Shown one piece after another: positions 1-34,723 of a DNA stretch of 34,723 nucleotides. Position 1 is the stretch's first letter; every line of letters starts with the position of its first letter. Source of the DNA: Clostridia bacterium (GTDB lineage: Bacteria > Bacillota > Clostridia > UBA1212); assembly GCA_017959965.1 (NCBI GenBank), contig JAGCZO010000079.1:1-34723 (forward strand), given 5' to 3'. The notes below the pieces were generated by a model that saw nothing but the letters and a program-made list of their open reading frames with translations, had not been told where the DNA came from and did not search any database. The position numbers and the translations under genes are program-made.

Positions 1-11
1 AATTAACGATG

Positions 12-992
12 TTAAACAAACTCTTCGGGAGACGGCACGCTGTCCATGCCGCCGTGTTTCATTGTGGACATGCTGGCAGCCCAAACCGCGTATCGGCCTG
101 CCTTTTCAAGCATATCGGCGGATAATATCAGCTCGCCCTTCGCAAATTTCCGGGCATCAAAGCCCTCAAGCTTAAGAAGACCCGCGGCAAGGCTTCCGCC
201 GCAAATATCTCCGGCCCCCGTGGTATCTACGGGAGTGACCTTGGGAGCAGAAACTCTTACCTCGTTTTTGCCTGATCTGATCACTGCTCCGTCGGGCCCT
301 AACGTTACCATAACAAGTTTAAGTTGCGGCAGCGCTTCCAGTATTTTTTCGGCGGCGTTCACGCGTTTAAAGCCGAACATAAATTCAGCCTCATCCTCGG
401 AAATCTTCATCATATCGGCTTTTCCCGCGGCAAGAAGCATCATCTCTTTGGCGTCGTCGGGACTCTTCCAGAGAGGCGGACGGTAATTTGGGTCGTAAGA
501 AACGATCACACCGTTTTCACGGGCAACGTCGCTTGCAAAAAGAGTCGAAGCCTTGCCGGACTCTGTTGTCATTAAAAGGGAGCCCATGTGCAGTACTGCC
601 GCGTTTTTAATAAGCTCCACAGAGATCTCGTCAGGTCTGAGCATGCTGTCCGCTCCCGGTTTACGGGCAAAGGAAAACTCCCTGTCGCCCTTTTCATCAA
701 GAGTAACGAACGCGAGAGTCGTGAAGGCGTCTTCAGTGACGATAACGTTTGACGTATCGATGCCTTTTGACGCCAAGGTTTTAAGGAGCAGCCTTCCGAA
801 GGCATCGTTTCCAACCTTTCCGATAAAAGAAGTTCTTGCGCCAAGCTTTGCTGCGGCCGCAAGGAAATTGGCGGGTGCACCGCCGGGATGAGCCTGGAGC
901 AAGGGATACCCCGCATCATCCTTGCTTTCACAAGTAAAATCGATAAGCACTTCACCTATCGCAACGATATCGCAAGATCTGAATTCAGCCAT
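12..992 (-). CDS. PfkB-family sugar kinase, probably fructokinase
   Basis: This is a 326-residue ribokinase/PfkB-family kinase that would phosphorylate a sugar, most likely fructose, with ATP in the cytoplasm. The N-terminal sugar-binding signature GGAPAN is at residues 37-42 and the ATP-site signature DTTGAGD at 256-262, with D262 as the expected catalytic base. The DPNYRPPLW stretch near 168-176 is typical of bacterial fructokinases, which is why I prefer that over ribokinase. Residues after the second signature read ICGG where AF.. is usual, a mild departure. The start codon overlaps the stop of the upstream fucosidase gene as TAATG, implying translational coupling. It is the last gene of the GH20-GH29-kinase operon and may phosphorylate a sugar released or produced downstream of glycan breakdown. 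No signal peptide. The family call is firm and the substrate is inferred. Confidence 0.88.
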   Translation of the reverse strand: MAEFRSCDIVAIGEVLIDFTCESKDDAGYPLLQAHPGGAPANFLAAAAKLGARTSFIGKVGNDAFGRLLLKTLASKGIDTSNVIVTEDAFTTLAFVTLDEKGDREFSFARKPGADSMLRPDEISVELIKNAAVLHMGSLLMTTESGKASTLFASDVARENGVIVSYDPNYRPPLWKSPDDAKEMMLLAAGKADMMKISEDEAEFMFGFKRVNAAEKILEALPQLKLVMVTLGPDGAVIRSGKNEVRVSAPKVTPVDTTGAGDICGGSLAAGLLKLEGFDARKFAKGELILSADMLEKAGRYAVWAASMSTMKHGGMDSVPSPEEFV

Positions 993-2239
993 TAAGACAC
1001 CTCCGGTTCTATTTTAATAACTCTTACCACAAGATTTCTCCCGAAGGAAAAAGGAGAGCAGTGAACGGTAATAACGTTCCCGTCAAGATCATACGACTGG
1101 GGATCACCCGTGTCAAGAGCCGTCAACCTGTAGGAAGAAGCAGCCGGATTTAATATCTCCACTTTTCTGTCAAAGTCGGTAAACACACGTTCCGAAACGT
1201 TGGGATCCGCAACGGTGGGAAGTCCGAAGCAAAACAGATAAAACCCTCCGCCCTTTTCGAGCACAAAATCCTTTCCGCCGCTGATGACCCGCGCATTTTC
1301 GGTCGGGACCCCGTACCTGAAAACGTCACCGAACCTGTACGTCCACTTGCCGATGAGTTCAAATATCCCCCTGTCAACAGTCCTGAGGCTTCCGTCGGGC
1401 TTCGGTCCGGTATTCAGAAGGTAATTTGACCGGGTCCTTCTGCAAGTCACCATCTCTTCTATAAGAGCCGCCGGCGACTTATAATTTATATCGTCAACGC
1501 CAATGCCCCAGCAGTCGTTCATTACCTCGCACATCTCGGATGCGATATATTTAGGTGAGCCTGCAAGATTTATGGGAACAGGACAGCCTCTTTCGAAGGT
1601 CACGCTGTCAAGCTCAATATGACCGAGGGCGCCTCTTGCGTCAAGACCTGTATTGTTTATGATCATGACGTCGGGCTGGTATTTTCTGATGAGTGAATAA
1701 AGCTTATCCTCCTCCCAGTCGTCGTCCTTGCGGTCCCACATGCCGTCAAACCATATTCCTCCGATCCTTCCGTAGCTTGAGCATATGATCTCTATACTTT
1801 TTCTAAGATACTCAAGATATGCTTTGAAATCGGTTCTGTAAGTCTTCTCGTGCCAGTCCAGCAGCGTGTGGTAGAAAAAAGGTTTTATATCATATTTTCT
1901 GCAGGCGTCAACGAACTCTTTGATCAGATCGCGGCCGCAGGCGGAATGGGGAGCGTCGTAGGTCGTCAGTCCTTTTGTGTCATAAAGGGAAAATCCGTCG
2001 TGATGCCTGGCGGTAAGCGTGATGTAACCGCATCCGGCATTTTTTGCACAGGCCGCAATTTCATCCGCCCAGTTTTCGGAAGGATCAAACCGCTCAGTCA
2101 GCTTATCGTAAACGTCGTCGGGTATCTTTTCAAGAAACTTGACCCATTCACCCCGGCCGATAATCGAATAAAGGCCGAAATGGACGAACATACCGAGCCC
2201 GAAGCTTTCAAATTCCTTAACGTACTGCTTAACGATCAC
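992..2239 (-). CDS. GH29 alpha-L-fucosidase
   Basis: This 415-residue protein matches the GH29 fucosidase fold from its first residues. It has HHDGF at 79-83 and IWFDG at 162-166, where D165 corresponds to the catalytic nucleophile of the family. It would release alpha-linked fucose from oligosaccharides with retention of configuration. There is no signal peptide, so it should act inside the cell on imported glycans. The start is GTG, preceded at six bases by a strong GGGAGGG ribosome binding site. It lies 39 bases downstream of the GH20 gene and overlaps the kinase gene by one base (TAATG), so the three are one operon. At 415 residues it is at the short end for GH29, with a compact C-terminal beta domain. 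The acid/base residue of GH29 is poorly conserved and I cannot assign it by eye. Confidence 0.9.
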   Translation of the reverse strand: MIVKQYVKEFESFGLGMFVHFGLYSIIGRGEWVKFLEKIPDDVYDKLTERFDPSENWADEIAACAKNAGCGYITLTARHHDGFSLYDTKGLTTYDAPHSACGRDLIKEFVDACRKYDIKPFFYHTLLDWHEKTYRTDFKAYLEYLRKSIEIICSSYGRIGGIWFDGMWDRKDDDWEEDKLYSLIRKYQPDVMIINNTGLDARGALGHIELDSVTFERGCPVPINLAGSPKYIASEMCEVMNDCWGIGVDDINYKSPAALIEEMVTCRRTRSNYLLNTGPKPDGSLRTVDRGIFELIGKWTYRFGDVFRYGVPTENARVISGGKDFVLEKGGGFYLFCFGLPTVADPNVSERVFTDFDRKVEILNPAASSYRLTALDTGDPQSYDLDGNVITVHCSPFSFGRNLVVRVIKIEPEVS

Positions 2240-2278
2240 ACCAAACCCTCCCTGTCTGAAATATTTTTAAAATAATAA

Positions 2279-3883
2279 TCAGAGAACGTTGCAGGTGCAG
2301 GAGTATCCCCAGGAATTGTAGCAGACGGACCCTTTATCGTTAACGTCGCCGCAGAAGGGATGAAGGACAGGATCCTCAAGCTCCTCTATTCTGTCAATTC
2401 TGCCTTCAACGTACAATAAAAGCCTGTTTCTGCAATGCTTTATCCTTTTGATCAGGCCGCCGATCCTTATATCCTGAACGTCAAACCCGTGAGGCTTGTT
2501 TTCGATCATCCACCACTTTTCCAAGGCGTTGTAAAAATCATCAATCTTCAGAAGAAGCTCGTCGTAAACACTTATAATGCCCGTAAGACCTTTGACATCC
2601 TTTTTGAGATAAAGCTCTCTTGTCCTGACGCCAAGGTCGTATTTTATCGCAATAACTTTGGCGAGTTTATAAACAACGTCAAAGACATGGGAGTAGTCAT
2701 TGCCATGTGTAAGTTTTTCGAGCTTTTCGGCGCACTTAAGGTATCTTTCGCCCTCATCGCCCTTTACAAGGGAATCAAGATTCCCCATAAAAGGATCTGA
2801 ATAAAGCATATATTTTTCGGGATTGTTGATGGATCCGTTGTCTGTGTTCGGCGTGTCGGGAAGCTCCAGCAGCATGAAATCATCAAAGCCAATGCCGAAT
2901 TTCTTTTCAAAAGCAGACTTTATATCGACCATGTCAAAATTACCCTTTGAGAACTCGCAGGCCGCAAACAGAGCGGGAATAATTGAAAACCTGCTGGTCT
3001 CACCGCCGTTGTCGCCCCAGACTGTCATGAAAACGTTTCTTACTTTATGCTCGATACAGGACCTAAGAGCCGCTTCCGTTGCCCTGAGGGCGTAGGAAAG
3101 ATGAGGAGTGAAGCCGGACCAGGTCCAGAGACCTCCGGCAAACCATACGTCCTCCCGAAGCTTTCTGTAGTTTAAGATCCTGGAATCGTAATGTTCTTTC
3201 TCGGTGGAATAATAATCCCAGTATATGAGATTGACGTTTTCCGGAATGCTTTCCGAAAGCGTCTTGTCAAAGGCGGCCTTGTCCTCGGGGCCTCCCGTAA
3301 GCTTATAGAACATATCGCCCCACATAAGAAGCTTAAAGCCGTACTTGGCCGCGATCTCCGCGACTCTTTTAAGATGTCTGACGAGAATGTCCATTCTGTT
3401 TTCAAGACCGTGCTCACGCAGGTATCTTCCGAGGCCAATGCTTTCCGCCTCGTCCATTCCGATGTTCACTGTCCTTGAGGTAAAGCATTCATCCAGTGTG
3501 GAAAAAATGTCTTCAATGAGCTTGTAAACGTTTTCGTCACCTGCGCAGAGTATGTCGCCCCAGTCCGCAAGAGCGCCGAATTCCGGCCAGCGCATGATCG
3601 CGTTAAGATGGGCAAGGGTCTGGATGCAGGGACAAAGCTCAACTCCCTTTGATTTGGCGTAGGCGTCAAGCTCCTTGAGTTCCTCCTTCGAGTACTTCCC
3701 TCTGTGGTGACCGAAATAAGGTCTGCCGTTCACCTCGTAGGTATCCTCTGTGTAAAGCATCAGAAAGTCGCAGCCAAGATCAGACAGCAGATCGATGTAC
3801 TTCTTCACGGAGACAACGTTCATAACGGCGTTTCTTGAGTTGTCAAGCATAACGCCAAAGCGGTCAAAATTACTGTTACCCAT
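2279..3883 (-). CDS. GH20-type beta-N-acetylhexosaminidase
   Basis: This 534-residue glycoside hydrolase resembles cytoplasmic GH20 exo-beta-N-acetylhexosaminidases. The key motif is NIGMDEA at 140-146: the D144-E145 pair is the substrate-assisted catalytic dyad of GH20 (polarising Asp, acid/base Glu). The segment GFKLLMWGDMF near 182-192 is a further GH20 hallmark. The C-terminal third, rich in charged helices, is not recognised and probably forms an accessory domain. There is no signal peptide, so the substrate is probably an imported GlcNAc- or GalNAc-ended oligosaccharide. It is the first gene of the operon with the GH29 fucosidase and the PfkB kinase. The ATG is preceded by GGAGGG, and a good promoter lies about 30 bases further upstream. 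The family call is good; the exact linkage is unknown. Confidence 0.82.
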   Translation of the reverse strand: MGNSNFDRFGVMLDNSRNAVMNVVSVKKYIDLLSDLGCDFLMLYTEDTYEVNGRPYFGHHRGKYSKEELKELDAYAKSKGVELCPCIQTLAHLNAIMRWPEFGALADWGDILCAGDENVYKLIEDIFSTLDECFTSRTVNIGMDEAESIGLGRYLREHGLENRMDILVRHLKRVAEIAAKYGFKLLMWGDMFYKLTGGPEDKAAFDKTLSESIPENVNLIYWDYYSTEKEHYDSRILNYRKLREDVWFAGGLWTWSGFTPHLSYALRATEAALRSCIEHKVRNVFMTVWGDNGGETSRFSIIPALFAACEFSKGNFDMVDIKSAFEKKFGIGFDDFMLLELPDTPNTDNGSINNPEKYMLYSDPFMGNLDSLVKGDEGERYLKCAEKLEKLTHGNDYSHVFDVVYKLAKVIAIKYDLGVRTRELYLKKDVKGLTGIISVYDELLLKIDDFYNALEKWWMIENKPHGFDVQDIRIGGLIKRIKHCRNRLLLYVEGRIDRIEELEDPVLHPFCGDVNDKGSVCYNSWGYSCTCNVL

Positions 3884-3912
3884 TGTTAAAACCCTCCGGT
3901 CTGTGATATGAA

Positions 3913-3942
3913 ATTATACAATGCAAAGGCTTGTTATTTCAA
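3913..3942 (-). promoter_or_regulatory. Promoter of the GH20-GH29-kinase operon
   Basis: On the minus strand the -35 is TTGAAA (3937-3942) and the -10 is a perfect TATAAT (3913-3918), with an 18-base spacer. The predicted start leaves a leader of about 25 bases before the GH20 ATG. It separates this operon from rqcH, which ends at 4004. Confidence 0.65.
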
Positions 3943-4003
3943 TCGTATCAATTATAAAAGAACGCCGCCGCACTGCGCAGAGGCATATACGTCTCAATAC
4001 CGA

Positions 4004-5761
4004 TCATTCTGTTTTGTTACCGTCAAGCTTTACAACGATAGTCTTGAAATCGGTGTAATTGACCATGCCGGGTTTTGCGCCGCTGATCTTTTTGACGTGT
4101 TTTACTCTGGTATAGTCCACCTCGCAGGAGCCCCCTGTAAATCCGCTCCTTTTGGCGGCAAGCTCCGCGGCTTCATAAAGCTGAGCGGCGGTGAAGGAGC
4201 CACCCGAAAGCGAAGCTCTCAGTATAACGTGGGCGCCGGGGTAGTTCTTAACGTGGAACCAGATATCGTTGGGAGCCGCAAGTTTTGTGGTGATGAGGTC
4301 GTTCTGAATATTGTTTTTTCCCGCCCAGATAACAGTACCGTCTTTGGCGGTAAGCTCCTCGAAATTGTTCTTTTTAACGGAAGGAGGACGCTTTTTGCCC
4401 TGCTCCTTCCCGGGCTTATAATATCCGCCGCCGATCAGCTCCTCACTGATCTCGGATAAGGATTCAGCGCCCGAAACGTTGTCCAGGGAAAATCTAACGG
4501 TGGCAAGGTACTGAAGCTCCTTTTCGGCGGCTTCGATCCCTTTGACTGCATTTTCTTTTTTGCCCTTCAGCTTTTTGTACTGTCTGAAATAGTTTCTGAG
4601 ATTGGCGGCGGGATTGAGCCTGGGGTCAAGGTCGATAATTATCTCGGGAGCTGCCTCGTCAAAATAGTTTATTACCTTGATCCCGCTTTCTCCCCCGGAA
4701 AGCGAATAGAGATTGGCGGCAAGGAGCTCGCCTTTGATCCTAAATTCCTCAAAGTTTTCGGATGTTTTAAGATCCTCTTCGCAGCCTTTTAATTTACGCT
4801 CCGTTCTTTCGAAGGCGTTCTTTAACGCTTTTGTCAGCTCCAAGGTGGCGTTCTTTCTGTGAAGAGCCTCATCCTTCCCCTTAAAGAATTCGTCGATACA
4901 TGCGCAGGCGGTGGAATAAGGAATGAAGCGTCCTTCGGCGCAGACGTCAAGAACGTGAAAATCGTTGTAGTCGTCTGAGTAGCCGGTAAGAATGACAGGA
5001 CTGTAATTATTGTTTCTGATCTTTTCAAGAACAGCGCCAAGGGATGAAAACAGTGCTTCGCAAAGCTGCTCTTTGGCTTTTACCGGGCAGATGTCCTCCG
5101 ATGGATCGATGCCTGCGGATCTAAGTATGCCTTCGCATAGCCTTTTACTGAATCCCGAGAAGCTTTTAAGAAGAAGCGAACAAACGGAACCGCTTTCCGT
5201 ATCCGCAAAAGCGGTTTTGAACACGTCAAGCGCATCCTCTGCCTGGGGAAGGATCCTGTTCTGGGGAGGCGGCAGCTTATATATGCGGGCAGGCATGACC
5301 TCACGGAAGGAGCTTGTCCTCTCGTCGACCCGCTTGATGCAGTCGATAATGACGTTTTTGTCGTTGAGCAGAATAATGTTGCTGTACCTTCCCATGATCT
5401 CGCAGACAAGAGTTTTGGTGACCTCATCCCCCATCTCGTTGCGTGCTCTGAAAACAAGCTTAAGAATACGGTCGCATTCCACCTGATCAACAGATACAAG
5501 TTCGGCGCCGATGAGATGCTTCCTGAGAGACATACAAAAATTAGGAGCATCCATGGGATTCTCCTTGGAAACGTTTGTTATGCCTGCACGGGAAGTACCC
5601 GAGTTTGCTGATATTAGAAGTCTGTAATTGAAAGAATTGTTTCTTATGACAAGAATGATCTCGTCCTTTTCCGGTTGGAAGACCCTGGACACTCTGCCTC
5701 CCGGCAGAATGCCTTCAAGCTCCCATTTTATGCATCTCGCAACAACACCGTCAAAAGCCAA
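4004..5761 (-). CDS. rqcH: RqcH/NFACT-family ribosome quality control factor
   Basis: This 585-residue protein is the bacterial Rqc2/NEMF homologue, often annotated as fibronectin-binding protein FbpA. It binds stalled 50S subunits and recruits tRNA-Ala to add C-terminal alanine tails to the blocked peptide. The N-terminal NFACT-N region begins at residue 1 (MAFDG, then the RVSRVFQP segment). A charged coiled-coil middle lies around 290-430. The C-terminal NFACT-R (DUF814) domain spans about 464-585, with NDIWFHVK, PGAHVIL and the closing KHVKK...PGMVNY...KTI pattern all present. The start is TTG at 5759-5761, supported by a GGAG site nine bases upstream and by family alignment at the first residue. 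The length is close to the roughly 570 residues usual in Bacillus. It follows the HprK-like gene by 19 bases and is probably co-transcribed with it. Confidence 0.92.
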   Translation of the reverse strand: MAFDGVVARCIKWELEGILPGGRVSRVFQPEKDEIILVIRNNSFNYRLLISANSGTSRAGITNVSKENPMDAPNFCMSLRKHLIGAELVSVDQVECDRILKLVFRARNEMGDEVTKTLVCEIMGRYSNIILLNDKNVIIDCIKRVDERTSSFREVMPARIYKLPPPQNRILPQAEDALDVFKTAFADTESGSVCSLLLKSFSGFSKRLCEGILRSAGIDPSEDICPVKAKEQLCEALFSSLGAVLEKIRNNNYSPVILTGYSDDYNDFHVLDVCAEGRFIPYSTACACIDEFFKGKDEALHRKNATLELTKALKNAFERTERKLKGCEEDLKTSENFEEFRIKGELLAANLYSLSGGESGIKVINYFDEAAPEIIIDLDPRLNPAANLRNYFRQYKKLKGKKENAVKGIEAAEKELQYLATVRFSLDNVSGAESLSEISEELIGGGYYKPGKEQGKKRPPSVKKNNFEELTAKDGTVIWAGKNNIQNDLITTKLAAPNDIWFHVKNYPGAHVILRASLSGGSFTAAQLYEAAELAAKRSGFTGGSCEVDYTRVKHVKKISGAKPGMVNYTDFKTIVVKLDGNKTE

Positions 5762-5780
5762 AGCAGGTCACTCCGTAAGA

Positions 5781-6470
5781 TCACCCGTTCATACCGAGGG
5801 TAACGTAAGAATAAAAGGCGCCGGAATCATTTTCCGGAACAGCCAGTACCGGAACCGCATCGTTCAGCCCATCGATATAAGAATAAATAACGCTGAGCTG
5901 TTCCGCGCGTTTGGGAAGTATAAGGCAAAGCAGCATTCTGTCGATCAGTTCTTTTCTTCCCGCAGGTGTTATGCTGATCACATCCGAGGGAATAATTATT
6001 CCGTCGAGTTTGTTTTTCTCTTTTAAAGGAGTCCTGCTCGACCAGGGCGTTCCGTATACAAAAACGCCGGATCCGTTTATGACAACGGCGGCAACGGAGT
6101 CGTCGATAAGCTTAATACCGTGTCCGGCGGAAAAAATGGAAGAAACGAAGGAATTTCTATCTTTTTCGCCTTTGGCGGCAATAATGAAATTCTTATCTCC
6201 AATGGACACCGTTGCGGCTTTAATGCCGAAGCAGCCGAACTCAGCCGCGGCACTGAAAAAGTTTTCCGCAGACAGCCGCATAACAGCCTGATCTTTGGAG
6301 TAACCGGTATATTTCGAGCTGAAATTCCTCAGCTCAAGATCGGTCACCTTAACAATGACCTGAGGCTCTCCTCTGTAGTCAAAACGGAAAAGCTCCGTTT
6401 TCCGGATCAGGTGTTTATTGTCGGTGTCAACTTTGGAATTGATACCCGCCAGGCTTGCTTTAATGATCAT
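5781..6470 (-). CDS. HprK/PEPCK-fold-like protein with degenerate P-loop
   Basis: This 229-residue protein has no confident name. The order of motifs resembles the HPr-kinase-related proteins found in many Clostridia. It has a strand-rich FGIKAATVSIG segment near 80-90, the place of the Walker A loop near 95-105, a LIDDSVAAVVI segment near 120, the signature VYGTPWSS near 137-144, and a terminal VPVLAVPEND stretch. In the usual family the Walker A reads like GxSGxGKS; here it is AAKGEKDRNS, lacking the glycine-rich loop and the GKS triplet. ATP phosphotransfer by the standard mechanism is therefore unlikely. I infer a catalytically dead or repurposed relative. It lies between rpe and rqcH, where many Firmicutes keep thiN. 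There is no signal peptide or membrane segment. A GGAG site precedes the ATG by about nine bases. Confidence 0.5.
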   Translation of the reverse strand: MIIKASLAGINSKVDTDNKHLIRKTELFRFDYRGEPQVIVKVTDLELRNFSSKYTGYSKDQAVMRLSAENFFSAAAEFGCFGIKAATVSIGDKNFIIAAKGEKDRNSFVSSIFSAGHGIKLIDDSVAAVVINGSGVFVYGTPWSSRTPLKEKNKLDGIIIPSDVISITPAGRKELIDRMLLCLILPKRAEQLSVIYSYIDGLNDAVPVLAVPENDSGAFYSYVTLGMNG

Positions 6471-6491
6471 AAGGATATCTCCGGAAATTAC

Positions 6492-7139
6492 TTAAACTGT
6501 TTTGAGGCTGTCTATGGCGTCTCTGATATTTGCGCTTCTGAAAATGTATGAACCCGAAACAAGGATATCGCACCCTGCCGCGGCAGCCTTGGGACCGTGA
6601 ATATTGTCAACGCCTCCGTCTGCTTCGATCAGGTAGCTGTAGCCTTTTTCTTTTCTGAGTTCGGAAGCCTCTGAGATCTTATCGGTAACGTATTCGATAT
6701 ATTTCTGTCCTCCGAAGCCCGGATTAACAGTCATCAAAAGCAGTATATCAACGTACCTGAGGGTCTCGGCTACTGCGGAAAGAGGCGTGGCGGGATTGAT
6801 CGCAAGTCCTGCTTTGGCGCCTGTCTCCTTTATTTGAAAAATAAGTCTGTCAAGATGATTGGAGGTCTCGGCATGGACCGTAATTATATCCGAGCCTGCC
6901 TTTCTGAAATCTCCGATATATTTTTCCGGGTTTTCGATCATAAGATGTGACTCAAACGGCACCTTCTTAAGAGGCAGAAGACATTTGATGACGGGAGCGC
7001 CGAAAGTAATATTCGGAACAAAAGCCCCGTCCATAACGTCAAGATGGATCATATCCACTCCCGCGCTCTGGACCGTCTCAAGTTCTTTACCCATGTAAGC
7101 AAAATTGCAGGAAAGCATCGAGCATGAAACTAAAGCCAT
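6492..7139 (-). CDS. rpe: Ribulose-phosphate 3-epimerase
   Basis: This 215-residue TIM-barrel enzyme interconverts D-ribulose 5-phosphate and D-xylulose 5-phosphate in the pentose phosphate pathway. Family motifs are intact: HLDVMDG..VPNITFG near 32-47 (metal-binding His and catalytic Asp), MTVNPGFGGQ near 136-145, and EADGGV near 172-177 with the second catalytic Asp. The length is normal. The ATG is preceded by ACGGAGG at a good distance. It follows rsgA by about 40 bases, as in the conserved prpC-prkC-rsgA-rpe order of Firmicutes, and precedes the HprK-like gene by 21 bases. Confidence 0.95.
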   Translation of the reverse strand: MALVSCSMLSCNFAYMGKELETVQSAGVDMIHLDVMDGAFVPNITFGAPVIKCLLPLKKVPFESHLMIENPEKYIGDFRKAGSDIITVHAETSNHLDRLIFQIKETGAKAGLAINPATPLSAVAETLRYVDILLLMTVNPGFGGQKYIEYVTDKISEASELRKEKGYSYLIEADGGVDNIHGPKAAAAGCDILVSGSYIFRSANIRDAIDSLKTV

Positions 7140-7181
7140 CTTAAAAACCTCCGTCGAACATAAATGAATCCCTTGTACGTT

Positions 7182-8078
7182 TCATTTATACCTGTTTTTT
7201 TCTTTTAAGACAAGTTCTTTACGTATCTCTTTGTATCTCTCGTATCTGCCGGCGGAAATGATCCCGTCTTCAAGCAGCTTTGTAACACAGCAGCCCGGCT
7301 CGCCGGTGTGACTGCAGTCCTGAAATCTGCATTTGCCAAGGGAATCAAACTCCGGGTAGTAATCCGGCAGCGACTGGGCGGAAACGTCAAAGGCATCGAA
7401 AAAGCTGAACCCGGGGGAATCGATGAGATATTTCCCGTTTCCTGCGTCGAACAGTTCTGAATGCCTTGTAGTGTGTTTGCCCCGTTCGGTCTTGGCGCTG
7501 AGCCCTCCTGTCTCCATGGCGTTTCTGACCAGCAGTTTGTTTGTAAGCGTGGATTTTCCCACGCCTGATTGACCGCAAAGCACAGTCACACCTTCCGGAA
7601 GGGCGTTTTTGATCATCTGAGGGGCTTCTGCGGCGTTTTCCTGTTTAAGAGATAATACGAACACTCCCCCGTCAACAGCGTTATTATAGGCGTTTTTAAT
7701 GCTTTCTGCGGCATCCGAGTCGATATCGCTTTTATTGACGATCAGCATGCACTTCGCGCCCTTTTGCCTTACGGACAGGAGGAGCTTGTCGAGAAGAACG
7801 AGATCGGGCTTCGGATTGGCGGCCGCGATTATAAACAAAACGCAGTCCACATTGGCAACTGCAGGCCGGACAAGAAAATTCTTTCTGGGTTTTATCTCAG
7901 TGATAACGTATCCGTTGCCGTCCTCACGATCAACGTTTAAAGTAACGTGGTCGCCGACCATGGGCTTTAAAGAAGTCAGCCTGAAAATGCCCCTTGCCCT
8001 GGCGTCAAAGAAAGAGCCGCCGGAGGCAACCGTGTATATGCCCCCGATACCGCGGATTATTATTCCTTCCGCCGGCAT
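7182..8078 (-). CDS. rsgA: Ribosome small subunit-dependent GTPase A
   Basis: RsgA (YjeQ) is a circularly permuted GTPase that assists late 30S maturation. An N-terminal OB-fold is followed by the permuted G domain, in which NKSD (G4) comes before the P-loop GQSGVGKST (G1) and then DSPG (G3). The C-terminal zinc module has the pattern C-x4-C-x-H-x5-C (CRFQDCSHTGEPGC). I place the start at the ATG at 8076-8078 because the residues that follow (MPAEGIIIRGIGG) align with the beginnings of known RsgA proteins. The frame is open further, with an ATG at 8112-8114 and a TTG at 8127-8129, but neither has a clear ribosome binding site. It sits between prkC and rpe and is probably in the same transcript. 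Confidence 0.92.
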   Translation of the reverse strand: MPAEGIIIRGIGGIYTVASGGSFFDARARGIFRLTSLKPMVGDHVTLNVDREDGNGYVITEIKPRKNFLVRPAVANVDCVLFIIAAANPKPDLVLLDKLLLSVRQKGAKCMLIVNKSDIDSDAAESIKNAYNNAVDGGVFVLSLKQENAAEAPQMIKNALPEGVTVLCGQSGVGKSTLTNKLLVRNAMETGGLSAKTERGKHTTRHSELFDAGNGKYLIDSPGFSFFDAFDVSAQSLPDYYPEFDSLGKCRFQDCSHTGEPGCCVTKLLEDGIISAGRYERYKEIRKELVLKEKNRYK

Positions 8079-8162
8079 TCCGCCTGTCTTAGAGCCAATG
8101 TCATTCTCAACCATATGTCGCTTGATCAAAAAATCAGGTATTTATGTATCGTATATCCAGAT

Positions 8163-10724
8163 TCAGTTATTCTGCGCAGGTTCAAGAGTATTCTCTTCTT
8201 CCGGCGTTGGAGTCTCGATCAAAGCCCATTCAGCAGGTGTGGGAGTCGCGATCATCTGCTCCTCGGTCCTCTTAACAATGCGCATCTCGTAAACGTTTCT
8301 GATATCGTTCACGTATATCTTCATGGTAGTCTCTGTCTCGCCCCAGTTGAAGGGTACCTCAACAGCCAGAGGAAATTCCTCTTCTTTTATGTTGAGCTTA
8401 GTGTATACGTAATCGTCGCCCTTCTCAAATTCTATCCTTATTTCCTTAATAACACCCCTGGATAACCTGTCCTTGGGGCACTCGATGAACTCGATAACAG
8501 GGATCGACACTCTGTCAAGAGCATCTTTTTCGTAGAAGTATAAAATGACGGGAGTGCCCTTCTGAACTGTCTCGCCCGCCTTCGGATACTGAGCGACAAC
8601 ATATTCCGAAGCATGATAAGGACCTTTTGTCGGCTCCGGCGTGTCTGTAGGTACAGGCGTGTCCGTAGGCTCGGGAGTCGGCTCCGGTGTTGGTTCGGGA
8701 GTGGGCTCAGGCGTGGGCTCAGGCGTGGGCTCGGATGTCGGCTCCGGTGTTGGCTCGGCTGTAGGCTCAAAGGAGTATTCAGGGTCATTGGTGTTCTCAG
8801 GTTCGTCAGTGCCTGAGGGCTCTTCGGTCCACTCAGAATAAGGCTCTTCGGTTTCTTCCGGTATCTCGGTAGGTTCCGGCGTCGGAGTTTCCGCAGGAGT
8901 GGGACTCGGCGTAGGGCTCGGAGTAGGAGTCGGCGTCGGTGTTGGCGTAGGCGTAGAGAAGTAAAGCGTGAGATCCTCTTCGGGCATGGGATAGACCTTG
9001 AAGAGAGTAAGTCCGGAATTCTCTATGATAAGAAGAGCCTGCTCATATGTGACCGGATTGCTGTAGTCGCCGACTAAGTCAGGCATGACCACGGAATCGC
9101 CGATGTTTCCTTTGCATACGTAAAGAGTGACGCTGTCGCCCTTCTTTACGATCTGGCCCGCAGAGGGGCTCATATTCAGTATCACGCCGTCGCCTGCGGA
9201 GCCGTTGACTTCCACCGTTTTAACGTTAAGACCCTGATTTTCAAGAAAGGTCTCAACAGTCCTGGCGGATTTGCCCACGTAATTCTCAAGTATCTCGCTG
9301 CCCTTTTCAAGAATGACGCTGAAAGTGATGGTATCGCCTTTCTTGAGCTCTGTGCCTTCCGTAATATTCTGCGAAAGAATGTACCCGGAAGGATATTTAT
9401 CGGAATCCACCTTGTTCGTACGGGCGTTGATGCCGTACCTGGAAAGCATTTCAATTACTTCCGAGGCGGAATATCCTGTGTAGTTTTTAACGACGTAGAC
9501 TTTTTCCACTTCACCGGATTCGTCAACAGGTCTGTTTCCGATATAGTAATCAACGTAAAATGCGACTATAACGCCGCCAAGGATCAGGGACATGACAATG
9601 ACGATGATAGCCAGGAGTCTCTTCGCAAAAGGCGTCTTCGGAGCGGAAGCGTATTCCTCCACCTCGTCCGCATTTGCAATGTAAACGTTGCGGCTGCCTC
9701 TCCGGCTCCGGTCCCGGCTTCTTCCTTCGCCGGGAACAGACTGGGCGTCGATATCCTCAACGCCTCCGTCAGCCTCACCGGAGTTATCGGCCCTGTGCGC
9801 GCCTTCAGCCTTTGCAAGGTAGCAGTCCTCCGTAATAATGCCCTTGTCGAGAAGATACTGAGCCGGAACAAGGATCGCTTCGGGATCTCTTGATGCGGTG
9901 ATCAGCATGTCCAGCATTTCCTCAGCTGTGGAAAAACGGTCGGCGGGATCACGCATTGTGGCTTTCACGACAACGTCGCTGATGGCTCTCGGAATATTCT
10001 CATCCACGACGCAGGCCGGAATAACGTTATACTTGCTGCGTTTAAGCGCAATGGATCCCGCGGATTCACCGTCGAAGGGAACAGCGCCCACAAGCATCTC
10101 ATAGAACGTGACGCCAAGGGAATAGATATCGGTACTCTTATTCGTGGTGCCGTCTGCCTCCTGCTCGGGAGCCATGTAATAAACGGATCCGTCCCGGTCG
10201 CCGGCAGTCTTCGTGTAAGAATCGGGTCTGTCGGTCTTCGCGATACCGAAGTCAGTGAGAGTAACGTGTTTGTTCTCATCCACCAGAATGTTCTGGGGTT
10301 TTACGTCCTTATGAACAACGCCTCTGGAATGAATGTAGCAGAGTGCCGCCAATACCTGTTTTATGATCTCGACACAGTCGGGCCAGTCAAGGGCTCCTCC
10401 CTGGCGGATAAGTTCGTCAACGTTTACGCCGTCGATCTTCTCCATTGCGATGTAATGCCTGCCGTTGTAATGGCCGAGGCCGTATACTTTAACGATGTTG
10501 GGATGCCTGAGGCCGCTGAGATTTGAAGCTTCGCGGACAAGCCTGTCCACGTTCTCCGAGCTTCTGGCATACTCGGCTTTAAGGACCTTCAGCGCAACGT
10601 CAATGTCAAGGATCTTGTCCCTTGCCTCATAAACAACAGACATACCTCCCATGCCTAGGAAGTTTTTAACCTCATATCTGTTATTAAGTATTGTTCCTTC
10701 AGGTATTAAGTCAGTAATTTCCAT
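8163..10724 (-). CDS. prkC: PASTA-domain Ser/Thr protein kinase with split third PASTA repeat
   Basis: This 853-residue transmembrane Hanks-type kinase senses cell-wall material and regulates growth. The kinase domain is at about 17-275: glycine loop GMGGMSVV at 24-31, catalytic Lys46, HKDVKPQN at 138-145 (D140) and DFG at 158-160. An acidic/basic juxtamembrane linker is followed by one membrane helix at about 368-390. PASTA 1 is at about 409-475 and PASTA 2 at 478-539. The first half of PASTA 3 is at 545-580 and its second half (VVAQYPKAGETVQKGTPV) at 708-733. Between the halves lies a 112-residue Thr-Pro and Glu-Pro-Thr repeat at 591-702. An unrecognised beta-rich domain (about 738-820) and a Pro/Thr tail close the protein. 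PrkC of other Firmicutes is commonly 600-700 residues. It lies 30 bases after prpC, its partner phosphatase, with which it forms a classic pair. Confidence 0.95.
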   Translation of the reverse strand: MEITDLIPEGTILNNRYEVKNFLGMGGMSVVYEARDKILDIDVALKVLKAEYARSSENVDRLVREASNLSGLRHPNIVKVYGLGHYNGRHYIAMEKIDGVNVDELIRQGGALDWPDCVEIIKQVLAALCYIHSRGVVHKDVKPQNILVDENKHVTLTDFGIAKTDRPDSYTKTAGDRDGSVYYMAPEQEADGTTNKSTDIYSLGVTFYEMLVGAVPFDGESAGSIALKRSKYNVIPACVVDENIPRAISDVVVKATMRDPADRFSTAEEMLDMLITASRDPEAILVPAQYLLDKGIITEDCYLAKAEGAHRADNSGEADGGVEDIDAQSVPGEGRSRDRSRRGSRNVYIANADEVEEYASAPKTPFAKRLLAIIVIVMSLILGGVIVAFYVDYYIGNRPVDESGEVEKVYVVKNYTGYSASEVIEMLSRYGINARTNKVDSDKYPSGYILSQNITEGTELKKGDTITFSVILEKGSEILENYVGKSARTVETFLENQGLNVKTVEVNGSAGDGVILNMSPSAGQIVKKGDSVTLYVCKGNIGDSVVMPDLVGDYSNPVTYEQALLIIENSGLTLFKVYPMPEEDLTLYFSTPTPTPTPTPTPSPTPSPTPAETPTPEPTEIPEETEEPYSEWTEEPSGTDEPENTNDPEYSFEPTAEPTPEPTSEPTPEPTPEPTPEPTPEPTPEPTDTPVPTDTPEPTKGPYHASEYVVAQYPKAGETVQKGTPVILYFYEKDALDRVSIPVIEFIECPKDRLSRGVIKEIRIEFEKGDDYVYTKLNIKEEEFPLAVEVPFNWGETETTMKIYVNDIRNVYEMRIVKRTEEQMIATPTPAEWALIETPTPEEENTLEPAQNN
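8619..8954 (-). repeat. Thr-Pro/Glu-Pro-Thr tandem repeat within prkC
   Basis: This segment encodes residues 591-702 of PrkC. The N-terminal part is an alternating Thr-Pro run (8895-8954), the middle is acidic and non-repetitive, and the second repeat block is EPTP units (about 8650-8770). At the DNA level it is a degenerate six-base and 12-base tandem array, a likely site of slippage and length variation between strains. Confidence 0.85.
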
Positions 10725-10754
10725 TCTTCCGTACCGGGGTGAGACCCCATAAAA

Positions 10755-11504
10755 TCATATCCTTATGAGTTCAACGGTTATGTCATCCTTGCTGCCGAAG
10801 CCGAGAGCGCATTTCACAAAGGATTTGCAGAGTGTTTTGCATGAGCCGTGCTCATTTTCTTTGAATATCGCGCTGATCTCAAGATCGTCTGCAACCGAAG
10901 TCAGGCCGTCGCTGCAAAGCAGGAACAGATCGCCCTTTCTGTAATCGGCAGTGTAAATATCAGGAAGTCCTCCGGGGCCTTCTCCGGATAAAAATCCCAT
11001 TGCTTTGGTGATAGCATTCGTGGAAAGATACTTTTTGATATCTTCGCGGGTGTATCCCTTGTCAAGCATCAGCTGGGCAATGGAATGGTCCTTCGTGATC
11101 TGGCAGAGTTTCCCTTCCCGGAAGCAGTACGCCCTGCTGTCTCCCGCGTTGCAAAGAAGAGCTTTATCTTCTCCGTCTATAAACGCGATCAAAACGATGG
11201 TGGAGCCCATATCCTTTCTTTCCGGGTGTTCCGCCTGATCGTCTTCTATGGACCTGCTGACCGAGACTACAGTGGCTGTAATGAACTTACGAAGAGACTC
11301 TTCATCTTCATAGCGGTAATTCTCTGCGGCATTGATAAAGCCCGACACCGTGATGCTTCCCGCCACGTCTCCCGCGGCGTGGCCGCCCATTCCGTCGGCG
11401 ACAACAAAAAATCTGACTTTCCCGTCAGCGGAGCTGCAGCTTCCGAATGAATCCTCATTTACGGTCTTTCCGAAGCCAAGGCGGCTGATAGCATAGCTTT
11501 CCAA
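10755..11504 (-). CDS. prpC: PP2C-family Ser/Thr protein phosphatase
   Basis: This protein of about 249 residues is a metal-dependent PPM/PP2C phosphatase that reverses PrkC phosphorylation. Visible motifs are NED near the N-terminus, VVADGMGGHAAGD (metal-binding Asp and Gly), NAGDSRAY, and LLCSDGLT followed by a late DD metal ligand. The longest frame begins at a GTG at 11514-11516, but that codon is fused to the Shine-Dalgarno sequence (AAGGAGG at 11516-11522) and cannot be used with it. I therefore choose the TTG at 11502-11504, about 11 bases from the site, which also fits the usual N-terminus. It heads the prpC-prkC-rsgA-rpe transcript, with a promoter about 130 bases upstream. Confidence 0.93.
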   Translation of the reverse strand: MESYAISRLGFGKTVNEDSFGSCSSADGKVRFFVVADGMGGHAAGDVAGSITVSGFINAAENYRYEDEESLRKFITATVVSVSRSIEDDQAEHPERKDMGSTIVLIAFIDGEDKALLCNAGDSRAYCFREGKLCQITKDHSIAQLMLDKGYTREDIKKYLSTNAITKAMGFLSGEGPGGLPDIYTADYRKGDLFLLCSDGLTSVADDLEISAIFKENEHGSCKTLCKSFVKCALGFGSKDDITVELIRI

Positions 11505-11645
11505 TGTTGTTGTCACCTCCTTCAGCCAATTCAGGAATTAAATAAACGGCGAAGCTGACCGCGGCAATGTGATTCTACATTAAAAACTTTAAAATAAGCT
11601 TTTAAAAGGAAAAAATCAAAAGCCGCAGGTAATGATCAATAATAA

Positions 11646-11673
11646 ATTATACTACTTTTCCACATATATTCAA
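11646..11673 (-). promoter_or_regulatory. Promoter of prpC-prkC-rsgA-rpe
   Basis: The minus-strand -35 is TTGAAT (11668-11673) and the -10 is a perfect TATAAT (11646-11651), with a 16-base spacer. The leader would be about 130 bases. It contains a CTGCGGC/GCCGCGG pairing and a TCAGC/GCTGA hairpin (11522-11526 with 11554-11558) that ends at the ribosome binding site. Confidence 0.6.
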
Positions 11674-11676
11674 CAA

Positions 11677-11702
11677 AAGACCGCCGGCATATATTGAGCC
11701 GG
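11677..11702 (-). terminator. Weak terminator-like hairpin after rlmN
   Basis: A CCGGC/GCCGG stem (11698-11702 with 11684-11688) lies just past the rlmN stop, followed on the minus strand by CGGTCTTTTGTTG. The stem is only five base pairs and the T-run is interrupted, so this is tentative. It immediately precedes the prpC promoter. Confidence 0.4.
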
Positions 11703-11708
11703 AGAGGC

Positions 11709-12785
11709 TCATGCTTCTTTGTCGGCGGACAGTGACTGATCCGCGCTTTGTTCTGTTATTACGCTCTTTCTCAGCTGTCCGCAGGCCGCGCTGATATCTC
11801 TGCCCAGCTCACGTCTTACGGTGGCGGGGATACCCTTCTCTTCAAGCATTTTCGCGAATCTGTTTATTGCCTCACGGTCCGGCCTCTCGAAGCCTGTGCC
11901 GGTGACCTTGTTGACCGGAATGATATTGACGTGGCATTGAAGATGCGAAAGTCTCGCGGCAAGCTCATTGGCGTGTCTTGCGGAATCGTTGACACCGGAA
12001 ATAAGGGAATACTCGAAGGTGACTCTTCTGCCTGTGAGCCTGACGTATTCCCTGCAGGCCTTAAAAAGCTCGTCAAGAGGATAGAGCCTGTTTACAGGCA
12101 TGATCTCTGACCGTTCGTCGTCAAATGGATTGTGAAGGGACACGGAAAGCGTCACGGGAATACCCTCTCCGGCAAGTCTTATGATATTCGGGACAATACC
12201 GCAGGTGGAAAGAGATATCTTTCTGGCGCTGATGTTGAGACCGTCTTCGGAGGTGATAAGCTTGAGAAACTTGATGACGTTGTCGTAGTTGTCAAGCGGC
12301 TCGCCAATGCCCATAATAACCACGTGGCCGATCCTTATGTTTTTGTCTTTATTGACGGCAATTATCTGGCCAAGGATCTCGCCGGGGGTGAGGTCTCTGG
12401 AAAAGGCAATACCGGAGGATGCGCAGAACCTGCAGCCCATCCTGCAGCCTGCCTGAGAGGAGACGCAGACGGAATAGCCGTAGGAATATTTCATCAAAAC
12501 GGTTTCCACAAGAACTCCGCCTGATACTTTGAAGAGATATTTGGCGGTCTCATCAAGCTTTGACTGTCTGACAGAGACAATCTCGGGAAGACCGGAAACC
12601 GCAGCTTGCGAAAGAACCTCTCTGTCTTTTTTTGAAAGAGAAGTGATATCCGGGATATCATCTCCCGCCAGGATCCTGCCGTAGATCTGGGAAGCCCTGT
12701 AACGGGGCATATTCAGAGAGGAGACAAAAGCGGCAAGCTCCTCCCGGTCGAGATCCAGCAGTCTGATTTTTTGTAGATCACACAT
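11709..12785 (-). CDS. rlmN: 23S rRNA (adenine2503-C2)/tRNA adenine-37 methyltransferase
   Basis: This 358-residue radical SAM enzyme methylates C2 of A2503 in 23S rRNA, and usually A37 of some tRNAs. The radical SAM cluster motif C-x3-C-x2-C is at C114, C118 and C121 (GCRMGCRFC). The C-terminal GRDISAACGQL segment carries the cysteine that forms the covalent intermediate. The length is normal. The ATG has no convincing Shine-Dalgarno sequence, only AT-rich sequence upstream. A hairpin overlapping the fmt stop codon lies between fmt and this gene, so it may be read through or have its own weak promoter. The rsmB gene that usually sits between fmt and rlmN is absent. Confidence 0.95.
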   Translation of the reverse strand: MCDLQKIRLLDLDREELAAFVSSLNMPRYRASQIYGRILAGDDIPDITSLSKKDREVLSQAAVSGLPEIVSVRQSKLDETAKYLFKVSGGVLVETVLMKYSYGYSVCVSSQAGCRMGCRFCASSGIAFSRDLTPGEILGQIIAVNKDKNIRIGHVVIMGIGEPLDNYDNVIKFLKLITSEDGLNISARKISLSTCGIVPNIIRLAGEGIPVTLSVSLHNPFDDERSEIMPVNRLYPLDELFKACREYVRLTGRRVTFEYSLISGVNDSARHANELAARLSHLQCHVNIIPVNKVTGTGFERPDREAINRFAKMLEEKGIPATVRRELGRDISAACGQLRKSVITEQSADQSLSADKEA

Positions 12786-12810
12786 AATGCGATAAATCCG
12801 TTAATAATAC

Positions 12811-12848
12811 AAAAGACCCGGTATTTGACGTTACGGCTTCACGGGTCT
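12811..12848 (-). terminator. Terminator overlapping the fmt stop codon
   Basis: On the minus strand AGACCCG (12842-12848) pairs with CGGGTCT (12814-12820), followed directly by TTTGTATT. The 5' arm includes part of the fmt stop codon. The loop is about 21 bases and could fold further. It would separate def-fmt from rlmN. Confidence 0.6.
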
Positions 12849-13785
12849 ATGCAAATCTTCCTTCTATTTTGTGGCCGTTGAGGTATGCTGCCGTATCCAT
12901 CTTTTTGGAATTTTCAGGCTGTATCTCATAAATGTTCAGTGCGTCCTTGCCGCACTTAACCGTAAAATACTTTTTGGAAACGTTGACAACGGTCCCGGGT
13001 TCGAAGAAGCTGCCGTCTTCTGCGACTTCAGCTTTGAAAAACTTAAATTTGATCCCGTTCAGCGTGCTGTAAGCCCCTGGCTTGTCGTTAAGTCCCCTGA
13101 TCAGGTTTCTGATCTGATAAGCGTCGTTGTTCCAGTCGATCCGCTCTTCGTCTCTTTCAAGCATAGGCGCGAAGGTAGCTTCAGCATCGTTCTGAATTAT
13201 CCTGCTGACGGTGCCTGCCTCAAGACCTTCTATAGTTTTAACGATCAGTTCCGCTCCGATAACTTTAAGAACGTCATGGAGTTCCGAAAAAGTCATGTCA
13301 GGTCCGATGCTTACCTTTTCGAAAAGAAGCATATCTCCGGTATCCATACCGATATCTGTCATCATGGCGGTGATCCCGGTCTCGTTGTCGCCGTTCATGA
13401 TTGCTCTCTGGACGGGATTGGCGCCTCTGTATTTGGGCAAAAGGCTGGCGTGGACGTTGACTGTACCCTTCTTCGGCATTGCGAGTATTTCGGCGGGCAA
13501 AATCTTTCCGTAGGCGCAGGTGACAAAATAGTCGGCTTTGAAGTCTGACAGTTCCTCGTAAAACTCCGGCGTTCTGATCTTTTCAGGAGAAAGTACAGGT
13601 ATGCCAAGAGACAGCGCCATTGCTTTGACTTCGCAGGCACTCATTTTTCCGCCGCGGCCCTTAGGCTTGTCTGCCTTGGTGACGGCGCATATAACGTCAA
13701 AATGATCGTATAGACTTTCAAGAACGGGTACCGCAAATTCAGGAGTTCCCATGAATACGATCTTAATGTTTTTTGAATTTTTCAC
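12847..13785 (-). CDS. fmt: Methionyl-tRNA formyltransferase
   Basis: This 312-residue protein formylates initiator Met-tRNA using 10-formyl-tetrahydrofolate. The N-terminal Rossmann domain begins IKIVFMGTPEFAVPVL. The catalytic residues are present: N110, H112 (in VNVHASLLPKYRG) and D148 (in DIGMDTGDM). The C-terminal OB-fold tRNA-binding domain covers about 210-310. One small oddity is GANP where most homologues read GAAP or GASP. The start is GTG, five bases after GGAGG. It lies 18 bases after def, the usual gene pair, so formylation and deformylation are co-expressed. Confidence 0.95.
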   Translation of the reverse strand: MKNSKNIKIVFMGTPEFAVPVLESLYDHFDVICAVTKADKPKGRGGKMSACEVKAMALSLGIPVLSPEKIRTPEFYEELSDFKADYFVTCAYGKILPAEILAMPKKGTVNVHASLLPKYRGANPVQRAIMNGDNETGITAMMTDIGMDTGDMLLFEKVSIGPDMTFSELHDVLKVIGAELIVKTIEGLEAGTVSRIIQNDAEATFAPMLERDEERIDWNNDAYQIRNLIRGLNDKPGAYSTLNGIKFKFFKAEVAEDGSFFEPGTVVNVSKKYFTVKCGKDALNIYEIQPENSKKMDTAAYLNGHKIEGRFA

Positions 13786-13803
13786 AAGGTCCTCCGCAGC
13801 CGG

Positions 13804-14268
13804 TCAGTTATCCTCGACTCTCTCAAACTCAACGGCTTTATCTTTATACAGGATCCCGTTGAGATGATCAATTTCATGGCAGAATATAACTGCAAGAAAG
13901 CCTTCAGCTTTTATTGAGACCTTCTCGCCGTTTTCATTGATGGCCTCCAGACTGACGGTCATAGGCCTTTTACACCTGCCTCTGAAGCCAGGAACGCTCA
14001 GGCACCCTTCAACTGAAAGCTGTTCACCATCTTCTTCGATAATAACAGGATTGACAAGCTTGAAAACGTTGCCCTCACGGTCATCTACAACTATCATCCT
14101 TTTGGGGATGCCGATCTGGGGCGCGGCAAGACCGACCCCGTCCTTTTCATACATAGTTTCAAGCATATCGTCAAGGATCTTCCTGATCCCGTTGGTTACT
14201 TCTGTGACCTCTTTGCACACTTCCCTGAGAACAGGATTATCGTCTGTTCTTACGTTTCTGATAGCCAT
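13804..14268 (-). CDS. def: Peptide deformylase
   Basis: This 154-residue metalloenzyme removes the N-formyl group from nascent proteins. All three family motifs are intact: GVGLAAPQIG at 44-53, EGCLS at 87-91 with the metal ligand C89, and HEIDH at 131-135 with both histidine ligands and the catalytic Glu. The short C-terminus fits the smaller (type 1-like) deformylases. The ATG is preceded by TTGGAG. It is the first gene of the def-fmt pair. Confidence 0.96.
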   Translation of the reverse strand: MAIRNVRTDDNPVLREVCKEVTEVTNGIRKILDDMLETMYEKDGVGLAAPQIGIPKRMIVVDDREGNVFKLVNPVIIEEDGEQLSVEGCLSVPGFRGRCKRPMTVSLEAINENGEKVSIKAEGFLAVIFCHEIDHLNGILYKDKAVEFERVEDN

Positions 14269-14344
14269 AAAATTATCTCCAATATAATTTCCCGGATTAC
14301 TGTCGCGGATATCTTTTCCGCATCACATTTATAACAGCTTGATA

Positions 14345-14373
14345 ATTATAAGACAGTTAGGAAAAAACCGCAA
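14345..14373 (-). promoter_or_regulatory. Probable def-fmt promoter
   Basis: The minus-strand -10 is a perfect TATAAT (14345-14350). The -35 at 14368-14373 is TTGCGG, matching only the first three consensus bases, with a 17-base spacer. The leader would be about 75 bases. Confidence 0.45.
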
Positions 14374-14402
14374 CAGCAATGAAATCTGATTTTTTATATT
14401 TC

Positions 14403-14436
14403 ATAAAAAAGGTGATCCCCGATCAGGAACCACCTT
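14403..14436 (-). terminator. Terminator after the small membrane protein
   Basis: The minus-strand stem begins AAGGTGG (from 14436) and closes with CACCTT (to 14409), about 11 base pairs with some G-U pairs and a small loop, followed by six Ts (14405-14410 on the + strand as A). It isolates the membrane-protein gene from def. Confidence 0.75.
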
Positions 14437-14462
14437 CGTTAAAACTTATCAATGGTAAAGAA

Positions 14463-14894
14463 TCATTCCTGAGGATCGGAACCCTCCTCCGGAATTTCCT
14501 CCCGGGTCTTTCTCCTTGAGGCGTTTGGCTCCAGATTAATGAAGAACTGCAGAAAATACGTGGCGATGAAGACCACGAGGGCAACCGTCATATTGTTATA
14601 AACGCCAAAGGGTTCGTAGAGGAACAGAACGACAGCAGAAGTTAAAAGAAGAAGGCTCTTAATTATGACCCTTATCAGGTACTTTTTGTTCTTCAGCATA
14701 TCTCTGTTCGCGATAACAGGAAGAACGACTTCGATGACGATAACGCTGAGGACGGCAACGGCAAGGAATATAGTCGATCCGACTTTCTTAAACTCGCCGA
14801 AATTCAATACGTCAAATTCGATCAAAAGAAACGCCACAAGCGAAACAAGAATTAAAACGTACAAAAGATTTGTAATCAGATTTCTGTATTTCAT
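14463..14894 (-). CDS. Small four-helix membrane protein, function unknown
   Basis: I do not recognise this 143-residue protein. It has four clear hydrophobic segments at about 7-26, 40-62, 76-93 and 102-118, separated by short basic loops (RDMLKNKKYLIR between helices 2 and 3). The C-terminal tail, about 25 residues, is charged and hydrophilic, beginning RRKTREE and ending in an acidic stretch. There is no cleavable signal peptide and no catalytic motif. It lies between hisS and def, each side bounded by a terminator, so it is probably transcribed alone. The ATG is chosen because it begins directly before the first helix; the upstream GAGGGG is rather far, about 12 bases. Confidence 0.7.
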   Translation of the reverse strand: MKYRNLITNLLYVLILVSLVAFLLIEFDVLNFGEFKKVGSTIFLAVAVLSVIVIEVVLPVIANRDMLKNKKYLIRVIIKSLLLLTSAVVLFLYEPFGVYNNMTVALVVFIATYFLQFFINLEPNASRRKTREEIPEEGSDPQE

Positions 14895-15004
14895 GCTGGT
14901 TTCAGGCCCCTCTGAAAATTATCTTCATAAAATTGATAAAGCCAGGCAAACATATATCGCCTTAACATTCAAATATAGTAGCAAACATTCTTTAAAGTTC
15001 TCTT

Positions 15005-15060
15005 AAAAAAGGATATTCAGCGCAGCACAGTTTTAAAAAATGCTGAGACTGAATATCCTT
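15005..15060 (-). terminator. Strong terminator of hisS
   Basis: A 12-base perfect stem, AAGGATATTCAG (15049-15060, minus sense) with CTGAATATCCTT (15009-15020), is extended by inner TGCTG/CAGCA pairing and followed by six Ts on the minus strand. It lies 18 bases past the hisS stop. Confidence 0.88.
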
Positions 15061-15078
15061 AAAGTTTTACCGAATTAT

Positions 15079-16416
15079 TTAAACGGTAATATCGATACCG
15101 TTTTCAAGATCCATGGGAACGTTTATCTGTTCGCCGGTTTTCATATTCTTGACGGTGACGGTAGCTTCGTCGCACTCGCTCTCACCGCAGACAAAAACGT
15201 AAGGGATCCCAAGCTTATCCGCGTAGCCCATTTTTGTGCCCATTTTACCTCCGTTAAGATAAGTCTCCACCGCAAAACCTTTTTTTCTCATGGCGGCCGC
15301 TACTCTGAGAGCATATTCAACGGTATCGTCCATCGGAACGGTGAGGATGTCGGCGACAGACGTTTTTCCGGTTTCCTTCAGAAGCCCGGACTCCTTCAGC
15401 TGGCTGAACAGTCTTGAAAGGCCGATGGCAATGCCAACTCCCGGAAGCTTCTGGTTGGTGTAGTTGGAAGCGAGCTCGTCGTATCTTCCGCCGGAACAAA
15501 TGCTTCCCAGCTCCGGATGATCGTCAAGGAAGGTCTCATAGACGGTACCCGTGTAATAGTCAAGTCCTCTTGCTATCCTGAGATTCACCTTGAAGGACTC
15601 AGCAGGCACTCCGTAAGCGCCGATAGCACCGCAGACCGTTCTAAGCTCTTCAACGCCCTGACGGAAAAGCTCCTGATCAATATTCCATTTTCCCACTTCG
15701 GAAAGAACCTCTTCAGGGCTGCCGCAAAGTCCCGCAAGCTTAAGAGTGGCTTCAATGCACTCCTTGCTTATTCCAAGTTCCGTCAGCTCTTTGGCAACAG
15801 CCTCAGGACCCGCCTTGTCCAGCCTGTCGACTGCTCTTAATACCTCGGTGATATTGGAAACGCCAAAGGACTCAAAGAACCCGCCAAGGAGCTTGCGGTT
15901 GTTGATCATGATGGTAAAACCGCCAAGGTCAAGAGCCTTGAAGGTCTGGTAAATTACTCCCACGATCTCGGCGTCATTGAGAACGGAAAGCGTGCCGTTG
16001 CCGACAATGTCGATGTCGCACTGATAAAATTCTCTGAATCTGCCTTTCTGAGGCTTTTCACCTCTGTAGACTCTGCCGATGTGATACCTCCTGAAGGGGA
16101 AGGTTAGCTCACCGTAGTGCAGACTGACGTATCTGGCAAGAGGAACGGTCAGATCAAAACGAAGTGCAAGGTCGCTGTCGCCCTTCATAAATCTGTAGAC
16201 CTGTTTCTCGGTATCGCCGCCGCTCTTGGCAAGAAGAACTTCAGAGCGCTCAATGACCGGAGTGTCGATCGGAAGAAATCCAAAGCTTTCGTAAGAGGCC
16301 CGGATCGTGTCCATCATTTTATTAAACAGTATCTGATCCGACGGGAGAAATTCATTAAAGCCCGAAGGAAGAGAAGGCGATATTGTTTGTTTCTTTTCGT
16401 TCGATCTGTTATCCAT
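15079..16416 (-). CDS. hisS: Histidyl-tRNA synthetase
   Basis: This 445-residue class II aminoacyl-tRNA synthetase charges tRNA-His. Motif 2 is visible in FRRYHIGRVYRGE and GRFREFYQCDIDIVG (about 106-137). The histidine-specific motif ARGLDYYTGTVYE lies near 276-288, followed by GGRYDELA and the class II motif 3 region GVGIAIGLSRL. The C-terminal anticodon-binding domain occupies the last 95 residues or so. The ATG has a GAGGATC site upstream. The gene stands alone between the tRNA-Lys terminator and its own strong terminator. A T-box was not apparent in the short leader. Confidence 0.95.
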   Translation of the reverse strand: MDNRSNEKKQTISPSLPSGFNEFLPSDQILFNKMMDTIRASYESFGFLPIDTPVIERSEVLLAKSGGDTEKQVYRFMKGDSDLALRFDLTVPLARYVSLHYGELTFPFRRYHIGRVYRGEKPQKGRFREFYQCDIDIVGNGTLSVLNDAEIVGVIYQTFKALDLGGFTIMINNRKLLGGFFESFGVSNITEVLRAVDRLDKAGPEAVAKELTELGISKECIEATLKLAGLCGSPEEVLSEVGKWNIDQELFRQGVEELRTVCGAIGAYGVPAESFKVNLRIARGLDYYTGTVYETFLDDHPELGSICSGGRYDELASNYTNQKLPGVGIAIGLSRLFSQLKESGLLKETGKTSVADILTVPMDDTVEYALRVAAAMRKKGFAVETYLNGGKMGTKMGYADKLGIPYVFVCGESECDEATVTVKNMKTGEQINVPMDLENGIDITV

Positions 16417-16468
16417 AGTTAGATCCTCAAATTTAAAAATTATTGCTTAAGGTAAGCATCCCCGGATA

Positions 16469-16474
16469 ATTATA
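16469..16474 (-). promoter_or_regulatory. Possible -10 element for hisS
   Basis: A perfect minus-strand TATAAT lies about 53 bases upstream of the hisS ATG, but no good -35 is found at the usual spacing. It is offered because the upstream tRNA has its own terminator and hisS needs a start nearby. Confidence 0.3.
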
Positions 16475-16489
16475 TAATTATCTTTTCAA

Positions 16490-16524
16490 AAACAAAAGAC
16501 CCGGCGCGAATTTCCGTACCGGGT
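16490..16524 (-). terminator. Terminator of tRNA-Lys
   Basis: Immediately after the CCA end, ACCCGG (16519-16524, minus sense) pairs with CCGGGT (16499-16504), with further CG pairs inside, followed by CTTTTGTTTTTG. It ends the tRNA transcript before hisS. Confidence 0.75.
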
Positions 16525-16527
16525 TTT

Positions 16528-16603
16528 TGGTGACCCATCGGAGGCTCGAACTCCGGACACCCTGATTAAAAGCCAGGTGCTCTACCGACTGAGCTAATGA
16601 GTC
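16528..16603 (-). tRNA. tRNA-Lys (UUU anticodon)
   Basis: The reverse complement folds as a standard 76-base tRNA. The acceptor arms GACTCAT and ATGGGTC pair over seven bases with one G-U. The D arm has GCTC...GAGC, the anticodon loop CTTTTAA has anticodon TTT at 16568-16570, the T arm contains GTTCGAG, and discriminator A is followed by an encoded CCA. It decodes AAA and AAG. It has its own promoter and terminator. Confidence 0.95.
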
Positions 16604-16626
16604 GTGCGTTTTTTAAGCGCCGCATT

Positions 16627-16655
16627 ATATTAACAAATACCTTCGTACCTGTCAA
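16627..16655 (-). promoter_or_regulatory. tRNA-Lys promoter
   Basis: A perfect minus-strand TTGACA (16650-16655) is followed after 17 bases by TAATAT (16627-16632). The transcription start would be about 16 bases before the tRNA 5' end, typical of a stable RNA gene. Confidence 0.75.
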
Positions 16656-16691
16656 GCACTTTTTTGAAAACAAATAACGTTTAAGGATCAA

Positions 16692-16732
16692 TAAATTATA
16701 CGCACGGAGGCAGTCTTAAAGCATCCGTGCGT
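16692..16732 (-). terminator. Terminator-like hairpin after the lipase gene
   Basis: A nine-base perfect stem, ACGCACGGA (16724-16732, minus sense) with TCCGTGCGT (16700-16708), lies 45 bases past the lipase stop. It is followed by ATAATTTATTG, AT-rich but not a clean T-run, so efficiency is uncertain. Confidence 0.5.
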
Positions 16733-16777
16733 AATAACTGGTAGTTTATTGATAAACCATTCAGAAAACTATTTCTG

Positions 16778-18547
16778 TCATGAAGGGTCAGACTCGTAAA
16801 CGAAGTTTTCCAGAAGTGCTGAATAAGTGGCTACCTCGTGCTGCTTTTGGAGAGTATCAAGCTTCCCGCTTAATGCCGCGTTCATCGCGAACTGTCTTAT
16901 AGGATACAAGTCGGACTTTGAATTGATGGACAGGACTTCGGAAAGGACCGAATTGATGTTTCCTCCGCCTCCCGCCGCCACGGCAATTGTCGTCAGCTCC
17001 TCGGCGATGGACTTTCCGTTCTCCGGATCAAGTCCGGCATTTTTAAGCGAATGCTTTTCCTCATAATACTGCTGAATGGTCAGGCCGCTCAGCATGTTGG
17101 ATATGGGTCTATAAAGATTGTTTATAGTACTGACAAGTCTATTGCTGTCCGGAAGGACTATATCTGTACCCGGTCTGAAGAATCCAAGTTCCTGAGGCGG
17201 GAGCCAAATTATGAAGTCAGCGGGGTTGACAATATTGAATATGTTGTCGGAATTCTGATTCACTTCCTCGCTTCTGATGCAGCCGGGAGTGGCGAAGGAA
17301 TAGACAAAAACGTCTTCAGAGCCGAATTCTTCGTTATAGAGAAGCCCCAGGAGATCAGCGCAGGCGGCTCCGCGGCTGTGACCGGTAAACAGGAATACGG
17401 GATCCTCGATATTGGCGGTCCTGTTTTTAAGAGTGCTGAATACCTCGTTAGAGGCCTGAAGGAAGTTTTCGGCGTAAAGTGCGTCATTGTTGTGTGAAGG
17501 AACAAAGTCGAGATTTGAATACCATTCACCGCCGGAGGTTCCTCTGATAACGACGATGACTGCGTTGCGAACCTTGCCTTTGTAATTGACAGTTGATGTG
17601 CCGATGGTATAAGCAACGGTGTGGGACTGGTCGTCGGTAGCCTTGTTGTAGTTCCTCTGGTTGCGTGCCTGTACTTTGAAGCCGATTGCGTTGAGGGAGG
17701 CTTTAACGTCCGCGGCGGCCTGGGAATTGTTGAGCTTAATAACTTCTTTGGCGAACTCAACGTCAAATACCGTATTGTCCTCAGGGAAAACAAGATTCGA
17801 ATCGACCACAGGTTCCGCAGTAGGCTCAGCAGTAGGCTCCGGCGTCGGAGTCGGATCAGGCTCGGGATTGAGTTCTATATTCCAGCCCGCAAGGTAGCGG
17901 CTCAGGATTATTGCGTCCCAGTCGGAGACTTCACCGTCCTTGTCTATATCAAGGACTGAAAGATCGATATCCACATTCCAGGCGGCAAGATAACGTTCGA
18001 ACATAATGCCGTCCCAGTCTGTGACCTCACCGTCTCCGTCGGCATCGCCAATGAGTTTGTCAAGGATCACGACATTAGCTTCGGCATTCGCAAAGGTTAC
18101 CTTCCCGCCGACAGCGGTTCTGGCCTCTATATGGTTCACCGAAACGGAATATGATCCGGGAGCGGCAGTATCCTTGGCTTTAAAGGTGATCACGGCAAAG
18201 TCACCGTTATTCACGTTGTTTTCAGAAGCCAGAGAGTCGGCCCATCTGAGTATATAGGGAGAAGAAACAGCGGCGGCAGGAGTGGTATAGCCTGCGAACA
18301 GACCGAGATCTTCAACCTTGACAAGTTCAAGAGCGTAGGTGTCGTAAGCAATGTTGTTTCTGATCGAAATAATACCGGGATTATTAACAACCGATACAAT
18401 GACCTCAAAGGTCTCTCCCGGGAGGCACTCGGCATTTGAAATTCCGTAAGCCGGAGCATCGCCTTCGGCAAAAGACAATACGATCCCCGACGATAACATC
18501 GAGAGCAATATCGCGGCAACAAGTGTTAAAGACAGTAGTTTTTTCAT
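16778..18547 (-). CDS. Secreted cohesin-dockerin class 3 lipase
   Basis: This 589-residue protein has a signal peptide (about 1-27, KKLL then a hydrophobic core, ending near SFA), a cohesin-like domain (34-162) with NNPGIISIRN and ILRWADSLASENN, a dockerin (165-229) with calcium loops DADGDGEVTDWD and DIDKDGEVSDWD, and a short Pro/Thr/Glu linker (230-248). The lipase class 3 (alpha/beta hydrolase) domain covers 255-589. The nucleophile is S391 in TGHSRGAA, the likely Asp is D444 in NPADFIIWLP and the likely His is H499 in EEKHSL; the oxyanion-side IRGTSGGEW precedes them. It would cleave lipid or ester bonds outside the cell. It lacks LPXTG or SLH anchors. It has its own extended -10 promoter and an AGAAGGG ribosome binding site. 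The lipase assignment is firm by motif; the substrate is unknown. Confidence 0.88.
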   Translation of the reverse strand: MKKLLSLTLVAAILLSMLSSGIVLSFAEGDAPAYGISNAECLPGETFEVIVSVVNNPGIISIRNNIAYDTYALELVKVEDLGLFAGYTTPAAAVSSPYILRWADSLASENNVNNGDFAVITFKAKDTAAPGSYSVSVNHIEARTAVGGKVTFANAEANVVILDKLIGDADGDGEVTDWDGIMFERYLAAWNVDIDLSVLDIDKDGEVSDWDAIILSRYLAGWNIELNPEPDPTPTPEPTAEPTAEPVVDSNLVFPEDNTVFDVEFAKEVIKLNNSQAAADVKASLNAIGFKVQARNQRNYNKATDDQSHTVAYTIGTSTVNYKGKVRNAVIVVIRGTSGGEWYSNLDFVPSHNNDALYAENFLQASNEVFSTLKNRTANIEDPVFLFTGHSRGAACADLLGLLYNEEFGSEDVFVYSFATPGCIRSEEVNQNSDNIFNIVNPADFIIWLPPQELGFFRPGTDIVLPDSNRLVSTINNLYRPISNMLSGLTIQQYYEEKHSLKNAGLDPENGKSIAEELTTIAVAAGGGGNINSVLSEVLSINSKSDLYPIRQFAMNAALSGKLDTLQKQHEVATYSALLENFVYESDPS

Positions 18548-18628
18548 AATATCACACCCTTCTTCTTAAGCAGTTATAAAACATTTTCAGTTACAGCCTA
18601 AAAGCCGCAAATGAAGGAATTTTCTTTA

Positions 18629-18637
18629 TTATACCAG
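18629..18637 (-). promoter_or_regulatory. Extended -10 promoter of the lipase gene
   Basis: The minus-strand TGGTATAAT is a perfect extended -10 element (TGn plus TATAAT at 18629-18634). No good -35 is present, which extended -10 promoters tolerate. The leader would be about 75 bases. It lies just beyond the terminator of the upstream gene. Confidence 0.55.
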
Positions 18638-18654
18638 TTCAAACTTGATTTTAC

Positions 18655-18697
18655 TATAAAGAATCCGGGGCAATGCGAAAACACGTATATGCCCCGG
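18655..18697 (-). terminator. Terminator after the dockerin-only GH123-like gene
   Basis: An eight-base GC-rich stem, CCGGGGCA (18690-18697, minus sense) with TGCCCCGG (18665-18672), starts 13 bases past the stop and is followed by ATTCTTTATAG. The T content is moderate. Confidence 0.6.
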
Positions 18698-18710
18698 GAA
18701 GTTTCAAAGA

Positions 18711-21683
18711 TCAGCCGTTGTATGCGGCTTCAAGTGCCTCATAGAGCTGTGCTCTTGCGGCGCGCAGATAGGTGTCGTTGTTTGTGTAGGTAACAACGCT
18801 GGTGCAGACCTTGGAGACCATATCATTCATCGCTTCTTCGCCGAGAGCATCCCCAAGCATAGTCAGCATCTGGTAGTCCTCGATTCCGTCTCTGATGAGC
18901 TCAAGTCTGATGGTTGGAACGGGATAGAGGCTGTGCTGGATATGTCCGCTGTAAATGAGCATGCCGTCGCCCTTGGAATTGTGCTCCCAGGGCTCGCTGG
19001 TTCTCCAGTAGCTGACGTTCCAGTAGTCGACAGCCCAGTAAAGCATTCCGGTTACGCCAAGCTGCTTCATCTGCCACAGGCTGACGATAGCCTCAGTGCC
19101 GTCGTTGTCGATCTGCCAGTTGCAGTAAGGCTGAGTGGGATTGATGCAGATGTATGCCCAGAGCTCACCGCCATTTTTGACGCCCTCGCGTACTCTGTCA
19201 TAGTATACGCCGTATTTGTTGTCCTGAGCAACGCTCTGGAGGAAGGTGGCTCCGCCTCTCCTGGAAAGCTCTCTGGGAGTAAACGCGTCAAGCTTCGGGC
19301 AGTAGATGTTGGTGTAATTCATAACAAAAGCGACAGAATCCCAGTCGGATTTGTTGATATTGGTGATTGCACCTGCGGTCGTGAGTTCAAGGTCTCTTTC
19401 AATAGGAATGACCATCCTGTAATCCGGGTCGATGGCAGCAGCCTTTTCCGCGGCATTTTTCAGAGCGACAAAGTGAGCCTCGGTCCTGGGCTCGTCGGCT
19501 TCGCCGGGGTAGTAGATGATCTTACTGAGCCACATCGGTTTTTCGGTGTAGCCGTCATTCACGAGATCATCCCATGCGCTGTAATCGTATACGGACCATC
19601 TTGCCGTATTGACTCTGGCGTCATTCATGATGGCAACGCCTCTCGAAGACGTCAAGCCGTAAGGAAGATCCATTATGTTGATCCTGTACTTGAAGAAGAA
19701 TTCATAGTAATTCTTCATAACGTCGTTCCACTCGGTGCTGTCGTATCCGTCTCCGCCAGCTGGGTAGGAATTCGAAACGTAGCTGGGCCAGAGCGCAAAT
19801 GATGTTCTGAGGGCAGTCTCGTCGGTAAGAGCAAAATCGTAGACCTTGACGGCTATCGGAGACCGTTTGATCTCTTTTCCGGTATCGGCGTCAAATACAT
19901 GGATAACAGAATTGTATAAGCCCGCAGGGGTATCCTTTGTCGTGGTTAGTCTGATCATAAACGCCTGAGAATTGCCGGCGGCCACGGAGATCGGAGCCTT
20001 AAGATCCAGCAGAGCGTCCGGGATCATTTCATGGGCGATATTATGGTAGAACTCATAGGTGATCTCCGGAACGATAGTATTTCCGTTGCCGTCATCGAAG
20101 GGGTCGACTGTAATGCTGACGTTCATATCCTTAGACGGTGCAACGAAATACTGGGCGTTCTCGGATTCGTTCTTGGCCATGTTGATGGTGTATCCGGAAA
20201 GATCGGTAGGTTCGACAACGGTCTTAGGAACCTTCTGGGTTGGATGGTCGAACCAGACCGAGATCCCGTCGTCCTCATCGGGCGCTTCAAGGATCGAGAA
20301 AGCCAGAGGATCGCTGTAGGAAACGTCTGCACTGTTAAGTTTGTACTGAGGCAGGCTGACGGCTTCAAGAACGTCGTTGATATCATCCGATACCACTACA
20401 CCGCCAAGGTAGATCCGGCCTGTATTTCTTGTAAGGCTGGACAGTCTGAAGGTGATCTTCATCATACTGGCGTGGTCTGTGCGGAGATGCTCAAGGTCAA
20501 AGAACATTCCCTGCCAGCCGGTCTCGGAAACAGTAAGGTCGCCCTTTGTCTCCACAGAAACGAGCTTTCCGGTCAGATCGGCATAATTGTTAAAAGTGAC
20601 GGTGCAGCCCGCGTTGTCAACGGTCTTAATAAGGATCGCAAGATATCTCTTCTGCGAGGGATACTGACCCTGCAGCGACGCCAAAGCTCTCAGATCAAGA
20701 GTTATCTTCTGGCCCGCAGTAGCAGGAATTATCTCAATGGCGTTGACGCCGTCAATTGCAGTAAAGGAGACTGTGCCGTTCTCGTAGATCAGATAAGGCT
20801 TGGTATCACCCTCGGAAGGCATGGATACAACGTCCGTCATATTCTCACAGCTGTCAGGGTCAACCGGAACGTTTGCGTAAGTAAAAGCCTCTTCCTTATC
20901 GGCAAAGAAGGCGATCTCGGAGATGACCATCCAGCCTGTGGGCTTGATGTATGTGGAAGCCCAGTCGATACGAATGGTGCTAAGCTTCTCATGCTGTACC
21001 AGAGTGGTATTCGTCATATCGACAATGGTATACTGCCACATGCCGGTATGAACGTATGTGGATTTACAGCTGTCGCCGGCAGCGGGAGTCTGAGTGAATA
21101 CCTCAAAGTCACCGTCCGTATTCTCGGACTTAAGCTTGAAGACAATGTAAGAGCCGTCAGCTCCGGTCATTTCCTTTTTGCCCGCAAGCTCGGAATATTT
21201 GGCAACGTCAAGAGTAACGTAGGGGTCGCCGCTGGAACCGCTGGTGGAACCGTTGCGGGCGTCCTTCACATACAATCCTTCGTCCGTCATTTCCAGGATA
21301 GTCTGTTTCAGAGTTCCGATGGCGGGCTTGACGGAATCATTCCAGACGTCGAAAACGTTTTCTCTGTTTTCAACCGGCTCCGGATCCAGCTCGATATCCC
21401 AGCCTGCAAGATAACGGGCAAGTATAATGGCATCCCAGTCGGAGACCTCGCCGTCTCTGTCTATATCAAGAACGGAGAGATCCACCGGAGCAGGCCAGGC
21501 GGCAAGATACCGGTCAAACATAATTGCGTCCCAATCGGTCACTTCTCCGTCTCCGTCAGCGTCTCCGGTAAGCTTTTCCGAATCATCGTAAGAAATGATC
21601 CTTCCGGAGGAGCTTACGGCACCTGTCGAAAGCATTGAGACTATCAACGCGAGGACAAGTATAAGGGTTATGTATCGCTTCAT
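18711..21683 (-). CDS. Secreted dockerin protein with GH123-like (DUF4091) domain, no cohesin
   Basis: This 990-residue protein has a signal peptide (about 1-23) and, unusually, its dockerin almost at the N-terminus (39-101, loops DADGDGEVTDWD and DIDRDGEVSDWD); the cohesin-like domain of its four relatives is missing. Residues about 105-265 and 270-440 look like two beta-sandwich modules, possibly carbohydrate-binding. The rest (about 470-985) resembles the DUF4091/GH123 catalytic region: a WFDH strand, a beta-sandwich with TPAGLYNS, then a TIM-like part with YYPGEADEP (D730-E731) and the closing RLELIRDGIEDYQML signature. GH123 enzymes are beta-N-acetylgalactosaminidases using an Asp-Glu pair. 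Whether this divergent member has that activity is inferred. AAGGAG precedes the ATG. It lies downstream of two sister genes. Confidence 0.8.
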   Translation of the reverse strand: MKRYITLILVLALIVSMLSTGAVSSSGRIISYDDSEKLTGDADGDGEVTDWDAIMFDRYLAAWPAPVDLSVLDIDRDGEVSDWDAIILARYLAGWDIELDPEPVENRENVFDVWNDSVKPAIGTLKQTILEMTDEGLYVKDARNGSTSGSSGDPYVTLDVAKYSELAGKKEMTGADGSYIVFKLKSENTDGDFEVFTQTPAAGDSCKSTYVHTGMWQYTIVDMTNTTLVQHEKLSTIRIDWASTYIKPTGWMVISEIAFFADKEEAFTYANVPVDPDSCENMTDVVSMPSEGDTKPYLIYENGTVSFTAIDGVNAIEIIPATAGQKITLDLRALASLQGQYPSQKRYLAILIKTVDNAGCTVTFNNYADLTGKLVSVETKGDLTVSETGWQGMFFDLEHLRTDHASMMKITFRLSSLTRNTGRIYLGGVVVSDDINDVLEAVSLPQYKLNSADVSYSDPLAFSILEAPDEDDGISVWFDHPTQKVPKTVVEPTDLSGYTINMAKNESENAQYFVAPSKDMNVSITVDPFDDGNGNTIVPEITYEFYHNIAHEMIPDALLDLKAPISVAAGNSQAFMIRLTTTKDTPAGLYNSVIHVFDADTGKEIKRSPIAVKVYDFALTDETALRTSFALWPSYVSNSYPAGGDGYDSTEWNDVMKNYYEFFFKYRINIMDLPYGLTSSRGVAIMNDARVNTARWSVYDYSAWDDLVNDGYTEKPMWLSKIIYYPGEADEPRTEAHFVALKNAAEKAAAIDPDYRMVIPIERDLELTTAGAITNINKSDWDSVAFVMNYTNIYCPKLDAFTPRELSRRGGATFLQSVAQDNKYGVYYDRVREGVKNGGELWAYICINPTQPYCNWQIDNDGTEAIVSLWQMKQLGVTGMLYWAVDYWNVSYWRTSEPWEHNSKGDGMLIYSGHIQHSLYPVPTIRLELIRDGIEDYQMLTMLGDALGEEAMNDMVSKVCTSVVTYTNNDTYLRAARAQLYEALEAAYNG

Positions 21684-21718
21684 ATTATCTCCTTAAGAAG
21701 TATTGAAGTTATCGGTTT

Positions 21719-21738
21719 GGCCGCCCTTACGGACGGCC
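21719..21738 (-). other. Intergenic hairpin without T-run
   Basis: GGCCGTCC and GGGCGGCC pair over eight bases (one G-U) around a GTAA tetraloop on the minus strand, between two dockerin genes. Neither strand has a T-run after it, so it is a poor terminator. It could be an RNA stability or processing element in a joint transcript. Confidence 0.5.
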
Positions 21739-21779
21739 TGTTCATCTGATAATTATGGATTGCAGAATAAGTAAAATTA

Positions 21780-24700
21780 TTAATGTATCTTTGCAGAAAT
21801 TAAATTACCGACAGCTATTCTCAGCTGATTATAAAGTTCGCCGTCCGTGCTGTAATTGCCAAGGGACGTGGTGATCTGCTTAATGATCAGATCCGAGGTG
21901 CCCTCTCCGTAATAATTGTCAAGGATGGTGAAGTAATCGTAATCTTCCGCACCGTCGCGGACGGACTCAAGCCTCATGGATCCGACAGGGAAAGCGTTGA
22001 AGGATTTGTCCTCAAGCTCGTTATAGCGTTCACGGCCGGTGTAAGGCTGTCCTTCGGAATCCTCGAAGCCGTTGTATACGAGCACGCCGTTGCCGTATAC
22101 GTTGTAAGGATAGGAATTATCCACCTCGTGCTTCTTGCCCCAAGGCTGATCGTCGCCGTGGTTCCAGTCATTTACAAGGTAGTAGAGGAATCCGTCAACG
22201 TTATAGAGCTTCTGCTGCCAGAAGAGCAGTCTGTGCTCGATCTCGCTGTCGCTGATGGAAAGCGTGATCTCCGGATGATGCGGAAATCTTGTAACGTACC
22301 ACCAGACCTCGTCGCCCTCATCCTGAGCAGCGGCCATTCTGTCCTGGAACGTACCGAGATTTCTCTCAAGGATCGAAGTGTAATACTGAGTCATCAGCAT
22401 CGGGTTGTTCTTCTGATCGGCCATGGTGTTGAAGAAATAGGTCTTCGGGCACCATACGTTTACGTAATCTTCAACGTATTTGAAGTAGTCAACGGTGGAA
22501 TCCTTGTCGAGAGCAGCGTTGATATGCATCGGGGCAATGACCTTCGTATCCTCACCGAAAACGTTTTTGATCAGTGAAGCATAGTAGATAAGCTGATCCA
22601 GTTCACCCTTGTTCTTTGGCTCGTCGATGGGATAGAAATATGCCTTTTTGAGCCACTCGTTGTTCTGCTTGAGGTAATTGTACGCGGACTGTATTCTTGT
22701 CTGCGTAACCTTGTCTGTTCCGAAGCCGACGGGGTTGAAAGCCTGCACTCTCGGGTCATTGAGGTATTTGTCAACTCTCTCGTCGGCAAAAGGATCATCG
22801 TGGTTCTTATCGGCGTCGAGATAAGGAATGTTGTATGCGTTGACCTTATTTTCAAGCAGGTACTCGTAGTATTTCGCGTAGGTAAGGCCGTCGTCGCCAA
22901 CGTACATAAACGGAGGATTGTAAGAGTAAATATTCCACCAGCTGAGGTCCGCAAGGATCTTGCAATTTGAAGCGTCGGGAAGAGTGAACTTCCAGACGAA
23001 AACGTAAACGTTGGCTTTCTTAACTTCTTTGCCCTCCTGATCCTCAATCGTGAGAACAGCAGAATACTGGCCTGCGGGAGTGGTCTTGTCGGTGTAGACC
23101 TTGATCAGGAACATCTGGCTCTTACCTGCCGCAAGATCAAAGCTTCCCTTGAGTTCAGGGAGAGGATCAACGATATCATCACCTTCAACGTCGTCAAAGT
23201 AATAGCCTTTGCAGATCGTATGTCTCAGCGTATTGCCGGAACCGTCGGTAAATTCGCTAAGATTGACCTTAAGGCCGGTCTTATCGGCAGATGACGCAAG
23301 CAGGAACTGACAGCCTTCGATCTCGTTCTTGGCCATTCTGATCTGGTATGTGTTTTTGCCTGTGGAAGTAAGTTCGTCCTGAGGAGTCTTAACGAAGGCG
23401 TCGTCGAACCAGAGATCGATCTCATTGTCTTCATCGGCAGCGGTGAGCTTATCGTTGGAAACAGCAGGAGCGTTGTCAACGGCACTTTCAATAAGGTTCG
23501 AAGCAGCCAGCTGCTGCTCATCGGTAAGAGCGTGAAGATCTTCGGAAGAGACCAGAAGATCGGCAATGTCATCAAGGCTCTCGAAGAAAAGGATCTCGCC
23601 AATGTAAAAAGACTCGCCCGCAGAAGCCGCGGTGAACATAAAGTCGAATCTGAATCCGTGAACGTTGCCGGTCCAGCCGTTGGCGTCGGACATATTGTAT
23701 ATCAGGTACTGCCAGCCGTCCTCGCCGTTGTTGAAGCTTCTGGTTCTGCTGTAGCCGACTGCGGGGCCGTAAATATTACCGGAGAAATAGAATACTTCGC
23801 AGCTGGTGTTGGAGCAGTTCTCCTGTCTGATCTTCAAAACAAAAACTTTGTTGGCGGTGGCGGAGGGAGCCGCAAAGCCGTAGGCCTTCAAGTAGTTTTC
23901 AATGTTGAATGATATATACGGATCGTTTGTGGCCGCAATGGTGGAAAGCTTAACGACCTTGCCGAAATCAGCGTCATCAACAAGAGAGACCGAAACGGAA
24001 TTTCCGCCGCTGAAATGACTGAGTATTTTGGATCCGTTCATAGTGACCTCGGTGGAGGAGATCGGACCCAAAGGTACCGGAGTCGCGGTAGGCTCCGGAG
24101 TAGGTTCCGGTGTAGGTCTGGGAGTAGGTGTCTCCATGGGCTTCAATTCAACGTTCCAACCGCAAAGATAGCGGCTGAGGAGCATTGCGTCCCAGTCGGA
24201 GATCTCGCCGTCGCCGTCGATGTCAAGGCAGATGAGATATATCTTGTCAATAGTCCAGTTGGCAAGGTACCTGTCGAAGAGCATCGCATCCCAGTCGGTG
24301 ATCTCACCGTCGCCGTCAGCGTCGCCTGTAGCGGGATATGAGACCTCCAGCTTCACGCTGGCGTCGTTGAAGGCAACCTTTTTGCCAAGAACATTTCTGG
24401 CCTCGATATGAGAAAGGGTCACCGTGAAAGAGCCGGGATTAAGCGCCTCAAAAGTGAGCTTGACGATATCGCCGTTGGAATCGTTGTTTTCGGCGGCAAG
24501 TGAATCGGCCCATCTCAGAATATAAGGAGATTTGACGTTAGCCGCCGGCACGGTCCATCCGTTAAGAAGGCCGAGATTTTCAACCTTTTTAAGCACCAGA
24601 TCCTCTTCGTCATATGAGATCTGATTTCTCAGAGATATGATTCCGGGGTTGTTTTTTATTGACACGTAGAGCTCGATCTCATCGCCGAAATAGGAATTAA

Positions 24701-24824
24701 CGTCTCCGCTGAAGCTGTAGCCCGGCTGGTCTGACCCGGCATCATCTGCAAAGGAAACGGTTCCCTGAGCGAACATTGAGAGCACAAATGTCAATGCAAT
24801 TATGAAACAAATCGATCTTTTCAT
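21780..24824 (-). CDS. Secreted cohesin-dockerin protein with GH123-like (DUF4091) domain
   Basis: The protein is 1014 residues from the ATG at 24822-24824. A longer frame starts at 24839, but its first codons are the ribosome binding site (GGGAGAAGG) of this ATG. Modules are: signal peptide 1-26, cohesin-like 35-163, dockerin 166-228 (loops DADGDGEITDWD and DIDGDGEISDWD), Pro/Thr linker 230-251, a beta-sandwich module of carbohydrate-binding type about 255-418, and the DUF4091/GH123 region about 465-1005. In the last, WFDDAF, TTPAGQYSA, YFYPIDEP (D734-E735) and SMRLESVRDGAEDYDYF match the family pattern. GH123 enzymes remove beta-linked GalNAc by a substrate-assisted mechanism; the D-E pair fits that chemistry. 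It follows the SASA-domain gene by about 78 bases, with no promoter visible in between. Confidence 0.83.
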   Translation of the reverse strand: MKRSICFIIALTFVLSMFAQGTVSFADDAGSDQPGYSFSGDVNSYFGDEIELYVSIKNNPGIISLRNQISYDEEDLVLKKVENLGLLNGWTVPAANVKSPYILRWADSLAAENNDSNGDIVKLTFEALNPGSFTVTLSHIEARNVLGKKVAFNDASVKLEVSYPATGDADGDGEITDWDAMLFDRYLANWTIDKIYLICLDIDGDGEISDWDAMLLSRYLCGWNVELKPMETPTPRPTPEPTPEPTATPVPLGPISSTEVTMNGSKILSHFSGGNSVSVSLVDDADFGKVVKLSTIAATNDPYISFNIENYLKAYGFAAPSATANKVFVLKIRQENCSNTSCEVFYFSGNIYGPAVGYSRTRSFNNGEDGWQYLIYNMSDANGWTGNVHGFRFDFMFTAASAGESFYIGEILFFESLDDIADLLVSSEDLHALTDEQQLAASNLIESAVDNAPAVSNDKLTAADEDNEIDLWFDDAFVKTPQDELTSTGKNTYQIRMAKNEIEGCQFLLASSADKTGLKVNLSEFTDGSGNTLRHTICKGYYFDDVEGDDIVDPLPELKGSFDLAAGKSQMFLIKVYTDKTTPAGQYSAVLTIEDQEGKEVKKANVYVFVWKFTLPDASNCKILADLSWWNIYSYNPPFMYVGDDGLTYAKYYEYLLENKVNAYNIPYLDADKNHDDPFADERVDKYLNDPRVQAFNPVGFGTDKVTQTRIQSAYNYLKQNNEWLKKAYFYPIDEPKNKGELDQLIYYASLIKNVFGEDTKVIAPMHINAALDKDSTVDYFKYVEDYVNVWCPKTYFFNTMADQKNNPMLMTQYYTSILERNLGTFQDRMAAAQDEGDEVWWYVTRFPHHPEITLSISDSEIEHRLLFWQQKLYNVDGFLYYLVNDWNHGDDQPWGKKHEVDNSYPYNVYGNGVLVYNGFEDSEGQPYTGRERYNELEDKSFNAFPVGSMRLESVRDGAEDYDYFTILDNYYGEGTSDLIIKQITTSLGNYSTDGELYNQLRIAVGNLISAKIH

Positions 24825-24858
24825 AAAACCTTCTCCCAAAACTTAGATGTATTTTCAG

Positions 24859-24893
24859 GACCCGGGACGGACTGGGTCCGGCAGCCCCGGGCC
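24859..24893 (-). other. GC-rich intergenic hairpin without T-run
   Basis: On the minus strand GGCCCGGG (24886-24893) pairs with CCCGGGTC (24859-24866) over eight bases with one G-U. It is followed by CTGAAAATAC, so there is no T-run. It sits between the acetylesterase gene and the GH123-like gene and resembles the hairpin at 21719-21738 in position and lack of tail. Confidence 0.45.
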
Positions 24894-24902
24894 ATCTCTT
24901 AC

Positions 24903-27900
24903 TTACTGTCTTATGAACATGAACGCACCCGCGGGAATGCCTGCGGAATTGCAGAGATTTATATCCTCTCCGAAATAATAGCCTGTTTTGACGTTGTAGG
25001 CTATACCGTAGAACTTGGACTGTAATTTTACGTGGACTGTATCGGGGCTGACGATCGTTCCTTTGACTTCATTGCCGACCGTATTACTTCTTGTGACAAG
25101 ATTGAAGCCCTTAACGATATCGCTGCCGTCGATAGTCTTAAGACCGTCGCCGACGTTTTTATATTTCAGAACAGCGGTCAAACCGTCTTCGGAATAAGTA
25201 ACGGATTCCAGTATAGGCCCTGAAGCGTTGTCCATGGTGATGCCGCCCTCACCGTTGTAGGCACAGGCGATCTTGGCGGCTCTCAGAGACTGCTCGTATT
25301 TGCAGTCAGGATGCAGGTTGTTCCAGTGTTCTCTGTTGTTCCAGATGTCGCTGGACTGGACCTGGAAAAGATTGTCGGCCATGGTGACCATATTGCCCAT
25401 CATTCCTCTGATCTTGCCAACGTCCATATACTGCCAGGAAGTTCCCGTGTAGCCTGCGGGCTGGGTGTACATGGATGGGAATTCTATAAAGTAGACGGGG
25501 AAGTCTCTGTTTATAATGTTGTGTGTTCCGCGCATATACTCAACATATTCCGTAAAGAGCTTCGGGTAGCGGTTAGCTTCTGTAGCCGGATGGTCGCTTT
25601 CGCCCTGATACCAGAGTATACCGGCCATGGGCATGCGCTGGAATGGAGCCATGAATTCGTTGTAAAGGAATCTGGAAGTGACCGAATATGAACCTTTGGA
25701 CATGTAGCAGTTCTGAGTCGCGTCATACCGGTCGATATCGTTGTTCTCGGCCACCTCGTTGCAGAGGAAAGCAACGATAGGCTGGCCGTTTCCGTCGATC
25801 TCGATCATACCGACCGGAACCTCGCAGTCTGTAAGAAGACAATAGTTACGGGCAAAAAGATAGCCAATGGCTGAAAAGTTTGAAATGTTGGAACGGTTCG
25901 CGATCCTCCAGGAATTCTTGCGGGTAATATCTTTCGCCTCCTCGTCGCCGCCTCTCTTCACGGTCGTATTGGGAGAATTCTGAGTGTTGTAATTGATCCT
26001 GATGGGAAGACTGTTGTAGTCCGCGTTGCGTCCGCATTTTTCAATATCGTTGGAATCGACGGAAGCCCAATGCATATTCATATCATAAGCGGTGTTGGAC
26101 TGTCCGATGACCATGTAAACGTCGCCAATGAGAACGTCCTCAAGGATGACCTCCATAGATTTGCTGAACACCTTAATGTCGTTTCCCATGTCGGCACAGG
26201 CGGAAAACGATCTGTCGAAGACGATCATCCACTCGCCGTCTTTTACGGTGGTCATGGCCCTTTCGCCCATAAATTCCGCTGAAATAATGCCGCCCTCGGC
26301 CTCTTCGCCGGCAAAGCCCCAGATCTTGAGAGGCTCGTTTCTCTGGACGACCATGTTTTTCGAGAATACTTTGGCGACGGTGAATTCGACAACAGCAGGC
26401 TGCGAAGGAATGACTTCCGGTTCGTCAGGCAGCTCGTCTATTTTCCAGCCCGCAAGATATCTGCCGAGAAGCATTGCGTCCCAGTCGGAGAGCTCGCCGT
26501 CCTTATCGACGTCCATCGCATTAACGTTTAACGTGACCGGCCAGGCCGCAAGGTAGCGGTCGAAAAGGATACCGTCCCAGTCAGTGACAGTACCGTCCCG
26601 GTCAGCGTCTCCTGTCAGAGGGCTCGTGACAAGAACGTTTACGCTTGCACCACGGAACTGGATCTTAGTGCCGTCGATATTTCTCGATTCGACGGGATCG
26701 ATCGAAATTTCATATTCTCCGGAAATAACGTCGTCGTAGACCGAGAAGGTAAGCTTAACGATCTGACCGCTGGCGTCGTTGTTAGCAAGAGCCAGAGAGT
26801 TTGCCCATCTGAGAGTAAAAGGAGAGCTGAGCTCTGAAGGAGGCGTTGTAAACCCGTCAAGCAGGCCCAGATTTTCAATTTTTTCGATCTTAAATGCATA
26901 AGCGTCGAATTTGACTGAATTTCTGAGAGATATAATACCCGGGTTGTTAAAGATAGAAACGTAAACGTCAAAGGTTTGGCCCTTATAAACATCCTGTGCT
27001 TCTATATAATAGGTCGGTTCGTCGGTGGATATATAGGTACCGGCTTTGGGCGCTTTATAGGTAATTATCGCGGGACTATCGTCGCCGTTAAAAACGACTG
27101 TCTCGCCGTTTGTAAGTCTCGCACACACCCTGATAACGTGTGAACCGGCATCCTTAATACCGGAAACGTCGACCGTCACATAATAGTTTGTGCCGAGAGA
27201 TTCGGTTGCAAGATATTCATCGGACGTTACTCTGAAGGATTCGTCAAAAACCGGATCATTGTCGTCAAGAATATAGCCAAAGCAGTCGAAGGCAGTCTGC
27301 AGGTAAGAAGATTTCTTGGTATATTTGTAAGAGCCGGAAAGACCGATCGTGTCGATCAGTTCCAGTGAACCGTCAATGCCGGACTGAAGTGCGGCTATCT
27401 GAGCAGCGCCCTCAGCCCTCTTAGAGCCGTTGACAAAAATACAGTCAAAGGAAGCGGCATCTGCAGCCGGATCAAAGTCACGGATCTGAGCGGCTTTTGC
27501 TTCGACAGTCAGGTCACAAGTTTTCATGACGAGCTCGTCACCGTTTGTAAACTTTCCGACGATCTCCAAGGTGTATTCACCTGCCGGAAGCTCACCGATC
27601 CCCACAAGCTCCATCATGTTTCTGTCTGATCCGAAGCCTGATTTTGTGAAATCGTCAGCTTCAAACTCCGTTATCCATGGAATAAGATCCGGGGACAATG
27701 AAGCGATCTCTTTCCTGTCCCTGTAGTTGTTCGAGCAGGCATATTCCGTCTCATCGTCGATCCTGTAGACGACTTTGTCAACGGAAGTTTCGTTGCTGGC
27801 GAACCAGCCCATGATGTAGACTTTGTCGCCCTGAGTTATGGAAAGCTGACCGGAAAAGGCAAGTCCCGAGGATTCGGCCGATCCGACAGTGCCCTGGTAT

Positions 27901-28028
27901 TCTCCGGTGTTGTAAACTTTGTTATTGATATAAACTGCGTCGAGAGAATAATAAACATCGGCAAAAACCCCCACGCAAAGACTCACGGTCAAGACAAGAA
28001 CTGTAACAACGGATAGAATCTTTTTCAT
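24903..28028 (-). CDS. Secreted cohesin-dockerin sialate O-acetylesterase-like protein
   Basis: The protein is about 1041 residues from the ATG at 28026-28028; a TTG three codons earlier is also possible. Residue numbers here count from that TTG. Modules are: signal peptide 1-26, two related beta-rich domains of unknown type (about 28-180 and 195-330), cohesin-like (337-471), dockerin (475-536, loops DADRDGTVTDWD and DVDKDGELSDWD), short linker, then an SGNH/SASA esterase domain (about 550-1044). In the esterase GQSN at 645-648 carries the nucleophile S647, ILWYQGESDHP carries the Gly/Glu block, and LHPDC carries the likely His. The family removes O-acetyl groups from sialic acid or other sugars. 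There is no cell-wall anchor. It is the first gene of a probable three-gene unit with the two GH123-like genes and has a good promoter. Confidence 0.85.
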   Translation of the reverse strand: MKKILSVVTVLVLTVSLCVGVFADVYYSLDAVYINNKVYNTGEYQGTVGSAESSGLAFSGQLSITQGDKVYIMGWFASNETSVDKVVYRIDDETEYACSNNYRDRKEIASLSPDLIPWITEFEADDFTKSGFGSDRNMMELVGIGELPAGEYTLEIVGKFTNGDELVMKTCDLTVEAKAAQIRDFDPAADAASFDCIFVNGSKRAEGAAQIAALQSGIDGSLELIDTIGLSGSYKYTKKSSYLQTAFDCFGYILDDNDPVFDESFRVTSDEYLATESLGTNYYVTVDVSGIKDAGSHVIRVCARLTNGETVVFNGDDSPAIITYKAPKAGTYISTDEPTYYIEAQDVYKGQTFDVYVSIFNNPGIISLRNSVKFDAYAFKIEKIENLGLLDGFTTPPSELSSPFTLRWANSLALANNDASGQIVKLTFSVYDDVISGEYEISIDPVESRNIDGTKIQFRGASVNVLVTSPLTGDADRDGTVTDWDGILFDRYLAAWPVTLNVNAMDVDKDGELSDWDAMLLGRYLAGWKIDELPDEPEVIPSQPAVVEFTVAKVFSKNMVVQRNEPLKIWGFAGEEAEGGIISAEFMGERAMTTVKDGEWMIVFDRSFSACADMGNDIKVFSKSMEVILEDVLIGDVYMVIGQSNTAYDMNMHWASVDSNDIEKCGRNADYNSLPIRINYNTQNSPNTTVKRGGDEEAKDITRKNSWRIANRSNISNFSAIGYLFARNYCLLTDCEVPVGMIEIDGNGQPIVAFLCNEVAENNDIDRYDATQNCYMSKGSYSVTSRFLYNEFMAPFQRMPMAGILWYQGESDHPATEANRYPKLFTEYVEYMRGTHNIINRDFPVYFIEFPSMYTQPAGYTGTSWQYMDVGKIRGMMGNMVTMADNLFQVQSSDIWNNREHWNNLHPDCKYEQSLRAAKIACAYNGEGGITMDNASGPILESVTYSEDGLTAVLKYKNVGDGLKTIDGSDIVKGFNLVTRSNTVGNEVKGTIVSPDTVHVKLQSKFYGIAYNVKTGYYFGEDINLCNSAGIPAGAFMFIRQ

Positions 28029-28093
28029 ATTCTTCAAAACCTTTCAGCAGCTCCCGCGAAGACATCACTTCGAAGGCGTTAAAATATATAAAT

Positions 28094-28122
28094 ATTTTAA
28101 CACAGCAAAAAAAATCATTCAA
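28094..28122 (-). promoter_or_regulatory. Promoter of the acetylesterase/GH123-like gene cluster
   Basis: The minus-strand -35 is TTGAAT (28117-28122) and the -10 is TAAAAT (28094-28099), with an exact 17-base spacer. The leader to the ATG is about 60 bases. The next two dockerin genes downstream have no clear promoter of their own. Confidence 0.65.
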
Positions 28123-28211
28123 CTTTTTATTTGCCTTATCATTTCCCGCGGAAACAAAGTCCGGCAGGTTTCTTTTGAGCACGTATTCGCTGTTTCATCA
28201 TAATTTGAAAG

Positions 28212-28240
28212 TTGAAATTAAATGCGCTAAGTAGTAAATT
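28212..28240 (+). promoter_or_regulatory. Promoter of the DMT transporter gene
   Basis: TTGAAA (28212-28217) is followed after 17 bases by TAAATT (28235-28240). The leader would be about 50 bases. It is divergent to the acetylesterase promoter, about 90 bases away. Confidence 0.5.
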
Positions 28241-28296
28241 TATGCAGGAATTACCGGCCGCGTGCCGGCATAAACAAGGAAGCCGGAACTCATTTC

Positions 28297-29247
28297 ATGG
28301 AATATTTATTACTTGCCGGAGCATGCATCTGCTTCTCGGTCCAATTCATATTCTCTAAGCTGTTTCAGAAACGTACCGACGGCACCGTCCACGCGTCAAT
28401 GTGGAGCAACCTGCTGAGCGGCACCGCCATGTTTATCATATTCTTCTGCATAAACGGCTTTAAGATCGGCTTCTCGTGGACCTCAGCAGGTCTTGCGCTT
28501 ATCTACGCCCTTTCCAGTATAATCTGCACCTGCGCTTCGATAATCGGCATGACGTCAACAACGGTAGCGGCGATGACTCTATATACGCTCCTGGGCGGCG
28601 TTGTTTTGCCCTTCTTTTACGGAGTAATAAGACTCGGGGAGCATCCGTCGGTATTCAGATGGATCGGAGTATCGCTGATGGTTTCAGCGGCAGTCATCCC
28701 CTACGTGATAAACAGCATTGAAAAAAAAGAAATACAAACAGGAAACGCGGGGCCTTCTGCCAAAAACAGGAAGCTCACCGCGGCTGTATGCTGCGCCCTT
28801 GTTTTTTTGACGAACGGTCTTATAAGCATCGCGACGAAAGCAGCTTCAACGGTCGAGGATGCTATTGGCGAGAACGATTTTATGCTTCTCGGCACCGTCG
28901 TGAGGATTGCAGGCTCCGTTTTGATACTTATCTTTCTGGCGCTTAGGGCCAAATCTAAAAACCCGCTTCCTGTTGACCCAATCACAAATGCTCCCGCAAA
29001 CGCCAAAGCATTCACAATACTGTTTTTGATCAGTTTCTTCTACGCGGTCTTAAACGGCGCCGGCAACATCTTCAGTCTGAACTGCGCCAAAACCATGGAT
29101 GCCTCCCTGCAGTTCCCGATCATTTCCGCCGCGTGCATCATATTTACAGCTGTCATCGGCCTTATCGCCTTCAAGGAAAAGCCCGGCAAGGGTGACCTCA
29201 TCGGGATCGTCACCGCCACAGCGGGGATCATTTTTTCGATTTTCTAA
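28297..29247 (+). CDS. DMT-superfamily (EamA-like) transporter
   Basis: This 316-residue integral membrane protein has about ten hydrophobic helices arranged as two related halves (residues 1-135 and 160-316), joined by a polar loop near 136-160. That layout is typical of drug/metabolite transporters. The second half ends with FPIISAACIIFTAVIGLIAFKEKPGKGDLIGIVTATAGIIFS, which resembles the terminal EamA segment (a conserved Glu between the last two helices). The substrate cannot be told from sequence. It is the only protein gene on the + strand, with its own promoter, and converges with the amidotransferase gene. The ribosome binding site is weak (AAGGAAG, 14 bases from the ATG). Confidence 0.85.
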   Translation: MEYLLLAGACICFSVQFIFSKLFQKRTDGTVHASMWSNLLSGTAMFIIFFCINGFKIGFSWTSAGLALIYALSSIICTCASIIGMTSTTVAAMTLYTLLGGVVLPFFYGVIRLGEHPSVFRWIGVSLMVSAAVIPYVINSIEKKEIQTGNAGPSAKNRKLTAAVCCALVFLTNGLISIATKAASTVEDAIGENDFMLLGTVVRIAGSVLILIFLALRAKSKNPLPVDPITNAPANAKAFTILFLISFFYAVLNGAGNIFSLNCAKTMDASLQFPIISAACIIFTAVIGLIAFKEKPGKGDLIGIVTATAGIIFSIF

Positions 29248-29318
29248 AACTTTACAAAAATGCGCAGGTCAATATAACGCACCCTTTTTGTATCATTGAT
29301 TTTTCTTGCAAACCTTCA

Positions 29319-30056
29319 TTATTTTCTGCAAGCCGCTGCAAAAGCCTCGAATATCTTCATCTGCTCAGGCATGCCCGCGGCAAGATGCTCCGGGTGCCAT
29401 TGGACGCCAATGCAGAAAGGCAAGCCTTCATATTCCATTGCCTCTATGATGCCGTCGGAACTGACAGCGGAGATCTTCATGCCGGCGCCGGGTTTTTTTA
29501 CGGCCTGGTGGTGATGAGAATTCACGTATAGATCAGACATACCGCCAATGATGCCGTAAAGAAGAGTATCTTTGGCGACGGTCACGTGATGAGTCGGAAT
29601 ATATGACGGCTGCTCCTGCCTGTGTGTCAGAACAGTTTTACCATCATCAGGAGCATATTGCGCAGCGATATCCTGGTAAAGGTTTCCGCCTGCGGCAACG
29701 TTCATGACCTGGATCCCTCTGCATATCGCAAGAACAGGCTTGGCAGGTTTCAGAACAAAAAGCCTTCTGAATAAAGCCAGTTCAAGCTTGTCCCTTTGGG
29801 GCTGAATCTCTCCGCAGGCCTCAACAGTTTCCTCGCCGTATTCCGAAGGCAGAACGTCGCAGCCTCCCGCGAAAAGAAATCCGTCAAAAATGTTTACGAC
29901 TTGTTCAATGTCGTTATCATCAAGGTGCATCGGAAGAAGCACGGGTATGACCCCGGCCCTTTCAAGCACGTCAAAATAGGGAACCGAAACATGATATTTG
30001 CCGTTGTTTTCAGTGGACGGCGTAACGGCGACCACCGGTTTTCCGTGATTTCTCAT
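29319..30056 (-). CDS. Class I glutamine amidotransferase-like hydrolase (PuuD/peptidase C26 type)
   Basis: This 245-residue protein belongs to the gamma-glutamyl-GABA hydrolase group. The nucleophile is C112 in AICRGIQVMN, with H221 and E223 in GVQWHPEH completing the triad. FAGGCDVLP near 62-70 is the usual oxyanion-side loop, and VNSHHHQAV near 178-186 is characteristic of the group. It would hydrolyse a gamma-glutamyl amide in the cytoplasm, releasing glutamate from gamma-glutamyl-amine intermediates. No other putrescine-pathway gene is nearby, so the substrate is open. The ATG fits the family start but has no Shine-Dalgarno sequence. It lies downstream of the rubrerythrin terminator. Confidence 0.85.
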   Translation of the reverse strand: MRNHGKPVVAVTPSTENNGKYHVSVPYFDVLERAGVIPVLLPMHLDDNDIEQVVNIFDGFLFAGGCDVLPSEYGEETVEACGEIQPQRDKLELALFRRLFVLKPAKPVLAICRGIQVMNVAAGGNLYQDIAAQYAPDDGKTVLTHRQEQPSYIPTHHVTVAKDTLLYGIIGGMSDLYVNSHHHQAVKKPGAGMKISAVSSDGIIEAMEYEGLPFCIGVQWHPEHLAAGMPEQMKIFEAFAAACRK

Positions 30057-30072
30057 ATGAATTATAAAAGTT

Positions 30073-30109
30073 CAAAAAAGCATTCCGGCAGATTTACCCG
30101 CCGAAATGC
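30073..30109 (-). terminator. Strong terminator of the sor-rbr operon
   Basis: A ten-base stem, GCATTTCGGC (30100-30109, minus sense) with GCCGGAATGC (30080-30089), is followed by six Ts on the minus strand. It lies about 36 bases past the rubrerythrin stop. Confidence 0.85.
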
Positions 30110-30144
30110 ATTTTAAAAGTCAGACAGTTATCCTGCCTTGATGA

Positions 30145-30813
30145 TCAATAATTCTCGGACCTTACCTCGAAATAGCTCTGGGGATGAGCGCAGACAGGGC
30201 AAACGTCGGGAGCTTTGGTGCCGACAACCATGTGTCCGCAGTTTCTGCATTCCCAGACTTTTACTTCACTCTTCTCAAAGACCTCTCTGGTCTCAACGTT
30301 CTTAAGGAGAGCTCTGTATCTTTCCTCGTGAGCCTTCTCGATGGCGGCAACGCCTCTGAATTTCGCGGCCAGCTCAGGGAAGCCTTCCTTCTCGGCTGTC
30401 TTTGCGAAGTCATCGTACATATCGGTCCACTCGAAGTTCTCTCCGTCAGCGGCGGCGGCAAGGTTCTGAGCCGTTGTTCCGATGCCGTTCAGTTCTTTGA
30501 ACCAGAGTTTAGCGTGCTCTTTTTCATTGTCGGCAGTCTTAAGGAACAGCTCGGCGATCTGCTCGAAGCCCTCTTTCTTGGCTTTGGAAGCAAAGTAGGT
30601 GTATTTGTTCCTTGCCTGGGATTCGCCCGCAAAGGCAGCCTGAAGATTCTTCTCGGTCTGAGTTCCCTCATAGGGATTCTTTTTCTCTTTCTTTTCAGCG
30701 CCTTCTACAAGCTCCAGAGCGTCGCCGGCGGCACCGCACAGCGGGCAAACAGGCTCGTCGCCTTCTTTTACTTCAAAAACCTCATTGCAGATAGTGCATT
30801 TATAAGTCAACAT
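30145..30813 (-). CDS. Rubrerythrin with rubredoxin-like motifs at both ends
   Basis: This 222-residue non-haem iron protein reduces hydrogen peroxide in anaerobes. The central four-helix diiron domain (about 50-180) has E64 ([11 protein letters not shown]), E97-x2-H100 (NEKEHAK) and the second EKAHEERY motif. The C-terminal rubredoxin-like iron site uses C189, C192, C205 and C208. Unusually, the N-terminus has a second four-cysteine site (C6, C9, C23, C26: CTIC and CPLC) with a short charged linker. Classical rubrerythrin has only the C-terminal site (about 190 residues), and reverse rubrerythrin only the N-terminal one. It follows superoxide reductase by 42 bases, and GGAGG precedes the ATG. 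Together they would convert superoxide to peroxide and then to water. Confidence 0.93.
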
Positions 30814-30855
30814 AAATAACCTCCAATTTTATAATAACGGCCTCATGCCGGTGTT

Positions 30856-31230
30856 TTAAGCCTTCCAGAGACTGTGCAGGTTGCAGTAAGCATAGACTGC
30901 CTGCACCTCGTCGCCCTCGCAGATCGCAAAGCAGGCCTCAGGCTTATCTGTGGGCTTAAGTACTTTGCGCTGGTTTCCGTTCTTGGTGCAGATGGCGATC
31001 CACTCGATATAGTGAGGTTCGGTCATGGGATGCAGGACCGATCCTACGGTAACCTTGACTATATTGTCCTTAACCTCATAGACGGGAACGTGCTTCTCAA
31101 CAGAAGCGTCGGTTGTACCCGGTTCGATCTTCTGCATAGGTTTCCCGCAGCAGAACGTAGGGACCGGTGTATTTTTGACAACGGCAATTATCTTACCGCA
31201 TATCTCGCAACGATAAAATACCATTTCCAT
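30856..31230 (-). CDS. Desulfoferrodoxin-type superoxide reductase
   Basis: The protein is 124 residues from the ATG at 31228-31230, which has GGAGG seven bases upstream. The frame is open 48 codons further back but that part is leader and promoter. The N-terminal desulforedoxin site has C8, C11, C27 and C28. The catalytic site has H47, H67, H73, C116 and H119 with E45 next to the first His, matching two-iron superoxide reductases. The enzyme reduces superoxide to hydrogen peroxide without releasing oxygen, a standard defence of strict anaerobes. Electron donors are typically rubredoxins; the neighbouring rubrerythrin has two such sites. Confidence 0.94.
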   Translation of the reverse strand: MEMVFYRCEICGKIIAVVKNTPVPTFCCGKPMQKIEPGTTDASVEKHVPVYEVKDNIVKVTVGSVLHPMTEPHYIEWIAICTKNGNQRKVLKPTDKPEACFAICEGDEVQAVYAYCNLHSLWKA

Positions 31231-31261
31231 AGCAATACCTCCGTAATTATTATTCACAGCA

Positions 31262-31275
31262 AGGGTCGTGACCCT
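31262..31275. promoter_or_regulatory. Palindrome at the sor transcription start, possible operator
   Basis: AGGGTC and GACCCT form a perfect inverted repeat of six bases each with a two-base centre. It begins where transcription from the sor promoter should start and ends about 30 bases before the ATG. A repressor bound here would block the promoter. It does not look like a PerR box. Confidence 0.4.
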
Positions 31276-31281
31276 CCTGTT

Positions 31282-31310
31282 ATTGTAACCGAATTTAAGT
31301 TCCCGGTCAA
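31282..31310 (-). promoter_or_regulatory. Promoter of the superoxide reductase-rubrerythrin operon
   Basis: The minus-strand -35 is TTGACC (31305-31310) and the -10 is TACAAT (31282-31287), with a 17-base spacer; each hexamer matches five of six consensus bases. It supports the ATG at 31230, since it lies inside the longer open frame. Confidence 0.75.
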
Positions 31311-31381
31311 TCTGTTTTGCGATCGGTTCCGGAGCCAAAACGCCCTCGTTTGAAGGATCACGCCAATTTCTCAAGACCGGT

Positions 31382-33901
31382 TCACTGCTTCGCGGCGATC
31401 AGATTTCCGACGGCGGTTCTGAGCAGGTTGAAAAGCTCGGTATCGGTCTTATAGCTGCCCAGAGACACGGTAAGCTGTTTGATGATAAGATCCGAAGTTC
31501 CTTCGCCGTAAAGTTCGTCAAGGATCGTGAAGTAGTCGTAGTCATCAACGCCGTCGCGTATTGATTCAAGCCTCAGTGAGCCAATGGGGCCCGGATATCC
31601 GTCGCTGCCGTACTTTTCAATGTACTCCGGAAGCGCTCCGCCGGGATAGATCAGAACGCCGTTGCCGTAGGTATCGACCACGGTGCCGCTGACCGCGTGC
31701 TCGTATTTTTTGCTCCACTGCTTGGCGTTTTCCCACTCGTTGCACATGTAGTAGAGGAATCCGTCCACGTCATAGAGCTTCTGCTGCCAGAACAGAAGTC
31801 TGTGCTGGATCGACTCGTCGCTGATGGAGAGAGTAATTTCGGGGTTGTGGGGGAATCTTGTAATGTACCACCAGACCTCATCGCCCTCTTCCTTGGCGGC
31901 AGCCATTCTGCTCTTAAAAGTGCCGAACTTGTTTTCGATGTTCTTTCCGTAGAAGTTGGTGTAAAGAGCGCTATTGTAAGCCTTGTCGGCAAGGGTATTG
32001 AAGAAGTACGTTTTGCCGCACCACACGTTGACGTCATTTTCCAGGTATTTAAAGTAATCGGCATTCGTATTCACCAGCGTGTTGTAGTGCATCGGGATTA
32101 TAAGCTTGTGCACGCCGAAAATATCGGTGTAGATCTTATTGTAGGATATGATCTTGTCGAGCACTGCTTTAGACAGAGGCTCGTCTCCCTCATTGGGGTA
32201 GAAATAAGCCTTGTCCAGCCACTCCTGTTTCTGGGATACCATATTGTAAGCTGCCTGTACGTAAGCTCTGAGATAGGTCTCGTTCTGGGTGGCCTCGGGA
32301 TGTATCTTCCAGCAAAGGGTGTAAGCGTTCATGCGGGGATCGTCAAGATATTGCTTGACTCTTTCATCCCAGAACTGACCCCTCTTTGCGTAAGGAAGAG
32401 TGTAGCAGTTTACTCTGTTCTCAAGAAGATATTCGTAGTACAGAGCGTAAAGATCGTCCTCAAGGCCGTCCTGCGTGGTATTCTCCCTGTTGGCGCCGAC
32501 GATAACAGCCCACTCGTTAAGATCAGTGAGCGTTTTGCAGTTAGAAGCAACAGGCAGTGTGAAATCCCAGACGTAGGCGTAAACAACTGCTTTTTTGATC
32601 TCTTTGCCGTCACTGTCCTTCACAGAAACAGTCGCGGAATACTGACCTGAAGGAGTATTCGCTTTGGATTTCACTTTGATGATAAACATCTGGCTCATGT
32701 CGGCCTTAAGCGAGAACTCATGCTCAAGGACAGGGATGGGATCAGCCACGGTCTTACCCTCAACGTCCTCAAAATACCAGCCGTAGCATATCTCCTTCTC
32801 GAGAACATTGCCAAGGCTGTCCGTGAAATCGGAAATTTCAAGAGTCAGATCCTCCATTGCAACGGGGGCGGCCAGCATCATGTGGCAGCCTTCGATCTCG
32901 TTTTTGGCAAGAAGTATCTGGTATGTATTTCTGCCGTTAGATGTGACAGTCTCGGCGGGTGTGTTGTAATAGGAATGATCGAACCAGAGCACAAGGCCCG
33001 GATCCTCAAATTCAGCCTCCAGAGGATCATTAGGAACGGCGGGCTGAAGGTCTGCGGCTGATGCAAGAAGCGCGGCAGCTCTTTCAGTGTCCTCGTATGT
33101 GAGCTTATTTGGATCGGCGCCCCAGTCCGTGATACCGTCCGGGATAGGCGTCGGCGTAGGTTCTTCGGTGACCTCGGGAGTGGGCTCAGGCGTAGGTTCG
33201 GGAGTGACCTTTGGGGTAAGCTCCACGGGCCAGTTGGCAAGGTAGCGGTTTAAAAGTATCGCGTCCCAGTCCGTTACTTCGTCGTCATGATCTATATCAA
33301 GAACCGAAAGATCGATCTCCACGGGCCAATAAGAAAGATAACGCTCAAACAACATTGCGTCCCAGTCTGTGACCTCTCCGTCGCCGTCAGCGTCGCCAAT
33401 GACTGCCTGCAGTATCGTCACCGTGGTCTCGGCGGAAAGAAAAGCAATCTTATTACCGTTGATGTTTCTTGCTTCGATGTGATCGATGCTCACAAAGTAG
33501 GATCCCGGCGCGGCTGTTTCCTTGGCATGGAAGGTGATCTTGACAAAAGCCCCGTTTGCAGGGTTGTTTTCAAGAGCCAGAGCGTCCGCCCATCTGAGTA
33601 TGTAAGGAGATTTTATATCTTTCGGAGGGGACGTAAAGCCGTTGAAAAGTCCGAGGTCTGTGACGGAAACAAGCTCCAGAGCGTACGTGTCATACGACAC
33701 GGAATTTCTCAGCGAAATAACGCCGGGATTGTTTTCCACGGACACAAACAAATCAAATGTCTTGCCTGCTTTGACGCTCTCGCTGCCGATAATGTAAGCC
33801 GGAACCGATTCTCCGTCTTCCCCGTAAAGGACCGGAGAACCTCCGGAAAATATCGAAAAGGCCATCACAACGACCACTGCAAAGCTCAAAAATCTTTTCA
33901 T
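31382..33901 (-). CDS. Secreted cohesin-dockerin protein with GH123-like (DUF4091) domain
   Basis: This 839-residue protein has a signal peptide (1-27), cohesin-like domain (34-164), dockerin (167-229), Pro/Thr/Glu linker (230-254) and a DUF4091/GH123 region (about 300-835). It is closely similar to the larger GH123-like protein at 21780 but lacks that protein's carbohydrate-binding-type module. The catalytic-type pair is D573-E574 in NEGDEP, slightly altered from the IDEP of its sister. WYITRFPH, the EITLSISD stretch and GSLRLESIRDGVDDYDYF are shared. The second dockerin loop reads DIDHDDEVTDWD, with Asp replacing the usual Gly at loop position 6. It stands apart from the other dockerin genes, separated by the oxidative-stress and transporter genes. 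GGAG precedes the ATG; no convincing promoter was found in the 59 bases upstream. Confidence 0.83.
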   Translation of the reverse strand: MKRFLSFAVVVVMAFSIFSGGSPVLYGEDGESVPAYIIGSESVKAGKTFDLFVSVENNPGVISLRNSVSYDTYALELVSVTDLGLFNGFTSPPKDIKSPYILRWADALALENNPANGAFVKITFHAKETAAPGSYFVSIDHIEARNINGNKIAFLSAETTVTILQAVIGDADGDGEVTDWDAMLFERYLSYWPVEIDLSVLDIDHDDEVTDWDAILLNRYLANWPVELTPKVTPEPTPEPTPEVTEEPTPTPIPDGITDWGADPNKLTYEDTERAAALLASAADLQPAVPNDPLEAEFEDPGLVLWFDHSYYNTPAETVTSNGRNTYQILLAKNEIEGCHMMLAAPVAMEDLTLEISDFTDSLGNVLEKEICYGWYFEDVEGKTVADPIPVLEHEFSLKADMSQMFIIKVKSKANTPSGQYSATVSVKDSDGKEIKKAVVYAYVWDFTLPVASNCKTLTDLNEWAVIVGANRENTTQDGLEDDLYALYYEYLLENRVNCYTLPYAKRGQFWDERVKQYLDDPRMNAYTLCWKIHPEATQNETYLRAYVQAAYNMVSQKQEWLDKAYFYPNEGDEPLSKAVLDKIISYNKIYTDIFGVHKLIIPMHYNTLVNTNADYFKYLENDVNVWCGKTYFFNTLADKAYNSALYTNFYGKNIENKFGTFKSRMAAAKEEGDEVWWYITRFPHNPEITLSISDESIQHRLLFWQQKLYDVDGFLYYMCNEWENAKQWSKKYEHAVSGTVVDTYGNGVLIYPGGALPEYIEKYGSDGYPGPIGSLRLESIRDGVDDYDYFTILDELYGEGTSDLIIKQLTVSLGSYKTDTELFNLLRTAVGNLIAAKQ

Positions 33902-33960
33902 AAGTTTTCTCCTAAAAACGAATTAACAAAACGCCAAAACTTTTACAAGCGGACACGTTA

Positions 33961-34224
33961 TTATTTTAGCGTCTCAAGGGAGTTGCTAGCCTCCCGGACC
34001 GCTATCGCCAGCTGGTCCGCGCAGGAAGTATTCTTATATCCGCAGGTATTGCCTCTGAGAATGGCCTCGATCTTGTCCACGGTCATTCCGTCAACAAGCT
34101 TCGAAACGGCTTTAAGATTACCGTCGCAGCCGCCGACGAAACTAACGTTGGTTATGACGTCGTCATTTATGTCAAAACTGATGGAACGTGAGCAGACGCC
34201 CTTTGTTATGTACGTATATCTCAT
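33961..34224 (-). CDS. TSCPD-domain protein (TIGR03905-like), function unknown
   Basis: This 87-residue protein begins at the ATG at 34222-34224, which has AAGGAGG seven bases upstream; the open frame continues 49 codons further back but without support. It contains the family's TSCADQ motif near 66-71 plus cysteines at 11, 33 and 61. The small TSCPD family is found alone in many Clostridia and as the C-terminal domain of some class II ribonucleotide reductases. Its function is not established to my knowledge. It follows the radical SAM gene by 67 bases and may share its transcript. Confidence 0.75.
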   Translation of the reverse strand: MRYTYITKGVCSRSISFDINDDVITNVSFVGGCDGNLKAVSKLVDGMTVDKIEAILRGNTCGYKNTSCADQLAIAVREASNSLETLK

Positions 34225-34291
34225 AGTTTCCTCCTTAAAGCTCTCTCTCAGGCTCATGACTTGAACCTCGGAGAACATTAAATAATAATCA

Positions 34292-34723
34292 TTATGATCT
34301 TTTCCCGTTGGGGCACAAGGGGTTTTCATAAAGTTTTCCCGTTGTGAAATAATTATAGGACCTGCAGCCACCGGCGCATTTAAAGCCGTAAGCGCAATCG
34401 ACGCAGGCTCCCGTCAACATAGCTTCGTCAAACTGTCTGTTATAGAGGAAAGCGCCGGGATCGGTCCAGATCTCCTCCAGCGTCTTTTCTCTGAGATTGC
34501 CTTCGATAAAGCGGTCGTCGTACATGGACTCGCAGCCTCTCACGTTGCCGATACTGTCGATTCCTATACTTCGAAGGCCTGCCCCGCAGCCCTTAAATAC
34601 CGCGTCTTTTACGCCTCTTACGTATTCCTCTTCCTCAGTGAAATAGCCGATATTGTCGGCGGCGCCAATGTAAAAGAAGCCGTCCTTCGAGTGAGAGCTG
34701 ATAAATCTCAGAACAGACAAAGC
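34292..34723 (-). CDS. Radical SAM/SPASM-domain protein, C-terminal part
   Basis: The frame is open to the right window edge, so the N-terminal radical SAM core is outside. The visible 143 residues form a SPASM domain: KGCGAGLRSIGIDSIGNVRGC at the start, then NLREKTLEEIW, and a closing cluster CVDCAYGFKCAGGC with another cysteine near the end (NPLCPNG). Such domains hold auxiliary iron-sulfur clusters in enzymes that modify peptides or proteins. The target cannot be told here. A small substrate peptide was not seen between this gene and the TSCPD gene. Confidence 0.8.
   Translation of the reverse strand, partial: ALSVLRFISSHSKDGFFYIGAADNIGYFTEEEEYVRGVKDAVFKGCGAGLRSIGIDSIGNVRGCESMYDDRFIEGNLREKTLEEIWTDPGAFLYNRQFDEAMLTGACVDCAYGFKCAGGCRSYNYFTTGKLYENPLCPNGKRS

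Follow-up and report, generated by a model that had tools for sequence, protein, structure and literature searches.

Gene row around positions 5781-6470

At 5781-6470 on the minus strand the window, by which we mean the whole stretch of 34,723 nucleotides that was analysed, carries a gene for a protein of 229 aa (FGIKAATVSIGDKNFIIAAKGEKDRNSFV...LIDDSVAAV...VYGTPWSSRTP) that we consider to be a pseudokinase. The genus to which the window belongs, represented by six rumen Clostridia MAGs, is referred to as g1, and g1 with its sister genera (nine genomes, G000-G008) as the family. The gene and its conserved neighbours are as follows, with the basis of each assignment in brackets.

4004-5761, minus strand: NFACT/RqcH gene (rqcH), the downstream neighbour on the same strand in g1, and in the sister genera facing a cassette of genes from the other side (Pfam, synteny)
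5781-6470, minus strand: pseudokinase coding sequence, 229 aa, with an HprK/PEPCK-like predicted fold and without a functional P-loop (ORF, alignment, profile comparison, AlphaFold model)
6492-7139, minus strand: rpe (TIGR01163), the upstream neighbour in all family members with the flank on the contig (Pfam/NCBIfam, synteny)
7182-8129, minus strand: rsgA, conserved neighbour (NCBIfam, synteny)
8163-10724, minus strand: PknB-type PASTA Ser/Thr kinase gene, conserved neighbour (Pfam, NCBIfam, synteny)
10755-11516, minus strand: Stp PP2C phosphatase gene, conserved neighbour (Pfam, NCBIfam, synteny)

Beyond the phosphatase gene, further upstream, are rlmN and fmt. The pseudokinase gene is separated by 21 bases from rpe and by 19 bases from rqcH, and no terminator-like pattern was found in either gap; short gaps of this kind make a single transcript likely, in which the pseudokinase would be co-transcribed with its neighbours. 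A terminator-like pattern at 5837-5821 is inside the coding end and was not accepted as real.

The first-pass annotation of this DNA had put the gene in the thiN position. This was an analogy with other Firmicutes only and did not hold up, as was also the case for the idea of a displaced thiN: of the six g1 genomes, five gave no hit to thiamine pyrophosphokinase (PF04263), and the copies present in the family (G005 and G007) are on a different contig from this locus.

Elsewhere in the window (16778-28037 and 31382-33901) there are several large proteins with Dockerin_1 modules. Three of them have an N-terminal cohesin-like domain ahead of the dockerin in the same chain, which is an unusual order, and some also have lipase, GH123 or SASA esterase domains.

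Predicted fold and relationship to intact HprK-like kinases

Taken alone, the window protein is assigned to no family by Pfam or NCBIfam and has no significant sequence match in the PDB, and PF07475 (Hpr_kinase_C) has no match in the protein or in its genome. Kinship with HprK is thus invisible from this protein by itself, and emerged when the g1 profile was compared with that of intact relatives and when the fold was predicted. When 58 related genomes were searched, the pseudokinase turned up in every one of the six g1 genomes, with weaker homologues in other genera. With hhalign the profile of the g1 proteins matches that of nine intact homologues over 212 columns (prob 99.8, E 3.7e-29). An AlphaFold (AF2) model, for which the input was only the six P-loop-less g1 proteins, has pLDDT 78 and pTM 0.78, and on comparison with the PDB by Foldseek its best 50 matches were all PEPCK or HprK/P (best E 5e-5, prob 0.96-1.00). 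Structure prediction had been proposed in the first-pass annotation as a check on the suspected HprK/PEPCK fold, and the outcome is favourable; the predicted fold places the g1 protein in that superfamily, although the individual TM-scores are modest at about 0.3-0.5 of the query.

The intact homologues outside the genus carry the signature HSS/HGS...SGTGKSTH...NDDKP...GTPWSGK. All nine match both TIGR04249 (ScmC; best E 3.1e-7) and HprK-related kinase A below the cut-off, and three of the nine match Pfam Hpr_kinase_C. They also match eight true HprK proteins (E 5.1e-5), aligned over the His, the P-loop and the Asp, whereas the g1 profile gave no match with the true HprK profile (E 0.12). A tree of 27 sequences groups the g1 proteins in a single fully supported clade on a long branch; with the profile match and the same slot after rpe, this establishes common descent with the intact kinases that are found in cassettes with a PqqD-like gene. 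No relative was found among viral contigs searched with the g1 profile.

With regard to known systems, the nearest are the ScmC and HprK-related kinases (TIGR04249, TIGR04352 and TIGR04355), which the intact relatives match weakly and with which they share the superfamily fold and adjoining PqqD-like genes. However the scores of the intact relatives are well short of the curated cut-offs (30 bits as against 125), and the g1 protein matches none of these models and has neither P-loop nor PqqD neighbour. HprK/P itself (PF07475; PDB 1KKL, 1JB1 and 2QMH) has the same predicted fold as the g1 protein, which differs in having no Pfam match, no profile match and no P-loop. In the case of phosphoenolpyruvate carboxykinase, PEPCK entries are the top fold matches of the model, but the g1 protein is under half as long, is about 9% identical and has no nucleotide loop.

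The shared predicted fold might suggest that the g1 protein regulates HPr or carbon catabolite control as HprK does. However HPr (PF00381) and true HprK (PF07475) were detected in none of the nine family genomes, while HprK is present in 19 of 22 other genomes of the order and is above the cut-off in 48 of 60 genomes of the class. Unless a very diverged HPr exists in the family, this refutes such a role, to which we give practically no credence.

Active-site residues and selection on the reading frame

The residues were compared in the 27 aligned sequences, which comprise the six g1 proteins and 21 intact kinases. The parts of the gene concerned are as follows.

6333-6470, minus strand: N-terminal residues 1-46 (MIIKASLAGINSKVDTDNKHLIRKTELFRFDYRGEPQVIVKVTDLE), the best-conserved part within g1 (column identity)
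6219-6221, minus strand: codon for K84, which is Lys in all six g1 proteins and the active-site His in 21 of 21 aligned intact relatives (alignment)
6141-6179, minus strand: residues 98-110 (AAKGEKDRNSFVS), the degenerate P-loop, where conservation within g1 is among the lowest
6093-6104, minus strand: residues 123-126, DDSV where intact kinases have NDDK (or NGDK), with the second Asp and the Lys lost
6033-6053, minus strand: residues 140-146, GTPWSSR in place of the GTPWSGK of intact kinases, with Gly-Lys lost and Thr-Pro kept

The description of the protein as HprK-like with a destroyed Walker A motif is confirmed. Residues 98-108 read AAKGEKDRNSF, without a GKS/T triplet, and align without gaps with (S/T)A(P/N)SGTGKSTH in the relatives. 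GK[ST] is absent from all six g1 proteins, and the P-loop columns have no conserved pattern among them. The second Asp (column 125) and the Lys that follows it are also lost in g1, and the GK of GTPWSGK has gone from its columns in most members. The g1 proteins therefore do not have the catalytic His, P-loop, NDD/NGD-K and GTPWSGK that the intact kinases have, and to judge from these residues they would have no kinase activity.

The loss of the P-loop is specific to g1 among the genomes sampled. The active-site segment, judged by signature or by eye, is intact at every one of about 87 distinct homologous places that were read away from this locus, in the same order and in 391 sampled genomes of the class; loss as a general trait of the protein family was thus rejected. 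Assembly error was also rejected, as the six MAGs are in agreement and derive from three or more studies (RGIG goat and yak rumen, UBA and RUG). The other five g1 contigs are from Clostridia MAGs, namely Mageeibacillus sp. UBA1243 and UBA1212, RGIG3519, RGIG10301 and RUG12790, two of which are labelled goat and yak rumen. The first-pass annotation had asked whether orthologues also lack the P-loop and keep the same neighbours, and had taken close orthologues with an intact P-loop as evidence against its view. Within g1 the expectation stands, there being no intact orthologue, and the gene is next to rqcH, and to rpe where that flank is assembled. It fails in two sister genera, in which the syntenic orthologues are intact, so that the loss is genus-specific and the pseudokinase not an ancient one.

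The distribution of conserved residues in g1 is the inverse of that in the intact kinases. Mean pairwise identity in the P-loop segment (98-110) is 0.18 in g1 against 0.70 in the intact set, while for residues 1-46 it is 0.60 in g1 against 0.24, which indicates that in g1 the nucleotide site has been released from constraint and the N-terminal part has come under it; the N-terminal conservation could in part reflect fold stability or the small sample of six sequences. K84 and D123 are also invariant in g1, the latter being Asn in 20 of the 21 intact kinases. They may be a structural substitute for the old metal site, or a new ligand site. WNK kinases have a relocated lysine, and one could likewise propose that Lys84 and Asp123 stand in for the P-loop lysine and the metal site that were lost, giving a new catalytic or nucleotide-binding mode. 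The invariance of both residues fits this proposal, but the P-loop backbone is hypervariable and poor in glycine, the Ser/Thr that would hold Mg has gone, as have the second Asp and two lysines, and we think the new mode decidedly improbable.

Pairwise dS is saturated between g1 species, and selection was read from differences by codon position and from a simulation of stop codons. For one pair of genomes (G000 and G003), codon positions 1 and 2 of the pseudokinase gene differ at 0.31 and position 3 at 0.63, the values for rpe being 0.17 and 0.62. Identity for the same pair is 53% for the pseudokinase and 71-73% for rpe, rqcH and rsgA. All six g1 frames are open, with no stop or frameshift, at 29-58% identity. 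When an unconstrained lineage was simulated to 73% identity it gained a mean of 2.95 stops and was stop-free in only 26 of 500 runs, with indels left out of the count. Six open frames at such divergence indicate that the gene is under selection, though weaker than that on its neighbours.

These data bear on the view that the gene is a relic, in which the cassette died in the ancestor of the genus and the frame drifts, being kept open only by its place in the operon through a polar effect on translation of rqcH. The loss of the partner genes (see below) and of every catalytic motif is as expected of a relic, and the pseudokinase is the fastest evolving of the four genes of the row that were compared. 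However the six frames remain open and changes are biased to third codon positions, while only about 5% of the simulated free lineages stay open even without indels; some residues, K84 and D123 among them, have newly become invariant, and operon polarity by itself would not conserve amino acids. A relic is in our opinion unlikely. The g1 protein thus has a kinase fold by prediction, lacks the catalytic residues and is retained by selection, as a pseudokinase should, and with its conservation throughout g1 beside the same neighbours the proposal that it is one is supported.

In one member, that of G002 (L025:8373-9287, minus strand), the C-terminus is extended by a Pro/Glu-rich tail of about 75 residues, which is absent from the other five.

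Ancestral slot and proposed present role

In the genomes of the sister genera (G006, G007 and G008) the row is def-fmt-rlmN-stp-pknB-rsgA-rpe, followed by an intact kinase gene, a PqqD-like gene (PF05402) and a signal-peptidase-like gene with weak matches to TIGR02227/TIGR02228 or PF00717; rqcH comes from the opposite direction, with the cassette in between. The PqqD-like and signal-peptidase-like neighbours are present at the slot in g2 and g3. In g1 both are absent and rqcH is next, on the same strand. The direction of change, from intact to dead, follows from all relatives being intact and from the intact kinases mostly keeping a PqqD neighbour at the loci examined. The adjacency to rqcH in g1 arose because the two intervening genes were lost and the orientation of rqcH changed relative to the sister genera.

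This is relevant to a ribosome-linked role, in which the protein would have become an adaptor that acts with RqcH or RsgA, in ribosome-associated quality control or in the assembly of ribosomes. The gene is always immediately before rqcH in g1, on the same strand and in the window with only the short gap given above, and rsgA is two genes upstream of it. However the case rests on position, and with rqcH opposite in the sister genera and the cassette between, the adjacency follows a deletion and a local change of orientation; we rate this adaptor role as improbable.

Pseudokinases commonly regulate an intact kinase of the same kind, and two g1 genomes, G002 and G005, do have an intact kinase with an adjacent PqqD gene elsewhere in the genome. 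However in the tree these intact paralogues group with another branch of the kinase family, and in G000, G001, G003 and G004, which have the pseudokinase, neither PqqD nor a second kinase was detected. Four genomes without a partner refute this as the general role, unless all of those MAGs miss the partner, and we regard it as very unlikely.

The explanation that we favour, and think reasonably probable, is that the gene encodes a pseudokinase specific to this genus, which descends from an HprK-like kinase that probably modified peptides, and which is most likely retained as a non-catalytic binding protein. The ancestral gene after rpe would have encoded this HprK-like kinase, whose substrate was probably a peptide or protein, and in the ancestor of the family it would have been followed by genes for a PqqD-like protein (of the RiPP recognition type) and a signal-peptidase-like protein. 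In the ancestor of g1 both partner genes would have been lost from the slot, and the kinase would have lost all residues that bind nucleotide phosphates and metal (G-x-G-K-[ST] of the P-loop, the His, the second Asp, the following Lys and the Lys of GTPWSGK), the protein being retained as a folded, non-catalytic product. It would now be made together with the products of the Stp/PknB/RsgA/Rpe/RqcH gene row and most likely bind another molecule, probably through the N-terminal part that has come under new constraint, and so would serve as an adaptor or allosteric partner. A more specific version, to which we would give only a small chance, is that this is the first pseudokinase of HprK/PEPCK fold to have become a regulatory adaptor of the Ser/Thr-kinase and ribosome-rescue row (PknB, RsgA and RqcH), with a rebuilt non-phosphate pocket marked by the invariant Lys84 and Asp123.

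In a non-exhaustive search of the open-access literature we found no described bacterial pseudokinase of HprK/PEPCK fold. Across the sister genera one can see the intact syntenic ancestral type, the lost partners and the dead descendant, and the system allows one to ask what retains a kinase after its kinase function has ended. It also draws attention to a widespread and little-described cassette of Clostridia, with genes for an HprK-like kinase, a PqqD-like protein, a signal-peptidase-like protein and a nucleotidyltransferase.

In lasso peptide biosynthesis, kinases homologous to HprK are known that phosphorylate the precursor on its C-terminal Ser and are accompanied by PqqD-like B1 proteins and nucleotidyltransferases (PMC8498205), and lasso-peptide clusters with such HprK homologues occur in rumen genomes (PMC7533575), which makes a peptide-modifying role plausible by analogy for the intact cassette. 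The intact cassettes likewise have an HprK homologue and a PqqD-like recognition protein, and at several loci a nucleotidyltransferase (PF14907). They differ in having a signal-peptidase-like gene, and no lasso machinery was recognised on reading through the neighbourhoods around them; the g1 protein differs further in being inactive by motif. The intact cassette looks like a little-described peptide- or protein-modifying system.

Examples of intact cassettes across the order are at L033:8041-10617, L078:6095-9308, L029:8922-11037 and L081:5627-8155. They have the HprK-like kinase with PqqD-like and signal-peptidase-like proteins and often an NTP_transf_5 nucleotidyltransferase, variously fused: kinase and peptidase are fused in L030:7006-8163, and a 516-aa ORF in L081 begins as a peptidase. 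In four genomes of two other genera (g4 and g11) there is directly upstream of the kinase gene a lipoprotein-like ORF (L033:7594-8022, L036:7177-7650, L037:6173-6661 on the minus strand, and L081:5196-5630) in which a Thr/Pro-rich stretch is combined with an LPPxW/Y motif at the C-terminus, and its product is a candidate substrate of the cassette.
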